Source of the DNA: a bacterium
Lineage (GTDB): Bacteria; Actinomycetota; Acidimicrobiia; Acidimicrobiales; CATQHL01
Reading direction: 5' to 3'
DNA: 64,000 bases
Assembly (NCBI GenBank): GCA_028824415.1
Contig: JAPPDX010000023.1
Span: 1 to 64,000 of the forward strand
Positions 1 through 64,000 of this stretch are shown here, piece by piece. The notes below the pieces were generated by a model that saw only the letters and a program-made list of their open reading frames with translations, did not search any database and was not told the origin of the DNA. A program made the position numbers and the translations under genes. Position 1 is the stretch's first letter. Each line of letters opens with the position of its first letter.

Positions 1-201
1 CCGAGCCCGGTCCTCCGGCTCCCCCACAGGTGTTCCGGCCTCGGACTTCATGGTCCCAATTATACTGATAATTCTATTCGATGCAAACATTTGTGCGACC
101 GAATAGTCGCAAACTCGTACGCCTTCTGCGGGTGCGGCTCGGCGTCGAGGGCATGAAACCCTTCCGAGACTCCATCGCCTGAAGGAGGTCCCGGCTCGCG
201 C
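1..201. other. left-edge non-coding stretch with nested dyads
   Basis: I see no gene here. The stretch lies beyond the 3' end of the minus-strand membrane-protein gene at 202-474. Positions 60-110 are AT-rich for this genome and carry nested short inverted repeats: CTATTCG at 74-80 pairs with CGAATAG at 100-106, and GCGAC at 95-99 pairs with GTCGC at 106-110. They could form a terminator-like structure or an operator for a gene to the left. Neither role can be chosen from sequence alone. Confidence 0.35.
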
Positions 202-474
202 CTATTCCAGGTAGATGAGCCAGAGGATCGAGAGCACTATCCAGGTCGATACGACGAGCCAATAGGTGACCGGGTGTTCGCGCCTGGTGACGCGCTGCAC
301 GAAGCTGCTCTCGCCGGTGATGAGGTCGTAGGCGGCCCATGCCAGGAACAGCACGGCCAGAACCCAGATCTGCCCGGCGAACGTGAAGTACCAGAGAGCC
401 GCCAGAGCGATCCAGGTGGGCCACCGCCCGACGGCGCCGAGCCGACGGGGGCCGGCGGTCTCGCCCGGAATCAC
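202..474 (-). CDS. small integral membrane protein (90 aa)
   Basis: This 90-aa protein has two or three hydrophobic segments: one around residues 20-47 (two adjacent stretches containing WIALAALWYFTF and VLAVLFLAWAAY) and one near the C-terminus (YWLVVSTWIVLSILWLIYLE). The GTG start at 474 overlaps the stop of the upstream Rieske oxygenase gene in a GTGA arrangement. A GGAGG lies 7 bases before it inside that gene, which points to translational coupling. I do not recognise a family. Position suggests a membrane partner of the oxygenase or a transport-related subunit. The reading frame is open far upstream, but the overlap start is the sensible one. Confidence 0.75.
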   Translation of the reverse strand: MIPGETAGPRRLGAVGRWPTWIALAALWYFTFAGQIWVLAVLFLAWAAYDLITGESSFVQRVTRREHPVTYWLVVSTWIVLSILWLIYLE

Positions 475-1565
475 GGGTGCACCTCCGTGTGCACAGCCGG
501 TGGCTCGACATCGTTGAGCCGCCAGTTCAGGTAGTGGCCGAAGTCGGCGACAACCCGCTCGATGGGAACGAGCCGCCCAGGTGTGAAGTCGCCGGCAGCA
601 CCGCGCTGGCCGCGCTCGCAGATGGCCTTGTCCTCGGGGAGGAAGTCCGGCAGGGGATACGCAGCGTCGGTGACGGACTTGATGATTCGCCTTGCCACGG
701 GGCCACGAAGTCGAGCGGGAGGGGCAGAGGCGAAGGCGCCGCCCGTGCGCACCGCACAGCGGTCGGGACCCATGGGGTGCACCGACTGCCAAACGAGACT
801 CCCCGGAGTGAGCACGCCGACGAACCCGGGCGGCAGGCTGATGAGCAGGTAGTCGTCGGTGCCTTTGGTCGTCCCACCCGTCGCCGTGGCCCGGGCCGAG
901 CCGGTGATGTAGTAGGCACCCTTGGTCGGCGTGTGGGGCTCGAGCGTCTTGGCGTGGACCTGGAACAGGTGGTAGCTCTCCATGGCGTTCACGATGGCGA
1001 GCTTCCAGTTGCAGTCCCACACCGCCGTCTCCTGGTAGTCGGACCAGTGGTGCAATCCGTCGATCCCCCGTGCGGCCACGTGAGGCTCGACGGCGGAGAA
1101 TCGTTCGGCGAGCGACTCGGCGTCGGGGTTCAGGGACACGAAGATCAGTCCGTGCCACGACTCGACCCGGTAGGTGGGCAGGCAATGCGCCGCCTTGTCG
1201 ATGGCATCCCTCGGCGCGTACGGGACCGAGAGGAGGCGCCCGCCGTCGCTGTAGGTCCAGGCGTGGTAGGGACACTGGATTCGTTTGGCGTTGGCCGGCC
1301 GATCCACGAGCAGGGTGCCCCGGTGAGCACATAGGTTCGACAGCGCCGCCAGTTCCCCCTGTTGATTGCGCAGCAGGAGCACCGGCTGGTCGCCGATGAC
1401 GACGGGGAACTGGTCGCCGGGGGAAGGCAGGACGTCGACAGTGGTGACGAACACCCAGTCGCTCTGCCAGATGCCGCGCATCTCTGCAGCGAGGACGGCC
1501 GGGTCCCGGTAGGCGACATTCGGAAGGGCCCGCTCGGGGTCGAAGGTCAGGGTGTGGGAACTCAT
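471..1565 (-). CDS. Rieske non-heme iron oxygenase, alpha subunit type
   Basis: This 364-aa protein has the two-domain layout of aromatic-ring-hydroxylating or choline-monooxygenase-like oxygenases. The N-terminal Rieske [2Fe-2S] motif is visible as CAHRGT followed by CPYHAW (C-x-H ... C-x2-H). The C-terminal domain carries the mononuclear iron site in NAMESYHLFQVH, with two histidines. Such enzymes hydroxylate or demethylate small molecules using electrons from a separate reductase, which is not encoded nearby. The substrate cannot be read from sequence. The start is the ATG at 1565. A PaaX-like regulator is divergent across 77 bases, and a small membrane protein is coupled downstream. The neighbour suggests control by a CoA-thioester or aromatic catabolite, which is inference. 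Confidence 0.9.
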   Translation of the reverse strand: MSSHTLTFDPERALPNVAYRDPAVLAAEMRGIWQSDWVFVTTVDVLPSPGDQFPVVIGDQPVLLLRNQQGELAALSNLCAHRGTLLVDRPANAKRIQCPYHAWTYSDGGRLLSVPYAPRDAIDKAAHCLPTYRVESWHGLIFVSLNPDAESLAERFSAVEPHVAARGIDGLHHWSDYQETAVWDCNWKLAIVNAMESYHLFQVHAKTLEPHTPTKGAYYITGSARATATGGTTKGTDDYLLISLPPGFVGVLTPGSLVWQSVHPMGPDRCAVRTGGAFASAPPARLRGPVARRIIKSVTDAAYPLPDFLPEDKAICERGQRGAAGDFTPGRLVPIERVVADFGHYLNWRLNDVEPPAVHTEVHP

Positions 1566-1599
1566 GGCCGGCAGCGTAGCGTCAATGCCGCACTCTACA

Positions 1600-1622
1600 A
1601 ACGGCCGTTGATAACATACGGC
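1600..1622. promoter_or_regulatory. candidate operator between Rieske and PaaX-like genes
   Basis: The 77-base divergent intergenic region contains a perfect 10-bp palindrome AACGGCCGTT (1600-1609). It overlaps a second dyad, GCCGT (1604-1608) with ACGGC (1618-1622), separated by an AT-rich spacer TGATAACAT. Its position between two divergent starts fits a binding site for the PaaX-like regulator acting on both genes. An ATG at 1626 opens a six-codon frame whose stop overlaps the TTG start of the regulator. That could be a tiny leader or chance. Confidence 0.45.
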
Positions 1623-1642
1623 ATTATGGGATCGGAGGTCCG

Positions 1643-2641
1643 TTGACCGATCGCGACCGGCGCCGGGCGGCCGTGCCCACTCGCACCCTCGTGTTGTCGG
1701 CGATTGACGTGAACGGCAAACTCGACGCCGGTCCGCTCTTCGCCATTGCGGCCGCTGCCGGCCACAGCGACAAGGCCATGCGGGACTGCCTCGGCAGGGT
1801 CGTCGGCGAGGGAATACTGGCCCATGTCGAGGGCCGCGGCCGCTCGGCGCGCTACCGGATGACCGACACCGGCCGAGCAGAACTCGACGCCGACCTCGGC
1901 TGGACTGCGTTCGCCCATCGGGTTGACGCCGGCCTGGAGCCGTGGGACCACAACTGGCGGATCATCGGCTTGGCGATTCCCGAGAGGCGTCGCGGTGCCC
2001 GCGACGCGCTGCGAAGCCTGCTCGTGGAGTTCGGAGCGGCCCCGCTTCAACCGGGGCTCTACGTGCACGCCTACGAGCTCGACGGCTTCGTTCACCAACT
2101 CGCCGACCATCTCGGTGTGTCCGACGGTGTCGCCGCTCTTGCCACGCCGGCGATCCGCATCGGCGATGTCCGGCGAAGCGAGGAACTCGTCGCTCGCCTG
2201 TGGCCGCTCGATGAGCTGGCCGGCCGCTACGAATCGATCGAGCGGCGGTTGACGACGATCGCCCGGCAGGCGCCGAGCACGCCGGCAGACGAGCTCGCCG
2301 CCTCCATGTTCTCGGCCATCGTCGGTATGGAGACCGTCCTTCGCAGCGACCCGCTCCTGCCGTCCGAACTCCTCCCCGCCGACTGGGCAGGAAGTCGTGC
2401 GCGTCAGGCCTTCCGGGTCGCCCACGCTGCGGCGAGCGCCGGCAGCGACCTCTTCAATGGTTCACGTGTGATGCAGTCGTTCGCAGCCGAGATCGATCGC
2501 TCCCTGGCAGAGTCGTCGGCCGAGTTCTGGGCGCGATGGTTCCCGCGTCTGATGCAGGCGTATCGGACGAGACTGCCGCCGGTCGCAACGGGTCGGCCGT
2601 CGGGAGTCGCCGGTGTTCAGGTCGTCCACTCAGACGGGTAG
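1643..2641 (+). CDS. PaaX-family transcriptional regulator
   Basis: This 332-aa protein has an N-terminal winged-helix region (about residues 10-80, including the basic wing GRGRSARYRMT). It is followed by the PaaX core with the recognisable segment HNWRIIGLAIPERRR and then PLQPGLYVHAYE. PaaX proteins repress phenylacetate and related catabolic genes and release DNA on binding a CoA thioester; this is family knowledge. The TTG start at 1643 is chosen because GGAGGT lies just upstream (1634-1639). No in-frame ATG would keep the helix-turn-helix. The gene is divergent from the Rieske oxygenase gene and probably controls it. The effector is unknown. Confidence 0.85.
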   Translation: MTDRDRRRAAVPTRTLVLSAIDVNGKLDAGPLFAIAAAAGHSDKAMRDCLGRVVGEGILAHVEGRGRSARYRMTDTGRAELDADLGWTAFAHRVDAGLEPWDHNWRIIGLAIPERRRGARDALRSLLVEFGAAPLQPGLYVHAYELDGFVHQLADHLGVSDGVAALATPAIRIGDVRRSEELVARLWPLDELAGRYESIERRLTTIARQAPSTPADELAASMFSAIVGMETVLRSDPLLPSELLPADWAGSRARQAFRVAHAAASAGSDLFNGSRVMQSFAAEIDRSLAESSAEFWARWFPRLMQAYRTRLPPVATGRPSGVAGVQVVHSDG

Positions 2642-3595
2642 TTGCAGTTCGCCGTATCGCTCGACCACGAGGCCGTCGCGCCGGAGTGACGCCACGATGC
2701 GGTCTGCTCGCGGCGGGTCGGCTTCGAGGCCCATCAGACGTGCTGCGGCCGAGGCCGGCTGCGGGCCGGAGCGGAGCGCCTCCACGAGACGCCCCCGGCC
2801 TTGACGGTCCGAGCCCTCGAAGGCCGGTTGGGAGACGCTGACACCGGCTGAACCGTCGGCCGGATCGGGTCCCTCCCCGCGCCAGGCGCAGTGCTCCCGC
2901 AGGGCGCACTGGGCACAGGCCGGGGCTCGGCGGGTGCAGACGGTGGCCCCCAGGTCGAACAGCGCCTGATTCCAGAGCCAGGCCTGCCCGGCGGGTACCA
3001 GCCGATCAGCCATCTCCTGCGCCTCCGCCCGGGTGTGCCGGTGCCCGGCCAGGCGAGCCAGCAGGCGCCCGACGTTGGTGTCCACGACACCGACATCACG
3101 CTCGAAGGCGAGGGAGAGCACGGCGCGGGCGGTGTACGGCCCGACGCCCGGCAGCTCCAGCAGCCCCTCGAGGGTGGTCGGAAACTCTCCGGCGGCCGCG
3201 ATGCGGCGGGCCGCGGCGTGCAGGTGCAGCGCCCGGCGGTTGTAACCCAGCCCCCGCCACTCCTCGATGACCGCGCCGGCCGGCGCCGCTGCACAGGCCT
3301 CCGGGGTCGGGAAGCGAGCACAGAACCGCTCGTAGCGTTCGAGCACGCGAGCGACGCCCGTCTGCTGCAGCATCACCTCTGCCACGAGCACGCGCCACGG
3401 ATCGCGGGACCGGCGCCACGGCAGGTCGCGCAGCCGGGGCCGGGCCCACCCCAGCAACGCCTCCTGCAGCGTGGGGATCGTGACGTGGGATGGGGAATCG
3501 GCTCCTGCGGCCGGTCGAGCCGCCGGCGGGTCGGGGGACGCTCGGGTGACATCATGCTCGGCCGTGCTCCAAGCCTCAGTTGACGGCGCCCGCAT
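2630..3595 (-). CDS. mutY: A/G-specific adenine DNA glycosylase MutY
   Basis: MutY removes adenine mispaired with 8-oxoguanine in base excision repair. The 321-aa protein shows the N-terminal DLPWRR motif, the helix-hairpin-helix [13 protein letters not shown], and [12 protein letters not shown], which carries the catalytic aspartate. It also has a four-cysteine [4Fe-4S] loop with spacing C-x6-C-x2-C-x5-C ([17 protein letters not shown]). The C-terminal NUDIX-like domain of longer MutYs is missing. It is replaced by a short tail that looks like a small winged helix (residues about 250-321), as in several actinobacterial homologues. The first 40 residues are low-complexity, and the ATG at 3595 is the only good start codon in that stretch. 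The 3' end overlaps the PaaX-like gene by 12 bases, convergently. Confidence 0.93.
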
Positions 3596-3753
3596 CCCCG
3601 CAGTGTCGCCGAACGGCGCTCGCCGCGCAGGCCGGTGCGAGGGGCGGGTGCGAGGGCCGGTGCGAGGAGCGGGTGAGCATCACCGGTGCCGGCCAGCCCG
3701 CCTTGCGCGTCGTTGCGCCGGGCGGGGGCCATCGGGCGCTAGCTTCGGAGCCC

Positions 3754-4242
3754 GTGGCCACCTCACCACCGCCCGATCTGATCCTGGAACCCCTGACGGG
3801 CAAGCCCCGGGCGGTCGAGGAGTGGGTCACCACGTTCCACCTCGTGGTGGTTGCGCTGGACCCCTTCACCTACGAGAGCGGCTGGATCCTGCCGACGGCC
3901 GGTCGGGTGATGGGCAACTTCTCCGGAGCCGACTGCCGCGTCGGCTGGCTGGTGTGCGGCACCCCGGACGAGGCGCGCCAGTTCCTGGGGCCCTGGGCCG
4001 ATCGATTCCTGACCTTTGCCGATCCCGACCGGGAGATGGTGCGCGGACTCGAGCTCGAGCACCTGCCCGCCATCGTGCACCTCAACCACTCCCTGGAGGT
4101 CGTGAGCGCGGCGGAAGGCTGGAACCCGAGGGCCTGGCGGACCGTGGCCAATGGGCTGGCCAAGATGATGAGTTGGAGCAAGCCGAGGATCCCGACCCGC
4201 GACGACCCCTCTCCTTACGCCGGCACCCCCGCCGCCGGCTGA
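3754..4242 (+). CDS. conserved hypothetical protein, possible thioredoxin-like fold
   Basis: This 162-aa protein reads like a conserved actinobacterial family: PLTGKPR near the start, then [40 protein letters not shown] and HLPAIVHL. The alternation of strand and helix, with a partner-like LPAIVH near a cis-proline position, recalls thioredoxin-like proteins. There is no CxxC. I chose the GTG at 3754 because upstream codons are low-complexity and antisense to mutY. The next gene is fumarase, 41 bases downstream on the same strand, so the two may be co-transcribed. The function is unknown. Confidence 0.72.
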
Positions 4243-4283
4243 GTTTCCCCGGCGCGCCCGGTACCGTTTACCGGGAGGCGCTC

Positions 4284-5915
<1,632 letters not shown>

Positions 5916-5946
5916 ACACGGCCTCACACCCCCGGGCAGCCGCATA

Positions 5947-6198
5947 GCCCCGGAGGGCGGGGGTGGCGGGGGGCCGATTTGCGACGCCTCTGAGAATGCC
6001 GAGCCCCCGCTCGGCATTCGAATCGAAGGAGCAAACGGCAGCCCCGACGCCACCGCCCGGACGACCGCAATTGCCCCGGAGGGCGGGGGTGGCGGGGGGC
6101 CGATTTGCGACGCCTCTGAGAATGCCGAGCCCCCGCTCGGCATTCGAATCGAAGGAGCAAACGGCAGCCCCGACGCCACCGCCCGGACGACCGCAGTC
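5947..6198. repeat. 126-bp tandem direct repeat with hairpins, two copies
   Basis: Positions 5947-6070 and 6073-6196 are essentially identical, giving a period of 126 bases. The unit fills the convergent gap between fumarase and glutamine synthetase. Each unit contains a perfect inverted repeat, GAATGCCGAG / CTCGGCATTC around a CCCCCG loop, at 5994-6019 and 6120-6145. It also has a G-rich tract (5953-5974 and 6079-6100). The hairpins could end transcription from both sides, although no U-tract follows. Open frames across the repeat look like by-products of composition, not genes. Confidence 0.85.
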
Positions 6199-6227
6199 CC
6201 CTCAGGGGCTACGGACGGCCCGGATGG

Positions 6228-7241
6228 TCAGGCAAGCGCCTCGCCGATCGTCTGGACCAGCAGCCCGGTCACCACGTAGGGATCGGCGTTGGCGTTCGGC
6301 CGGCGATCCTCGATGTAGCCCTGCCCGTCCTGGTGCACCTGCCACGGGATGCGCACCGAGGCGCCCCGGTCCGACACCCCGTAGCTGTAGGTGTCGTAGC
6401 GCTCGGTCTCGTGCTCGCCGGTGAGTCGAAGTTCGATGCCGTAGCCATAGCCCGCGATGTGCTCCTCGGGCTTGCCGGCGGCGCCGAGGGCCTCGGCGGC
6501 GGCCACCACGGCCTCGTAGTTCTGGCGCATGCTGGCGGTGGACACGTTGGTGTGCATACCGGCACCGTTCCAGTCGCCCTGCATCGGCTTGGCCGCCAGG
6601 CTGACCTCGATCTCGTGGTCCTCACCGGCGCGGTACAGCAGGTAGCGGGCCACCCAGATGTGATCGCCGACGGCGAGCGGGTCCAACGGACCGATCTGGA
6701 ATTCCCACTGGCCGGGCATCACCTCGGCGTTGGTTCCGGAGATCGCCAGGCCCGCGGCGAGGCACCAGTCGGTGTGCTGCTCCACCACCTCGCGCCCGTG
6801 GATGCGCAACGCACCCACCCCGCAGTAGTACGGCCCCTGCGGGCCGGGGAAGCCGTTGGGGGGGAAGCCCGACGGCCACTTCGTGACCGGGTCGAGCATG
6901 GTGTATTCCTGCTCGAGCCCGAACCAGAACTCCTGATCACCGTACTTGTCGAGGACCGCCCGGGTCTTCGCCCGCATGTTGGTGGGATGCGGCTCCATGC
7001 TCTCGGGCAGGAACGTCTCGCACAGCACCATCACGTTGTCGCCGCCGCGCAGCGGGTCGGGACAGGTGAACACCGGCTTCAGCACGACGTCGGAGTCGCT
7101 GCCCTCTGCCTGGTTGGTGCTGGAGCCGTCGAAGCCCCAGATTCCGGGTTCCTCGCCGTCCGCGAGAACCTTCGTCTTGGAACGCACCTCTGCGGTAGGC
7201 ACGGATCCGTCTATCCAGATGTACTCGGCCCTGTAAGCCAC
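6228..7241 (-). CDS. glnII: glutamine synthetase type II
   Basis: This ATP-dependent enzyme joins ammonia to glutamate. The 337-aa length and motifs identify the short eukaryotic-like GSII class rather than GlnA: GIWGFDGSSTNQAEG near the N-terminus, FGLEQEYTMLD with metal-binding glutamates, GPYYCGVG, and MPGQWEFQIGP, which carries the GSII signature. GDWNGAGMHTN and RGASVRIPWQV follow. GSII lacks the adenylylation loop of GlnA. The GTG start at 7241 follows AAGGAG at an 8-base spacing. The gene converges on fumarase across a hairpin-bearing tandem repeat. Several actinobacteria carry a glnII besides glnA; whether glnA exists here is not visible. Confidence 0.95.
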   Translation of the reverse strand: MAYRAEYIWIDGSVPTAEVRSKTKVLADGEEPGIWGFDGSSTNQAEGSDSDVVLKPVFTCPDPLRGGDNVMVLCETFLPESMEPHPTNMRAKTRAVLDKYGDQEFWFGLEQEYTMLDPVTKWPSGFPPNGFPGPQGPYYCGVGALRIHGREVVEQHTDWCLAAGLAISGTNAEVMPGQWEFQIGPLDPLAVGDHIWVARYLLYRAGEDHEIEVSLAAKPMQGDWNGAGMHTNVSTASMRQNYEAVVAAAEALGAAGKPEEHIAGYGYGIELRLTGEHETERYDTYSYGVSDRGASVRIPWQVHQDGQGYIEDRRPNANADPYVVTGLLVQTIGEALA

Positions 7242-7495
7242 AGCTTGTCTCCTTGCGTGCTGCCGGCGGGACGCGCCGGCGGTGGTGGTACGGGGGGCAG
7301 AAGGAGATCACCGCTGAACCCGAAGTTGCCGGGCGACCGCTGGCCGGCACCCTCGCCGCCAGCACGATATAGCGAACGCGGCCGAATCCCGACGGCCGGC
7401 TCGGCCTGCACCGGGCCTCCTTCCGGAAACTCTCGTCGCGGTCGTGCCGAGCGCGGTCGCCCGACGACTCGCAGGCCGCGGCGACGAGAGATGAC
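7242..7495. promoter_or_regulatory. upstream region of glnII with a long-loop inverted repeat
   Basis: This 254-base gap separates the acyl-CoA ligase stop from the glnII start, with both genes on the minus strand. Arms CTCTCGTCGC (7430-7439) and GCGACGAGAG (7481-7490) are perfectly complementary with a spacer of about 41 bases, just past the ligase stop. They could act as a terminator for the ligase or as a paired regulator site. The rest presumably holds the glnII promoter. I could not pick -35 and -10 boxes with confidence. Confidence 0.35.
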
Positions 7496-9034
7496 TCAGT
7501 TGATGGCGCTGTCCCGGTCGGCCCAGTAGGGGGCGCGCAGCTTGTACTTCTGGAGCTTGCCGGTGGCGGTGCGTGCCAGGGCGTCGCGGAACTCAACCGA
7601 GGTGGGACACTTGTAGTGGGCCAGGTGCTCGCGGCAATGGGCGATCAAGTCCGCCTCCTTCACCTCGGCACCGGCCAAAGGCACCACCAGCGCCTTGGGC
7701 GTCTCGCCCCAGCGCTCATGGGGCACCCCGATCACCGCCACCTCAGCCACGGCGGGATGCGCGAACAGGCAGTCCTCCACCTCGATGGAGGAGACGTTCT
7801 CTCCGCCGCTGATGATTACGTCCTTGCGCCGGTCGGTCAGCACCAGGTAGTCGTCCTCGTCCAGGTAGCCCCCGTCCCCGGTGTGGAACCAGCCACCGGC
7901 CAGCGCCTCGGTGGTTGCCTCGGGAGCCTCCCAATAGCCCTCCATGATGTGGTTGCCCCGCGCCTCCACCTCACCGTCGGGCGAGACCCGGACGCGGATG
8001 CCCAACGCCGGCACGCCCTGGCGCACCAGGCGCTCGGCCCGCTCGGCGGGCGTCAGATCGTCCCACTCGGGGCGCGCCCGGTTCATGGTGAGGTACGGCG
8101 CCGTCTCGGTCAGCCCGTAGAGCTGCATGAACTCCCAGCCCAGCTCGGTCTCCATCCGCTCGATGGTGCGCCGTGGCGGCGGCGCCCCTGCCACGGTCAT
8201 ACGCACCGTGCCCGAACCGGGGACCGGTCCAGGCCAGTCCTCGGCGGCCGCCAGCACCGCGGCGACCACTGCCGGCGCGCCACACAGGTACGTGACGCCG
8301 TGTCGCTCGATGCGGCGCAGGATCTCGGCGCCGTCGATCTTGCGGATCACCACTTGGGTGGCACCTGCTCCGGTGAGGGCGTAGGGCATCCCCCAGCCGT
8401 TGCAGTGGAACATGGGCAGCGTGTGCAGGTACACGTCGCGGTCGCTCACGCCGGCGCTCCAGCCGAAGGTGACCGCGTTGAGCCAGATGGTGCGGTGGGT
8501 CACCTGGACGCCTTTGGGGCGTGCGGTGGTACCGCTGGTGTAGTTGATGGCCGCGGTGGCGTTCTCGTCGGGCTCCCAGGGACGCGGCTCGGCGCCGGTG
8601 TCGCCGAAGAGCGCCTCGTCCGCTTCGGCGCCGATGACGAACCGGTGCTCACAGTCCACGGCGGCGAGATCGTCGACCAGTTCGGGGTCGATCAGCAGCA
8701 TCCGGGCACCGCAGTGCGAGACGATGTAGTCCACTTCGGCTGCGTTGAGGCGGAAGTTCACCGGAACCGAGACGCGGCCGGCGGCGCTGACACCCAGCAT
8801 CACGGTGGCAAGACGGGCGGCATTGTGCGACACGATCGCCACCCGATCCCCCCAGCCGAGCCCGAGACGGTCGAGTGAGGCGGCCAGCGCCCGCGCCCGC
8901 CTCGCCACCTCGCCGTAGGTGAGCGTCCCCCAACTCGGCGCCGGTTGGTCGGGTTCGTCGATCAGCGCGGGCCGGTCGGGATAGACGAGAGCGGCCCGGT
9001 CGATGAAGTCCCCCACGGTCAGCGGTATTCTCAT
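7496..9034 (-). CDS. acyl-CoA synthetase / AMP-dependent ligase
   Basis: This 512-aa member of the ANL superfamily activates a carboxylic acid through an acyl-adenylate to its CoA thioester. It shows the P-loop YTSGTTARPKG, the TLPMFHCNGWG segment, the A5-type motif YGLTET, GWFHTGDGGYLDEDDY with the ribose-binding aspartate, DRRKDVIISGGENVSS at the hinge, and a C-terminal TATGKLQKYKLR with the catalytic lysine. The overall pattern is closest to medium- or long-chain fatty acyl ligases of the FadD kind. The substrate is not readable. The ATG at 9034 follows GGGGAGAG. It is divergent from a 2-hydroxyacid dehydrogenase gene across 128 bases. Confidence 0.92.
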   Translation of the reverse strand: MRIPLTVGDFIDRAALVYPDRPALIDEPDQPAPSWGTLTYGEVARRARALAASLDRLGLGWGDRVAIVSHNAARLATVMLGVSAAGRVSVPVNFRLNAAEVDYIVSHCGARMLLIDPELVDDLAAVDCEHRFVIGAEADEALFGDTGAEPRPWEPDENATAAINYTSGTTARPKGVQVTHRTIWLNAVTFGWSAGVSDRDVYLHTLPMFHCNGWGMPYALTGAGATQVVIRKIDGAEILRRIERHGVTYLCGAPAVVAAVLAAAEDWPGPVPGSGTVRMTVAGAPPPRRTIERMETELGWEFMQLYGLTETAPYLTMNRARPEWDDLTPAERAERLVRQGVPALGIRVRVSPDGEVEARGNHIMEGYWEAPEATTEALAGGWFHTGDGGYLDEDDYLVLTDRRKDVIISGGENVSSIEVEDCLFAHPAVAEVAVIGVPHERWGETPKALVVPLAGAEVKEADLIAHCREHLAHYKCPTSVEFRDALARTATGKLQKYKLRAPYWADRDSAIN

Positions 9035-9162
9035 GCGCTCTCCCCGCTCGCCGAGTCGTGACTGCCCAACTCACGACCGGACCTGCAATCTAGCCTTGGC
9101 GCCCGGACGGTCCCCGTGCCTCACCGGGAGGGCAAGCGGCGGCGCGGACCAAAGGAGCAAAC

Positions 9163-10089
9163 ATGACACGCCAACCCTTGGTGGCCGTGGAGCCGGACTG
9201 CTGGCGGCGGGATGATGTGGCGGAGGCGGTGAGGGCCGGCGGCGGCGTCGTGGTGCGCGCCCCGGAGGCCGAGGGGCTGATCTGGACCGATCCGCAGAAC
9301 CCCGACCTGCTCGGCCCGGTTCTGGAGGCCGCGCCGCAACTGCGGTGGATCCAGCTGCCCTACGCCGGTATAGAGCCCTACCTGCCATTTCTGGACGACC
9401 AGCGCCTCTGGACGTGCGGCAAGGGCGTGTACGCCGAGCCGGTGGCGGAGATGGCGCTGGGCATGCTGCTGGCGGGGATGCGCGGCCTCACCACCTACCT
9501 GCCGGCCCGCAGTTGGCTCGGCCCCGAGGGCAGCAACCTGCGCGGCGCCGCCGTCACGATCCTGGGCGGTGGGGGCATCACCACCGAGTTGCTGAAACTG
9601 CTGGCGCCATTCGACTGCGACGTGACGGTGCTACGCCGCCATCCCGATCCGCTCCCCGGCGCCGCCGGCGTGCGGGTCGTGGGGCCTGGGGGTCTCGAAG
9701 AGTCCCTCGCCGGGGCGGACGCCGTCGTCGTGGCACTGGCACTCACCGCCGAGACCAGGGGCATCATCGACTCGGGGGCACTGGAGGTGATGCCGGAACA
9801 CTGCTGGCTCGTCAACGTGGCCCGCGGCGAGCACGTCGTGACCAATGATCTGGTCCGCGCCCTGGGAGCAGGGGTTATCGCCGGCGCGGCGCTGGACGTC
9901 ACCGATCCCGAGCCTCTGCCCGACGGTCACGCGCTGTGGGATCTGCCGAATTGCATCATCACGCCCCACGTCGGCAACACGCCGGAGATGGGGATGGTGC
10001 TGCTGAACCGCAGGGTCACCGAGAACGTGCGCCGTTTCAGGGCCGGCGAGACGCTCCTGGGGCCGGTGAACGCCGCGCTCGGTTACTGA
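9163..10089 (+). CDS. D-isomer-specific 2-hydroxyacid dehydrogenase
   Basis: This 308-aa NAD(P)-dependent oxidoreductase acts on a 2-hydroxy or 2-oxo acid. A glycine-rich dinucleotide-binding stretch (VTILGGGGITTELLK, about residues 128-142) starts the Rossmann domain. The catalytic trio is visible as arginine in NVARGEHV, glutamate in TDPEPLPDG and histidine in ITPHVGNT. The N-terminal catalytic half is short and divergent, so the substrate cannot be named. The ATG at 9163 has AAAGGAG upstream. The nearest neighbours are the divergent acyl-CoA ligase and the convergent solute-binding protein gene; neither fixes a pathway. Confidence 0.88.
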   Translation: MTRQPLVAVEPDCWRRDDVAEAVRAGGGVVVRAPEAEGLIWTDPQNPDLLGPVLEAAPQLRWIQLPYAGIEPYLPFLDDQRLWTCGKGVYAEPVAEMALGMLLAGMRGLTTYLPARSWLGPEGSNLRGAAVTILGGGGITTELLKLLAPFDCDVTVLRRHPDPLPGAAGVRVVGPGGLEESLAGADAVVVALALTAETRGIIDSGALEVMPEHCWLVNVARGEHVVTNDLVRALGAGVIAGAALDVTDPEPLPDGHALWDLPNCIITPHVGNTPEMGMVLLNRRVTENVRRFRAGETLLGPVNAALGY

Positions 10090-10119
10090 GCGCCGCCCGG
10101 AACGCTCGACGGGGCCTCG

Positions 10120-11475
10120 CTAGAAGCCGCTCGGGACACGCAACTCCACAAGCCGGCTGGCCCCGCCGGCGTGGCGTATGACCCGCAGCGCCCTCCCGCC
10201 GACGGCGTGACGTGCAGAACTGAATGAAGCCGAGTCCATCCAGAGGTCCACATCCTCGAACTGCTCGATGTCGGCCGCTAGCACGGCCGCGTCGAGGCTG
10301 GCGGTGCGCTGGACGGCCCGGATGAAGATCCACAGCGCCTCGGCACCGGTGACCGCCCATCCGACACGGTCCTCGACGGTCGCCAGGGCGCGAGGGTCGG
10401 CGCTCTGCTCCGGGGCCTCGGGCGTGCGGCGCAGATCGCCGGTGATTATCGAGGCGAAGTAGGCGTTCACCTGCGCGCTGGGGTCGTCGCCGAACGTGGA
10501 CGCCTCGGTGATCACGGTGAGTGGTTCCAACCCGAAGATGCCGTGCTGCCAGGCGACGCCGTCCAGCGCCGCGGGGGCCAGCACCTCGTTCGCCACGCCC
10601 GCCGACCGGAGCAGCTCGAACATCTCCGTGCCGCGCCCGCCGACGGCGGCGCAAATGACCGTCGCCGGGTGGCGGGACGCACCCTCCAGAGCCGTGGCCG
10701 TCGCCCGCGCACCCACGACAGGCTGGGCGGCGATCCAGAAGCGATCGAACCGCAACGTGAAGCCTGTCGAACCTCCCAACTCGGCGAAGCGGCGCTCGAA
10801 GCTGTCGCACATCTCCACGCCCTCGGGCTTGTCGGCCTCCACCAGCGTCGCCACCGACCCGATGCCGGCATCCGCGGCGTACTCGGCGAGCGCCCGCCCG
10901 TAGGCCCGCGCCGGCGTCCCGGCCGAGAAGACCCGGTCCCGTCCCGCAGTCACCGTCGGCCAGGGCTCGGGCCCGCACGGCACGATCACCAGCACGCCGG
11001 CACCGTGGGCCACCTCGCGTACCGGCCGGTTGAAGTACTGATCGCAGGAGGTGAAGAGCACGTCCACATCCCGGTCGATCAGCCGCCGCGCCGCGTCGAA
11101 GGCCGTGTTGAGCTCGGAATCGGAGTCATTGAACAGCAACTCCAGGGGCCTTCCCAGCAGGCCTCCCGACGAGTTGACCTGCCGCACCGCGTAGACGAGC
11201 GTGTCGAGCACCGGACCGTCGTGGGGAGCCAGCCGGCCGCCGGCCGCCATGATCACTCCGATCCTCACCGGCTCGGGGCCCTCGCCGGCGGCCGCGTCGC
11301 CTGCTTGGGCGGTGGCCGGACGGCCGGCGCCGCCGGCCTCGCTCACCGCAGTCGAGCCGACCGCCGGGGGCGTTCCGGCCTCGTCGGGCTCGGCCTCGGA
11401 CGGATCGCCGGCACAGGCGGCGGCCAGCAGAGCCGCCGCCGTCAGGACTGCGGCGACTCCGTGGCGGCTGCGCAC
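10120..11475 (-). CDS. periplasmic-binding-type lipoprotein (branched-chain amino acid ABC type)
   Basis: This 451-aa secreted lipoprotein has a signal peptide of about 20 residues ending in the lipobox LAAACAG, then a low-complexity linker. The Peripla_BP_6-type domain begins with PVRIGVIMAAGGRLAPHDGP and contains VNSSGGLLGRPLELLFNDSD, typical of LivJ-like receptors. The family binds amino acids, amides or similar small ligands for an ABC transporter; no permease or ATPase gene lies nearby. It follows hpnH by about 100 bases on the same strand, with a hairpin between, so a link to hopanoid function is possible but unproven. The start is a GTG at 11475. Confidence 0.85.
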   Translation of the reverse strand: MRSRHGVAAVLTAAALLAAACAGDPSEAEPDEAGTPPAVGSTAVSEAGGAGRPATAQAGDAAAGEGPEPVRIGVIMAAGGRLAPHDGPVLDTLVYAVRQVNSSGGLLGRPLELLFNDSDSELNTAFDAARRLIDRDVDVLFTSCDQYFNRPVREVAHGAGVLVIVPCGPEPWPTVTAGRDRVFSAGTPARAYGRALAEYAADAGIGSVATLVEADKPEGVEMCDSFERRFAELGGSTGFTLRFDRFWIAAQPVVGARATATALEGASRHPATVICAAVGGRGTEMFELLRSAGVANEVLAPAALDGVAWQHGIFGLEPLTVITEASTFGDDPSAQVNAYFASIITGDLRRTPEAPEQSADPRALATVEDRVGWAVTGAEALWIFIRAVQRTASLDAAVLAADIEQFEDVDLWMDSASFSSARHAVGGRALRVIRHAGGASRLVELRVPSGF

Positions 11476-11547
11476 GTCACGGAGGCTACGCCGCGCAGAC
11501 CCCTAAGCGAAGGAGGAGGTGGCGGCGGGCCGACCGGAGAGGGCGTT

Positions 11548-11572
11548 GCCCCGGGTTTCGCTCGCCCGGGGC
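11548..11572 (-). terminator. GC-rich hairpin after the hopanoid operon
   Basis: GCCCCGGG (11548-11555) and CCCGGGGC (11565-11572) form an 8-bp perfect stem with a 9-base loop, 6 bases past the hpnH stop on the minus strand. The position suits a terminator or attenuator between hpnH and the lipoprotein gene. No clear run of U follows, so it may be Rho-assisted or partial. Confidence 0.5.
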
Positions 11573-11577
11573 GACTC

Positions 11578-12582
11578 TCAGCCCGCGACCAGTGCCCGCA
11601 GCGACTGGCGCAGCGACCCCGCGGTGGCAATGACGGCCGACGGCTCGTAGCCGCAGTGCGCCATGCAACTGGCGCAGCGCTCGTCGCGGCCGCGGCCGTA
11701 ACTGTCCCAGTCGGTCGTCTCGATCAGTTCCCGGTAGGTCTCGGTGTAGCCGTCCGCCATGAGGTAGCAGGGGCGCTGCCAACCGAACACCGAGTAACTG
11801 GGAATGCCCCACGGCGTGCACTGGTAGTCGACCTTGCCCTCCAGGAAGTCCAGGAACAGCGGCGAGTGGTTGAGACGCCAGCGCTTCCGGTTCCCATCCG
11901 CGAAGGCCTCCCGGAACAGCCGGCGGGTCTCGGTGACCTGGAGGAAATGTTCCTGGTCGGGGGCCTTCTCGTAGGCGTAGCCGGGTGACACCATGAGCGA
12001 GTCGACACCCAGGTCGTCGTTCAGGAAATCCAGCACGCCGCGCACCGACTCGGGCGTGTCGGTGTTGAAGAAGGTGCTGTTCGTGGTGACCCGGAAGCCG
12101 CGCCGCTTGGCCTCCCGGATGGCCTCGACGACCTCGTCGAAGACGCCTTCCCGCGCCACAGCTATGTCGTGGCGCTCGCGCAGCCCGTCCACGTGCACAG
12201 CCCAGGAGAAGTACGGCGAGGGCTTGAACTGGTCCATCTTGCGCCGCAGCAGCACACCGTTGGTGCACAGGTAGACGAACCTCTTGCGGTCGATCAACGC
12301 CTGGGTGATGTCGGCGATCTGCGGATGCAACAGGGGCTCACCGCCGGCAATTGAGACCATCGGCGCCCCGCACTCCTCCATGGCGCCCACGCACTCCTCG
12401 ACGGTGAGGCGTTTACGCAGGATCTCGGTGGGGTGCTGGATCTTGCCGCAACCGGGACATTCCAGGTTGCACGCGAACAGTGGCTCCATCTCCACGATCA
12501 GCGGATACTTCTCGCGGCCGCGGAGCCTGTTGGCGAACATGTAGGCGCCGACGCGAGCGGCCTGCCGAAGTGGAATGCCCAT
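11578..12582 (-). CDS. hpnH: HpnH, adenosylhopane synthase (radical SAM)
   Basis: HpnH adds the 5'-deoxyadenosyl radical to diploptene to make adenosylhopane, the first step of C35 hopanoid side-chain formation (family knowledge). The 334-aa protein has the radical SAM cluster motif C-x3-C-x2-C at C38, C42 and C45 (ACNLECPGC), a glycine-rich SIAGGEPLLHP for SAM binding, and a C-terminal cysteine group (CASCMAHCGY) as in other HpnH proteins. The ATG at 12582 overlaps the hpnG stop by one base (TGATG). A GGAGGT lies 8 bases upstream. It is the last hopanoid gene of the operon. Confidence 0.95.
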   Translation of the reverse strand: MGIPLRQAARVGAYMFANRLRGREKYPLIVEMEPLFACNLECPGCGKIQHPTEILRKRLTVEECVGAMEECGAPMVSIAGGEPLLHPQIADITQALIDRKRFVYLCTNGVLLRRKMDQFKPSPYFSWAVHVDGLRERHDIAVAREGVFDEVVEAIREAKRRGFRVTTNSTFFNTDTPESVRGVLDFLNDDLGVDSLMVSPGYAYEKAPDQEHFLQVTETRRLFREAFADGNRKRWRLNHSPLFLDFLEGKVDYQCTPWGIPSYSVFGWQRPCYLMADGYTETYRELIETTDWDSYGRGRDERCASCMAHCGYEPSAVIATAGSLRQSLRALVAG

Positions 12583-13202
12583 CAGGAAATACCTCCAGAG
12601 GCTGCTGTCTCCAGCCTTCGACCAATGTCCGATCCGATCGGTGTCTCCCGGGATTCCAGTGTCGCGGCGATCCGGGAGACCACCGCCAGGGCGCGACGTA
12701 CCCGCCACGGTAGCCACAACGACGCCAGCTCCGCCGAGGGAGTGTCGCTCACCACCCTGACCACGGCCAATGGGGGCGGATCGGCCGCCAGAAGCCACCA
12801 CGACTCCATGTCGGCCACGAGGGCTCCGTCGCGCGCGAGGCGGCGCCGCCCCGCGCCGCGCACAGGTCGGGCGACCGATCGGATCGGGCCACGCACGGCG
12901 CTGATGCCGGCCTCGCGGAGCGCCATCCGGATGACTTCGGACGCCGGGCCCCAGGCGAACCGATCGGGACCGGGGCCGTGCACGGTGTCGGCCACGATCA
13001 CGTCGCCCGGATCGAGGGAATCGGTCACAGCACCCGCCAGACCCAGCAGGATTGCGCCGCGCCGGCCCACATCGGCGCCGCGCCCGGCGAATGCCGCGGC
13101 TCGCCGGCGTCCCATCCCGGTGCGCACCACGGTGGCCGTCGCGGCGCCGCGTCGCGCTGCTCGCGCCTCGAGTCGCAGCGGGCACCAGAACTCGGGACTC
13201 AC
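12582..13202 (-). CDS. hpnG: HpnG-like adenosylhopane nucleosidase / phosphorylase-superfamily protein
   Basis: This 206-aa protein belongs to the nucleoside phosphorylase/MTA nucleosidase superfamily. VVRTGMGRRRAAA, AILLGLAGAVTDSLDPGDVIVAD and ALVADMESWW (the ADMES-like nucleoside-binding segment) match the fold. HpnG releases adenine from adenosylhopane to give ribosylhopane. The GTG start at 13202 forms a GTGA overlap with the shc stop, and the stop overlaps the hpnH start. The assignment rests on both motifs and placement between shc and hpnH. Longer frames upstream are antisense-like artefacts over shc. Confidence 0.88.
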   Translation of the reverse strand: MSPEFWCPLRLEARAARRGAATATVVRTGMGRRRAAAFAGRGADVGRRGAILLGLAGAVTDSLDPGDVIVADTVHGPGPDRFAWGPASEVIRMALREAGISAVRGPIRSVARPVRGAGRRRLARDGALVADMESWWLLAADPPPLAVVRVVSDTPSAELASLWLPWRVRRALAVVSRIAATLESRETPIGSDIGRRLETAASGGIS

Positions 13203-15160
13203 CGGAGCGAGCCCTCCCCGGCGGTGGCCCGCATGAACCGGCCCAGTGCCATGGTCGGGAACACCTGCCGGTAGAGGTGATAGTTGATGTAGAAGTAGCC
13301 CTGGAATCCCGTACCGGTGTACTGAGGCTCGTCCCACGTGCCGTCGGGCCGGCAGGTTTGCGCCAGCCAGGCCACGCCGCGCCGGGTCGGTTCGCCGAAC
13401 TCGTCCGCTGCCATCAGCGCCAGCAGCGCCCAGGCGGTTTGCGAGGCCGTCGGATCGCCGCGGCCGCGCCAACTGTCGGACTCGTAGGACCGGAGATCCT
13501 CGCCCCACCCGCCTTCGGGACCCTGGGTGGCGTGCAGCCAGCGGACGGCCCGGCGGATCCGGCGGTCGCTGGGGGGCACTCCCACCGCCCGCAGCGCCGG
13601 CAGCACGGCGCCGAGACCGTAGAGGTGGTTGACGCCCCAGCGCCCGAACCACGATCCGTCGGACTCCTGATCCTGCCAGAGCCAATCCACGGCGCGCCGC
13701 AGGCGCCTGGCGTCGACGGGGATGTCGGTGTGGGAGCGGACCCAGCAGAGCATCTCCACGACATGTGCCGTGACGTCGGAGCTCGGCGGGTCGATGACCT
13801 CGCCGAAGTCGCAGAAGGGCAATTGCTCGCAGAGCCGCCGCACGTTGTCGGCGTCGAACGCGGCGTAGCCGCCGTCGCTGCTCTGCATGCCCTCGGCCCA
13901 GGCGACGGCGCGGGCGATCGCGGCGTCCACCCGCTCGGGATCGCTGGCCTGGGCGTGGCCCAGCGCCAGGACCACCTCCGCGGTGTCGTCGAGGTCGGGG
14001 TAGTTGTCGTTCTGGAACTCGAACGCCCAGCCGCCGGGGGCCAGGTGCGGGCGGCGGGCGGCCCAGTCGCCGCGCACCCGAACCTCCTCGTCCAGCATCC
14101 AGTCCGCCGCAGCCACCATCGCCGGGTCGTCGCGGCGCAGCCCGGCATCGCCGAGGGCCACCACCGCCAGGGCGGTGTCCCAGACCGGGGACTGGCAGCA
14201 TTCCATCCAGCGCATGCCGTCCTGGCGCACCTCGTAGCTGTCGAAGCATGCCAGAGCCTTGGCCAGGATGGGGTGGTCCAGCGCATAGCCCCGCAGGTGC
14301 AGGGCGATGATCGAGTAGATCCAGGGCGGCTGGATGCCGCCCCAGCAGCCGTCGGACTCCTGGCGGCGGATGATCCACTGCTCGGCGAGCTTCATGGAGG
14401 TCTCCCGCAGCCGCCACGGCGCCAGGTCGTGGAACTTGTGCAGCACCCTGTCGAGTCGCTGGAAGCAGCCGGCGGGGGTACGGATCGACCGGGGGACCCG
14501 CTCGGGGGCCACAGCGCCGGTGCGCAGCTCGTCCAGAGTGAAACCCACCTCGACCTGGGGACGGTAGGTGCTCACGATGGTCAGTGGCACGATCGTCTGG
14601 CGGGCCCAGCAGGCGAAGTCGTAGATGTTCAGCGGCAACCAGCGCGGCAGCAGGATCAGCTCGGGGGGGATGGCGGGAAGATCCCGCCACGACCACTGCC
14701 CGAACAGGGCGAGCCAGATGCGCGTGAACACGCGCGAGCACTCCAGGCCGCCCATGTCGCGCACGAACTCGGCGGCCAGGCGCATGTGCTCGGCGTCGGG
14801 GCTGTCGCCGGCGAGGCGGAGCGCCGCGTACGCCTCGACGGCCAGCGACAGTTCTGAGGGGCCGCCGTAACGGTTCGACCAACCCCCGTCGGCGCACTGC
14901 CTGGAACGGATCCAGTTGGCGGTGAGGGACGTGACCTCGGCGTCGGAGATTCCCAGGAAGGCGCGCAGCAGGAGATCCTCCGCCTCGATCGCCACGTTCG
15001 TCTCCAGGTCGCCCTTCCACCAACCGGCGGGGTCCTGGAGACCGAGTAGCGCATCGGCCGAGCGGGCCAGGGCGGCGGCTGCATCCCGTTCGAGCTCACC
15101 GGAGTCCGCCGCCGGGGCCAGCCACGGCTGCGCGGCCAGGGAACCTCTCGCCGTCGTCAT
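13199..15160 (-). CDS. shc: squalene-hopene cyclase
   Basis: This enzyme cyclises squalene to hopene and hopanol at the membrane. The 653-aa length and alpha-barrel repeats fit the family. The catalytic DxDD motif appears as PDLDDTAEV near residue 390, which is the protonating acid. QW-type repeats are visible, for example DGGWSNRYGG, QESDGCWGG, QSSDGGYAAFD, QESDGSWFGRWG and EGGWGED. FDADNVRRLC is also typical of hopene cyclases. The start is the ATG at 15160, 21 bases after the polyprenyl synthetase stop. It sits mid-operon between the isoprenoid and adenosylhopane genes. Confidence 0.97.
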   Translation of the reverse strand: MTTARGSLAAQPWLAPAADSGELERDAAAALARSADALLGLQDPAGWWKGDLETNVAIEAEDLLLRAFLGISDAEVTSLTANWIRSRQCADGGWSNRYGGPSELSLAVEAYAALRLAGDSPDAEHMRLAAEFVRDMGGLECSRVFTRIWLALFGQWSWRDLPAIPPELILLPRWLPLNIYDFACWARQTIVPLTIVSTYRPQVEVGFTLDELRTGAVAPERVPRSIRTPAGCFQRLDRVLHKFHDLAPWRLRETSMKLAEQWIIRRQESDGCWGGIQPPWIYSIIALHLRGYALDHPILAKALACFDSYEVRQDGMRWMECCQSPVWDTALAVVALGDAGLRRDDPAMVAAADWMLDEEVRVRGDWAARRPHLAPGGWAFEFQNDNYPDLDDTAEVVLALGHAQASDPERVDAAIARAVAWAEGMQSSDGGYAAFDADNVRRLCEQLPFCDFGEVIDPPSSDVTAHVVEMLCWVRSHTDIPVDARRLRRAVDWLWQDQESDGSWFGRWGVNHLYGLGAVLPALRAVGVPPSDRRIRRAVRWLHATQGPEGGWGEDLRSYESDSWRGRGDPTASQTAWALLALMAADEFGEPTRRGVAWLAQTCRPDGTWDEPQYTGTGFQGYFYINYHLYRQVFPTMALGRFMRATAGEGSLR

Positions 15161-15183
15161 CCTCGATCCTCCTCCAGCGAGTC

Positions 15184-16200
15184 CTAGTGCTCGCGCTCGA
15201 CGATGAACGCCGCCAGATCCTGCAGTTCGGCGGCCGCGGCCGGGTTCATGTCGACCGACGCCAACGCCTCCACGGCGCGCTCCATGCAGCGCCGCGCCGC
15301 CGCGGCCGTGGCAGCGCGGCCGCCCGCCTCCTCGATCAGCACCGTCGCCCGCGCCACCGCCTCGTCGTCGAGGTGCTCGCGACTGTAGAGGTCGGCGAGT
15401 TCGGTTGCCGCGGCGCCCTCGGAACTCAGGACGACGGTGACCGGCAGCGAGCGCTTGCGCTCGCGCAGATCATTCCCGGCGGCCTTGCCTGTGACCTCCG
15501 GACGACCCCAGATGCCCAACAGGTCGTCGGCGGCCTGGAATCCCCGGCCCAACTCGTCGCCGAAGCGGCGCAGCGCACCGACCACCGCGGTGGGGGCATC
15601 CGCCAGGATCGCGCCCACTGCGCAGGCATGCGCCAGCAGCGCGCCCGTCTTCAGCGAGATCATCCCCCAGCAGTCCTCCACCGACACGTCGAGGTGGCTG
15701 TGCAGCGTCATGTCCAGCGACTGACCGGCGATCATGGCCGCATTGGCTCGGGCAAGGTCGGCGGCGGCCGCAGAGCGGGCTGGCGTCGTCTCCTCCAGCA
15801 GCACCTCGAACGCCAGGGCCATCACCGCGTCGCCGATGATGACGGCGTTGTCGGTGCCGTACACCTTCCACACCGTGGGCCGGTGGCGCCGCTCGACGTC
15901 GCCGTCGACGATGTCGTCGTGGATGAGGGAGTAGTTGTGGATCAACTCCACCCCCACGGCGCCCGGGGTCGCCACTTCCGGCGCCGCCCCCGCAGCCTCG
16001 GCCGACAGGTAGGCCAGCGCCGCGCGCACGCCCTTGCCGCCGCGCTCGACGGGCAGCGCCGTTCCGTGGATGTCCGTCCAGCCGAAGTGGTAGCGCACAG
16101 GGACGGCGAGTTCGGAGGGCAGGCTATCCACCGCCGCCACCAGCGCCGGCCGAACCAGTTCGCCGGCCCGATCGAGCACGTCGGGCACCGGGCGGGTCAT
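15184..16200 (-). CDS. polyprenyl (farnesyl-type) diphosphate synthase
   Basis: This 338-aa trans-prenyltransferase condenses isopentenyl diphosphate with an allylic diphosphate. The first aspartate-rich motif reads LIHDDIVDGD and the second FQAADDLLGIWG. GKGVRAALAYL and a lysine-rich RKRSLPV region support the family. The second motif is DDLLG rather than the usual DDxxD, a variation seen in actinobacterial members. In this operon it most likely makes farnesyl diphosphate for squalene synthesis, but product length cannot be proven from sequence. The ATG at 16200 overlaps the hpnE stop (ATGA). Confidence 0.92.
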   Translation of the reverse strand: MTRPVPDVLDRAGELVRPALVAAVDSLPSELAVPVRYHFGWTDIHGTALPVERGGKGVRAALAYLSAEAAGAAPEVATPGAVGVELIHNYSLIHDDIVDGDVERRHRPTVWKVYGTDNAVIIGDAVMALAFEVLLEETTPARSAAAADLARANAAMIAGQSLDMTLHSHLDVSVEDCWGMISLKTGALLAHACAVGAILADAPTAVVGALRRFGDELGRGFQAADDLLGIWGRPEVTGKAAGNDLRERKRSLPVTVVLSSEGAAATELADLYSREHLDDEAVARATVLIEEAGGRAATAAAARRCMERAVEALASVDMNPAAAAELQDLAAFIVEREH

Positions 16201-17591
16201 GCCGCCACCGCCGGCTCGTCGGGCGCGCCGCTGCCCGAGCCCGGCGCCGGCGAGGCCGCGACGGCCCGATCGGCGGCCAGGCGGCCCGCCTGGACGCCGC
16301 TGCGCACCGCGCCTTCCATGGTCGCCGGCCAGCCCGTGTCGCACCAGGCACCGGCCAGGAAGACACCTTCGAGCGCGGTGCGGCCATCGGCTCGCAGGGC
16401 ATGCGAACCCGGCGCCCCGAGGAATGTGGCCGCCTGCTCGCGGGTGACCATCGACTCGGTGATTCGGGCCCCCGCCGCCGCGGGCAGCAGGCGGGCCACC
16501 TCGGCGCCGAAGTGATCCACAAGGTCTGATGCGCGGCGCCCGATGTAGCGCTTCGCCGCCGACAGCGAGATCGTCAGGCACTGGCGCCCGTCGTCCAGCC
16601 CCGCCGCGGCGGTGTGATCGAAGACGAACTCCACGTCGCTGCCGATGGCCGCGGCCATCGGCAGCTCGGTCACACTCCGGTCATAGACAAGGTGAACATT
16701 CACGATCGGCGAGGTTCCGAGCTCGCCGAACCGCTCCTGGCCCGGCACCGCCCCCGGCGGCAGCAGCCCACCGGCGGCGTCATGGGGGACCGCCACCACG
16801 ACCGCGTCAGCGTCGATGAGTTCGGCGTCGAGCTCCACGACCGGCCCGCCCGTCGGGCCGATGCGCACTCCCTGCACCGCGGCCCCGGTCCTGACTTCGG
16901 CCCCGGCGGCCTCGAGGGTCCGGCGGGCCGCCTCGCCGTGCAGGACCGACAGCGGCACCGTGGCCCAGCCGATGTCGGCGGCGTCGGAGCGGCTCAACAG
17001 CCCTGTTTGGAACACCATCGCCGCCAGCTTGAGCGACGCCTCGGCGGCGGGGACGTTCACCGTCGGCAGCACGATGAGGTCCCAGAAGCCCTCGACGGTG
17101 GCGGCGTCCTGGCCGCGGGCGGCCAGCCACTCGCCGAAGGTCAGCCGGTCAAGGGCGACGTCGTCGGGGTCCAGGCGTCGCAGCGCCAGCGCGGCGCGGA
17201 TGACCGCCAGGCGCCGGCGACGGCTCAGATGCGGGTAGGTCACCAGGGCCGCCAGCAGGTGCAACGGTGCGGGTCCCCTGGTGCGCCGGATCGCCCCGGC
17301 GGGCCCACCCGGACGCAGCACGGGCACCTCCAGGCGGCTCTGCAGGCGAACGTCGCCGGCCGAGCCGATCCGCTCGAGGAACTTCAGGTAGGCCTCGCAG
17401 CAGCGCATGAACACGTGCTGGCCGTTGTCGAAGGAGATGCCGCGGTGCTCGAAGGACCAGGTCGCCCCGCCAAGGCGAGGTCGCCGCTCCAGCACGGTGA
17501 CCGCCGCGCCCCGGTCGGCGGCCTCCACGCCGGCGGCCAGGCCGGCGAGACCGCCGCCAACCACCACGACGCTCGGGCGGCGATCGTTCAC
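16197..17591 (-). CDS. hpnE: HpnE, FAD-dependent squalene-forming desaturase/oxidoreductase
   Basis: HpnE completes squalene synthesis by reducing hydroxysqualene made by HpnC. The 464-aa protein begins with the FAD-binding PSVVVVGGGLAGLAAGVEA and has RRPRLGGATWSF and a C-terminal GVFLAGAWCDTGWPATMEGA, as in amine-oxidase/phytoene-desaturase-like flavoproteins. The GTG start at 17591 overlaps the hpnD stop (GTGA). The stop overlaps the polyprenyl synthetase start. Placement between hpnD and shc agrees with the HpnCDE route to squalene. Confidence 0.93.
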   Translation of the reverse strand: MNDRRPSVVVVGGGLAGLAAGVEAADRGAAVTVLERRPRLGGATWSFEHRGISFDNGQHVFMRCCEAYLKFLERIGSAGDVRLQSRLEVPVLRPGGPAGAIRRTRGPAPLHLLAALVTYPHLSRRRRLAVIRAALALRRLDPDDVALDRLTFGEWLAARGQDAATVEGFWDLIVLPTVNVPAAEASLKLAAMVFQTGLLSRSDAADIGWATVPLSVLHGEAARRTLEAAGAEVRTGAAVQGVRIGPTGGPVVELDAELIDADAVVVAVPHDAAGGLLPPGAVPGQERFGELGTSPIVNVHLVYDRSVTELPMAAAIGSDVEFVFDHTAAAGLDDGRQCLTISLSAAKRYIGRRASDLVDHFGAEVARLLPAAAGARITESMVTREQAATFLGAPGSHALRADGRTALEGVFLAGAWCDTGWPATMEGAVRSGVQAGRLAADRAVAASPAPGSGSGAPDEPAVAA

Positions 17592-18466
17592 GGCCGCAAC
17601 CCAACCACGCTGCGCAGCGCCACCAGCGCCTTCTCCCGACCCGGCAGGCGGACACGCATGCTGAGCGGCCGCTCGGGGTGCGCCAGGATGCGATCCAGCA
17701 ACCGCCGGTAGATGCCGGCCATGGCGGCGGTGCAGGCCCGGCTGCGATGGTCGAGGTGGTCGAGCAGCACGAGTCCCCGCTCGAACCACGCCGCCGCTTG
17801 CTCGCCGACGTGACGCACCAGCCCGGCGACGCCTTCGACGGGTGCCCACTCCCCCGGCTGGAGTCCGAAGCGGGCACGGTCGGACTCCGGCAGGTAGATG
17901 CGCCCCATGGCGTGGTCCTCGGCGATGTCGCGCAGCATGTTGGTGAGTTGCAGCGCCACACCGAGTTCGTCGGCCAGCCGCGCCGGTTCACCGGCCGGGG
18001 CGGCCCCGGGCGCGCCCCGCGTGCCGAAGACTCCCAGGGAGAGCCGGCCCACCGACCCGGCGACCAGCCGGCAGTAGCGCACGGTGTCGTCCATGGTGGT
18101 GTAGCTGACGCCAGTGACGTCCTGCTGGCAACCCTCGACGATCTCGTGCAGCACGCCCACGGGGATCGGGTAGCGGTCGGCGGCGTCGGCGAGACCCACG
18201 AGCACCGGGTCGGCCGGGTCGGGCACATCGCCGGACTCCAGGGCATCGATTGAACCATGCAACTCCCCGAGCGCCTCCAGCTTGCGGTCGGTGGCCCAGT
18301 CCCCGTCGCCGACATCGTCGATGCGGCGGGCCATGGCGTACAGGGCCGCCATCGCCCGGCGCTTGGGCGGCGGCAGCAGCCGGATGCCGTAGGCGAAGTT
18401 GCGTGCCTCCGCCCAGGTGATCTCCTCACAGCGGCGGTATGCCGCCTCGGCGCTCAGGGCCGTCAT
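17588..18466 (-). CDS. hpnD: HpnD, presqualene diphosphate synthase
   Basis: HpnD condenses two farnesyl diphosphates to presqualene diphosphate. The 292-aa protein shows squalene/phytoene synthase motifs: MARRIDDVGDGD as the first aspartate-rich site, YCRLVAGSVGRLSL, and LTNMLRDIAEDHAMGRIYLP as the second aspartate-rich region. The ATG at 18466 overlaps the hpnC stop in an ATGA arrangement, so I prefer it over an in-frame ATG 12 bases earlier. It is paired with hpnC and hpnE as in other hopanoid producers. Confidence 0.93.
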   Translation of the reverse strand: MTALSAEAAYRRCEEITWAEARNFAYGIRLLPPPKRRAMAALYAMARRIDDVGDGDWATDRKLEALGELHGSIDALESGDVPDPADPVLVGLADAADRYPIPVGVLHEIVEGCQQDVTGVSYTTMDDTVRYCRLVAGSVGRLSLGVFGTRGAPGAAPAGEPARLADELGVALQLTNMLRDIAEDHAMGRIYLPESDRARFGLQPGEWAPVEGVAGLVRHVGEQAAAWFERGLVLLDHLDHRSRACTAAMAGIYRRLLDRILAHPERPLSMRVRLPGREKALVALRSVVGLRP

Positions 18467-19398
18467 GCCGAGCCCCATCTCAGGACGGCCCCCAGGTACA
18501 GCGGCACCGCGCGGCGCAGCTGGCGCCCCGCGCCGGCGGTCCGGGTGGCGCCCAACACCTCGAATCCCGCCGCCTCGATGGCGTCCAGACCGGCGAGCCC
18601 GCCCGCCACGAACCCGGTGATGGCGAGCCTCGCGAATCCCCGGAGCGACGTCACCAGCTTGCGGCCCTCGTCGAGCAGTTCCCGGGCCCGTTCGCATTCG
18701 AACGCCACGAGCCGGCGCAGCGGCTCACCGGCGACCGGAGCGGTCAGATCGGCGGGTGTGCAGCCGAAGCGCTCCATGTCGGCCGCCGGCAGGTAGACGC
18801 GGCCGGCGGCGGCGTCCTCTCCGATGTCCTGAAGGTGCTCCAAGACCTGCAATCCGCTGCAGACGGCGTCGGAGGCCGCCCGGCGCCGTGGTGTCGACGC
18901 CTCGAAGACGGCCAGGACGAGGTGGCCGACGGGGTTCGCCGACAACTCGCAGTAGCCCAGCAGTTCCTCCCAGTCGGCGTATGCGGTCTTGGACTGGTCC
19001 AGGCGGTTGGCTGCCAGCAGCTGGTCGAAGGGTGTGCGAGGGATGTCGAACGCCTGCACCATCGCCTCCAGCCGGCGGAACACTTCATGGCGCGGCGTTC
19101 CGGCGTACAGGTCGTCGATCTGAGACTCGAGCCAGTCCAGCGCCGCCGAGCGGTCACCGCCGTACTCGTCGCCCAGGTTGTCGACGAGGCGGGCGTACCC
19201 GTAGATCGCCGTCAGGTGCTTGCGCAGCCGCCGCGGCAGCACTCCCAGCGCCACCGGGAAGTTCTCTCCCGACGCCCGCGCCATGACGGTGTCGATGTCC
19301 CCGTACTGCTCGACCGGCTCGGCCTGCTCGACCGGCCCGGTGGACAGCCCCGAGACGGGGGCCGGCCGGCTCATCGGACCGGCCGGTTCGATGGACAC
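18463..19398 (-). CDS. hpnC: HpnC, hydroxysqualene synthase
   Basis: HpnC converts presqualene diphosphate to hydroxysqualene. The 311-aa protein has a 35-residue low-complexity leader, then ENFPVALGVLPRRLRKHLTAIYG, typical of HpnC. YARLVDNLGDEYGGD holds the first acidic site and LQDIGEDAAAGRVYLP the second. Compared with HpnD the second site is less acidic, as in the HpnC clade. The GTG start at 19398 has GGAGGT immediately upstream. It is the first gene of the hopanoid operon. The 116 bases before it, up to the regulator stop at 19515, should hold the operon promoter. Confidence 0.92.
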   Translation of the reverse strand: MSIEPAGPMSRPAPVSGLSTGPVEQAEPVEQYGDIDTVMARASGENFPVALGVLPRRLRKHLTAIYGYARLVDNLGDEYGGDRSAALDWLESQIDDLYAGTPRHEVFRRLEAMVQAFDIPRTPFDQLLAANRLDQSKTAYADWEELLGYCELSANPVGHLVLAVFEASTPRRRAASDAVCSGLQVLEHLQDIGEDAAAGRVYLPAADMERFGCTPADLTAPVAGEPLRRLVAFECERARELLDEGRKLVTSLRGFARLAITGFVAGGLAGLDAIEAAGFEVLGATRTAGAGRQLRRAVPLYLGAVLRWGSA

Positions 19399-19514
19399 CG
19401 CAACCTCCGTCCGGGAGGACCGCTTCGATCGGAGCTCATCTCCACGATGGCGCGCACCTTACACAACGACTGATCCAATGGTCCATGTGTTGGGTAGCGG
19501 CAGGCGCCCGGTCG

Positions 19515-20315
19515 TCACGAACCGGCTGGCGCTCTGCCGCCCCCTCCCCCCACCAGCCCGCGGAACACTTGGGTGACCGAGTCGAGGACCACCATCCCGG
19601 CAATCCGGCGATTGTCGGCCTCGTTGGGCTGCAGGATCTCACCCATCTCATCTACCAGCAGCCGGAACGTGTCCCGCGCTTCGCTCACGTAAGTGGGCTC
19701 ATGCAGCATGGCCCGCTTGGCCAACTCCAACAGGACCGGCAGCGCGGGGCGCAACGCCACCGCGCAGGCCGCGGCCGCCGCCTGCATGTCCGGCGGCTGG
19801 GGGCCCTCGGCCAGTTGCTCGCGAAAGCGCGCCAGACTTTGCAGCACCACCCTCTCGGCGGCTCGCACGAACACCTGGCCCTTGGAGTCGAAGTGGCGGT
19901 AGAACGTTCCCTTGGCAACATCCGCACCGGCGCAGAGGTCGGCAACGCTCACCTCGCCGTAGCTGTGCAGGCCGAACGCCTCGATTGCGACGTCCAGGAT
20001 CCGCTCGGCGACCGTGGCGGCCTGCGCGTCCGCCCCGTGAGCCCCAGCGGTCCCCGACCCGTCGCCACGGTCGGCGAGGATCTCGGGCAGAACCTCGGCG
20101 ATCCTGGCCAGCGACAGCCGCTGGCGCCGACGGAGGTTCCGGATCACCACCAGCGCCTCGACGTGCTCGGGCCCGTAGAGGAAGCGCTTGGGCGTGACCC
20201 GAGCCGGCGGCGGGAGCAGCCCCCGCCGGACGTAGTGGTGCACCGTCGAGGCCGGCACGCCGGTGCGGCCCACGAGGTCGGCCATCGAGAATGCGTCGGT
20301 CCGCTGAACGCTCAC
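19515..20315 (-). CDS. MerR-TetR fusion transcriptional regulator
   Basis: This 266-aa protein carries two DNA-binding modules. Residues 8-70 are a MerR-type helix-turn-helix (FSMADLVGRTGVPASTVHHY, then RRGLLPPP and FLYGPEHVEAL). After a short linker, residues 98-145 form a TetR-type helix-turn-helix (ILDVAIEAFGLHSYGEVSV, then ADVAKGTFYRHFDSKGQVF). A TetR-like ligand-binding helical region follows. It lies just ahead of hpnC on the same strand and is divergent from the MATE exporter gene, so it could control either or both. Ligand and operator are unknown. Confidence 0.88.
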   Translation of the reverse strand: MSVQRTDAFSMADLVGRTGVPASTVHHYVRRGLLPPPARVTPKRFLYGPEHVEALVVIRNLRRRQRLSLARIAEVLPEILADRGDGSGTAGAHGADAQAATVAERILDVAIEAFGLHSYGEVSVADLCAGADVAKGTFYRHFDSKGQVFVRAAERVVLQSLARFREQLAEGPQPPDMQAAAAACAVALRPALPVLLELAKRAMLHEPTYVSEARDTFRLLVDEMGEILQPNEADNRRIAGMVVLDSVTQVFRGLVGGGGGRAPAGS

Positions 20316-20457
20316 AGTTTCCCCGCTCCGAATACTCCATGGAACGTTAGTTCACGTCACGTCGGGTCGTACAGGCCGGCCGGCGCGGGCCCCGCGACTC
20401 GAGCGCGGCCGGCGCGGCACCCGAGCCCATGACTCGTCCCGCCCCGGTGGCCACCAC

Positions 20458-21795
20458 GTGAGCGCGCCCTCCCCCGCCAACGCCGCCGGGGCCCGCCGCC
20501 GGTGGGACCGGGAGATCCTCCGCCTGGCGATCCCCGCCTTCGGGGCGCTGGTGGCCGAGCCGCTGTACGTGCTGGTGGACACCGCGGTGGTGGGCCACCT
20601 GGGCACGCCACAGCTCGGAGGTCTGGCGCTGGCCGGGCAGCTGCTGCTCAGCGTGTACGCCCTGTTCATCTTCCTGGCCTACGGCACCACCGCGGCGGTG
20701 GCGCGCCTGCTGGGGGCCGGCCGGGAGGCCGACGCGGCCCGCTGGGGGGTGCAGGCGCTGCTGATGGCACTGGTCGTCGGCGTCGCCGCCGGTGGCCTGC
20801 TGTACGGCCTGTCGGACCCGCTGCTGAAGCTGCTGGGCGGCGAGGGCGAAGTGCTCGCCCAGGCCCGCATCTACCTGCACATCAGCCTGGGCGGGCTGCC
20901 GGCCCTGATGATCACGCTGGCAGGCGTCGGCTACCTGAGGGGTGGCCTGGACATGGCCCGACCTCTCAAGGTTGCGGTGTTCACGGCGGCGGGGAACCTC
21001 GTCCTGGAGCTGGTCCTGATCTACGGGCTGGGTTTCGGCATCGGCGCCTCGGCGGCCTCGACGGTGGCGGCGCAGTGGGCCGGCGCGGTGCTGTTCACCT
21101 ACTGGGTGCTGCGCGATGCCCGGCCGCACGTGCGCAGCCTGCGACCCGACCCTGCGGTGCTGCGCAGGCTGCTGGGCACCGGCGGCGCGCTCGTCACCCG
21201 CACCGCGGCCCTGCAGGGCGCTTTCGTGGTCGCCGCGGCGGTGGCCGCCCGCACCGGGCTCGCCGACCTGGGGGCACACCAGATCAACGCCCAGCTGTTC
21301 GGGTTCTCGGCGCTGGCGCTGGACGCCCTCGCCATCGCCGCCCAGGGCATGATCGGCACGATGTTGGGCGCCGGCGACGCCACGGGCGCCCGCGGCGTGG
21401 GCCGCCGCGTCACTTGGTGGGGCTTGCTGTTCGGGCTGGTCGCGGCCGGCCTGGCGATGGGCTTGCGCCCCGTGCTGCCGCAGCTGTTCAGCAACGACGC
21501 GGCCGTGGTGTCACTGGCGGGGTTCCTGATGCTGCACCTGGCGCTGATGCTGCCGATCAACGGCGTGACCTTCGCCCTCGACGGGGTGCTGATCGGCGCC
21601 GGCGACCTGCGCTACCTGGCCGGCGCCATGCTCGCCGCCGCCGGGGTGTTCGTCCCCCTCGCGGTGGGTCTGAGCCTCGTCAACGCCGGCATCGGCTGGC
21701 TGTGGGGAGCGCTGGTGGTCTTCATGGTGGCCCGGCTGGCAGGCGTGGGCCTGCGCTTCGCCGGCCATCAATGGGTGCGTCTCGGGGGGCAGTGA
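20458..21795 (+). CDS. MATE-family multidrug/toxin exporter (DinF-like)
   Basis: This 445-aa protein has about 12 hydrophobic segments. The N-terminus (LRLAIPAFGALVAEPLYVLV, then DTAVVGHLGTPQLGGLALAG) is the classic start of DinF-type MATE transporters, which extrude cationic drugs or toxic metabolites by Na+ or H+ antiport. The start is a GTG at 20458. It is divergent from the MerR-TetR regulator with a 142-base gap, a usual arrangement for a regulated efflux pump. The natural substrate is not readable. Confidence 0.92.
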   Translation: MSAPSPANAAGARRRWDREILRLAIPAFGALVAEPLYVLVDTAVVGHLGTPQLGGLALAGQLLLSVYALFIFLAYGTTAAVARLLGAGREADAARWGVQALLMALVVGVAAGGLLYGLSDPLLKLLGGEGEVLAQARIYLHISLGGLPALMITLAGVGYLRGGLDMARPLKVAVFTAAGNLVLELVLIYGLGFGIGASAASTVAAQWAGAVLFTYWVLRDARPHVRSLRPDPAVLRRLLGTGGALVTRTAALQGAFVVAAAVAARTGLADLGAHQINAQLFGFSALALDALAIAAQGMIGTMLGAGDATGARGVGRRVTWWGLLFGLVAAGLAMGLRPVLPQLFSNDAAVVSLAGFLMLHLALMLPINGVTFALDGVLIGAGDLRYLAGAMLAAAGVFVPLAVGLSLVNAGIGWLWGALVVFMVARLAGVGLRFAGHQWVRLGGQ

Positions 21796-21814
21796 CGCGC
21801 CTCTGTGCCGCGGC

Positions 21815-23545
21815 TCAGGCCGTCGGCGACGGCATGGCGTCGACTGCGCCGGGTAACAGTTCCTCCAGCTCGGGAAGCGGTTCGCGCAGCAGGCGATCCA
21901 TGTGGTGCATCACACGGTCGACCTCTACGTGGTGCCCCGAGCGCCGGGCCGCGGCGATTCTTCGCTCGAAGCACTGCTCGCAGTCCGGAGCCAGGGCGAG
22001 TCCCCGCAGTGCCGCCCAGCGCGCCAACTTGGGACGGCCCGACTCGAGGGCCAGGTCGGCGAGGCGGTGAGCCGTGCAGTCGACGAGATACTCGACATGG
22101 CTGCGCCACGAGGCATCCGCCCAGGAGAACGTGTCGCCGCTGCCACCACCGAAAGGCGCTCCCCTGACAAGCTCGAGCGCGGCGCGCAGGCACTCGACGG
22201 CCTGCGCGGGCGGGACCCGCTCCGCGAGCCGTCGCCAGGCGGTGAAACGCTCCAGGTCGGTGGTCACCTCCGGCGACAGGCGGTAGACCCCGTCCGCCCC
22301 CAGGTGGGAGAGATGCGGTTCGCCGTCGTCGTCCCAGCCCAGGCAGACCCGAGCCCGGGAGACCACGTTGGCGAACGTCTTGGCGCTCGGAGGGGGCTCG
22401 GCGCGACCCCAGAGCCAGTGACGGAGCTTGTCCGCCGTCGCTCCATCACGATGCAAGGCCAGGTAGCAGGCCAGATCCAGGGCCCGCTGGGAGGTGAACG
22501 GCGAGGCCACCCCGACCGCCCGCACAACACCGAGCACCTGCAGTTCCACCTCTCCGGGGCTTGTGTCCCCGTTGGCGGCAGGCATGCCGGCGCCGGGAAG
22601 TTCTCTCGTGACCGGAACGCTCGGCCTGTCCGAGGAGATCTCCGGGCCCGGAATGTCCGCCAACCAGAGGTTGACGCCGACAGGTTCCCAGCGGAGTCGT
22701 CGCCCTGCGACGTGCAGTCCCCAGCCCGGGTCCAGCTTCTGGCCCGGCGGGGACTCCCGCCGGGGGTCCTGGCGGCGACTCGCCGTCACCACGGCCAGGC
22801 CCGGACCGGCCAGTCTCGCCAGGCGTGACCGGATCTGCGGGTCGCGGCCGTGCGGATCGATGATCACGAGCGGGCGCGGGATGTCCCGCAGGCCGTGCCG
22901 GCGGAATTCGGGCAGCGAGGTGCGCTCTGCCCTGGCGCCGATCCTTCTCCCCTGCAACTCCGCCTCAGCCAGCGCCTGACTCGAGGACCTCGCGACGCTC
23001 ACCACATCGAGAGACTCGAGCTCCCAGGCGAAGTTCACACAGACGACCCGTGGGCGCGCGCCGAAGCGATCCACCGCAAGTTCCGCCGCGAGCGATTCGG
23101 CGAATGCCAGGACATCTCCGGGCTCGCCCGAGAGTTGGAGAACACGCAGTTCCTCGAGGTTCGCCATCACCGCCGGGCCACCCGAACCAGCCTCACCGAA
23201 CGACACCAACAGCGGCCACGGCACGCCGCACCCACCGGTCTCGCGGCTGATCGTGGAAGGCTCGACGGTCCAGGTGAGACCGCCGTCGATGACTCTGAAT
23301 CCGCTGGCAGGGTCGTCTCGCGGCTCGCTCAGGAGCAGCCCGATCGACTCCGGCGAGGCCGTGATGGCGACAACTCTCGGCAGCGGCCGCCCGTCCAGTC
23401 GCCGCGGAACGGTGACCATGAGTTGCTGGCAAATGTCGGCGAACTCGGCGCCCTCCTCCCCTTGGGCGGATCCTCGACCCAGCGCGGTCGCGCCGGCTGC
23501 GGTCGGATCCCGGAGTCGATCGAACGGTTCTTCCGGGTGTGACAC
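21815..23545 (-). CDS. BTAD-domain (SARP-like C-terminal) protein of the Tad locus
   Basis: The C-terminal third of this 576-aa protein contains a winged-helix-like segment (LDLACYLALHRDGATADKLR, then HWLWG) followed by a bacterial transcriptional activator domain of TPR-like helices (AQAVECLRAALELVRGAPFG, WRSHVEYLVDCTAHRLADLAL). This is the arrangement found in BTAD proteins beside actinobacterial Tad loci. The N-terminal half is alpha/beta-like and unassigned. The GTG start at 23545 has AAGGAG upstream. It follows the LysM gene by 58 bases and is the last gene of the pilus cluster. Control of the cluster is plausible; DNA binding is not shown. Confidence 0.8.
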   Translation of the reverse strand: MSHPEEPFDRLRDPTAAGATALGRGSAQGEEGAEFADICQQLMVTVPRRLDGRPLPRVVAITASPESIGLLLSEPRDDPASGFRVIDGGLTWTVEPSTISRETGGCGVPWPLLVSFGEAGSGGPAVMANLEELRVLQLSGEPGDVLAFAESLAAELAVDRFGARPRVVCVNFAWELESLDVVSVARSSSQALAEAELQGRRIGARAERTSLPEFRRHGLRDIPRPLVIIDPHGRDPQIRSRLARLAGPGLAVVTASRRQDPRRESPPGQKLDPGWGLHVAGRRLRWEPVGVNLWLADIPGPEISSDRPSVPVTRELPGAGMPAANGDTSPGEVELQVLGVVRAVGVASPFTSQRALDLACYLALHRDGATADKLRHWLWGRAEPPPSAKTFANVVSRARVCLGWDDDGEPHLSHLGADGVYRLSPEVTTDLERFTAWRRLAERVPPAQAVECLRAALELVRGAPFGGGSGDTFSWADASWRSHVEYLVDCTAHRLADLALESGRPKLARWAALRGLALAPDCEQCFERRIAAARRSGHHVEVDRVMHHMDRLLREPLPELEELLPGAVDAMPSPTA

Positions 23546-23603
23546 GCGCGACTCTCCTTCGTCCTGCCCGGCTGGGCGGGGCGGCTGCTCGGACCGCGGG
23601 ACG

Positions 23604-24599
23604 CTACCGGCCCGCCGGATCAGCCCGACCGGCTGGAGCCCTCGACGGGGTCGCCCCCTCAGGGTCGGCGAACCCCGGCTGATCCGGCTGAGGGAGCTGC
23701 AAGCGCCAGCCTGGGTAGATGAGGTTCGGGTCGCGCAGCGTGCCCCCGCCGGCGAGTTGCCCGACGTTCAACTCGAATATGTCAGACCAGCGCAGCGCAT
23801 CGCCGAGATGCTGCTCGGCCAGGAGCCACAGCGAGTCGCCGGGCTTCACGATGATCCAGCCCGCTCCGTCGTGTCCCGCCGCGGGAGCCCGCTCTGCTGG
23901 TGCGGCCAAGCGGGAATCGATCACGGGATCCCAGCGCGCCGAGGTTGCGCTCCCAGGATCCGGAGCGAGGCGGGCCCGCGACCACGCCGGTTGCGACTCG
24001 CCGGGCGATCGCAGGACGGGGACGGGCAAACCCGACTCCACCGCGAACACCGCGACCTCCGGCGGCCCCAAGGTCGGTGCCGGCGGCCATCCCGCAACCG
24101 CGACGGGAGGTGCCGTCCCGCCGAACGGAGCCTCGTCCCCGTTCTCCCCGGGCGGTTCGCCGGTGGCGCTGGCCATCGGCACCGCGATCTCGGCGAACGA
24201 CGGGGTCGATGCCAGCACGGGCTGCGCGAGCGCCCCGACTCCACCGGTGGCTGCGAGGACGACCGCCACGAGGCGCACGACGATCGGTTGCATGCCGAGA
24301 CCGCGCAGGGGCAGTGCCCGGGCGGTCCTCCCCCGGCTTGCCGCCAACACCTCGGCCGCGAACGAGAGTGCCACCTGTGACCACCAGATCCAGACAGCGA
24401 CCGCCAGCACGGCGCCGACCACTTCCGCTGGGACCGCGCCATCTTCGACCACCGCCACCACTGAGGACCAAGCCGGCACGGTCGCAGGCAGCGGGTTGCC
24501 CACCAGCACCACCAGGCAGACCGGCACACCGACCAGGAACAACCCCAAAGCTCCACAGGCGCCGAGTCCCGACAGCACCGCTCGCACCTTGCTCTTCAT
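23604..24599 (-). CDS. membrane-anchored LysM-domain protein
   Basis: This 331-aa protein (from ATG 24599, preceded by AGGTG) has hydrophobic segments near the N-terminus (about residues 10-35 and 55-80) and a third around residue 110. A long proline/alanine-rich region follows, then a C-terminal LysM domain (IVKPGDSLWLLAEQHLG ... NLIYPGWRLQLP). LysM binds peptidoglycan. Membrane plus LysM plus neighbouring BTAD is a recurrent companion set of Tad loci in actinobacteria, perhaps anchoring the machine to the wall; this role is inference. An in-frame start further upstream (24668) would run into the gap after the tadG-like gene. Confidence 0.82.
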   Translation of the reverse strand: MKSKVRAVLSGLGACGALGLFLVGVPVCLVVLVGNPLPATVPAWSSVVAVVEDGAVPAEVVGAVLAVAVWIWWSQVALSFAAEVLAASRGRTARALPLRGLGMQPIVVRLVAVVLAATGGVGALAQPVLASTPSFAEIAVPMASATGEPPGENGDEAPFGGTAPPVAVAGWPPAPTLGPPEVAVFAVESGLPVPVLRSPGESQPAWSRARLAPDPGSATSARWDPVIDSRLAAPAERAPAAGHDGAGWIIVKPGDSLWLLAEQHLGDALRWSDIFELNVGQLAGGGTLRDPNLIYPGWRLQLPQPDQPGFADPEGATPSRAPAGRADPAGR

Positions 24600-24686
24600 C
24601 ACGATCACCTCGCTATGCCATGTCGACTCGCGCCGGGCAACCGGCAAGACCCGCCGCAGCGGAATCACGGGCGTCAGCGGCGGGTG

Positions 24687-25142
24687 CTACCGCCCGGCGC
24701 TGACCCCCCAGATGGCTCGAGCCTCGGCCGAGGCGCTGATCTGCACGCTCCCGCTGCCCAATCCCAGGACGCGCACGCGCACATCGCGGCTCAGAGACAC
24801 CGATGCCCGGTCTCCCTGAACGGCAACGTCGGCATCCAAGCCGGATCGGGCAGTGACGGCGCGAGCGGCTGCGACCGCAGCGCCGGCGTCCAGGCCCACC
24901 CGGCCGGTGAGCCGGTAAAGGTTGACGTCCACTTCCTGCACAGCCGCGCGGGCGGCCTGGCGGGCCAGATCCGAGAGTGCGCGACGCTGGCCCCGCAACT
25001 CCGCGGAGTCGATCACGACACCGGCTGTGAGCAGGAACGCCACGAACAGGACCACCACGAACAGGCTGACCACCCCGGCCTCGCTGCGACGCCCGGCGCT
25101 CCGGATCCGACCCCTCGTCAAGCCCCTCATCAGGTTCCACAT
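24687..25142 (-). CDS. TadG-like pilus-assembly pseudopilin
   Basis: This 151-aa protein has a basic N-terminus, a single hydrophobic helix (GVVSLFVVVLFVAFLLTAGV) and VIDSAELRGQRRALSDLARQ, the typical stretch after the TadG/TadE helix. It is much shorter than classic TadG and has no von Willebrand domain. The ATG at 25142 overlaps the previous stop by one base (TGATG). It likely joins the pilus assembly complex at the membrane. Confidence 0.8.
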   Translation of the reverse strand: MWNLMRGLTRGRIRSAGRRSEAGVVSLFVVVLFVAFLLTAGVVIDSAELRGQRRALSDLARQAARAAVQEVDVNLYRLTGRVGLDAGAAVAAARAVTARSGLDADVAVQGDRASVSLSRDVRVRVLGLGSGSVQISASAEARAIWGVSAGR

Positions 25143-25567
25143 CAGACCCCTCCCCGCCGCTGGTCGACCACCTCGACCGCGCTCGCCCGGAGGGACACCG
25201 ACCCCGGCATGCGCAGGAGCGTGAGATCCTCGAGCCTGCTGACGCAGCGGATCTCGACCGCGACCGAACCCCCGGGATGGAGAGCCGACACATCGGCCGC
25301 AACGCTGAATTCCGAACACCGGACCTGGCGGCGCCCGAGCGTGTCCCGAGCTGTCCGCTCCGCGGCTTCCGCGGCCAAGCGGGGATGCTGCCGTAGCGAG
25401 GCCGCCCGTGCGGCCTCCGCGGCGACGTCGCGCATCTCCCCGCGCGTCTGGCCCAGCCGCCACGCGGCGCCGAGCAGCATCAGCGCGCCGAGCACGCCGA
25501 CGACCACCAGCGCAAACTCCAGCGACAGAACCCCCCGCCGATCATCGGCGTGCGCCGGCATCCTCAC
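25142..25567 (-). CDS. TadE-like pseudopilin (second copy)
   Basis: This 141-aa protein has the TadE-type N-terminus RRGVLSLEFALVVVGVLG, a charged residue before a glutamate-containing hydrophobic helix, then an extracytoplasmic domain with two cysteines (CSEF and IRCVS) that could pair. The GTG start at 25567 overlaps the upstream stop (GTGA). It forms a minor-pilin pair with the next gene upstream. Confidence 0.82.
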   Translation of the reverse strand: MRMPAHADDRRGVLSLEFALVVVGVLGALMLLGAAWRLGQTRGEMRDVAAEAARAASLRQHPRLAAEAAERTARDTLGRRQVRCSEFSVAADVSALHPGGSVAVEIRCVSRLEDLTLLRMPGSVSLRASAVEVVDQRRGGV

Positions 25568-26022
25568 CGCCTGCCCTCCGGGATGAAGCGCTCCATCGGC
25601 CCTCGAGCCCGGTGACTGACGGAGACCGGCAAGCCCGGCACGATCCGGGGAGCGGTAGCCGAGACGGTGACCACCACGTCACCCGCCCCGACGGCAACAT
25701 CCACCAGAACGTCGCGAACGAGCCGTTCATCACCGATGACGGCCCTCGCCACGTCCGGCGCGGAGAATTCCGAATCATCGGCCAGTTGGGCCGTCTCGAG
25801 CACGGCGTCGGCGGCGTCGGTCACCGCCAGCGCGGCGTTGAAGACCAGCCCGAAGTGGATCACGCTCATCGCAAGTGCCAACAGCGCCCCGTAGAGCAGG
25901 ACGAACTCGGTGGTCACGGCGCCGGACTCCCCGGGCCCGGTCGGGAATCCGGTCGCCGGATCCCCCGGAGCCTCCGCGGATCGTCCGCTGCGGATCCGCC
26001 GGGCTCGCCTAGCCGTTGCCAA
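25564..26022 (-). CDS. TadE-like pseudopilin
   Basis: This 152-aa protein contains GESGAVTTEFVLLYGALLAL, the TadE processing and helix region with the conserved glutamate, and a following beta-rich domain. The start is uncertain: the TTG at 26022 overlaps the end of flp by 14 bases, and a later GTG would remove the leader. It belongs to the coupled Tad operon and probably caps or initiates the Flp pilus. Confidence 0.8.
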   Translation of the reverse strand: MATARRARRIRSGRSAEAPGDPATGFPTGPGESGAVTTEFVLLYGALLALAMSVIHFGLVFNAALAVTDAADAVLETAQLADDSEFSAPDVARAVIGDERLVRDVLVDVAVGAGDVVVTVSATAPRIVPGLPVSVSHRARGPMERFIPEGRR

Positions 26023-26254
26023 GGAAGTCTTCTGTATCGGTGCCCACGTTCACGTTGGTCGGAATGTCCCCGGCGACGTCCGAGGTGAGGTTGCGAACCA
26101 CGCTCACGACAACGATCGCGAGGGCAGCGACGCCAGCGACGAGCAACGCCCACTCGGTCGTGGTGAGCCCCCGTTCGTCGTCGCGCAGCTTGGCCCGGAT
26201 CGTCGATGCGGTCGAGGTCAGGCTGATCCAGCCTCGGATGGACAGTTCCTTCAT
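26009..26254 (-). CDS. flp: Flp-type major pilin
   Basis: This 81-aa protein is a class IVb Flp pilin. DDERGLTTTEWALLVAGVAA gives the prepilin peptidase site (cleavage after G, with glutamate at +5), followed by one hydrophobic helix and a short hydrophilic tail rich in N and T. The leader of about 30 residues is long but normal for actinobacterial Flp. The ATG at 26254 has AAGGAG upstream. A gap of about 95 bases before it, after tadC, breaks the chain of overlapping genes and could carry its own promoter for high expression. Confidence 0.9.
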   Translation of the reverse strand: MKELSIRGWISLTSTASTIRAKLRDDERGLTTTEWALLVAGVAALAIVVVSVVRNLTSDVAGDIPTNVNVGTDTEDFLGNG

Positions 26255-26348
26255 GGCTCACTCCTTGTGGTTGCCGTTGCTCCTTGTCGGCCGGATGTCC
26301 TCGGGTCCCGCCGACGAACCCCGGGGACAGGGTCGCCGAAGGCACCGC

Positions 26349-27239
26349 TCACAACATTTCCAGCAACGAACTCAAAGCCGGGTACCCGACGAACATGACG
26401 AAGGCGATCGCCACGACGACCGTGGGAATCGACATGCGCTCGGTGGTGGAGTCCGCCTTCATGCGGGCGTTGGCAAGCTCGAGTGCGCTGAGCATCTCCG
26501 CCTTGCAGGCCAACGCGTCGGCAGGGCTGGCGCCCTGCTCGGCAGTGAGGCGGATCGTGGCGGCCAACTCCTCGACGTCCGGAACGTCGATTTCGGCTGC
26601 CAGGCGCTGGAATCCGGCTGAAGGGGGCCTGCCGTTCACCCTGCTCCAGTCCATGGCCGCCTTCAGTTCGTCGAAGACCCAGCCACTCCCGACCGCCGCA
26701 GCCTGGAAGAGCGCTCCGTCGCTGTGGCTCCCGCCGGCCACGAGGATCTTGACCAGATCCATGTAGGCGCTGAGCGCGCGCAGAAACTGCTCCCGTCGCT
26801 CGGCCGCCTTCTTCCGCAGCGCCCCGTCGGCGCCGACATAGCCCCCCAGTACGCCCAGGGCGACTAGGACCAGCACGCCCCACACCGGCGGCGCCAAACC
26901 CACCAGGCGCGCTCCGAATCCCACTGCGGCCCCCGCTCCCGCGGCCACCGACGCGCCCGCCAGTTTCGCGAAGGCGTGCTGGGCGGGACTGCGGCCGACG
27001 ATTCGCAGGTCCGCCCGCAGGGTGCCGAGATCGAATCCGAACGACTCGACAACCTGCAGGGCGCGCCTCTCGGCCCGGTTGCGCCAACCGGCCAGCCCGT
27101 CGGCGCCGGTCTCACCGCTGCGCACGATCGGGTCGCGGTACTCGCGTAGCGCCCGGAGCAGCGGTACCGGGCGTCGCAGCAGCCCGCGCCCGACCAACCA
27201 GACTCCCGCACCCACCAGCGCACCGACCAGAGCCGTCAT
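26349..27239 (-). CDS. tadC: TadC-like type II secretion F-domain membrane protein
   Basis: This 296-aa inner-membrane platform protein of the pilus has an N-terminal hydrophobic stretch (LVGALVGAGVWLVGRGLL), paired central membrane segments (about residues 100-150) and a T2SSF-type cytoplasmic domain. The domain contains EFLRALSAYMDLVKILVAGG-like helices, with EQGASPADALACKAEMLSA near the end. The ATG at 27239 overlaps the tadB stop (ATGA). A longer frame extending upstream is not needed. Confidence 0.88.
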   Translation of the reverse strand: MTALVGALVGAGVWLVGRGLLRRPVPLLRALREYRDPIVRSGETGADGLAGWRNRAERRALQVVESFGFDLGTLRADLRIVGRSPAQHAFAKLAGASVAAGAGAAVGFGARLVGLAPPVWGVLVLVALGVLGGYVGADGALRKKAAERREQFLRALSAYMDLVKILVAGGSHSDGALFQAAAVGSGWVFDELKAAMDWSRVNGRPPSAGFQRLAAEIDVPDVEELAATIRLTAEQGASPADALACKAEMLSALELANARMKADSTTERMSIPTVVVAIAFVMFVGYPALSSLLEML

Positions 27240-28099
27240 CGCACGAGCCGGGCCATACCCGGCGCCGCAGGGTCGAAGTAGCGCTCGGGGGGCGGCACGC
27301 GGCCCAATCGCGCCAGCAGCCAGAATCCACCCAGGAACACGCAGCCGATGCCCGTCAGCACAACCTGGCCCTGAAAGCCGTCGTAGGGCGCCAGGTAGCC
27401 GCGGTCCACGAGGTACAACCCGATTGCCATCACCGCGGTCGTGCCCACGATGAGCCGAGCCGATGTCCGGTATCGAGCCCGGGCGGCATCGGCTTCGACC
27501 ACGACGCGGCTCTCGGCCCGAACGACCTGCGCCTGGGACCGGAGCAGTGAGACCAGGTCCTGGGCACCCTGCACGGACGCCAGGATCAGCGAGGCGGCGA
27601 CCTTGTCGACAGCCGGATGGGCCACGTCGGAGGCAAACGCCAGCAGGGCCTCGGGCAGGGGACGGACCTCGAGGCGGGCAGCCAACTCCTGTACCTCCCG
27701 GCGGATGGCGGCGGGCGCCGCGCTGGCCGAGCCGACGATCGCGCGCTCGATTCCCCCGCCCGCGGCCAGGATGGCGTAGAGCATCTCGATCCAGCCGGCG
27801 ATGGCATCGCCGCGCTCGCTGATGGCGCGCAGACCCTCGGCCTTCCCGAATCGCCCGGCGAACAACACGATCCCGGCGGCCACGAGCACTCCGGCGCTGA
27901 ACCATCCGGTGACGGCGAAGACCAGGACGCCGGCCACCAGGGCGATCGAGCCGCGGCGCAACGCGGCCAGTGAGGCCGCGATCCCTCTGGTGGCACCCTC
28001 GCCTCGGGGCACCAGCACTCGCCCGCGCAGCCCCGCTGCAAGCACCCACACGCCCAGACCGGCGAGTGCCCCGCAGACCACCAGGAAGAGGCGGCTCAC
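27236..28099 (-). CDS. tadB: TadB-like type II secretion F-domain membrane protein
   Basis: This 287-aa protein has membrane segments at residues 3-22 and about 52-80 and a pair near the C-terminus. Between them is a T2SSF domain with MLYAILAAGGGIERAIVGSA and VDKVAASLILASVQGAQDL. It forms the membrane platform with TadC. The GTG at 28099 overlaps the tadA stop in GTGA, favouring this start over the longer frame. Confidence 0.88.
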   Translation of the reverse strand: MSRLFLVVCGALAGLGVWVLAAGLRGRVLVPRGEGATRGIAASLAALRRGSIALVAGVLVFAVTGWFSAGVLVAAGIVLFAGRFGKAEGLRAISERGDAIAGWIEMLYAILAAGGGIERAIVGSASAAPAAIRREVQELAARLEVRPLPEALLAFASDVAHPAVDKVAASLILASVQGAQDLVSLLRSQAQVVRAESRVVVEADAARARYRTSARLIVGTTAVMAIGLYLVDRGYLAPYDGFQGQVVLTGIGCVFLGGFWLLARLGRVPPPERYFDPAAPGMARLVR

Positions 28100-29529
28100 C
28101 GATCCCACCAACCTTCGGGACGGTTCATGAGAGCCGGGTCGAAACCTGCCTCGGTGAGCCTGCGGAGCGTCGGCTCGGCGCGCAGCGGCTCGCCGGAGGG
28201 CACCGCCCATCCGCCCGGCGACGGGCGCCAGATCTCGTTGGACAGCACGTGGGTGTCCGTCGAGCCGACTACTTCCCGGATGCTGGTGATCCGCCTTGTC
28301 CCGCCGATCGATTCGACGTGCACCACGAAGTCCACTGCCGAACCGACGAGGCGGTAGGTGAAGGAGCGCGAGAACTGTTGAGGCGTCAACGAGGCGTACA
28401 TGGTGAGTCGCTCGAAGGCCTCAGCGGTGCTGTTGGCGTGGATGGTGCACAGCGAGCCGTCCTGACCCGAGGTCATGGCCAGCAACATCCCCAGAACCTC
28501 CGGGCCGCGCACCTCACCCACGACGATGCGATCGGCGTGCATCCGCAGGCACTCGCGTAGCAACGCCTCGAGGGGAAACGCGCCGGCGCCCTCCACGTTG
28601 GGCGCGCGGGCTTCCAAGACGCCAATGTCGGGGTGCAGGTCGGCGTAGTGCTGGAGGCCCAGTTCCAGCTCGTCCTCGACAGTGACGATCCGCTCGTGCT
28701 GCGGCACCTCGTTCAGCAGGCTTCGCACGAGCGTCGTCTTCCCGGCACCCATCCCGCCGCAGACGACGACGTTGAATCCGGCGCGCACTGCGGCGGCGAA
28801 GAACGACTCGATGGCTCGGTCGAACATGCCTGTGGTGCGCAGTTCCGACAGGCTCGCCAGGTCGGGGTCGTGCAGGCGGATCGTCACCATCGGCACCAGG
28901 GAGACCGCCATGACCGCGTGCAGCCGGCCGCCGTTGGGCAGGCGCATGTTCAGCACCGGTGAGGACACGTCGAAGCGCCGGCCGCTGCGATCCAGGGTCG
29001 CGCCGACCCAGCGGATCTGCTCGATGAGTTCGTCGTTGCTGGCAGCCACCGGCTCGCCTCTCCTCTTGTTGCCGCGACGATCCACCAGCCACACGTTGTC
29101 GCAGCCGTTGATGTGAATGTCGGTGAGGTCGGGATCGTTGAGGAACCTCTCCCACGGACCGGTGCCGAAGGCATATGCCAGGGCCGCGCCCGCCAAGCGT
29201 TCTTCTGACATGGCGTCGAGCATGGGGGCCCCGATCGCCAGACGGTGCTGCGCCAGACTCAACATCCATTCATCGATGACCACTCGCGCCCGCTCGTGGC
29301 GCTCAGGATCATCCGGCCGGCGCCCGGCACGGTTCTCCTGTTCGATCCAGGAGGCCAACTCGCTGCGCAAGTGCTCCAGGAGCCCCTCGAGCAGGCCGTC
29401 CGGAAGGTCCTCCTGTGCGCCGCCTGAGCCCCCGGTGAGGCCCGGGCCGATCGCCTCGTACGCCGCATCGACCCCGGCGGTCGTCGCCGGCTCCCGGGGC
29501 GTGCCGGGCGGCCGCAGGAGATCGCTCAC
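28096..29529 (-). CDS. tadA: TadA/CpaF secretion ATPase
   Basis: This 477-aa member of the type II/IV secretion ATPases powers pilus assembly. It contains GDNVWLVDR-like N2 elements, Walker A in VVCGGMGAGKTTLVRSLL, an Asp box RIVTVEDELELGL, Walker B RIVVGEVRGPEVLGML and the His box TSGQDGSLCTIHAN. The ATG at 29529 overlaps the tadZ stop (ATGA), and its own stop overlaps tadB. The order cpaB-tadZ-tadA-tadB-tadC is the standard one. Confidence 0.95.
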   Translation of the reverse strand: MSDLLRPPGTPREPATTAGVDAAYEAIGPGLTGGSGGAQEDLPDGLLEGLLEHLRSELASWIEQENRAGRRPDDPERHERARVVIDEWMLSLAQHRLAIGAPMLDAMSEERLAGAALAYAFGTGPWERFLNDPDLTDIHINGCDNVWLVDRRGNKRRGEPVAASNDELIEQIRWVGATLDRSGRRFDVSSPVLNMRLPNGGRLHAVMAVSLVPMVTIRLHDPDLASLSELRTTGMFDRAIESFFAAAVRAGFNVVVCGGMGAGKTTLVRSLLNEVPQHERIVTVEDELELGLQHYADLHPDIGVLEARAPNVEGAGAFPLEALLRECLRMHADRIVVGEVRGPEVLGMLLAMTSGQDGSLCTIHANSTAEAFERLTMYASLTPQQFSRSFTYRLVGSAVDFVVHVESIGGTRRITSIREVVGSTDTHVLSNEIWRPSPGGWAVPSGEPLRAEPTLRRLTEAGFDPALMNRPEGWWDR

Positions 29530-30284
29530 GTGCCTTCGGGGCGGGAGAGCACCGGCATGCCCGCCGAGCAGAGATGCACCAGCAGATCGGTCACGGGCCG
29601 TACTGTCCGCGCCAACCGCGACCGACCCAGCGCCCGCTCGCGCCTCCCGTCGCCGGCCAGCCCTGCGGCGCCCCGGGAATCGCCGGACACCGTGGCGAGA
29701 ACCCAGGCGCGATCACCGGTGGTCTGGCGCAAGGCCCCGTCGATCTCGCTGACCGGGTACGAGCCGTCCCCGACCACAACCGCCAGCAGCGGCCCGTGCG
29801 CCGACAGTTCCTCGGCCCGGTCGAGCAGCACGGCAAGACTCTCGAATCGCGGCCGCACCACGACGACCACGAAGTCGGCCTGCTCGCACAGACGTGCCTG
29901 CGGCTCCGCCGCCCGCAGGCGCCCGGCGTCCACGAGCAGGTCCGTGTCGCTCAGACTCCGATCCAGCGCACCGAAGTCGATCTGCTCGAGGGCGGCTGCG
30001 GTGGATGCGCCACCCGGCGCTACGAGCACGGGAGGCCCGCCTGGGAGCCGCTGGCAGGCCGACCAGAACTCGGACTCACTCAGACCATGGCGCGACACTG
30101 CGACGAAGCTCACCAGGCTGGGGCGCTCGGGGTGCAGGCCGAAGCGGGGAGCCACGGAACCACCGTCGGCGTCGGCCTCGACGAGCGCGACCCGCCGGTG
30201 GCGTGGCCACTGGTACGCGACGCAGGTGACCAGCGTCGTCACCCCGGGCGCGTCCTTGAGAGATCCGAACACCACGAGGCTCAC
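29526..30284 (-). CDS. tadZ: TadZ/CpaE-like MinD-family localisation protein
   Basis: This 252-aa member of the ParA/MinD superfamily begins with SLVVFGSLKDAPGVTTLVTC, a deviant Walker A with K-x3-PGVTT in place of KGGxGKT. VALVEADADGGSVAP (Walker A' region) and DLLVDAGRL follow. In Tad systems such proteins place the pilus machine at its site. The GTG at 30284 overlaps the cpaB stop by four bases. The loss of the normal P-loop lysine context suggests weak or no ATP hydrolysis. Confidence 0.85.
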   Translation of the reverse strand: MSLVVFGSLKDAPGVTTLVTCVAYQWPRHRRVALVEADADGGSVAPRFGLHPERPSLVSFVAVSRHGLSESEFWSACQRLPGGPPVLVAPGGASTAAALEQIDFGALDRSLSDTDLLVDAGRLRAAEPQARLCEQADFVVVVVRPRFESLAVLLDRAEELSAHGPLLAVVVGDGSYPVSEIDGALRQTTGDRAWVLATVSGDSRGAAGLAGDGRRERALGRSRLARTVRPVTDLLVHLCSAGMPVLSRPEGT

Positions 30285-31048
30285 GAAGCCACCTCGGCGA
30301 GGCGAGGGCCGGCCCCCGCCGCTGCAACAATCCGCGGCGCCGCGGCTCTCGGCACCAGCAGCGACACGAGTGCTTCGCTGCCTTCCCCGCTGCCGAGCCA
30401 CAGCACGTCGAACACCTCCACCCCGGACACCACCACCGGGTCATCCCAACCGACCAACGGCTCGGTGGTAAGCAGGTCCACCACGTCGCCGACCGAGAGC
30501 GTGCTGACCGGGTACCGGCCGGCCCCGAGACGCAGACCCACCACGGCGAATTCGGGTGGGATGATCGGCCCGACCTCCAGCAGCGAGCCGCTCACGAAAC
30601 CCCCCGCTCTGGCACCGAAGGCCACCGTGCTTCCCACCACGTCGGCAGTGGCCGCGACGCCCACCACGTCCACGGGAATGTCACTGTTGATGCTCGCCGC
30701 CCTGAGGTCGCTCGCCGACACCGTCTGGCCCCGGCTCACGTCGTTCGCCCACACCAGCACGGCGGAGCGGGGCGGCTGGCGCCCGGCCAGCATCAGCGCG
30801 CCGATCGCCCCGAGTCCGATGAGGACCACTCCGATTGCGAGCTCGGGGACACGCCGCCGCAAGGCGCGCCCCGCAACCGGGGCTCCGGGGGATCCGCCCC
30901 CCGGAGCCCGCGGAGGCTCGCCGGCACCTGCGACTCGTCCGTCGCCCGATGGCGCCTCCGAGACCGGTGGGGCGGGCGGCCTACCCGTGGCCGTCGTCGG
31001 GGAGTCGGCGAGTGCCGACCCTGCTGCTTGCGAGCCCCTGAACGACAC
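30281..31048 (-). CDS. cpaB: CpaB/RcpC-like pilus assembly protein (SAF domain)
   Basis: This 255-aa protein has a low-complexity N-terminus, one membrane segment (LAIGVVLIGLGAIGALMLAG) and a SAF domain starting VLVWANDVSRGQTVSASDLR. The rest is a periplasmic or extracytoplasmic CpaB core. I place the start at the GTG at 31048 because a perfect AGGAGG (31056-31061) lies 7 bases upstream. The open frame continues further but would lack a ribosome site. It is the first gene of the leftward Tad operon. Confidence 0.87.
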   Translation of the reverse strand: MSFRGSQAAGSALADSPTTATGRPPAPPVSEAPSGDGRVAGAGEPPRAPGGGSPGAPVAGRALRRRVPELAIGVVLIGLGAIGALMLAGRQPPRSAVLVWANDVSRGQTVSASDLRAASINSDIPVDVVGVAATADVVGSTVAFGARAGGFVSGSLLEVGPIIPPEFAVVGLRLGAGRYPVSTLSVGDVVDLLTTEPLVGWDDPVVVSGVEVFDVLWLGSGEGSEALVSLLVPRAAAPRIVAAAGAGPRLAEVAS

Positions 31049-31285
31049 TGACCGACCTCCTCTGCGCATGTGACCGCTTGGGCCGCCCGGAGCGGCAAGG
31101 AGAGCGCACGGTGCGATGCGGCGGCGCGGCACGGTCGACGAATCGGGTCCAACCGCTGCGGCGAGAGTGGGGAGGTCGGGCCTCCCGATCACCTGTCCGG
31201 CCCGTTTGCGCGGGATCAGGTGAACTTCGAGTGAGATGCAGGCTAACGGCGGCGGAGTGGATTGCAAATAGTTTAGTGAAAATGT

Positions 31286-31313
31286 TTGAAACGTATTTAC
31301 ATTGGTCTATATG
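31286..31313 (+). promoter_or_regulatory. sigma70-like promoter for the prepilin peptidase gene
   Basis: Within an AT-rich patch (31255-31320), TTGAAA at 31286-31291 and TATATG at 31308-31313 are separated by 16 bases, a good vegetative promoter on the plus strand. The reverse strand of the same patch is also AT-rich and could drive the Tad operon, whose first gene starts 240 bases to the left. The stretch 31049-31285 otherwise shows no gene I can support. Confidence 0.55.
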
Positions 31314-31345
31314 AAGGTGTGCGCACACAACGGATCCGGGTCGCT

Positions 31346-31861
31346 GTGGCAGCGCTTGGGACAGGCACCGCCGCCGCGGTCAGCGACATCGAGCAGATCC
31401 TCTTCGGTGCCTGGTTGGCGGTGCTCGCAATCCTCTCGTGGCACGATCTGCGGACCCGCCGCATCCTCACCGCGGTCGTCAATCCCGCAACCGCCGTGGG
31501 GATCGTCGCCCTGGCGGGGATGGCCTGGCGCAGCGGTACGCCCCTGCGGCTCGGCATCGCCGCGGCGACTGGCGCCGCTGCCTACGGCGCGTTCGCGGTG
31601 CTGCACGCGATCAACCCTGACGGGCTGGGCTATGGCGACGTGCGCCTCAGCGGGCTGATGGGGTTGTTCCTGGGGTGGCTCGGACCCGCCGCCATGGCGA
31701 CCGCCGCGTTGACGGGCGCCGTCGGGGCCGCGGTCGTGGCGCTGGCGGTGTCGGCCCGGCGGCGGGACCTCAGGGCGACTCTGCCCTTCGGACCGTTCCT
31801 CGCCGGCGGGGCGGTCGCCGTGGCCCTCCTGCACGCCGATAGCCCCTTGAGGCTCGGCTGA
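31346..31861 (+). CDS. A24-type prepilin peptidase (CpaA/TadV-like)
   Basis: This 171-aa integral membrane aspartic peptidase would cleave the Flp and TadE leaders. The two catalytic aspartates are in LSWHDLRTRRI and GLGYGDVRLSG, separated by membrane helices. The start is uncertain. A TTG at 31286 would place the promoter's -35 inside the gene, and GTG codons at 31319 and 31346 are alternatives. I chose 31346, upstream of the first membrane helix. It is divergent from the Tad operon and completes it. Confidence 0.88.
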   Translation: MAALGTGTAAAVSDIEQILFGAWLAVLAILSWHDLRTRRILTAVVNPATAVGIVALAGMAWRSGTPLRLGIAAATGAAAYGAFAVLHAINPDGLGYGDVRLSGLMGLFLGWLGPAAMATAALTGAVGAAVVALAVSARRRDLRATLPFGPFLAGGAVAVALLHADSPLRLG

Positions 31862-31905
31862 GGCGCTGGCGTGGTGTGCCGCTCCGCCCCAGCGCGCGAG
31901 CCGTG

Positions 31906-33300
31906 CTACTCGCCGCGACGCCAGACCTCCAGGGCTGCTCGCATGGAGGGTTCCATCCAGGCGTCGAAGCGCTTGCGGGCCGAGGCCACGCTGTCGCGGA
32001 AGTTCACCTGGAACGGCTCCCGGGAAACCACCTGATGGTCGTAGATCTCCCCGCCGCGCTTGCGGTAGAAGATCAGGACCGCGGCGATCACGCCGCGGAA
32101 CGACTGCCCCACCGCGTGGAACGACAGCAGGATCTCCGAGCGCCCGTTCGGCGTGTCCAGCCCGATGCGGTTCCAGGCGCTGAAGTTGCGCAAGTTGGCG
32201 AAATACCCCTGGCGCCGGACGCCATCGATGACCTGCTTGCGGTGCCAGTTGCGGCGCTCGGGGTGGTCGGGGGGCGAGTAGTCGGCGAAGGCGCGGCGCT
32301 CGCCGCTGCCGTCCTCGATGGCGTCGATGAGATCGGCCTCGATGCCCGCCACGCGCCCCTTGGCGTGCCAGAACACCTCGGTGGCAACGGTCATGGCATC
32401 GGCGAAGTTGCGCCGCATCCTCGACGTGCCCGCCCGGAACTGATCCGAGATGACCGACAGCACACCGCTGAGGTCGTCGGGCTCGGAGGGCACCCTGCCG
32501 AGGGTGCTGACCCCCTGCAGGAAGCTGCGGCGCTGGGAGGTGGTCACGATCTGGCGCAGCGCCTCCAAGCCGTCGGAGGGGGCGACCGCGTAGGCGTCGG
32601 CGTAGGCGTTGCGGTCCTCCCGGCGCACCGTGAGCGGGAAGAGGTCGGCCGCCATGAGGCAGTACGAGGCCGCCGCCCGCGCCACCCGGTCGCTGCCGCG
32701 CCCGAACGGCCGCAGCCGCCCGAGGGCGTGCACCAACCAGGCCGCCACCAGTTCGGGGGCCGGCTCGTGGCCCGGCGGCGGGATGACGTCGACCACCCGC
32801 TGCACGGCCTCGGCGGAGTCGTTCTCGTCCGCGGGGCCCGGCTGGTCACCGGTGGGTTCTTGGTCGAGTGCGAACAGGCGCCGGTGCAGTTCGATGATGA
32901 GTTCGAGATCCGGCTGCGTCCGGCCTTCCTCCTCGTCGTCCAGCCGGTCAAGCAGCCACAGAACCACGTCCCCCAGCAGCGACAGGACGTCCACCTCCCA
33001 CTGGTCCATGTCCGCGGCACCCGCCGCGTCCCGCCCGGCGGCGTCGAAACCGTTCATCGCCAATCGGAAGGCCAGGCTCCGATCCACCTCGACGAGCCGC
33101 TCGGCGGAGGCCACGTCCAGGGCCCACTCGCGGGCGAGCCGTGCCTCCACCGTCGCGAGCCCGTCGGGGTTCTCGTCCAGGCACAGGTCGCGGACGTCAG
33201 CCCATGCCTCGGCTATCGCAGCGCACTCGCCGCTCGGGGCGTCCCAATCGATCGCAGCCAGGTCCCCCAGGAGACCGTTGGCTGCTTGGCCATCGTTCAT
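31906..33300 (-). CDS. Fic-fold protein with degenerate active site
   Basis: Residues 175-255 of this 464-aa protein align by eye with the Fic core: LVAAWLVHALGRLRPFGRGS, then DRVARAAASYCLMAADLFPL and DRNAYADAYAVAPSDGLEAL. The Fic signature HPFx[D/E]GNGRxxR is here RPFGRGSDRVAR, so the catalytic histidine is arginine and the acidic, asparagine and second glycine positions are lost. The fold probably remains while AMP transfer is unlikely. N-terminal residues 1-150 are acidic; the C-terminal 200 are of unknown kind. The ATG at 33300 has GAAGAG upstream. It may be a regulator, a decoy or an enzyme with other chemistry. Confidence 0.72.
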   Translation of the reverse strand: MNDGQAANGLLGDLAAIDWDAPSGECAAIAEAWADVRDLCLDENPDGLATVEARLAREWALDVASAERLVEVDRSLAFRLAMNGFDAAGRDAAGAADMDQWEVDVLSLLGDVVLWLLDRLDDEEEGRTQPDLELIIELHRRLFALDQEPTGDQPGPADENDSAEAVQRVVDVIPPPGHEPAPELVAAWLVHALGRLRPFGRGSDRVARAAASYCLMAADLFPLTVRREDRNAYADAYAVAPSDGLEALRQIVTTSQRRSFLQGVSTLGRVPSEPDDLSGVLSVISDQFRAGTSRMRRNFADAMTVATEVFWHAKGRVAGIEADLIDAIEDGSGERRAFADYSPPDHPERRNWHRKQVIDGVRRQGYFANLRNFSAWNRIGLDTPNGRSEILLSFHAVGQSFRGVIAAVLIFYRKRGGEIYDHQVVSREPFQVNFRDSVASARKRFDAWMEPSMRAALEVWRRGE

Positions 33301-33577
33301 GAATGTCTCTTCGAGATACAGCACACGACAGAATTGTTCGTCTACTGTTCGTTATCGTTTTGTAGTTCCTCTGGGCGAGTCACAATGTATCAGACTCCAC
33401 GGCGGCGAATCGAGCCGCCTCTAGACGGAATGCGACTTCGTAGCATCACCCGCTAGCGCCCGCACGGGTGCTGAAATGGGCCTTGGTTGCGGAACCGGGC
33501 CGCAGATCGGGCCGAGCCGGCTCCAACGACCGCCGGCCCCGCGCCGGTGCCCAGACCGCTGCAGTGAGAGACCACCC

Positions 33578-36055
33578 ATGAGCCCGCAACAGACCGTGCG
33601 GCCGGCGGCCGGCGCGCCGTTCGCCGGCGAGATCATCGACACCCCGATGGTCGAAGAGGTGTCGGAGTCGTTCCTGGCCTACTCGCTGTCGGTGATCACC
33701 TCCCGGGCGATTCCCGACGTGCGCGACGGCCTGAAGCCGGTGCAGCGCCGGATCCTTTACTCGATGCTGCGCATGGGGCTGCGGCCCGACTCGCCGCACC
33801 GCAAGTGCGCCCGGGTGGTCGGCGACACGATGGGCAACTACCACCCCCACGGCGACGCCGCCATCTACGACGCCCTCGTACGCATGGGCCAGGACTTCAG
33901 CCGGGGCGTGCCGCTGGTGGACCCGCAGGGCAACTTCGGCACCCTCGACGATCCCCCGGCGGCCGCCCGCTACACCGAGTGCCGCCTGGCGGCGGCGGCC
34001 ATGGAGATGCTCGACGAGCTGGACGAGGAAACAGTGGACTTCCGCGCCAGCTACGACGGCGAGGCCTCCGAGCCGGTGTGCCTGCCGGGGCGGTTGCCGA
34101 ACCTGCTGGTGAACGGCACGAGCGGGATCGCCGTGGGCATGGCCACGAACATGGCGCCGCACAACCTGCGGGAGACCTACGAGGCGGTCCGCCTGCAGAT
34201 GGCAAACCCCGAGGTCCCCGTCGAGGACCTGCTGGCGGTGCTGGGTGGGCCGGACTTCCCGTCCGGTGGGGTGGTGCTGGACGACGGGCTGGCCGAGATC
34301 TACGCCCGGGGGCGGGGAACGATCCGGGTTCGGGCGCGGGCGGAGATCATCGAGGTGGGTCCCCGCCGGGAGGCCATCCGGATCCTGGAAATGCCGTGGC
34401 TGGTCGGCCCCGAGAAGGTCGTGGGACGGATCAAAGAGGTCGTCTCCGCCGGGCGGCTCGAAGGGGTGGAGGACGTCAAGAACCTGTCGGACCGCCACAT
34501 CGGACTGTGCATCCAGGTGGACTGCCGGCCGGGCACCGACGCAGCCGCCGTGCTGGCGAAGCTGTGGCGCCTGGCCCCCCTCGAGGAGACCTTCGCCGTC
34601 AACAACGTGGTGCTGGCCGGCGGGGTGCCGGTGACGTGCTCGCTGAAGGACCTGCTGAGGCACTACATCGACCATCGCCTCGAGGTGGTGGTGCGGCGCA
34701 CACGCTTCCGGGCCGCGGCCGCCGAGGAGCGGCTGGGAATCCTCGAGGGTCTGATGATCGCGCTGGACAACATCGACCGGGTGGTGGCCATCATCCGCGG
34801 CAGCGCCACCGCCGAGGCGGCCAGGGTGGCGCTGTGCGAGGAGCTGTCCCTCAGCGAGGTGCAGGCCGAGGCGGTGCTGGCCATGCGGCTGCGGCGCCTC
34901 GCCGCCCTCGAGCGCGATCGCATCATCGACGAGGGCGACCAGTTGGTGGCCGCCCTGGCCGAATACCGGGACCTGCTGGGCTCCGAGGCGAAGCGACGGG
35001 AGCTGGTCGTGGCGGAACTCGGCGAGCTGGCCGAGCGCTACGGGCGCCCCCGCCGCAGCCGGATCACCCCGGCCGCCGAGGCGGACGCCGGTACCGCCGG
35101 CACGGCAGCTTCGGCAGGCACGGCGGGCGCCGGCTCCACCGCCGAGGCGTGGCTGGTGACGCTATCGAGCACCGGGCTGGTCGGCCGCTCGCCGGTGAGC
35201 GCCTCGCGGCGGCGCACCCTGGGCCGCCACGACCTGGTGCGCGCGTCTGCGCTGGTGGACGCCGGAGGCATCGTGTGGGCCTTGACCAGCGAAGGGCGCG
35301 CGGTGCCCGTCGTCGCCGGCTCCGTGCCCGAGGTGGCGGGACGCAGCCGCGGTGGGCCCGGAGGCGACGTGTTCGACCTCACCGGCCACGAGCGGATCTG
35401 CGGCCTGGTGCCGGCGCCGGTGCGGGGCGGGGAAGGCACCGCGGCGGCCGGCGACGACGGCTCGGGGGACGTCGTGCTGGTGACCCGCAGCGGTGGCGCC
35501 AAGCGGCTGGCCGTCGAGGAGCTGCGCGCCGGCGCCTCGGTCCCCGCCGCGCGAGCGGTCCTGCCTCTCAGCGACGGCGACGAGGTCATCGCGGCGTTCG
35601 GCTGCCCGCCGGGGGCCGACATCGTGTTGATCTCATCGGACGGCTCGCTGCTGCGCACCACCTCGGAAGGGCTGCCCCGGCGGCGCGCCGCCGCCGGCGG
35701 CACCAGCGGCATGAAGCATCGGCCCGGCGCCTCGGTGCTGGGCGCGGGAGCGCTGTTCGGCGAGTCCTACGTGATCGTGGTGACAACCTCGGGCGCCGCC
35801 AAGGCCACGCCGGCCGGAGACTTCACCGCAGCCGGCCGCGGTGGCATGGGCGTGCGCATCTGCTCGCTGCGCGACGGCGAGACGCTGCGGGACGCCTACG
35901 TGGGCCCGCTCGTGGACGTCTTCGTGCTCACCGGCGAGCGACCCAGCGCCCCCGACGGTGAGCCGGTGCCGTTCCCGCTGCCACCGACCCGCCGCGGGCT
36001 GGTCGCCCGCTCGGGTCCCAAGCCGATCCTGGCCGCCGGCCAGAGGCGGTGGTGA
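33578..36055 (+). CDS. type IIA DNA topoisomerase subunit A (GyrA/ParC family)
   Basis: This 825-aa breakage-reunion subunit changes DNA topology by double-strand passage. The catalytic tyrosine is Y132 in AAARYTECRLA. The quinolone-determining loop reads HPHGDAAIYDALVRM, with alanine (A94) where E. coli GyrA has S83. A C-terminal beta-pinwheel follows from about residue 525. The GyrA box QRRGGKG is not in its usual first-blade form, but GRGGMGVR near residue 752 and RSRGGPGG near residue 590 resemble it. With the B gene directly overlapping downstream (order A then B), this looks like a second topoisomerase (topo IV-like) rather than the dnaA-linked gyrase. That choice is inference. Confidence 0.9.
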   Translation: MSPQQTVRPAAGAPFAGEIIDTPMVEEVSESFLAYSLSVITSRAIPDVRDGLKPVQRRILYSMLRMGLRPDSPHRKCARVVGDTMGNYHPHGDAAIYDALVRMGQDFSRGVPLVDPQGNFGTLDDPPAAARYTECRLAAAAMEMLDELDEETVDFRASYDGEASEPVCLPGRLPNLLVNGTSGIAVGMATNMAPHNLRETYEAVRLQMANPEVPVEDLLAVLGGPDFPSGGVVLDDGLAEIYARGRGTIRVRARAEIIEVGPRREAIRILEMPWLVGPEKVVGRIKEVVSAGRLEGVEDVKNLSDRHIGLCIQVDCRPGTDAAAVLAKLWRLAPLEETFAVNNVVLAGGVPVTCSLKDLLRHYIDHRLEVVVRRTRFRAAAAEERLGILEGLMIALDNIDRVVAIIRGSATAEAARVALCEELSLSEVQAEAVLAMRLRRLAALERDRIIDEGDQLVAALAEYRDLLGSEAKRRELVVAELGELAERYGRPRRSRITPAAEADAGTAGTAASAGTAGAGSTAEAWLVTLSSTGLVGRSPVSASRRRTLGRHDLVRASALVDAGGIVWALTSEGRAVPVVAGSVPEVAGRSRGGPGGDVFDLTGHERICGLVPAPVRGGEGTAAAGDDGSGDVVLVTRSGGAKRLAVEELRAGASVPAARAVLPLSDGDEVIAAFGCPPGADIVLISSDGSLLRTTSEGLPRRRAAAGGTSGMKHRPGASVLGAGALFGESYVIVVTTSGAAKATPAGDFTAAGRGGMGVRICSLRDGETLRDAYVGPLVDVFVLTGERPSAPDGEPVPFPLPPTRRGLVARSGPKPILAAGQRRW

Positions 36056-38289
36056 GCGTGCCGGCACGACCTGATGCCCCTCGCCTGTTCGATCCTGTGG
36101 GCGCCGTGAGCGCCGAGACCGCCGGCGAGCGGGAGGCCGCCCCGCCCGAGGCCCCCAGGACGAAGAACGGCGGCAACGGCGGGCCGGCGACCGGAAGCGA
36201 CTCCCATCTCCTGGAGCAGCCTGATTCGGGCGCGGGCCGTGAGGCCGACACCGAGCCGGACGCCGGGCACTACGAGGCCGACTCCATCCAGACCCTGGAA
36301 GGGCTGGAGGCGGTCCGCAAGCGGCCCGGCATGTACATCGGGGGCACCGGGAGCGACGGGCTCATGCACCTGGTGTGGGAGCTGATCGACAACGGCGTCG
36401 ACGAGGCGGCCGCCGGCCACGCCCGACGGATCGACGTGATCTTCGGCGGGGACGGCTCGGTGACCGTGCGCGACGACGGCCGCGGCATCCCCGTGGGATG
36501 CCCGCCCGGCCGGGACGTCTCGGCGGTGGAGGTGGTTTTCTCCGAGTTGCACGCCGGCGGCAAGTTCGGCAGCGGCACCAACGGGTCCGCCTACGGCGCC
36601 AGCGGCGGGCTGCACGGGGTGGGGGCCTCGGTGGTCAACGCCCTCTCGGATCGGATGCGCGTGGAGGTGGGGCGGGACGGCCACATCTGGCGGCTGGACT
36701 TCAACGAGCGGCTCGCGGGCCGGCGCGACGGCGACCGCTTCACGCCGACCCACGACCTGCAGCGGCTGAAGCCCACGCGGCGCACCTTCACGCACGTGCG
36801 CTTCTGGCCCGACTGGGAGCTCTTCGACACCGAGGCCTCCTTCGACTACGCCGCCACCTGCGAGCGGGTGCGCCTCATGTGCCACCTGGTGCCCGGCCTG
36901 CGGGCGACGGTCAGCGACCGCCGCCGGGGTGCCACCGGTGAGCCCTTCGACTTCCGCTCCGAGAAGGGGCTTGGGGGGCTGGTGGCCGAACTCGCCGGCA
37001 CGGCCGGAGGTGGCGCCGTCACCCGGATCATCGACGTGTCCGGCGGCGGCAGTTTCGAGGAGAAGGTGCCGGTGGACGGCAAGCTCACCACCGTCGAGCG
37101 GGAGTGCTCGGTGTCGGCCGCGCTGCAGTGGATCGACGGCTACCGCAGCAACGTGGCCAGCTTCGTGAACACCATCCCCACGCCCGCCGGCGGGACGCAC
37201 CTGGCCGGCTTCGAGCGGGCGCTGACCCGGGCGGTGAACGACGTGCTGCTCGACGGCTCGAAGAAGCTGGCCCGCTCCGGCGAGCGCGCCGGCCGCGAGG
37301 AGGTGCAGGAGGGGCTGGTGGCCACCCTGCAGGTGGTGCTGCCCGAACCGCAGTTCCGGGGTCAGACCAAGCAGGAGCTTGGCACCCCTGCGGTGCAGTC
37401 CATCGTCTACGACGCCGTCAAGTCGGCGCTGACGGAGTGGTTCGGAAGCGAGGGTCCGCGCAGCAACGTCACCGCGCTGCGGTCCAAGATCAGCGACGCC
37501 GTCGAGGCCAAGGCGGCGTCCCGGCAATTGCAGGCCGACCGCCGCAAGGCCTCGTCGCTGGGCTCGGCGGGCCTGCCGGACAAGCTGGCCGACTGCCGGG
37601 TGCACGGCCCCGACAGCGAGCTGGTCATCGTGGAGGGCGAGTCCGCCGCCGGTCCGGCCAAGGCGGGTCGCAACGCCCACAACGTGGCGATCCTGCCGCT
37701 GCGGGGCAAGCTGGTGAACGCCGCCAAGGCCTCGCTGCGACAGGTTCTGGAGAACGCCGAGGCCCAGGCGCTGTTCCGCTCGGTGGGCGCCGGCGTGGGG
37801 GCCGACTTCGACCCGGCGGCCGCCCGCTACGGGCGCATCGTGATCCTGTGCGACGCCGACGTGGACGGCAGCCACATCCGCTGCCTGCTGCTGACGCTGA
37901 TTCACGCCTACATGCGGCCGCTGCTGGCCGAGGGCCGGGTGTTCGCGGCCCAGCCGCCGCTGTACACCACCCGGGTCGGCAAGGAGACCCACCGGGCCTT
38001 CAGCGACGCCGAGCGCGACGCCCTCGGGGCGCGCCTGGCGAAGGGGCGGCGCGGCGGCGTCGAGGCGATCCGGTGGCAGCGCTTCAAGGGGCTCGGCGAG
38101 ATGAACACCGACGAGCTGGCGCACTGCGCGCTGGATCCGGCAACACGCACGCTGCGGCGGATCACCGTGGCCGACGCGGCCGAGGCCCGCAAGCTCCTGG
38201 AGGTGCTGATGGGCTCCGACGTGGCACAGCGCCGTGAGTACATCGGGCGCCACAGCAGCCTGGTGGACCCCGCCACGCTGGACATCTGA
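36052..38289 (+). CDS. type IIA DNA topoisomerase subunit B (GyrB/ParE family)
   Basis: This 745-aa ATPase subunit pairs with the preceding gene. GHKL motifs are visible: WELIDNGVDEAAAGHA, RDDGRGIPVG and GASGGLHGVGASVVNALS. The transducer lysine loop is FRGQTKQELG. The TOPRIM domain has EGESAAGPAKAGRN (usually EGDSAGGSAK) and CDADVDGSHIRCLLLT, the latter GyrB-like. FKGLGEMNTDEL closes the protein. An unusual hydrophilic leader of about 75 residues precedes the ATPase domain. The GTG at 36052 overlaps the A-subunit stop (GTGA). Gyrase versus topo IV cannot be decided from the motifs. Confidence 0.9.
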   Translation: MSVPARPDAPRLFDPVGAVSAETAGEREAAPPEAPRTKNGGNGGPATGSDSHLLEQPDSGAGREADTEPDAGHYEADSIQTLEGLEAVRKRPGMYIGGTGSDGLMHLVWELIDNGVDEAAAGHARRIDVIFGGDGSVTVRDDGRGIPVGCPPGRDVSAVEVVFSELHAGGKFGSGTNGSAYGASGGLHGVGASVVNALSDRMRVEVGRDGHIWRLDFNERLAGRRDGDRFTPTHDLQRLKPTRRTFTHVRFWPDWELFDTEASFDYAATCERVRLMCHLVPGLRATVSDRRRGATGEPFDFRSEKGLGGLVAELAGTAGGGAVTRIIDVSGGGSFEEKVPVDGKLTTVERECSVSAALQWIDGYRSNVASFVNTIPTPAGGTHLAGFERALTRAVNDVLLDGSKKLARSGERAGREEVQEGLVATLQVVLPEPQFRGQTKQELGTPAVQSIVYDAVKSALTEWFGSEGPRSNVTALRSKISDAVEAKAASRQLQADRRKASSLGSAGLPDKLADCRVHGPDSELVIVEGESAAGPAKAGRNAHNVAILPLRGKLVNAAKASLRQVLENAEAQALFRSVGAGVGADFDPAAARYGRIVILCDADVDGSHIRCLLLTLIHAYMRPLLAEGRVFAAQPPLYTTRVGKETHRAFSDAERDALGARLAKGRRGGVEAIRWQRFKGLGEMNTDELAHCALDPATRTLRRITVADAAEARKLLEVLMGSDVAQRREYIGRHSSLVDPATLDI

Positions 38290-38404
38290 CCGCGTCGCGA
38301 CCCGTCAGCCGGGGCGCTACTCCGGCGCTCGACCCTCCACTGATGCCCCGGCCGGAGATCCCGCCCAACGCCCTGTCAGAGGCTCCCAATAGCCTGCCGA
38401 TCCG

Positions 38405-41230
38405 ATGACATTCCCGGGACCGGAGGAACTCGGACGCGGGTTGGTGGTGACTCTCGGAGCTCACCTGACCGGCGACCTCGCCGCGGCACAGGACTGGGAG
38501 CGGGTGCGGGTCGACGGATCGCTACTGGCGGGGCCCTCCGACGGCGATCGACGGCTGGGGGAGACCGTCGAGCAACTGCACCGGGCCTGGGCCGGCCGGC
38601 GACGGGTGCTCGTGGAGGTGGATCTCCCGGCGGAGCAGTTGGCGCAGCTGCGCCAGCCGGAGGTGGTCGAACTCGCCGTGTACCAGCTGGGTGCCGAGTT
38701 CACGCTGCTGCGCGAGCGGTTGCAGTTCCTGCTGTGGCGCAACAATTACGACGCCCGTCGTGGCGAGCCGGTGTGGTGGTGGGCCCGCAAAGCCGCCGGC
38801 CTCGGCGCGCAGCCCGGCGGGCCGGCCGACGTGGTGCTGGGCGACGGCAGCGAGGCGTGGGTGGACGGCGGGCCTCGCCGGCCGGTGGATCTGGCGGACT
38901 CGCCGGACAGGCCGGTCGTGCACGCCGAATCAGTCGAGCAGGGGCGCCTGCGGCCACAGCCCCGCCCGTCAGGGGCGACCGGCGACGGCACCAGGCTGGC
39001 TCCCGACCAGCGAGCCGCCGTCGAGCATCCCGCCGGGCCGGTGCGCGTGGTGGCACCGGCGGGATCGGGCAAGACCCGCACGCTGAACGCCCGGCTGCTG
39101 CATCTGGTGGACGACCGGGGCGTGGAGCCCCGGATCGTCACCGCCGTGGCTTACAACAACCGGGCCGCCGAGGAGATGCGCAGCCGCCTGCAGCGCCCCG
39201 ACCTGCAGATCCGCACGATCCACTCGCTGGGTTGGCGGATCGTGCGGGATGTGCGGCCGGACGTGACGCTGTTGGGCGAGCGGGAGGTGCGGGGGCGCCT
39301 GCAGCGGATCCTCCCGCACACACGGCGAGCCGGCAAGGATGTCTTCGGGCCCTACATCGAGGCGCTGTCCGACGTGCGCATCGCCCTGCGACATCCCGAA
39401 CGGGTGGAGGCCGAACGCAACGACGTGCCGGGCTTCGCCGGCATCTTCGAGACCTACCGGGCAGGGCTGGCCGAGCGGGACGAGTGCGACTTCGACGAGC
39501 AGGTCTACGAGGCGATCCGGCTGCTGCTGGCCGACCCCGAGTTCCGGGCCCGGTGGCAGGGACGCTGCCGGCACCTGCTGGTGGACGAGTTCCAGGACCT
39601 CACCCCGGCCTACCTGCTGCTGCTGCGGCTGCTGGCCTCGCCCGGGCTGAACGTCTTCGGCGTGGGCGACGACGACCAGACCATCTACGGCTACGCCGGC
39701 GCCGATCCCAAGTTCCTGCTGGAGTACGAGCGCCTGTTCCCCGGTGCCGGCGAGGCCGCCCTGGAGGTCTCCTACCGCTGCCCGCCCGAGGTGGTGAAGG
39801 CGGTCGGGCACCTGCTGGTGAACAACCGGCGCCGCCTTCCCAAGACGGTGCGGGCAGCACCGGCCGGCCGTGCCGCCGCGCCCACGACCAGCACCTCGGA
39901 TCCCGGCAACCCCGTGTCCGCCGTCAATGCGGGCGCTCACACCTCGGATCCCTCCACCGCTGGTGCCCTCAGGATCCTGCGGGTGCCCGACGAGGCGATG
40001 GCGGCGACGGCCGCCGGGATCGTGACCGGCTGGCGGGACGAGGGTGCGGCGGATGGGGACATCGTCGTGCTGGGCCGGGTCAACTCGATGCTGCTGCCGG
40101 CGCTGGCGGCGCTCGACGAGGCCGGCGTGGGCACGCGTTGCCTGCTCGAGACCTCGTTGCTGCACCGCAGCCTGGTACGGGCCGCGCTGGCGTGGATGCG
40201 CTTGGCGCTGCGGCCCGAATCGATGGATTCCCGCGACCTCACCGAGGCGGCTCGGCGGCCCGGCCGGAAGATCAACCAGGTGTCGCGGGAACTCCTGGAA
40301 GGCGCCTGGGACCTGTCCCTGGAACGGCTCTCGGCCCTCGGCGCCCGCCTCAACGAGCGGCAGCGGGAGTCCTGGAACGGCTTCGTGGCCGACATCGAGG
40401 CCGGGTCCCGCCTCGTCGCAGGCGGGTGCGACTCGCGCCGGCTCGTGGAGTTCCTGATGCAGCAGGTCGGGCTGGGACGGGCCGCCGGCTCGCTGGACTC
40501 GGGACGCACCCGGCCCGACCGTGCGACCCACGCCGACGACCTGCTGGCGCTGCGCCGGGTCGCCGCTGTCTACAGCAGCCCCGCGGAGTTCCACCGGCAA
40601 CTCACCGGCCTGTTGCGGGGCGCCTCCGAGGCAGGCAACGGCGTCCTCCTCACCAGCATCCACCGCGTCAAGGGCCTCGAGTGGGACCGGGTTCTGGTGT
40701 TCGCCGCCGACGAGACGCTCATGCCGCACCAATTGGCCGTCGACATCGAGGAGGAACGCAGGGTGCTGCACGTGGCGGTCACCCGCGCGCACAGCCAGGT
40801 CGTGGTGCTGGCCGACGAGAGCCGGCCGTCCCGCTTCCTGGACGAACTGGAGGGCCGCCCCCCGAAGCCGCAGACGCCGGAGACCCGCCCCGAGCGCACA
40901 ACGCTGCTCGAGGCGATCAGGGGCCCCAAGCGCCCCCGGGGCGCCAAGTCCCGTGCCGCGGAGGACGACGAGCCCTACGACGAGGCCCTGTTCGAGACCC
41001 TCCGCCAGTGGCGCCTCGAGGAATCCCGTCGCCGCCAGGTTCCCGCATACGTGGTGTTCGATGATCGAACCCTGAAGGGCATCGCCCGCCGGAAGCCCAC
41101 GACCGACTTCGACCTGTCCGCGGTGTCCGGCGTCGGCCCCAAGAAGATGGCCGAGCACGCCGAAGCGGTCGTAGCGATGGTCCGCGCCCACATCAGCAAA
41201 GACCCGGCCGACTCCGGCACGCCACCGTGA
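38405..41230 (+). CDS. UvrD/Rep-type superfamily 1 helicase with HRDC domain
   Basis: This 941-aa DNA helicase carries motif I APAGSGKTRTL (about residue 217), motif II LLVDEFQDLTPAYL, motif III GVGDDDQTIYGYAGAD, motif IV ALEVSYRCPPE, motif V LTSIHRVKGLEWDRV and motif VI EERRVLHVAVTRA. A C-terminal HRDC-like domain begins near LRQWRLEESRRRQVPAYVVF and contains SGVGPKKMAEHAEAV. This layout recalls mycobacterial UvrD2. The 210-residue N-terminal extension, with a run of acidic and aromatic residues, precedes the helicase core and is of unknown role. It probably works in repair or replication restart. The start is the ATG at 38405. Confidence 0.93.
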   Translation: MTFPGPEELGRGLVVTLGAHLTGDLAAAQDWERVRVDGSLLAGPSDGDRRLGETVEQLHRAWAGRRRVLVEVDLPAEQLAQLRQPEVVELAVYQLGAEFTLLRERLQFLLWRNNYDARRGEPVWWWARKAAGLGAQPGGPADVVLGDGSEAWVDGGPRRPVDLADSPDRPVVHAESVEQGRLRPQPRPSGATGDGTRLAPDQRAAVEHPAGPVRVVAPAGSGKTRTLNARLLHLVDDRGVEPRIVTAVAYNNRAAEEMRSRLQRPDLQIRTIHSLGWRIVRDVRPDVTLLGEREVRGRLQRILPHTRRAGKDVFGPYIEALSDVRIALRHPERVEAERNDVPGFAGIFETYRAGLAERDECDFDEQVYEAIRLLLADPEFRARWQGRCRHLLVDEFQDLTPAYLLLLRLLASPGLNVFGVGDDDQTIYGYAGADPKFLLEYERLFPGAGEAALEVSYRCPPEVVKAVGHLLVNNRRRLPKTVRAAPAGRAAAPTTSTSDPGNPVSAVNAGAHTSDPSTAGALRILRVPDEAMAATAAGIVTGWRDEGAADGDIVVLGRVNSMLLPALAALDEAGVGTRCLLETSLLHRSLVRAALAWMRLALRPESMDSRDLTEAARRPGRKINQVSRELLEGAWDLSLERLSALGARLNERQRESWNGFVADIEAGSRLVAGGCDSRRLVEFLMQQVGLGRAAGSLDSGRTRPDRATHADDLLALRRVAAVYSSPAEFHRQLTGLLRGASEAGNGVLLTSIHRVKGLEWDRVLVFAADETLMPHQLAVDIEEERRVLHVAVTRAHSQVVVLADESRPSRFLDELEGRPPKPQTPETRPERTTLLEAIRGPKRPRGAKSRAAEDDEPYDEALFETLRQWRLEESRRRQVPAYVVFDDRTLKGIARRKPTTDFDLSAVSGVGPKKMAEHAEAVVAMVRAHISKDPADSGTPP

Positions 41231-41441
41231 TGATCCTCCGGATCGGGCGCAGCCGTCGCAACGGTCGATAGTGCGAAATCTCCGGCGCGCGGGAACCGAG
41301 ACGGGAGTCGGTTCGTCCGAGGGAGCAATAGAAGCACACCTGCTGTCGACCGCTACGGTCGCGCACGGCCGCCGAGGCGCGTAAGTCCGCAGGCTCGGCG
41401 GCTCGCCGGAGTGGTCGGCGTCGGCACGGGGAGGCGAATCC

Positions 41442-43649
41442 ATGCGACGACTCGTTGCTCTGTTACTTGTCGTGATCACCACCATGACCGCCTGCACCGG
41501 AGGCGACACCGCGGGGGATCCCGAGCAGCCGGCGACCCCACCGGTGACCCCAGAGGAAGAAGAACTCTCCATCCGAGACGTGGCGGAGTCCGGCACGGGT
41601 TCAGTGCGGCCGCGGCCGGAGGGAGCCGCGGTGGCTGACGCCGACAACTCCGACGGCAGCAGGCAGCACAGCGGTTATCTGGCCATCAGCACGGGATATG
41701 GCTACGACTGGGACTCGTCCGGCGGTCCCCTGTTCGCGCCCGGGCATGGATGCGGGGTCCGCACGGACCTCACCCTGGTGTGCTGGGGCAACGATTGGCA
41801 TGGTCAGGCCTCGCCGCCGGAGGGAGAGTTCGTCGCGGTCGACGCCGGCTGGACGCACACCTGCGGGATACGCGTCGAGGGGGACGTGACGTGCTGGGGC
41901 AACCCCCGCGGCGAGCCCCCCGGGGGTGCGTTCGTCGCCGTCAGCGCCGGCAACTTCCACAGTTGCGGGATTCGCCCCCATGGCGGGGTCGAGTGCTGGG
42001 GCGATGACAGCGACAGGCAGTCCTCGCCGCCGGAGGGAACGTTCACCTCCGTCAGCGCCGGCAACGCGCACACCTGCGGTCTGCAGGTCGGAGGCACGAT
42101 CGCTTGTTGGGGGCGCAACACGCACAGCTATGTCGGGCCGGGCGAAGAACCGCGATTCAGCGGTCAGGCTCAGCCGCCGGGCGGCGAGTTCAGCGCGGTG
42201 TCCGCGGGCTCAGAGCATTCGTGCGGGATCCGCCCCGACGGAGCCGTCGAGTGTTGGGGCAACGAGTCCTGGAGGGGTCATCCGGACAGCGACGGGCCGT
42301 TCATCTCCGTCAGCGTCGCGGGCGACTTCACCTGTGGGCTCCTCCTCACCGGTGAGGCAACGTGTTGGACCGGGCAGGGGCGGTCTCCGAGGTTGCCGGG
42401 CGAGTTCGTCTCGCTGAGCGCCGGCAACTGGGGCGTCTGCGGCATTCGACCCGGCGGCACTGCTACCTGTGTGCGCCGCCGAAACGTCTACCCGCCCACG
42501 TTCCATGCCGCATCCCCTCATCCGACCGGGCGATTCTCGGCCGTCAGTGCAGGTGAATTCCACACTTGCGGGATTCAGGAATCGGGAACCGTCACCTGTT
42601 GGGAGGAAGCGTCATGGACGAGTCTCGGCTTGCAGGCCGCACTTACTTCCCAGCACAGGTTCGTCGCCATCGATACCGGACGCTCCGTCACGTGCGGGAT
42701 TCGTGTCGAGGGTGATCTTCGATGTTGGGGAGGGCCCTCCAATGCCAACCGCAGGAGTATCGAGGGACGGTTCGAATCGGTCAGTGTCGGCGGCACCAGT
42801 GCCTGCGCGTTGCGCCCCGGAGGCGCTGTCTTCTGCTGGGGAGAGGACACTGCCGGTCAGTCCTCGCCGCCGGAGGGCACCTTCACCGCACTCGCCGCCG
42901 GGGGGCGGCACGTCTGCGGGTTGCGATCCGGCGGGGAAGTGGCCTGCTGGGGAGACGGCTCGCTGGGACAGACCGCATCGCCGGAGGGCACGTTCACCGC
43001 TCTCAGCGCAGGCGAGGTGCACACCTGCGGGCTGCGCTCCAACGGCGAGGTGGCCTGCTGGGGTCACGAGGTCGATCTGGACCACATCCGCGACAACTTC
43101 ATCGATCCCCCGGAGGATGCAGGAGCCTTCGACGTTCCCGAGGGTGCATTCGTCGCTCTGAGCGCCGGGGCGTTCCACACCTGTGGCCTACGCGCCGGCG
43201 GCGAGGTGGAGTGCTGGCCGAGTTGGGGAGTGGAGTGCTGGCCGAGTTGGGGAGTCGAGTGCGACCTCGACCACCAGACCACATTCCCCGTCACTTCCGT
43301 CGTGCCCGCCTTCGCGGAGAACACCGGGACGGAGCACTTCATGACTCTTGGGAATCCGGCGCGGCCAGAGCAACGGCAGCCGGAGCCGGGAGCCCTGGAC
43401 TCCGGCACGGGCGACGCGTGCGACGCCGACGGTGTCGCTGGGGCCGCATGCCAGTGGGCTTGGGGCCACCGGGACTACTCCTGGACGCCCGTGAGCACCC
43501 CTGTCGAACAGCCGCAAGTCTGGAGGGACTCCCGAGTGGATCCGCTGCCCGGTCCGTTCGTCGCCCTCAGTTCCGGTTGGCGGCACACCTGCGGCATCAG
43601 GCCCGACGGCACGATCGACTGCTGGAGCGCCTACCAGCCACGCAACTGA
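41442..43649 (+). CDS. RCC1-like repeat lipoprotein with 14 paired-cysteine repeats
   Basis: This 735-aa protein has a lipoprotein signal ending TTMTACTGG, then an acidic linker. Fourteen repeats of the type CG[IL]Rx2Gx3CWG follow, each joined by SVSAGxxHT-like strands, as in RCC1/BNR propellers. Paired cysteines about 10 residues apart in nearly every repeat suggest disulfides outside the cell. Repeats 6, 7, 8, 13 and 14 depart from the CWG ending. Between repeats 13 and 14 lies a 130-residue insert, and an in-frame 24-bp duplication gives ECWPSWGV twice. It is likely a surface-exposed binding protein; the partner is unknown. The 211 bases upstream contain no other gene. Confidence 0.85.
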   Translation: MRRLVALLLVVITTMTACTGGDTAGDPEQPATPPVTPEEEELSIRDVAESGTGSVRPRPEGAAVADADNSDGSRQHSGYLAISTGYGYDWDSSGGPLFAPGHGCGVRTDLTLVCWGNDWHGQASPPEGEFVAVDAGWTHTCGIRVEGDVTCWGNPRGEPPGGAFVAVSAGNFHSCGIRPHGGVECWGDDSDRQSSPPEGTFTSVSAGNAHTCGLQVGGTIACWGRNTHSYVGPGEEPRFSGQAQPPGGEFSAVSAGSEHSCGIRPDGAVECWGNESWRGHPDSDGPFISVSVAGDFTCGLLLTGEATCWTGQGRSPRLPGEFVSLSAGNWGVCGIRPGGTATCVRRRNVYPPTFHAASPHPTGRFSAVSAGEFHTCGIQESGTVTCWEEASWTSLGLQAALTSQHRFVAIDTGRSVTCGIRVEGDLRCWGGPSNANRRSIEGRFESVSVGGTSACALRPGGAVFCWGEDTAGQSSPPEGTFTALAAGGRHVCGLRSGGEVACWGDGSLGQTASPEGTFTALSAGEVHTCGLRSNGEVACWGHEVDLDHIRDNFIDPPEDAGAFDVPEGAFVALSAGAFHTCGLRAGGEVECWPSWGVECWPSWGVECDLDHQTTFPVTSVVPAFAENTGTEHFMTLGNPARPEQRQPEPGALDSGTGDACDADGVAGAACQWAWGHRDYSWTPVSTPVEQPQVWRDSRVDPLPGPFVALSSGWRHTCGIRPDGTIDCWSAYQPRN
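43209..43256 (+). repeat. 24-bp in-frame tandem duplication inside the RCC1-like gene
   Basis: Two 24-base units (43209-43232 and 43233-43256) differ at one position and encode ECWPSWGV twice, followed by EC. This is a recent slippage-type duplication that changes the cysteine spacing of repeat 13. Confidence 0.85.
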
Positions 43650-43723
43650 TCCCGGCCGGACGACCGCCCGGCCGAGCGGCTGAGAAGTGCCCGACTGCGC
43701 TGTGGCCCGCCTAGGGTCGGGGC

Positions 43724-44221
43724 ATGGCTCTCACTGATGAACTCGTGAACAGGCTGACCTGGAAGATCCCGAATGCGCTGGCGCTGATCGGGTCGCGGGC
43801 CGGCGAGGAGCGCAACGGCATGACGGCGAGCTGGATCAGCCAGTTGTCGATGGAGCCGGTGCTGATCGGCGTGGCGGTGGAGAACACCGCGGTGACGCAC
43901 CGGCTGATCACAGACGGCGGGTCGTTCACCGTGAACCTCTGGGACGCCGAGCAGACCAGGGTGTTCGTGAAGTTCTCCAAGCCCGCCGCCTACGCCGACG
44001 GCACCCTGAACGGGCGGCCGGTGACCGAGGCCACGACGGGGGCGCCGGTCTTCACCGAGGCGATCGCCTGGCTGGACTGCGAGGTGCGCCACTCGCTGGA
44101 CCTGGGCACCCACACGCTGTTCGTGGGCGAGCTCGTGGACGGCGGCATCAACGACGACGAGCCCCGGGCGGCCGCCATGAGCGACACCCGCATGAAGTAC
44201 GGCGGCGTCAAGCGCCACTAG
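43724..44221 (+). CDS. flavin reductase-like (FMN-binding split barrel) protein
   Basis: This 165-aa protein resembles the flavin reductase/HpaC-type split barrel. It shows ALIGSRAGEERNGMTASWISQ with the flavin-contacting NGMTASW, then PVLIGVAVENTAVTHRLI, GGSFTVNLWD and CEVRHSLDLGTHTLFVGELV. Such proteins reduce FMN or FAD with NAD(P)H or bind flavin for other redox work. The ATG at 43724 begins a single-gene unit; no partner monooxygenase is next to it. Confidence 0.88.
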   Translation: MALTDELVNRLTWKIPNALALIGSRAGEERNGMTASWISQLSMEPVLIGVAVENTAVTHRLITDGGSFTVNLWDAEQTRVFVKFSKPAAYADGTLNGRPVTEATTGAPVFTEAIAWLDCEVRHSLDLGTHTLFVGELVDGGINDDEPRAAAMSDTRMKYGGVKRH

Positions 44222-44253
44222 AGCAGGGCATGCGAGCAGGGAGCACGGCGCTT

Positions 44254-44286
44254 GCAATTAAGAGTTAGAGCCGAACTCTAAATTGC
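44254..44286. promoter_or_regulatory. 33-bp AT-rich dyad element
   Basis: GCAATTAAGAGTT (44254-44266) and AACTCTAAATTGC (44274-44286) are 13-bp inverted arms with one mismatch around a 7-base centre. The element lies 33 bases after the flavin-reductase stop and 65 bases before the YbaK-like start. It stands out as AT-rich in a GC-rich genome. It could be an operator for the downstream gene or a bidirectional terminator. Confidence 0.6.
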
Positions 44287-44351
44287 CATCGATCTGATTA
44301 AGGAAAACTGAACACGCCACGGACTGCCTGGGACTCTCCTAGCGTTGGGGC

Positions 44352-44840
44352 GTGGCCGATGCGGTTCTGGAGCAACTCGACGCCCTGGGGCTGGCCTATG
44401 AGATCGTGCCGTGCGATCCCGACCTGGCGGACACGGCGGCGTTCTGCGAGGCCTACGGCTATGCGGCCGAGGACTCGGCCAACGCCATCGTGGTGATCGG
44501 CAAGTCCGACCCGCCGCGCTACGTGATGTGCCTGGTGCTGTCCTCCACCCGGCTGGACGTGAACCGGGTGGTGCGCAAGCGGCTGGGCGTGCGCCGGGCC
44601 TCGTTCGCCTCTGCCGACCAGACCAAGGAACTGACCGGCATGTCGATCGGTGGGGTCACGGTGTTCGGCTCCACGACCGACCTGCCGCTGTGGGTGGACG
44701 CCCGGGTGATGGAACGCCCGGAGGTCATCATCGGCGGCGGCGGGCGGGACCGCAAGCTGCTCGTGCCACCGGCCACGATCGCCGGACATCCCGACGTGAC
44801 CGTCGTGGAGGACCTGGCGACGCCGATCCCGACGGAGTAG
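44352..44840 (+). CDS. YbaK/EbsC-family aminoacyl-tRNA deacylase-like protein
   Basis: This 162-aa protein has the YbaK/ProX editing-domain pattern: EDSANAIVVIGKSDPPRYVM, then RLDVNRVVRKRLGVRRASFA, GMSIGGVTVFG and the late GGGGRDRKLLVPP. The family hydrolyses mischarged aminoacyl-tRNA in trans, for example Cys-tRNAPro or Ala-tRNAPro. The exact substrate is not readable. The GTG start at 44352 follows a TTGGGG-type weak ribosome site. It stands alone on the plus strand. Confidence 0.88.
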   Translation: MADAVLEQLDALGLAYEIVPCDPDLADTAAFCEAYGYAAEDSANAIVVIGKSDPPRYVMCLVLSSTRLDVNRVVRKRLGVRRASFASADQTKELTGMSIGGVTVFGSTTDLPLWVDARVMERPEVIIGGGGRDRKLLVPPATIAGHPDVTVVEDLATPIPTE

Positions 44841-44875
44841 CCAGGGCCCGCTGGACCCCCGGCCCGGGAGCCGCC

Positions 44876-45271
44876 TCAGTAGTCCGACGGGAACAGCACC
44901 GTGGTCTGCGAGCGGACACCCTCGGAGTCCTCGGCCTCGGTGATGATCCAGAGACGATCGTCGCCGGCGCCAGCGCCATCGTCGACGTCCCGGCGGATCT
45001 GCTCGGGGATCACGTAGCTCGACAGGATCCTGGCGCCGGTGACCAGCGCCAGGTCGTTGGCCTCGGCGTCATGGCCGTCGAGGTCGCCCCAGTCGCCGCC
45101 GGCGTGCCGTCGCAGGCACGACATTACGAAAGTTCGACCATCGGCGTGGCCCATCAGCTGCCTGTCGACGGCCCGGGTGGCGACCAGGTGCCCGAGCCGT
45201 ACGCGCAACTGCCTCTCTGCACTGGGGGCGCCGCGTCTTCCCGGCACGTTGGAATTGATCTGAACCAGCAC
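44876..45271 (-). CDS. conserved small protein of the plasmid-related type
   Basis: This 131-aa protein has a C-terminal half that matches a widespread family of unknown function by eye: RRHAGGDWGDLDGHDAEAND, then GARILSSYVIP, LWIITEAEDS and TTVLFPSDY. Members are small, often in mobile or accessory regions, and are commonly labelled plasmid-related. The GTG at 45271 has GGAGAA just upstream, so I prefer it to the longer frame from 45322. Function is unknown. Compared with typical members the ITEA segment carries a short insertion (EDSEGVRSQ). Confidence 0.7.
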   Translation of the reverse strand: MLVQINSNVPGRRGAPSAERQLRVRLGHLVATRAVDRQLMGHADGRTFVMSCLRRHAGGDWGDLDGHDAEANDLALVTGARILSSYVIPEQIRRDVDDGAGAGDDRLWIITEAEDSEGVRSQTTVLFPSDY

Positions 45272-45369
45272 GGCTTCTCCCTTGGTCAGGCCACGATCCA
45301 CTGCCCGGATCCGGCACGGCATCGGGGAAGCCGGGTATGACTCTATCAGGAATTACCAATAGTTTTAAT

Positions 45370-45382
45370 GTTATCAGATAAC
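45370..45382. promoter_or_regulatory. 13-bp perfect palindrome in AT-rich intergenic DNA
   Basis: GTTATC-A-GATAAC is a perfect odd palindrome in the 335-base gap between the minus-strand plasmid-related gene and the fic gene. The AT-rich context (45340-45405) suits a promoter region. It may be the operator of the leftward gene. Confidence 0.45.
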
Positions 45383-45441
45383 TATCTATGTCTATAACTC
45401 AGCCTCGCGGCCAGGTTCAGGTTCAGCAACCATTGCATGAC

Positions 45442-45594
45442 CGTTACGGTCAATGCTCGACCATAACGACTCTCCGACTTTCCATTAAGGTCACGGACCG
45501 ATCGAAGGGGCACAGCGCCTGGACCGGGACCCTTGCGCAAGTCTTAAGGTCAACGCTCGACCATAACGAAATCTCCACACTCCGTTAAGGTCGC
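45442..45594 (+). promoter_or_regulatory. operator array upstream of fic, two 53-bp units spaced 100 bp
   Basis: Six copies of the half-site TTAWGGTC or TTACGGTC and its complement GACCATAA occur in a fixed pattern. Direct copies lie at 45444-45451, 45485-45492, 45544-45551 and 45585-45592, and inverted ones at 45459-45466 and 45559-45566. The second set repeats the first at an offset of 100 bases. The first set includes CGTTACGGTC / GACCATAACG as 10-bp arms with one mismatch around 7 bases. The last half-site ends 14 bases before the fic start codon, so binding there should block fic expression. Confidence 0.75.
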
Positions 45595-45606
45595 TAGAAT
45601 CGACGC

Positions 45607-46773
45607 GTGGACGCCAGCCGATACGAGACCACGCAATTCGGGCGGGCCAAGCGAACGCTCGGCCCGCACTCCTATGTGGCGTACTTCCCTGAACCACTGC
45701 CTCGTTCGCTTGCGCTGTCTCAAGAAAGCATCATGCGTACAGCCGACGCTGAGGCGGCGCTGGGCCGGCTGGCGGGAGCCGGAAGGCTGCTGGGAAACCC
45801 CCAGCTGCTCATCTATCCGTATCTGCGACGCGAGGCCGTGTCGTCAACCCGGATCGAAGGAACGCAGGCCTCGTTGAGCGACATCTTCGACGCTGAAGCA
45901 GACGGACGGCCTGCCAGCGGCGAGATCGAAGAGGTCGTGAACTACATCCAGGCAATGGAACTGGGCATAGGCCGCCTGCCGGAACTACCCCTGAGTCTGC
46001 GCCTCATGTGCGAGATGCACTCGGTGATCCTCACCGGAGTGCGCGGTGCGGAGCGCCTGCCAGGAGAGGTTCGGCGGACGCAGAACTGGGTCGGCAATCC
46101 GGATGCCACCGTCGCGACGGCTCTCTTCGTCCCTCCCCCGCCTGAGAAAGTCGGTGCCCTGCTCTCAGACCTCGAACGATTCATCCACGACACGCCCCAG
46201 CTCCCACCGCTCGTTCAAACCGCCCTGGTGCACTACCAGTTCGAGACGATCCATCCATTCCTCGACGGCAACGGTCGCCTGGGGCGCCTGCTGATCGTGT
46301 TCTTCCTCATCCAGCGAGGCCGGCTACAGACACCTCTCCTGTACCTATCGTCCTACTTCGAGGCCCACCGCGACACGTACTACGAGACACTCCAAGGAGT
46401 ACGAGAACGGGGCGACTTCGAGTCGTGGTTGCAGTTCTTTCTCCGGGGAGTGGAAGTCCAGGCCGGCGACGCAATCACGCGATCGGAGCGCCTGATGGAC
46501 CTGCGCGAGCAATACCGGCAAGTCGTACTGGCAGAGAGCCGCGGAGCCCCCAACGCACTCGTTGATCTGGCCTTCCAGCGACCATTCCTCAACGGCCGCA
46601 TGGTGGAGACCGGTCTCGGTATCAGCCGGCCCAGTGCTCTACGGGCTCTTGAGCGTCTCGAGAATCTGGGTCTCCTCCACGCAGCGCCAGAGGGACCCCG
46701 CAGACAACGCCGCTGGGTGGCTGTCGAGGTGATGGATATCCTGACTGGCGAAATCGTTCCGGAGAACTCGTAG
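45607..46773 (+). CDS. Fic-family AMP-transferase-like protein with winged-helix tail
   Basis: This 388-aa protein has an intact Fic motif HPFLDGNGRLGR at about residues 216-227 and an inhibitory helix motif SSTRIEG at about 79-85, placing it in the class with the N-terminal self-inhibitory glutamate. Fic proteins usually transfer AMP to target proteins. The C-terminal 70 residues (GLGISRPSALRALERLENLG, then LLHAAPEGPRRQRRWVAVE) form a winged helix that could bind the repeated operators just upstream, suggesting self-control. The start is the GTG at 45607. The target protein is unknown. Confidence 0.92.
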   Translation: MDASRYETTQFGRAKRTLGPHSYVAYFPEPLPRSLALSQESIMRTADAEAALGRLAGAGRLLGNPQLLIYPYLRREAVSSTRIEGTQASLSDIFDAEADGRPASGEIEEVVNYIQAMELGIGRLPELPLSLRLMCEMHSVILTGVRGAERLPGEVRRTQNWVGNPDATVATALFVPPPPEKVGALLSDLERFIHDTPQLPPLVQTALVHYQFETIHPFLDGNGRLGRLLIVFFLIQRGRLQTPLLYLSSYFEAHRDTYYETLQGVRERGDFESWLQFFLRGVEVQAGDAITRSERLMDLREQYRQVVLAESRGAPNALVDLAFQRPFLNGRMVETGLGISRPSALRALERLENLGLLHAAPEGPRRQRRWVAVEVMDILTGEIVPENS

Positions 46774-46894
46774 TCGCGGCGACTGCTGAACAGCTCCCGG
46801 GGGCCCACCAGCCCAGATCAGCGACTCTGCAGCGCTTAGGTCAGTTCGAGGACGCCACGTCCCGCTACCGATTCGCCGGGGCGGCCACCGGTCG

Positions 46895-47635
46895 CTAGAC
46901 CCAGATGTGCATGGGGTAGCCGGTCTCGTCCTGCTCGCCGGCTCCCAGGCAGTCGGCCTCGCCGACCATGATGCGGCGGGCGGTCCAGGCGGCCGCCGCG
47001 GCGTCGAGGAGATCGTCGAGACCTGGTTCGAGCGGCCCGGTAAGGCGGTCGAGCAGAGCCGCCTCGGCGATGTTGGGGAACGCGCCCGCCAGCACCGCTG
47101 ACCTCTCTTGAAGACCGGCGAGCTTGTGCTTGGAGGATGCCATGGGCGCCCCGGCCAGGCGCACGAAGCTGCTCTCGGGATGCACCTCGACTGCCCGGGG
47201 CCACGCCTCCGGTGCGAAGTCCCCGGGCGCCAGCGCCGCCCGGAGTTCGCGGATCTTGGGCATCAGGGCGAAGGTCTGGGCGGAAAGGCCTCGATCGGTC
47301 TGCCGGCGTGAGCGGAGGTTCGCTTCGGCATAGTCGGCGGCGTCGAGTGTGCACAGCGGCGGCGTCCAGAACAGCGACGAGCGTCGTGCCTGCAACAACT
47401 CCCGTGCCTCAATGTCGGCTGTGCGCCGCTCGGTGCCCGGCAGCCCGACGGGCATGTCGAACCCGACAACGAGTAGATCCCGGGCCCTGGCCTCGGCCCA
47501 GAGCTCCCCAAGCGTGTCCCACACGGAGAACTCGACAGCCGACCCGCCGACGACCGCGGTCACGGCCAACACCCAGCCGCCCCGCACCCCGTCCACACCC
47601 GCCACAAGGCTCGTTGCAATGGTCTCGGACGGCAC
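46895..47635 (-). CDS. DUF429-family protein
   Basis: This 246-aa protein has the DUF429 pattern: VAGVDGVRGGWVLAV at the start, VVGFDMPVGLPG, a central LFWTPPLCTLD region and AVEVHPESSFVRLAG. The fold is RNase H-like with acidic residues at GVDG and FDMP, so a nuclease-like role is often proposed; none is proven. The GTG at 47635 is preceded by GGGAGGAG at an 8-base spacing. The long frame running further right is antisense to the FAD oxidoreductase and is not real. About 120 bases after its end lies the convergent fic gene. Confidence 0.85.
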   Translation of the reverse strand: MPSETIATSLVAGVDGVRGGWVLAVTAVVGGSAVEFSVWDTLGELWAEARARDLLVVGFDMPVGLPGTERRTADIEARELLQARRSSLFWTPPLCTLDAADYAEANLRSRRQTDRGLSAQTFALMPKIRELRAALAPGDFAPEAWPRAVEVHPESSFVRLAGAPMASSKHKLAGLQERSAVLAGAFPNIAEAALLDRLTGPLEPGLDDLLDAAAAAWTARRIMVGEADCLGAGEQDETGYPMHIWV

Positions 47636-47731
47636 GCCGCGGGCTCCTCCCGTGGGTTGGTGACGGCGACATATCCTTACAGGCCGCACGACGCCATAAC
47701 GGCGAGTTGAGCAACCGGCAGGAGCAACACG

Positions 47732-49090
47732 ATGCCGCAGAACATCGCCATCGTGGGCGGGGGCGTCTCGGGTCTGGGGGCCGCCTGGGCGCTGCACCAG
47801 GACCCGGACCGGTTCGATTTCACGCTGTTCGAGGCCCACGACCGCATCGGCGGCAACGCCATCACCGCCGACATGCCCCAGGGCGACGGCAGCTCGATCC
47901 CCTTCGACATCTCGGTCACCGCCTGCATCCCGTCGGTGTACGACCACATCGTGCTGCTGATGAAGCGGTTCGGCATCGAGCTGGTGGACACCCGGTTCAG
48001 CTACAGCGTGAAGTACCAGGGCGAGGTCTACGCCCACGACTTCGATTCCGACATCAGGGAGCAGTTGCAGGCCGAGATAGCCCGGTTCCAGGGGTTGCTG
48101 CGGTTCCTGCGCCGGGTCGGATGGCTGAGCCGCACGAAGTCGAAGCTCCTGAACGCCCTCAACCCGTTCAACTACATCAGCATGGGGACGGTCCTGAACT
48201 GGGGCGGGTTCTCGGGGGATTTCCGCTACAAGATCCTGAAGCCCATGTTCGTCAACTTCATCATGGCGACGAACGTGTTCGACATGCCGGCGGCGCTGTT
48301 CTCGCGGTACCTGGAGTTCTTCGACATCGAGTCGGCCACGCCCATGCAGACCTGGGACGGCGGCACGCGGCGCATCTACGAGCACCTGTCGGCCGGCTTC
48401 GCCGACAAGATCCACCTCAACCGGCCGGTGCGCAAGGTGTACCGGCCGCGCTCCGGCGTGGTGGTCGAGGACCACGAAGGCACCCGGGAGAGCTTCGACG
48501 GGGTGATCTTCGCCTGCAACGCCAACCAGACGCTGATGATGCTGGACCGCCCCACGATGCTGGAGCGTTACATCCTCTCGTCGATCCGCTACGAGAGCGA
48601 GCTGCACAACCACACGGTGGTGCACTCCGACGCCTCGGTGCTGCCCGACAGCGACGTGCAGGCGCTGCAGACCCGCAGCAACCACATCGAGCAGTACGGC
48701 GCCCGCCCCGACAACTACGAGATCACCTACATCATGCACAACCAGCAGCCGTGGGCGAAGCGCTCCGAGCGGCCCTGCCTGGTGACCTACAACCCCATCA
48801 GCCCGATCGACGAGGGCAAGGTCATCCGGCGGTGGTGGTTCCAGCACGTCGTGCACGACGTGAAGCAGGTGGCGTTGCTGGTGAGCCTGTTCCGCTTCAT
48901 CCAGGGCCGCCGCCGCACCTGGCACTGCGGCGCCCACACGCTGGTCAACAGCCAGGAGACCTGCCTGGTCAGCGGCCTGGCCGCCGCCCGCCAGATCGGC
49001 GCCGGCTACCCCTTCGACGATCCCGCCGCCCGCCGCACTTTCAACTACTACGGCCGGATCCTCCACGGCTGGCGCTTCCGCAGGGCGTAG
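47732..49090 (+). CDS. FAD-dependent amine-oxidase-like oxidoreductase
   Basis: This 452-aa flavoprotein begins NIAIVGGGVSGLGAAWAL, then FDFTLFEAHDRIGGNAIT, the two halves of the FAD-binding Rossmann motif. QTWDGGTRRIYEHLSAGFAD and FACNANQTLMML are typical of the COG2907-type predicted NAD/FAD-binding proteins. These often lie near cyclopropane-fatty-acid or lipid-modifying genes; none is seen here. The C-terminal GAHTLVNSQETCLVSGLAAA is the second FAD-contact strand. The start is the ATG at 47732 and the substrate is unknown. Confidence 0.88.
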   Translation: MPQNIAIVGGGVSGLGAAWALHQDPDRFDFTLFEAHDRIGGNAITADMPQGDGSSIPFDISVTACIPSVYDHIVLLMKRFGIELVDTRFSYSVKYQGEVYAHDFDSDIREQLQAEIARFQGLLRFLRRVGWLSRTKSKLLNALNPFNYISMGTVLNWGGFSGDFRYKILKPMFVNFIMATNVFDMPAALFSRYLEFFDIESATPMQTWDGGTRRIYEHLSAGFADKIHLNRPVRKVYRPRSGVVVEDHEGTRESFDGVIFACNANQTLMMLDRPTMLERYILSSIRYESELHNHTVVHSDASVLPDSDVQALQTRSNHIEQYGARPDNYEITYIMHNQQPWAKRSERPCLVTYNPISPIDEGKVIRRWWFQHVVHDVKQVALLVSLFRFIQGRRRTWHCGAHTLVNSQETCLVSGLAAARQIGAGYPFDDPAARRTFNYYGRILHGWRFRRA

Positions 49091-49210
49091 CGGCGGGAGC
49101 AGCCGGGCCGGTCGTGCATCGGGCGGCGCACGCCGACCCTCGCTCAGCGGACGGTGATCACCAGCGGGCCGACATGGTCCTTTGCGCTCGCAGGCCGGGC
49201 CTCGGAGCGA

Positions 49211-49597
49211 TCAGGGTCGGCGGACGTCGACGTCCTCGGCGTACTCGGCGAGGGCGCGCAGGTCCGCGATGTCGCCTGTCAGCACCGTGCCACCGGGTTC
49301 GGCGCGGGCGACGACGACCGCGTCCACGGCCGATCCTCGACCGGCCAGGGCGCGCAGCGTTCCGGCCCGTCTCGCAACCTGCTCCGGCAGGACCTCGATG
49401 ACCTCGCAGTGCTTCAGGAATCGGTTCACGGCGGCGTCGGTTCGTTGGCGACCCGACACGCACTCCGCCAGAACCACCGAGGGCACCACCGGCGGCCAGA
49501 TGCCGTCCTGGATGAACGTCTCGATCAGAGCCGCCGCGCTCCGTCGGCGCTGCGCCAGTGCGGTGAGGCCCCCGGAGTCCAGGACGAGCGGCGTCAC
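49211..49597 (-). CDS. vapC: VapC-like PIN-domain toxin
   Basis: This 128-aa PIN nuclease has the acidic active-site residues in LVLDSGGL (Asp), VVLAECVSG (Glu), SAVDAVVVARA (Asp) and VLTGDIADL (Asp). VapC toxins cut tRNA or rRNA when their antitoxin is lost. The ATG at 49597 overlaps the stop of the upstream antitoxin gene (ATGA). It marks the start of the accessory region in the right quarter of the window. Confidence 0.92.
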   Translation of the reverse strand: MTPLVLDSGGLTALAQRRRSAAALIETFIQDGIWPPVVPSVVLAECVSGRQRTDAAVNRFLKHCEVIEVLPEQVARRAGTLRALAGRGSAVDAVVVARAEPGGTVLTGDIADLRALAEYAEDVDVRRP

Positions 49598-49836
49598 CGG
49601 TCGGTGTCGCCCCGGCGGATTACGCGGGACAGGGCCTCGGCAGCGGCGAACTCCTCCGCCGAGGGCTCGCCGACCTCGTCGATCAGCTCCGCTAGGTAAC
49701 CCCGGGCTCCCTCGATCAACTCGCGGCGCCGCAGATCGGTCCGCACGGCGTCCTGCAGGAGCTTCGAAGCGGGCATGTTGTACTCCTTCACCGCTGCGTA
49801 GAGCTCTTCCGGCAGGTAGACCTGCATACGAGGCAT
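49594..49836 (-). CDS. vapB: VapB-like ribbon-helix-helix antitoxin
   Basis: This 80-aa protein begins MPRMQVYLPEELYAAVKEYN, a ribbon-helix-helix start, followed by an acidic helical tail that would wrap VapC. I use the ATG at 49836; an in-frame ATG at 49860 lies inside the likely promoter. The VapB dimer should repress this promoter; TGTGTACA, a partly symmetric site, lies just upstream (about 49846-49853). It is coupled to vapC by a four-base overlap. Confidence 0.85.
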   Translation of the reverse strand: MPRMQVYLPEELYAAVKEYNMPASKLLQDAVRTDLRRRELIEGARGYLAELIDEVGEPSAEEFAAAEALSRVIRRGDTDR

Positions 49837-49905
49837 ACGCCTACTGTACACATATCCCAATGATCGACGGTTCGCTCGAACAACCCGCCGGCGACCCCAG
49901 ACCTC

Positions 49906-50619
49906 TCAGCCGGTGGACCCGCCGGCGCCCGGTGCCGTGACGCGGTAGCCCAGCGTCTCGAGGGCTCCGACCGCCTCCTCGGGGAACTGCCGGGCTGTCC
50001 CTCGGGCCTGTTGCCGCTCCCAGGCCTCCAGCGAGTCGAGAAGCTTCGGCTTCCAGCCCGCCTTCCAGTTGTCGAAGAGGTTCTCCCTGTCCAGGAACAG
50101 CAGGAACTCCTCCAGGGTCGGCCGAAACCGACGACCGCCGACGGGGAAGTGCAGCGCGTGCAGATCGGGAGCGGGCCGACCGCTGGATCCGTACATCCAC
50201 GCCAACTCCGGCGAGTTGGCATGCAGATGCACGTGCGCCGCGGCTCGATCACGGCCCAGCCAACTCCGGTTGTACTCGACCCGCACGAGCGGGCGAGGCC
50301 GTTTCCGCCCCCCGGTCACATCGGCCCAGAGCCCGACCAGGGAGGTGGCGACTCGCAGGTGGCCACCGGTTGTACTCATCCCGACGGTGTAGTGCGCATT
50401 CAGGAACAGCGCAGGCGCGCTCGGTGCATCAGCGGCCCGGAGAAGGGCAAGACCCCCGGTCAGGTCACTGTAACGTTCAACGATCCGGACGAACGCCAGA
50501 TCGTCGTCGCGGTAACTCGTGGCCTCGAACCTGGCCGGCGTGTCGATCGCCCCGACGAGCACCGCGTTCAGCCTGCTCACGAACTCCTCAACGCATGGCT
50601 GAAGATTCCGTGCCGTCAC
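49906..50619 (-). CDS. module copy A: 237-aa protein of unknown family
   Basis: This is the large partner of the triplicated module. Residues 1-105 are moderately variable among copies. From VGLWADVTGGRKRPRPLVRV onward it is almost the same as copies B and C. The constant half holds a histidine pair in AAAHVHLHANSPELAWMYG, DLHALHFPVGGRRFRPTLEE and a basic helix near GWKPKLLDSLEAWERQQARG. The GTG at 50619 overlaps the stop of the 55-aa partner (GTGA), so the two are coupled. I do not recognise the family. A toxin-antitoxin-like or other two-component accessory function fits the layout but is unproven. Confidence 0.82.
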   Translation of the reverse strand: MTARNLQPCVEEFVSRLNAVLVGAIDTPARFEATSYRDDDLAFVRIVERYSDLTGGLALLRAADAPSAPALFLNAHYTVGMSTTGGHLRVATSLVGLWADVTGGRKRPRPLVRVEYNRSWLGRDRAAAHVHLHANSPELAWMYGSSGRPAPDLHALHFPVGGRRFRPTLEEFLLFLDRENLFDNWKAGWKPKLLDSLEAWERQQARGTARQFPEEAVGALETLGYRVTAPGAGGSTG

Positions 50620-51018
50620 CGCTGGAGCAACGCGTCCTTGTAGAGAAGCCACTCACCTCGACACTCGGCGTCGGTCAGAAGGTCCGCCTCGCCTTCGGCC
50701 ATGAACTCCTCGAACGTGAGACCCGCTCGCCGCGCGGTCTCCGTGACGATCTCGACGATTTCCTCTCTCGTAATGACTCTCATCGTCGTGGCGCCTCCTG
50801 CACGCTCAACCCGACTATTCCTGTCTCCGGGGCTCGCGGCAGACTTGCCGCTGGCACCCAACACGCGGCGCGATCACGCGCAAGACACCGTACAAGCCGA
50901 GCCGCTCGGTCGAATCGCCGCCCATGTCGACCTGCATGCCGACCGGCGCACATCACGGGGAACCCTCGACAGTGCCCCAAGTCCAGCGGTCAACCTAGCG
51001 GCGCTCGTGCCCACTCCA
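49927..51018. repeat. module repeat copy A (about 1.1 kb)
   Basis: This direct repeat covers the large and small genes of copy A plus about 235 bases upstream of the small gene. The other copies are at about 52046-53135 and 53200-54299. The upstream part (50880-51018) is among the best-conserved stretches. The 341-base gap 50784-51124 contains this leader and no other gene I can support. No transposase or flanking inverted repeats were seen. Confidence 0.85.
50616..50783 (-). CDS. module copy A: 55-aa partner protein
   Basis: This small protein starts MRVITREEIVEIVTETARRA, then GLTFEEFMAEGEADLLTDAE and CRGEWLLYKDALLQR. It is predicted helical and acidic in the second half. The ATG at 50783 is preceded by AGGAGG at 10 bases, conserved in all copies. 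The ATG choice is supported because homology with copies B and C starts at the same residue. Size, position before the large gene and coupling resemble an antitoxin or a small regulator; no known domain is recognised. Confidence 0.8.
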   Translation of the reverse strand: MRVITREEIVEIVTETARRAGLTFEEFMAEGEADLLTDAECRGEWLLYKDALLQR

Positions 51019-51124
51019 ACGGCCGCTCGACGCGGACGACATTTGGTTCGCGGCAGACTCCACGGCGCGGCCGTCATCGAGACCGCCGACTCCCACCGAG
51101 ACGCCCCAAGCGCCGGAGACCGCC

Positions 51125-51403
51125 ATGACGTCGACACATCCGTACAGCCCTGACCACGCCACCCCGCCCGGCTGGACGCTCGAGGAAACGCTGACGGAGC
51201 TGTCGATGAGCCAGGCCGAGTTGGCCCGTCGCACCGGACTCTCGACGGAGCACATCGACCGGATCATCCGGGGCAAGGCTCCCATCGCCGGCGACACAGC
51301 ACGGCGACTCGAGCGTGCCACAGGCCTGCCCGAACGGCTATGGAACAACCTCGAGAGCCATTACCAGGAGCACCAGGCCCGCCTCGCCGAGGCGCACCCG
51401 TAA
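51125..51403 (+). CDS. lone XRE/HigA-like helix-turn-helix protein
   Basis: This 92-aa protein reads PGWTLEETLTELSMSQAELA, then RRTGLSTEHIDRIIRGKAPI and RRLERATGLPERLWNNLESH, the helix-turn-helix of HigA-type antitoxins and of the N-terminus of XRE-ImmA/IrrE proteins. No HigB-like toxin or ImmA domain follows: the frame stops at 51403 after EHQARLAEAHP. It sits between module copies A and B on the opposite strand, sharing their intergenic leader. It may regulate the modules or be the stump of a longer gene. Confidence 0.8.
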   Translation: MTSTHPYSPDHATPPGWTLEETLTELSMSQAELARRTGLSTEHIDRIIRGKAPIAGDTARRLERATGLPERLWNNLESHYQEHQARLAEAHP

Positions 51404-51437
51404 CCCAGCCACGGTGCCGGCCGACCCTGAGACCGGG

Positions 51438-52016
51438 TCAGCGGTCGCCGCGGCGGCGCAGCCTCGGGAGCGGGTTGTGTAGTTCTGGATCGAGGCAGAT
51501 CTCCAGAACGAGGATCGTCACGGCGAATACAGCCATCAGCGCGATCACGGGCACCAGGACGGACGCCTGGGCGAGGTTGAACTCAGCCGAAGTCAGCATG
51601 ATCGCAACCAGCGCAGACGTGCCGGCCGCTTTCAGCACGTCGATGACGGCGGGGGATCGAAGCGACTCCAGGAGTTGCAGCCTGAACGACTGACGCTCCG
51701 ATCTGAGCTGGTGCTGCCGCATCCGCCGCCCCAGCGCGACGTAGAGAAGCCGTGCCAGCACAGCGCCGGCCGCGCACGCAGCCAAGAACACGCCGACCAT
51801 GGCGACTGCCCAGCCGGTCGGGGCTGTGCGTAGTGCCTCCTCGGTCAGAAGGCCGGCGGTTACGCCGAGAACCGTGCCGATGAGCCATCCGAAGTATCCC
51901 CGCGATACTCGGGCTATGAGTGATGGTGGATTCGATGCTGATGGAGTTGATGAAGTCACAGACCAGCGACGATACGGGAAGCCGTCCGTGACCGTCGGCT
52001 GCGCCGCTGTCGTCAA
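51438..52016 (-). CDS. membrane protein of unknown function (192 aa)
   Basis: Four hydrophobic segments are visible, in two pairs: about residues 42-60 (YFGWLIGTVLGVTAGLL), 68-92, 125-142 and 150-170 (VLVPVIALMAVFAVTILVLE). A charged cytoplasmic-looking stretch with RRMRQHQLRSERQSFRLQLL lies between the pairs. No family is recognised. It lies between module copies A and B on the same strand, 18 bases before the start of repeat B, so it may belong to the insertion that separates them. Confidence 0.6.
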   Translation of the reverse strand: MTTAAQPTVTDGFPYRRWSVTSSTPSASNPPSLIARVSRGYFGWLIGTVLGVTAGLLTEEALRTAPTGWAVAMVGVFLAACAAGAVLARLLYVALGRRMRQHQLRSERQSFRLQLLESLRSPAVIDVLKAAGTSALVAIMLTSAEFNLAQASVLVPVIALMAVFAVTILVLEICLDPELHNPLPRLRRRGDR

Positions 52017-52034
52017 CTGCGGCCGGCGCGTCGC

Positions 52035-52733
52035 CTACGCGCCCGGGGCCGCGACGCGGTAGCCCAGCGTCTCGAGCGCGCCGATCGCCTCGGCGGGGAA
52101 CTGCCGGGTGGTCGCCCGGGCCTGCCGCCGTTCCCACGCCTCGAGCGACCGGATCAGCCTCGGCTTCCAACCCTCCTTCCAGTCGTTGAAGAGGTTTTCC
52201 CTGTCCAAGAAGAGCAGGAACTCCTCCAGGGTCGGACGGAACCGGCGACCGCCGACAGGGAAGTGCAGCGCGTGCAGATCCGGAGCGGGCCGACCGGCCG
52301 AGCCGTACATCCACGCCAACTCCGGCGAGTTCGCATGCAGATGAACGTGCGCCGCGGCCCGACCATGGCCCAGTTGACCCCGGTCGTACTCGACCCGCAC
52401 CAGCGGGCGCGGCCGTTTCCGCCCGCCGGTCACATCGGCCCAGAGCCCGACCGTCGAGCCGGCGACTCGCAGGTGACTACCCGTCGGGCTCATCTCGACG
52501 GTGTAGTGCGCGTTAAGGAACAGCGCAGGCACGCGCGGCGCATCCGCGGCACGGAGAAGGGCGAGACCCCCGGCCTGGTTGCATCGACGGTCAACGGCCT
52601 GGACGAACACTTGGTCGTTGTCACGGGAACTTGTGGCCACGAACCGGCCCGGCGTGTCGATGGCAGCGACGAGCACCTCGTTCAGCGTGCCCACGAACTG
52701 CTCAACGCATGTCCGAAGGATCTGTGCCGTCAT
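52035..52733 (-). CDS. module copy B: 232-aa protein of unknown family
   Basis: This is the second copy of the large module protein. Compared with copy A the N-terminal 105 residues differ at many positions but keep AIDTPxRF, GGLALLRAADAP and ALFLNAHYTV. The rest, from TVGLWADVTGGRKRPRP to the end, is nearly the same. The ATG at 52733 overlaps the partner stop (ATGA). Reading frame and coupling are intact, so the copy should be functional. Confidence 0.82.
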   Translation of the reverse strand: MTAQILRTCVEQFVGTLNEVLVAAIDTPGRFVATSSRDNDQVFVQAVDRRCNQAGGLALLRAADAPRVPALFLNAHYTVEMSPTGSHLRVAGSTVGLWADVTGGRKRPRPLVRVEYDRGQLGHGRAAAHVHLHANSPELAWMYGSAGRPAPDLHALHFPVGGRRFRPTLEEFLLFLDRENLFNDWKEGWKPRLIRSLEAWERRQARATTRQFPAEAIGALETLGYRVAAPGA

Positions 52734-53135
52734 CGCTTGAGCAGCACGTCCCTGTAGATGAGCCAGTCATCTCGACACGCGGCGTCGGTCAGCAGGTCCG
52801 CCTCGCCTTCGGCCATGAACTCCTCGAAGGTCAGGCCCGCCCGCCGAGCCGTCTCCGTGCAGATCTCGACGATTTCATCTCTGGAAATCACTCTCATCGT
52901 CGTGTCGCCTCCTCCAGGCTCGATCGACTACTCCTGTCCCGGGGCTCGCCGGTGGACGTGCCGCCGGCACCCAACACGCGACGCGGTCACTCGCTCGAGA
53001 CCGTACAAGCCGAGCCGCTCGACCGAATCGCCGCCCAAGTCGACCTGCATGCCGACCGGCGCACATCACGGGGAACCCTCGACAGCACCCCAAGCCCGGC
53101 GGTCAACCTAGCGGCGCCCGTGCCCACCGCCACCC
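52046..53135. repeat. module repeat copy B (about 1.1 kb)
   Basis: This direct repeat is collinear with copy A, and includes the 235-base leader upstream of the small gene. It ends about 65 bases before copy C begins, so B and C are in tight tandem. The gap 52898-53193 is filled by this leader and a short unique spacer. Confidence 0.85.
52730..52897 (-). CDS. module copy B: 55-aa partner protein
   Basis: This is read directly from the minus strand: MRVISRDEIVEICTETARRA, then GLTFEEFMAEGEADLLTDAA and CRDDWLIYRDVLLKR. It has the same 55-residue length as copies A and C, with a conserved ATG at 52897 and CCTCCT (AGGAGG on the coding strand) upstream. The changes from copy A are mostly conservative, pointing to selection on the protein. 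Confidence 0.8.
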   Translation of the reverse strand: MRVISRDEIVEICTETARRAGLTFEEFMAEGEADLLTDAACRDDWLIYRDVLLKR

Positions 53136-53193
53136 GTTCTGCGCCCGCCCGCTCGCTGCGTTCGGGGACGCCGGAATCCCGACCGCGCCTCGC

Positions 53194-53892
53194 CTACACG
53201 CGAGGGGCCGTGACGCTGTAGCCCAGCGTCTCGAGCGCGCCGACTGCCTCCTCAGGGAACTGCCGGGCCGTCGCTCGGGCCTGCCGCCGTTCCCACGCCT
53301 CGAGCGACTGGGTCAGCCTCGGCTTCCAGCCCTCCTTCCAGTCGTTGAAGAGGCTCTCCCGATCCAGGAACAGCAGGAACTCCTCCAGCGTCGGCCGGAA
53401 CCGGCGCCCGCCGACGGGGAAGTGCAGCGCGTGCAGATCGGGAGCGGGCCGACCGGCCGAGCCGTACATCCACGCCAACTCCGGCGAGTTCGCATGGAGA
53501 TGCACGTGCGCCGCAGCCCGACCTCTCGCCGATTGACGCCGGTCGTATTCGACCCGCACCAGCGGGCGGGGGCGTTTCCGCCCGCCGGTCACATCGGCCC
53601 AGAGCCCGACCGTCGACGACGACACCCGCAAGTCATCGCGTCTGGCGTCGACCTCGACGATGTACCGGGCCCTGAGAAAGAGCGCAGGACCATCGGGGTC
53701 GTCGTGCGAACGAACCAGAGCGACGCCCGCCGACCGAGCATCGGGGCCGTCCCGCACTTGGACGACCGCCTCGGCGCCGTCACTCGAGAGCCTTGCGTCG
53801 AACCTTGCCGTTGTCGAGACGCTGCTCTCGAGCAGATGGTTCAGCGTGCCAACGAACCTCTCGACCGATGCCGGGAACTCCTGGCCACTCAC
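53194..53892 (-). CDS. module copy C: 232-aa protein of unknown family
   Basis: This is the third copy. Its N-terminal 105 residues are the most divergent (SVSTTARFDARLSSDGAEAV, VALVRSHDDPDGPALFLRAR), sharing only scattered positions with A and B. From STVGLWADVTGGRKRPRPLV on it is again almost the same as the others. The GTG at 53892 overlaps the partner stop (GTGA). I prefer it to the longer frame from 53937 because it aligns with the other copies. Confidence 0.82.
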   Translation of the reverse strand: MSGQEFPASVERFVGTLNHLLESSVSTTARFDARLSSDGAEAVVQVRDGPDARSAGVALVRSHDDPDGPALFLRARYIVEVDARRDDLRVSSSTVGLWADVTGGRKRPRPLVRVEYDRRQSARGRAAAHVHLHANSPELAWMYGSAGRPAPDLHALHFPVGGRRFRPTLEEFLLFLDRESLFNDWKEGWKPRLTQSLEAWERRQARATARQFPEEAVGALETLGYSVTAPRV

Positions 53893-54299
53893 TGCTTGCG
53901 CAGGAAGTTCCGGTAGGCAAGCCAATCCTCCCGACACTCGGCGTCGGTCAGGAGGCCCGCCTCGCCTTCCGCCATGAACTCCTCGAAGGTGAGACCGGCA
54001 CGTCGCGCCGTCTCCGTGACGATCTCGACGACCTCTTCTCGCGTGATGATCCTCATCGTGGTGGTGCCTCCTGCAGGCTCGATCCGACTACTGCTGTCCC
54101 CGGGGCCGGCCAGCAGACTTTGCCGCCGGTACCCAACACACGGCGCGGTCACACGCTCGACACCGTACAAGCCCAAGCCGCTCCGCCGAATCGCCGCCCA
54201 CGTCAACCTGCGTGCCGACCGGCGCACATCACGGGGAACCCTCAACAGCGCCCCAAGCCCGGCGGTCAACCTAGCGGCGCCCGTGCCCACCGCCACCCC
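53200..54299. repeat. module repeat copy C (about 1.1 kb)
   Basis: This is the third direct repeat. Its leader (54161-54299) matches those of A and B closely and ends abruptly at the same base, after which the three flanks are unrelated. The shared end marks the duplication boundary. Confidence 0.85.
53889..54056 (-). CDS. module copy C: 55-aa partner protein
   Basis: The protein reads MRIITREEVVEIVTETARRA, then GLTFEEFMAEGEAGLLTDAE and CREDWLAYRNFLRKQ, 55 residues like its paralogues. The ATG at 54056 is preceded by the conserved CCTCCT (AGGAGG in coding sense). An open frame extending to 54374 is just leader sequence. The small proteins differ among copies mainly in the last 15 residues, which may match the differing N-terminal halves of the large partners. 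Confidence 0.8.
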   Translation of the reverse strand: MRIITREEVVEIVTETARRAGLTFEEFMAEGEAGLLTDAECREDWLAYRNFLRKQ

Positions 54300-54307
54300 G
54301 CTGGCGT

Positions 54308-54519
54308 CGGTACCGGATGATCTGATTGCCGAGTACGGCGCATGCGCCGTACTCATGGTTGACCGCGTGGTCATTCAGGCCTTCGACGACCACGCGTCTG
54401 CTGTCCAGGCGGGGAAGGAACGCTTCGGATCGGGGAACTTCTCCGCTCACACGCTTCCTGTCCCTGTCGTGTATTCGGGCGTACTCACCGCCGGCGCAGC
54501 GCCCTCTGAGCGTGGTTAG
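54308..54519 (+). pseudogene. possible gene remnant after module copy C
   Basis: The plus-strand frame reads VPDDLIAEYGACAVLMVDRV, then VIQAFDDHASAVQAGKERFG and PVPVVYSGVL before the stop at 54517-54519. The composition looks protein-like rather than random, but there is no good start: upstream the frame runs into the repeat leader. It may be the 3' part of a gene cut off when the module was copied here. An overlapping minus-strand frame (54271-54642) is an equally weak alternative. Treat as tentative. Confidence 0.25.
54331..54354. repeat. 24-bp perfect palindrome
   Basis: GAGTACGGCGCA (54331-54342) is followed directly by its exact complement TGCGCCGTACTC (54343-54354), with no spacer. It lies 32 bases beyond the end of module copy C, in a 586-base region (54057-54642) otherwise made of the copy-C leader and unassigned sequence. 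Possible roles are a dimeric-protein operator, a recombination or attachment site, or a hairpin. Confidence 0.8.
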
Positions 54520-54642
54520 CGCCAAACGGTCCAACACCCCGAGAGATCCCCGGCCGCAATCGCCCGCGAAGGTTGGACCCGACCCCACCGGCGCGAATCT
54601 CACCGGCACCTGCCATGCGCGGACAACGTCTCCGGTGATCAC

Positions 54643-55131
54643 CTAGCCAGCGACCGGCCTACTCGCAGCGGGTGAGAGCGACTTGACCAGGCTGCGTGTG
54701 AGATTCTGCAGGGCCGGGAGATGGCCCGCTTCCATCATGTCTTTGACCAGAGGGATCCCGCCCGCGGCGTAGCCCTCGGCGATGTCCAAGACTTGCCGCG
54801 GATTCCGCACCACGAACGGGTCTCCGCTGTGGGCTATCGCTAGCAAGAAAAGGAACTCAATTGCAGCTAGGTCGCGTTGGAGGACGACGCCGGTGATGAA
54901 CTCGTGGCGCTCAGCAGAGTCCACGGTCATGAAATGATCTTGTGACGCACCTATGGCTGCAGCAAGCAGCCAGAAGTCGACGTAGCGCTTGAACGGCGCC
55001 TCTTCGATGTCCTTGGCTCCTCCATCTGCCGAGCCAAAGGTGGTGCTGTAGAGCCTCAGGTTCTCGTGGTAGGCCGTGGGAACGTGGATGGCTTGGTTCG
55101 CGAACGGATTGAAGTCTCGGGAGATCGCCAC
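54643..55131 (-). CDS. 162-aa protein of unknown function, last gene of the defence-like operon
   Basis: This mostly helical protein contains NPFANQAIHVPTAYHENLRL, FKRYVDFWLLAAAIGASQDH and VVLQRDLAAIEFLFLLAIAH. I do not recognise the family. The GTG at 55131 follows the stop of the DndD-like gene after two bases, so it belongs to the same transcription unit. Its size and the FWLLAAAIG-like helix loosely recall small DNA-modification partners such as DndE, but no diagnostic motif supports that. Confidence 0.8.
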   Translation of the reverse strand: MAISRDFNPFANQAIHVPTAYHENLRLYSTTFGSADGGAKDIEEAPFKRYVDFWLLAAAIGASQDHFMTVDSAERHEFITGVVLQRDLAAIEFLFLLAIAHSGDPFVVRNPRQVLDIAEGYAAGGIPLVKDMMEAGHLPALQNLTRSLVKSLSPAASRPVAG

Positions 55132-55133
55132 GC

Positions 55134-57245
55134 TCAGACCGTCGCCTTTCGCTCACAGACCCGGCAGGACGAGTAGTAGTCGCAGTCACAGAGCAACGTC
55201 TCGAGTCGCCCGGTCGCCGGATCGTTCACCAACTGCTTCGGGAAATGGTCGGTGAAGGTCATCGTGTAGGTGCGTCCGGCGTACCGATCGAGAATGTCCT
55301 CCACGCCTTGAATCTCGCTTCCGGTGAGGAACATGACAAGTTGCGTTGAATTCTCCGCTGCGTATTCGAGCAGCGATCTTCGGACGAGGGCGCTGGTCAT
55401 TCCAAGTGGCGTGTCTACGACATTCGGAGCGCTCACGCCGCTCACGCGGACGAGCCCAAGGATGAACGCCAGCGTCAGTGCTCTGCGTTGCGCCCCGCTG
55501 AGGTCCTTGTCAGGGTCTAGCCGCTGGTCGTCGGAGCCGAACACGACGATGTCATGCTGGCGCGTTAGCTCCGCTCGCTTGATGAGACCGCCGGTCTCGG
55601 GATCGGTCACGATCATTTTGAGGAAGATCTCGCTCATCGCGGAACTCACCTCATCGACAGTCTCACTCTCCAAGGTCTCGACGGTGCCCCGAAGCACGGT
55701 CAGTAGGTCGTTGGCGGCAATCTCTTCGGCAAGCCGTCGCCGATACTTCTCCTCCTTCTTCAGGGCCGCTTGTCGTTCTTTGACTACTTCCGCTTGATCG
55801 CGCCTTGTCGTTCGGATCTGCTCGGACACGTGCGCCGCTTCGCTTGTGAGGCGCTTCGCCTCGGCTTCCTCCTCGGTCAACATCCGTTCCAGTTCGCTGA
55901 TGTCCTGTTCGGGGATGTCGCGGATCCTGGTTCGCAGCTCGGTGATCTCCTTCTCAAGCCGCTGTTGGGCCTGGCTGCACCGCACGATGTCGGTGAGCGA
56001 GTCACCAGCCTGCGCAACCCACGAGTCAGATTCCTCATCGCCGCCATTGGTGTCGCGTAGCCTCGCAGCGGTACTGAGGTGTAGCAGGATCTCATGGCTT
56101 TCCTCAAGCTGGTCGATCTCGGCGAGGAGGTCGCAGAGTGCGGCGTGTCCGTCCGTTCCTTCCGACACGTCTCGCCCGCAAATGCACGTCGTGCGACGGA
56201 GTCGATCTCGTACGACCTCGGGCAAAGTGTCCGGGATGACCCCGTCAGTCTCGAGCTGAGCGAGAAGATCTGCGGCTTGGCGGATCTGACTTGCCGCGAC
56301 TCGTGCGAGTACGTCGGAGCTGTTGATGAGTCCTCGCTGTCGTTGCACTAGGTCAGCGTGGTATTTCCGCTCGTCGTCCAGCTCCCTCCTGCGATCCGAG
56401 AGGTTGGACTCAAGCTGTCGACGATCCGCGCTACCAGCGGCCAGCGCAGCACGGAGTGCCTCGTCCGCCTTGCGCTTACGCGTGTCGGTAGCCCGGCGGT
56501 CGTCGTCGATCTGCTTCTTGTCTTCTTCCAGTTTCTGCAGGCAGTCGGTCAGATCGGCCTCTCGTGTTGCGAGATGTTCCACATTGGTACCGGCCGCTTC
56601 TTTCCGGACGGCAGAGACTGCCCTTCTCCTCGCGACATCCACGTGGCGCTCAGCCTCTTCGAGGACGTCGAGCCCAAGCAGCTGACGCACTGCCCGTTCC
56701 ACTCGGTCGCGCTTTGCTGAGCGTTCGTCAGTCGCCTCGATGAAGGCGAGCGCACGGTCCCCGTCAATGAAGAACACGTCCTTGAGGCTCTTGGGCAAGA
56801 CCCGGTTGGCTATGAACGCGTTCGGGTTGAGCACAGGTTCATCGCCTGTTGGCTTCTGCTCGAAGAGCATCAGATCTGACCCGTCTACATCGAAGGCACC
56901 AGCGTTCGTCGGCCGCTCCTTCGTGGTGCGGACCAGGTCATACGTCCTTTCCATGCCGGTCTCGTCATCGATGGTTGCGAACCTGATCTCCACCTCGATG
57001 GCGCAGACCCTACCGTCACCCTCGACGTCCCAGTCGAGGGGATGAAGCCGGTACGCGGATCTTCTGCCAGGTAGGGCCTCGTCACCAAAGAGACCCCAGG
57101 TGAGAGCCGTAAGGAGGGTCGTCTTCCCGGTGCCATTCTCGGCGCGTATCACGGTCAGAGGGCTCTCGGTCTCGCGAGCAAACGAGATCTCGACGTCTCG
57201 GAGCTGCCGAAAATTACGCACTTTGGCCTGGTTGAGCTTGATCAT
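55134..57245 (-). CDS. DndD/Rad50-like SMC-type ATPase
   Basis: This 703-aa protein starts IKLNQAKVRNFRQLRDVEIS with Walker A ENGTGKTT at residues 36-43. Long coiled coils (about 200-330 and 420-510) flank a central CICG motif near residue 355 that recalls a Rad50 zinc hook. The C-terminal lobe has the ABC signature DLSGAQRRALTLAFILGL and Walker B NVVDTPLGMTS. This is the plan of DndD, the ATPase of DNA phosphorothioation systems. The last 20 residues hold a cysteine group C-x-C-x5-C-x2-C (CDCDYYSSCRVC), perhaps metal-binding. The ATG at 57245 overlaps the previous stop (TAATG). Confidence 0.88.
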   Translation of the reverse strand: MIKLNQAKVRNFRQLRDVEISFARETESPLTVIRAENGTGKTTLLTALTWGLFGDEALPGRRSAYRLHPLDWDVEGDGRVCAIEVEIRFATIDDETGMERTYDLVRTTKERPTNAGAFDVDGSDLMLFEQKPTGDEPVLNPNAFIANRVLPKSLKDVFFIDGDRALAFIEATDERSAKRDRVERAVRQLLGLDVLEEAERHVDVARRRAVSAVRKEAAGTNVEHLATREADLTDCLQKLEEDKKQIDDDRRATDTRKRKADEALRAALAAGSADRRQLESNLSDRRRELDDERKYHADLVQRQRGLINSSDVLARVAASQIRQAADLLAQLETDGVIPDTLPEVVRDRLRRTTCICGRDVSEGTDGHAALCDLLAEIDQLEESHEILLHLSTAARLRDTNGGDEESDSWVAQAGDSLTDIVRCSQAQQRLEKEITELRTRIRDIPEQDISELERMLTEEEAEAKRLTSEAAHVSEQIRTTRRDQAEVVKERQAALKKEEKYRRRLAEEIAANDLLTVLRGTVETLESETVDEVSSAMSEIFLKMIVTDPETGGLIKRAELTRQHDIVVFGSDDQRLDPDKDLSGAQRRALTLAFILGLVRVSGVSAPNVVDTPLGMTSALVRRSLLEYAAENSTQLVMFLTGSEIQGVEDILDRYAGRTYTMTFTDHFPKQLVNDPATGRLETLLCDCDYYSSCRVCERKATV

Positions 57246-57475
57246 TAGGACGGCTCCCAGCCAGCCCTGAGAAGGACCGTCGCTAGCGCCTGTGCCTTGT
57301 CGTTGATCTTCTTCTGGATCTGGGTCCTCGCTTCGAGGTGCTCCTTCTCGAGGATAACGATCTGGGCCAACGTCTCGAGGACGTCCCCCCGGTAACCACG
57401 CACGCGGGCCGTTTCGTCGATCCGGTCGACCTGTTCGCGCAGGACCGCGAGGAGTTTCTGCTGGCTCACCGTCAT
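57245..57475 (-). CDS. 76-aa coiled-coil small protein
   Basis: This 76-residue protein is predicted as two long helices: QKLLAVLREQVDRIDETARV and LAQIVILEKEHLEARTQIQK. The ATG at 57475 lies 28 bases after the helicase stop, with AGGAGG-like sequence upstream, and its stop overlaps the DndD-like start. No family is recognised. Size and place suggest a structural partner of the SMC-like ATPase. Confidence 0.78.
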   Translation of the reverse strand: MTVSQQKLLAVLREQVDRIDETARVRGYRGDVLETLAQIVILEKEHLEARTQIQKKINDKAQALATVLLRAGWEPS

Positions 57476-57503
57476 TCCGCGTACCTCCTCCTAGCCTCGG
57501 CGA

Positions 57504-59663
57504 TCATACGATGTACTCCAGTCGGACATCCTGGAGTATGTCTCGAGGCCCTCCTGGGGCGGCGCGGTTCTGCGCGAGGTTCGTGAATTCGTCGCATCTA
57601 GCGAGTTCACCTCGGATCAGTCGCTTGACGTCGTCGTCTCTGGGTTCGCCTGGCGGCGGGAGGACCAGGAAGTCATGAATCTTGGCGAACTGCTTCCCGA
57701 TGGTTGAGCACGTGCGCAGCACCCGTCCCCGTCGTTGAACCCATTGGCGTTCAACGGTCGTACTAGCCAGGATGATCGCCGTCGAGATCTCAGGGACGTC
57801 GAGACCTTCGTCAAGAACGCGCTTTGCCGTGAGCACTTTGAGGGATCCCCCTCGAAACGCTTCGAGCACCGAGTCAACCAGTCTTGCGTTGCCCGTCTCG
57901 TGGGCGGTGATCTGGTGGAATCTGAGGCCTAGTGATCGAACGATCTCGTTCACTGATTCGAGTTGGCCGGGGTCTTTGTCGGTGGCGTACACGAGCGTGT
58001 GTCGCACCTCGTCCGGCGAACTCGGCGCGAGCAGCGCCTTGAGCAATTCGAGCTTTCCCTCCGCTGCCTCAAGGACGAGGCGGCGCCTGTTGCGGAGTAG
58101 TTGCAGTCGCTCCTCTTCCTCCGCGCTGGGGTCTCGACCGGCGGCGAGCGAGAGCCTGCGGATCTTGTCGCTCAGCCTCCGGTACCCCTCGAGCTCGTGG
58201 GGGCTGAGACCGACCGAGTGGAGGTGGTAGTCGTACGGCACGAGGCAGACGCCGATGGCGTCGGCGAGACTGAACTCGAACACAACGTCGCCAAAGTATT
58301 CTGCCAGGCGAGCTGTGCCATCTGGGTCATATTGACGTTCCGGAGTTGCCGAAAGTCCGAGTCGATAGTCGATATCGCGAGGCGGTGAGGCCAGGAACGA
58401 CCCGCCGCCGAGGTTGTGGACCTCATCGGCGATCAGCATCAATGGCCCCTGGTAGCTGTCGAGTAGTTCGCGGAACGCGGTGTCGTGGAGGAAGTCATTC
58501 GTGACGATGAGCGCCTCCACGCCTCCGGTGTCGAACTCGATGCGTTGGAGCCGTTCGTCGATCTCACGGAGTCGGCGCTGGCGTCCATGAGTTCCTGTGA
58601 TGTACGGAGCGATACCAAAGTCACGCCACTCCTCTGCCCACTGTGCGATGAGCGGGCGTGTTGGAGCCGCGACAACAACGACGAGGCGCCTGAGCTCACG
58701 CCAGAGGCGCCAGGCGCAGAGCAGGGCTGTGATCGTCTTCCCCGAGCCGGTGGCCATCGCGAGGATTCCGTGTCGACCAGCTCCTTCCCATCTGAGCACC
58801 GCGTTTCCTTGGTGCGAGTAACGGCCAGCCTCCCAGACAAGATCGCGTGGTGGCGCGAAACGGTCCCGGTGTGTGCTGGCTTCGACGGCAGAGCCAAGCT
58901 CACTCCGATGAAGCTTGCCCTCAAGCTCGAGCGCCTTGCGGTAGTCCGCTTCGGTCGGTGGCTGACTTGTGTCGTAGGACTCGATTAGACCTTCTCGCAG
59001 CGCCACCGGGAGATCCACTGCGATCGCATGAGGCTTGGAGTTCGACCAGTACGCCTCGAACTCGTCGACCGCTTCTCGGCTCGCCGTCTCGCTGTCCCCA
59101 CCACGCCAACTGCGGTGCAGGTTGAGTCGCTCCACGTTGCCGAGGAGGGCTTGGCCGGTGAAGTTCGCAGACCCGGACAAGACGGCGAGGTCTTGGCCGG
59201 CTCGGAAAATCCACTCCTTTAGGTGGAACTTCGCATCTTCCACCAAGACGACCTTCATGAGTAGGCGCCGCGTGGCGAGCAGGTAGGCGAAGCACTGCTT
59301 GGTGTGCTGAGCCAGGGCGCTCGCCAGGGCCGTTTCGTCCGTGAAGGCCGACGCGATCGCACCGGTGAGGAGTTCCGTTGGGCTCCTAGTGCCGAGCCGA
59401 ATCCCTTCCTGATCTGAGTCCGACAGCACCGGACTAACGAGTAGACGGAGCGATCGATTAGAGCGCAAGATGTAGGCCGCCAGACCGTGAGATAGCTCGC
59501 GGAGGGCCGCACCGCCGAAGTAGCCGACCATGCAGTCGAACCTGTCTGCGACCTGTAGCGCGGGAATGATGACGTCCTCGACGACCTCGTCATCTGGACG
59601 TCGCCAGGTCGGTTTTCGGTCGTCGAGCAGCCTGAGTCGCGATGCCGCAGCCCACGCCGTCAT
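57504..59663 (-). CDS. PLD-DEVH superfamily 2 helicase (phosphorothioation-restriction type)
   Basis: The N-terminal region of this 719-aa protein (about residues 25-230) looks like a phospholipase-D-type nuclease domain: DCMVGYFGGAALREL, then KFHLKEWIF with H-x-K, and LSGSANFTGQALLGN. The helicase follows: motif I AMATGSGKTITALL, motif II LIADEVHNLGG (DEVH), motif III GLSATPERQYD and motif VI QWVQRRGRVLRT. A PLD nuclease with a helicase is the layout of restriction enzymes tied to DNA sulfur modification. The ATG at 59663 follows the PP-loop gene stop by one base; the longer frame to 60083 is antisense-like overlap. Confidence 0.88.
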   Translation of the reverse strand: MTAWAAASRLRLLDDRKPTWRRPDDEVVEDVIIPALQVADRFDCMVGYFGGAALRELSHGLAAYILRSNRSLRLLVSPVLSDSDQEGIRLGTRSPTELLTGAIASAFTDETALASALAQHTKQCFAYLLATRRLLMKVVLVEDAKFHLKEWIFRAGQDLAVLSGSANFTGQALLGNVERLNLHRSWRGGDSETASREAVDEFEAYWSNSKPHAIAVDLPVALREGLIESYDTSQPPTEADYRKALELEGKLHRSELGSAVEASTHRDRFAPPRDLVWEAGRYSHQGNAVLRWEGAGRHGILAMATGSGKTITALLCAWRLWRELRRLVVVVAAPTRPLIAQWAEEWRDFGIAPYITGTHGRQRRLREIDERLQRIEFDTGGVEALIVTNDFLHDTAFRELLDSYQGPLMLIADEVHNLGGGSFLASPPRDIDYRLGLSATPERQYDPDGTARLAEYFGDVVFEFSLADAIGVCLVPYDYHLHSVGLSPHELEGYRRLSDKIRRLSLAAGRDPSAEEEERLQLLRNRRRLVLEAAEGKLELLKALLAPSSPDEVRHTLVYATDKDPGQLESVNEIVRSLGLRFHQITAHETGNARLVDSVLEAFRGGSLKVLTAKRVLDEGLDVPEISTAIILASTTVERQWVQRRGRVLRTCSTIGKQFAKIHDFLVLPPPGEPRDDDVKRLIRGELARCDEFTNLAQNRAAPGGPRDILQDVRLEYIV

Positions 59664-59664
59664 G

Positions 59665-60513
59665 TCAGAGGGCACACACCGTGCACGGCAGGGTGTCGTC
59701 GTCCTCCTCAAGAGCCTCGCTGAGGGCTTCGAGGAGGGGGACGTTGGCTCTGGTCTTGTTGGCCCGGGCCGTGGCTGCTTCGTGCCGCTGGAGGATTTCG
59801 TCGCGGCGGGATCGGAGCTGGGGGAGTGTTTCACCACCTGACCAGGTGTATTGACGGCCGCGCATGGCGCGATCGCCGAAGTCGGCGTCGCCGTCGACGC
59901 CAGCATCTTTGAGGACCTTCTGCTCGATGGCGACAGCGCGCTCAAATAGGTCGGGATGACGGTCAGAGAGGCCGATCCATTCCGCTTTGCGTTGGTAGAA
60001 GCAGAAGTAACAGCCGGACCGCGTGCGCCACTCGTAGTAGTCGGGCAGACCGATTCCAGCGTCGCCGAGGATCCCAAGCACATCGTCGTGGTTGATGCCG
60101 TCCTCGACGAACGGGAATCGCGTCTCGATATTGGGCTTCGTGGAGATGTAGCCCTTGCGGTTCGCCTCGTCGGCTCGGATTGCGACGTAGGAGATCGCCG
60201 GCGCGTCGCCGATCCACTCCTCGATCGGCTTGATCTTCATATTCTTGGTACACCACCGCATCTGGGGTGATGGCAGTGCTCCGCGGAAGACCTCGAACCA
60301 ATGGTCGAACCCACGGCGCGCGTTCAGTCGCACGATGGGCTTTCCGAGAATCACTTCTAGGCGGGTCAAATACTCGTACGTCTCAGGAAGCTCCGCGCCC
60401 GTGTCGCAGAAGAAGTACTCCATGTCTGGAACCTTGCCGCGCAGATAGACGGCCAAGGCGCTGGAGTCTTTGCCGCCGGAGATGCCACAGATGTGACGAA
60501 CTCCCTCAACCAT
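59665..60513 (-). CDS. PP-loop (PAPS reductase/DndC-like) sulfur-transfer protein
   Basis: This 282-aa member of the adenine-nucleotide alpha-hydrolase family has the pyrophosphate loop ICGISGGKDSSALAV (SGGKDS at residues 12-17), FCDTGAELPET, a cysteine in QMRWCTKNMK and RTRSGCYFCFYQRKAEW with CxxC, then a C-terminal CTVC. The cysteines could hold an Fe-S cluster, as in DndC, which activates sulfur transfer to DNA. BrxP of type 4 BREX is a related option. The ATG at 60513 overlaps the ATPase stop by 8 bases. Enzymatic role is inferred from family only. Confidence 0.87.
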   Translation of the reverse strand: MVEGVRHICGISGGKDSSALAVYLRGKVPDMEYFFCDTGAELPETYEYLTRLEVILGKPIVRLNARRGFDHWFEVFRGALPSPQMRWCTKNMKIKPIEEWIGDAPAISYVAIRADEANRKGYISTKPNIETRFPFVEDGINHDDVLGILGDAGIGLPDYYEWRTRSGCYFCFYQRKAEWIGLSDRHPDLFERAVAIEQKVLKDAGVDGDADFGDRAMRGRQYTWSGGETLPQLRSRRDEILQRHEAATARANKTRANVPLLEALSEALEEDDDTLPCTVCAL

Positions 60514-63500
60514 GGGACGCTCCACGCACGCTCGCGTCGGTGACCCACTCCTCGGGGACCATGTCGCGGGCTGGCCGCACACGGTCTCCGAGGATCGCGA
60601 GAAGAGCGTTCTGAGCTCGCCGAAGCGAGAACGCGTGTTGGCCGAGATTCTCTAGAAGCTCGGCCAACGCGTTCTCCACTAGTCGCCGCTCGTCATCGTC
60701 GACTGCTACGAGAAGGGCGTATTCGTCTCCATCCGGCCAGGTGAACGCGACACGGCTTGAGGCGAAACCCCGGCGGCGAAGAGATCGCTGTTCCGTATGG
60801 AGAGCCACGAGACGTTGGAACGCTGCGATGTCCTGGACGAGTTCAGCCTTGCTCCGCTGGAGATCCTGATCGGTCCACTCGGTGGGCGCCTTCTTCGCGA
60901 CGACCGTGGCGATGGTCTCGACCCATTCGGTGTCGCTACTCCCATTGTCCGCGAGTGCGAGGACGAACGCTCGCACCCCGGGATCCAGGACTTCGCCATC
61001 CAGGCCAGCCGCGTGGCCCATGACGGCTAGGCGGCTCCGCTCGGCGCTGGTCTCGAGCAGCAGCGTCAGGAGATTCTCAAGAAGTCGCGGGTAGCAGGCG
61101 TCTAGGTCGTCCAGAACGCTGCTCAGGCTGTCGGCGTACGCCACCGCTAGGGGATAGCTCGTCGCCTCCGCGGACACAGCCGAGAACCCGAGAGCCTTAG
61201 GAAGGCTCGCAAACAGCAGCGCGTCTGGCTCGACAGCTGTCGTCAACGCCTCTCTCGCTCTTAGAACTCGCGGAGGGAGGTTGCTCGTACAGAGCGTGTA
61301 GTTGTCCAAGCGCGTCAGTCGAGAGACGAGCTGACCGACGACAGCCAGCACGTTGGCGACGCGGTGCTTGCGGAATCGTGGCCGGATCTCAAGCCGCTCT
61401 GCCAGCGCCGCAACCACCTCCCGCCGGGCACCGGTCGTGTTGGCAAAGTGCTTGATCTGGAAGTGGGAAGGATTGCGCACCATCCGCTCGGAGGCATCAG
61501 CGGTGAGCACGGGCATGAAGGTGCCGTGCTCGTAGATCGCAACCTCATCGGCGAAGGCGAGCAGTCCTGCGGTGACGAAGACGGGGATGACGCCGGCCTT
61601 CATGCCGATCGGCGGCGACAGCAAGGCCGCGTAGATGTCGCTGAGGTCGATGCGTCGGGACTTGGCTCGCTGGAACTCATCCGTGAGGACTTGCCAAGCC
61701 GGCTTCAGCGACTCGTCCGTAGGCGACCGGAAAGTCATCACTTCATTTCGCGAATCGCGACCGTGCAGGCCGGTGTGCTTAAGGACCGCTTGGTACATGG
61801 CCATCTGCGGCCCGTAGCCCTCCAAGCCGAGATCGCTCTCCGTGCCCTGCTCAATCATGGCCTCGAGGAGTATCCGACGGGCTTTGGCACCTTGCGAGGT
61901 GAGTTCGGAGCGGTTGATCATCTCGTTCCGCACCATCGGCGTCAAGGGATAGGCACGCTCCGCAGCAGCTGACAGCGCGCTGCTCCCACGACCGGCTTGG
62001 AGGGTTCGGAGCCGACCAGCATCGAACATGAGCCAGCGGCACCCGTCCGAGTTGAAGGTCGTCGCACGGGCATCTTCGAACGCCACCCTGGACTGAGCCA
62101 GCCGCTCGCCCAACTCTCGGCGCGCGACCCAGTCAGGAATCACTGACGCATCCTCGAGCGCAGCCGTCACGGCGGCAACTTCACGAGCGGCAGCATCCAG
62201 AACGCTGACGTCCTCGGGGACCGCCACCACGATGGGCTTCGATGCAAGTGCCGAGCCAACCACATCAGGGACCGCCTGGTCCTTGCCGACGCAGAGCAGG
62301 ACAAGACCATCATGCGGGGAGAAGGCCTCCACGGGCTCAATGCGGTCGCCGCCGTCGGAATAGCGCCTCTGGAATATCCGGAGGACGTTGTGCTTCGCGC
62401 TATGCCGGGCAGCGATCACCGGGCCTGGCGCATCGATCGCTCTGAGAATCTCGACGAGCGACTGCCGCTGGATCCGCTGCCGAGTCGATTCGAGCAGCAG
62501 ACGGATGTCGACGTCGGTCCCCTGCCAAATCCGATACTCGTCGGCGAAGTCCCGGTAGGTGACGATGCCTGCGCTCTCCAGATCGGTGAGAGGCTCGTCG
62601 AGTTGATCGTGGGTCAGGGCCAGCACCTGGCGCGACGCTCTGACGGCGCCCGTCGTCGACACGAGGTTGAGCAGCGCGATGGACTTGGCAAGGCGCTGTT
62701 GTGCATCCGTCAGACCATGGGAATCGCGCAATCGGGTTGCGATCTCAGTCCATCGACTCGACTGATGAGCAGACGCCACGCTGAACGCACCAGCAGCAAC
62801 GAAGTAGTCGTAGACCGCGTCGAGGCCCATTGACGGCAATGGTTCGCAGGTAGGCAACAGCGTCGTGTCAAGAAAGGACGAGACGCTCGCTGGGTTTGGG
62901 TCAGTCAGAAACGAGAAGAGCGTGCGCTCGTGCTGACCGTACCGGCTGCACAACTCGGGAAGCACAAGGGCGACCAAGGGGTGGAGCGGATAGCAGGAGG
63001 CCACAACGCGCTGGTCGGCGATGTCGTGAATCCCGAGTAGTCGCATCTTTGTGGCGATCAACCCGGCCCAGTGGTCGATGCGAGCCCGGAGATCATCGTC
63101 AGCCACGCTGAACGCCGTGCCGATGAGGGCACGGGTTTGACTTGCCGACTCGACGAACGCAATGTCCTCGAAGCGGCCCTGCACCTTGGCCCACTCTCGG
63201 CGCTGAGGAGCGTCAACACCCTCGAAGTAGTCCTCGAACGACAGGTGCTGGAGCGTAAGCACGAAGATCGGCAGACCGGAGCCCTGTCCCGCCTCCGCAA
63301 GTCGCTGCAGCAGATAAGGGTCGGAGTCGTCGTTGTCCCGGATGGCCTCGAGGTTCTTGCCGAACTCATCGACGATTAGAAGGAGCGGCGCATCCTGCGC
63401 CAAGCAACAGGCGATCTCCACAAGGGATGACGGCGATGGCCCGGTGCGGCGCGGGTCGTCCGTCTGTGCGTCCTCGAGCGCGCCTCGCAGCAAGCGAGCT

Positions 63501-63979
63501 GCTGCGAACCGTCCCGGGCTTGGGATGCGACCGTAGCTGCGCAGCACAGCTCCATGAAGCGCCCGCAGCATGGTGCGGCTAACCGTCTCGCGCTCAGCGG
63601 TAACGAGCGCGCGGTGGAATCCGCGCTCCTGTGTTCCGTGACGGCTGTGCGCGTCCCGCAACAGATCGGCGGTATCCGGCGAGGCGTCAGCGATGAGCTG
63701 TAGGGCGACCTGGTGGGTCTGTGAGGCACCGCTGAGCGCGGCATCAAGCAAGAGAGCCAGCGACGACTTGCCCGATCCGTACGGACCGGTCAGCGACCAG
63801 GCACCGCCGGCGCGTCCTCCGGCTGCAGCCGTGACAATGCGCTCGACCACGTCGAGAACCCGCGCCGTGACGATGTAGCCATCCAAGGGCTCGATACGAG
63901 CGAGGTCGCGTTCAAGATTCGCCGACCGGGCAAACCGGGCTCCTACAGCTATGGCGTCTGCGAGGGTTCTCATCAGCAT
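60506..63979 (-). CDS. large P-loop ATPase (1157 aa), first gene of the defence-like operon
   Basis: Walker A is SLTGPYGSGKSSLALLL at residues 62-78 and Walker B is PLLLIVDEFGKNLEAI near residue 205, with SASQTRALIGTAF soon after. The rest is long, helical and unassigned. Such large ATPases with YGSGKS and VDEFGKN occur in defence systems, for example BrxC-like or Dpt-type proteins, but I cannot name the group. Residues before the first methionine stay open to the window edge, seven codons upstream, so the start (ATG 63979 or 63973, or one outside) is not certain. The stop overlaps the PP-loop gene. Confidence 0.85.
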   Translation of the reverse strand: MLMRTLADAIAVGARFARSANLERDLARIEPLDGYIVTARVLDVVERIVTAAAGGRAGGAWSLTGPYGSGKSSLALLLDAALSGASQTHQVALQLIADASPDTADLLRDAHSRHGTQERGFHRALVTAERETVSRTMLRALHGAVLRSYGRIPSPGRFAAARLLRGALEDAQTDDPRRTGPSPSSLVEIACCLAQDAPLLLIVDEFGKNLEAIRDNDDSDPYLLQRLAEAGQGSGLPIFVLTLQHLSFEDYFEGVDAPQRREWAKVQGRFEDIAFVESASQTRALIGTAFSVADDDLRARIDHWAGLIATKMRLLGIHDIADQRVVASCYPLHPLVALVLPELCSRYGQHERTLFSFLTDPNPASVSSFLDTTLLPTCEPLPSMGLDAVYDYFVAAGAFSVASAHQSSRWTEIATRLRDSHGLTDAQQRLAKSIALLNLVSTTGAVRASRQVLALTHDQLDEPLTDLESAGIVTYRDFADEYRIWQGTDVDIRLLLESTRQRIQRQSLVEILRAIDAPGPVIAARHSAKHNVLRIFQRRYSDGGDRIEPVEAFSPHDGLVLLCVGKDQAVPDVVGSALASKPIVVAVPEDVSVLDAAAREVAAVTAALEDASVIPDWVARRELGERLAQSRVAFEDARATTFNSDGCRWLMFDAGRLRTLQAGRGSSALSAAAERAYPLTPMVRNEMINRSELTSQGAKARRILLEAMIEQGTESDLGLEGYGPQMAMYQAVLKHTGLHGRDSRNEVMTFRSPTDESLKPAWQVLTDEFQRAKSRRIDLSDIYAALLSPPIGMKAGVIPVFVTAGLLAFADEVAIYEHGTFMPVLTADASERMVRNPSHFQIKHFANTTGARREVVAALAERLEIRPRFRKHRVANVLAVVGQLVSRLTRLDNYTLCTSNLPPRVLRAREALTTAVEPDALLFASLPKALGFSAVSAEATSYPLAVAYADSLSSVLDDLDACYPRLLENLLTLLLETSAERSRLAVMGHAAGLDGEVLDPGVRAFVLALADNGSSDTEWVETIATVVAKKAPTEWTDQDLQRSKAELVQDIAAFQRLVALHTEQRSLRRRGFASSRVAFTWPDGDEYALLVAVDDDERRLVENALAELLENLGQHAFSLRRAQNALLAILGDRVRPARDMVPEEWVTDASVRGASHG

Positions 63980-64000
63980 TGACCGGACAGCGCACGCGCA

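Follow-up and report, generated by a model that had tools for sequence, protein, structure and literature searches.

What is the two-gene unit that recurs three times within a few kilobases of an actinobacterial genome, and what does it do? The window, the 64,000-nucleotide stretch of DNA analysed here, had been described in a reading made from the sequence alone as carrying a triplicated module of unknown function, in which a 55-aa protein is paired with one of 232-237 aa. We located three direct repeats of about 1.1 kb each, all on the minus strand, and fixed the coordinates of these units (copies A, B, and C) and of the genes between them:

49906-50619, minus strand: copy A large gene, an intact open reading frame with a GTG start encoding a putative toxin of 237 aa; dN/dS of about 0.23 in the C-terminal part; homologues paired with the small gene
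50616-50783, minus strand: copy A small gene, encoding a putative antitoxin of 55 aa; GTGA overlap with the large gene; dN/dS 0.25
50784-51014, minus strand: copy A leader, conserved noncoding DNA with 88% identity to the copy B leader
51125-51403, plus strand: HTH_3 (Cro/C1-type) gene (PF01381, E 9e-10) between copies A and B, a neighbour outside the unit
51438-52016, minus strand: 192-aa open reading frame, hydrophobic by eye and with no Pfam match; it lies between copies A and B, a neighbour outside the unit
52035-52733, minus strand: copy B large gene, ATG start, encoding a putative toxin of 232 aa
52730-52897, minus strand: copy B small gene, encoding a putative antitoxin of 55 aa; ATGA overlap
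52898-53130, minus strand: copy B leader
53194-53895, minus strand: copy C large gene, GTG start, encoding a putative toxin of 233 aa; first ~93 codons divergent, the rest like copies A and B
53892-54056, minus strand: copy C small gene, encoding a putative antitoxin of 55 aa; GTGA overlap
54057-54293, minus strand: copy C leader, 88% identical to the copy B leader

Each unit consists of a leader of about 230 bp, followed by the small gene (55 codons) and then the large gene (232-237 codons). The overlap of the two frames that the sequence-only reading had reported is present in all three copies, where the stop of the small gene and the start of the large gene share four bases: GTGA in copy A, ATGA in copy B, and GTGA in copy C. 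The spacing of the units is uneven; the HTH gene and the 192-aa open reading frame separate copy A from copy B, while copy B adjoins copy C. Compared with copy B, the small proteins are 76-82% identical and the large proteins 70-79%. All six frames are open, as had been claimed, and their low dN/dS indicates purifying selection: in pairwise comparisons among the copies, the small gene gives ratios of 0.20-0.25, and the large gene gives 0.22-0.23 in its C-terminal part and 0.39-0.59 in its N-terminal part. The first two of these ranges show that all copies are maintained as coding genes and that the repeat pattern is not due to chance.

Three features of the locus go beyond the earlier reading: a conserved leader, a mosaic structure in copy C, and a variable island around the units. 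The repeat extends into the leader 5' of each small gene, with 88% identity between copies. Across eight congeneric genomes, the full-length leader is found only with this unit, the one exception being a 32-base match in genome G003. We reject a structured RNA on the basis of the folding energy of the copy B leader (z -0.24 relative to shuffled sequences) and the lack of any Rfam match above the gathering score; the simplest reading is that the leader is a putative promoter-operator. An inverted repeat between the leader and the toxin gene is equal in strength to other pairs in the region, and we treat it as chance.

Neither protein belongs to a named family in the libraries we searched, as the earlier reading had supposed. 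Scans of the window proteins and of diverse homologues against Pfam, NCBIfam, PHROGs, and PADLOC yielded no credible match; in PADLOC, copy B and three diverse homologues matched no model. The three window proteins gave no match to the Pfam family of the toxin TumE (PF20126, formerly DUF6516) at E values up to 1, and sequence searches of the PDB with profiles of the large-protein family and of TumE returned nothing credible. Homologues in annotated plasmid and phage records are labelled as hypothetical proteins. Sub-threshold matches to the N-terminus of catechol dioxygenase and to DUF5548 were dismissed as chance.

The large protein is distributed patchily. A narrow profile recovers homologues from 9 of 60 related genomes, and a broad one recovers them from 17 of 396 genomes across the phylum, some of the latter being members of the intermediate family described below. 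A degenerate DNA pattern search of viral contigs found 19 loci; additional homologues are in two Mycobacterium abscessus prophage records and on plasmids of Rhodococcus, Streptomyces, and Curtobacterium. A crude regular-expression scan for an integrase near the viral-contig pairs gave nothing useful.

The small gene accompanies the large one throughout. A small-protein profile built from 18 pairs recovered the small gene beside homologues fetched later. The sequence-only reading had proposed a survey of whether the pair co-occurs across genomes; in ours, the small gene lies just upstream, usually overlapping, in 49/49 full-length homologues (not all independent), which come from actinobacterial chromosomes, plasmids, an M. 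abscessus prophage, and viral contigs; the count excludes nine other large-protein rows that are truncated genes, contig ends, or members of the intermediate family. Pairwise distances in the small protein co-vary with those in the large one: over 45 pairs the Mantel r is 0.87, a value that none of 5000 permutations reached. At five loci (L021, L112, L114, L117, and L122), an intact small gene stands beside a large gene that is truncated, internally deleted, or missing; the opposite case, an intact large gene on its own, was not seen among the relatives examined. Loss of the large gene with retention of the small one is what one would expect of a harmful large protein; the asymmetry of five to none carries little statistical weight by itself, since the large gene has about four times the length of the small one. 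At L112, the large gene is truncated and continues into a Phd/YefM antitoxin domain.

The pairing, the co-divergence, the decay of large genes next to intact small ones, and an accessory, mobile, and defence-island setting bear out the resemblance to toxin-antitoxin systems that the earlier reading had suggested from the layout. We consider it likely, from these comparisons of sequence, that the unit is a toxin-antitoxin operon with the large protein as the putative toxin. Like classical type II systems (VapBC, RelBE, HigBA), it has a small gene overlapping a larger one and is accessory and multicopy; it differs from them in its protein families and in a small protein in which we recognise no DNA-binding domain.

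To place the units in their genomic context, we compared the window with congeneric genomes. The units lie within a variable island, of which the amine oxidase gene ending at 49090 forms one edge in the congeners. In G003, the amine oxidase gene is followed by about 1.8 kb with scattered short matches and then by sequence matching 74.0-77.7 kb of the window's contig; the island is therefore about 25 kb long in the window's genome. A lone unit is present in G007, and its two outer ends correspond to the left edge of copy A and the right flank of copy C. In G004, the unit next to the amine oxidase gene is degraded; G006 has Ssp-like sequence and no copy of the unit in the compared stretch. Also in the island are an Ssp/Pbe defence locus of the phosphorothioate type and, at 49211-49860, an RHH-type pair. 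In M. abscessus prophages of the MabE1 cluster (assigned in PMC8092301), the pair occupies a position flanked by the lysis genes on one side and the integrase on the other, where a sister prophage has unrelated cargo. The copy on a Streptomyces albus plasmid adjoins cas3. The unit is thus accessory and multicopy and found on islands, plasmids, and prophages, which fits a general trait of type II toxin-antitoxin systems.

Copy C is a mosaic. Compared with copy B in 40-bp steps, its leader and small gene are 72-100% identical, whereas its large gene shows only 50-67% nucleotide identity from the start to about codon 93 and 75-97% thereafter; the synonymous distance is 1.3 in the N-terminal part and 0.26 after the breakpoint. 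Recombination that swapped only the N-terminal part of the copy C large gene would explain this pattern. The N-terminal part of the large protein may determine the specificity for a trigger or a target rather than antitoxin binding, because the small protein of copy C has barely changed. A stronger version of this idea is that the large protein is modular, with the first ~93 residues forming an exchangeable trigger- or target-specificity domain that recombines between paralogues, and with the catalytic C-terminal part and the antitoxin held constant, such that the toxins of the array would all respond to phages through different triggers and would share one type of antitoxin; we regard this version as doubtful.

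These observations bear on the strongest alternative, that the unit is a dedicated anti-phage (abortive infection) system whose large protein acts only upon sensing a phage component, with the small protein serving as a regulatory subunit and not as a classical antitoxin. Consistent with this alternative, the island is shared with the Ssp/Pbe genes and the RHH-type pair, the pair sits in the MabE1 prophages in a cargo slot beside the integrase that holds other cargo in a relative, and the copies have exchanged the N-terminal half of the large gene, which might be expected of a sensing region. On the other hand, no PADLOC model matches, and plain toxin-antitoxin pairs are also usual in defence islands. 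We give this alternative roughly one chance in three in plain terms, a real but minority possibility, and a function in phage defence of any kind is, in our judgement, similarly short of even.

The toxin-antitoxin reading gains from a remote kinship to TumE-TumA, an experimentally validated toxin-antitoxin superfamily in which six pairs were tested and the partner neutralised toxicity (PMC10584680). TumE inhibits translation, and an RNase activity has been proposed and is unproven (PMC10584680). We identified a set of actinobacterial pairs (L039-L042, L081, L086-L090, and L097) that share the motif PHLH...HxPTGR and are intermediate between the two groups. This intermediate family has no Pfam name; its member L039 reaches 22.8 bits (E 9e-5) against the Pfam TumE model, just under the cut-off of 23.4. 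In hhalign comparisons, the large protein matches the intermediate family over its full length (98.5%, E 2e-15), and the intermediate family matches TumE over the strand-plus-HxH region (88.6%, E 3e-6); in both cases 0 of 60 column shuffles reach the score. Set directly against TumE, the large protein gives no significant match (E 0.31, with 12 of 60 shuffles as good).

The same path holds for the partners, which were chosen for profile comparison by position alone. The small protein matches the intermediate partners (95.4%, E 2e-8), and these in turn match TumA (52%, E 1.5e-4), each with 0 of 60 shuffles as high, under column-shuffle controls that leave shared helical composition uncontrolled; the direct comparison of the small protein with TumA scores above all 60 shuffles but at a probability of only 5.5%. 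Because the direct comparison of the large protein is insignificant and the path through the intermediate family is significant, the unit is most likely a distant relative of TumE-TumA and is not filed as a member of PF20126. These profile links suggest that the two probably share a common ancestor. Of the earlier proposal of an undescribed system, the lack of a named family stands, but both genes link through the intermediate to TumE-TumA, described in 2023 (PMC10584680), which makes the unit a new branch and not an unrelated system. TumE itself was found in 0 of 59 genomes of the window's order.

Gene order is the same in the intermediate pair, and both its large protein and its small partner show full-length profile homology to ours; it differs in that its large protein is about 170-190 aa long and has PTGR where the window family has PVGGxRFRP, and in that a distinct AMLLPF segment is often found at the end of its small partner. 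With TumE-TumA, the unit shares a two-gene operon with the partner usually upstream, a small helical partner, and occurrence on both plasmids and chromosomes. Like TumE, whose seven strands are antiparallel, the putative toxin is modelled as an alpha+beta protein with seven strands, and both have an H-x-H segment after an aromatic/acidic strand. In contrast, the large protein is about 235 aa compared with about 125 aa for TumE and has additional N-terminal sequence, a PVGGxRFRPxLED segment, and a helical C-terminal tail.

The predicted structures are consistent with this kinship. The AlphaFold2 model of the copy B large protein, built from 22 aligned sequences (pLDDT 86.1, pTM 0.84), shows seven strands, with a helix at the N-terminus and a helical C-terminal part. 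TumE has seven antiparallel strands with two helices packed on the sheet and no confident PDB match (PMC10584680); we judged the likeness of our model, seven strands with flanking helices, from this published description. The small protein of copy B is modelled as a three-helix fold (pLDDT 89.6), in which we recognised no DNA-binding domain and for which Foldseek found no confident match in the PDB. Foldseek searches with the large protein against the PDB and BFVD gave no match at E 0.001 or better. VIA-align rows for the large protein (Mediator Med17 and actin capping protein CapZ, Z up to 7.9) were set aside, as they reflect a common arrangement only and lie at the tool's stated background. 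Residues invariant in the folding set are Phe13, His129, His157, Pro159, Val160, Gly161, Gly162, Arg166, Pro167, Glu170, Glu179, and Arg210.

It could be argued that short motifs, His-rich and helical, have converged to produce the TumE profile link, and that the pair arose separately as a toxin-antitoxin system. The lack of significance in the direct comparison with TumE would fit such a scenario; both genes, however, connect to TumE-TumA independently of each other by way of one intermediate pair, in which the gene order is also the same, and the large-protein model has the same number of strands as TumE, so that we consider convergence unlikely. Less probable still is that the two proteins form an enzyme or regulator of two subunits that has nothing to do with toxicity, with the small protein as a chaperone or structural subunit: strict pairing and co-divergence would suit an obligate complex as well, but the patchy distribution (17/396 phylum genomes), the multiple copies, the mobile setting, the decay of the large gene while the small one survives, and the link to TumE-TumA all argue against it.

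Under the toxin-antitoxin reading, the upstream three-helix protein of 55 aa would be the antitoxin and would neutralise the downstream alpha+beta protein of about 235 aa, the putative toxin, whose invariant His129, His157, Pro159, Gly161, Gly162, Arg166, Pro167, and Glu170 may include catalytic residues. The four-base overlap would couple translation of the two genes such that the antitoxin is made first. Judging by the remote kinship to TumE, the toxin would most likely halt protein synthesis, probably by cutting RNA and possibly as an RNase; by this analogy, we put translation as its target at about even. The tandem copies in the variable defence island would probably serve phage defence and/or maintenance of the island.

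Whatever their activity, these strictly paired, unnamed genes recur across Actinobacteria, including in M. abscessus prophages, and were missed by the libraries we searched. To our knowledge, the TumE superfamily is known from one experimental study. Our search of the literature on TumE/DUF6516 found only that study (PMC10584680, 2023) and one passing mention. If the unit is indeed a toxin-antitoxin system of the TumE type, it extends the superfamily to longer toxins, with the intermediate family joining the branches, and the three paralogous pairs, one of them with a swapped N-terminal half, provide a natural set for tests of toxin specificity. The window's assembly contains five small-gene and five large-gene matches: besides the three pairs in the window, there are two on other contigs, which are more distant.

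The large gene of copy C, one of the three two-gene units in the window, carries a divergent N-terminal segment (window 53610-53895, minus strand). These ~93 codons are strongly unlike the corresponding part of copies A and B and the breakpoint is sharp; the parts flanking the segment are almost identical to copies A and B.

A second unnamed actinobacterial pair, encoded at loci L039-L042, L081, L086-L090, and L097, occupies an intermediate position, with the window family on one side and TumE-TumA on the other. Its large protein contains PHLH...HxPTGR and its small partner contains SGEEFxxRWDxG...AMLLPF. Among the other relatives, L112 (genome G002, contig C153) has a truncated large gene whose reading frame continues into the sequence of a Phd/YefM antitoxin domain. 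L029 (genome G313, contig C65) is a tandem of two pairs, each from a different subfamily; arrays are therefore not limited to the window.

A variable island is bordered by a conserved amine oxidase gene, and the congener G003 has just ~1.8 kb at the same position. The features of this region are:

45607-46773, plus strand: Fic-domain protein gene (PF02661; PADLOC SoFic)
49091 to ~74 kb of the window's contig (G000:C76): variable island, ~25 kb
49211-49860, minus strand: overlapping gene pair, RHH-like small protein and 128-aa protein
54643-63979, minus strand: Ssp/Pbe-type phosphorothioate defence locus
55134-57245, minus strand: PbeC/DndD-like gene
57504-60083, minus strand: PbeA-like gene, as called
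59665-60582, minus strand: SspD-like gene
60506-63979, minus strand: SspC-like gene

The Fic-domain gene lies immediately beyond the island limits. In the overlapping pair, the RHH-like match of the small protein is sub-threshold and the 128-aa protein has no Pfam match, though its sequence reads like that of a PIN toxin.

Within the defence locus, the real start of the PbeA-like gene is likely downstream of the called one, and the ORFs at 57245-57475 and 54643-55131 (minus strand), part of the same run, have no match in Pfam or PADLOC. The mixing of Ssp and Pbe components within one locus is possibly worth attention.
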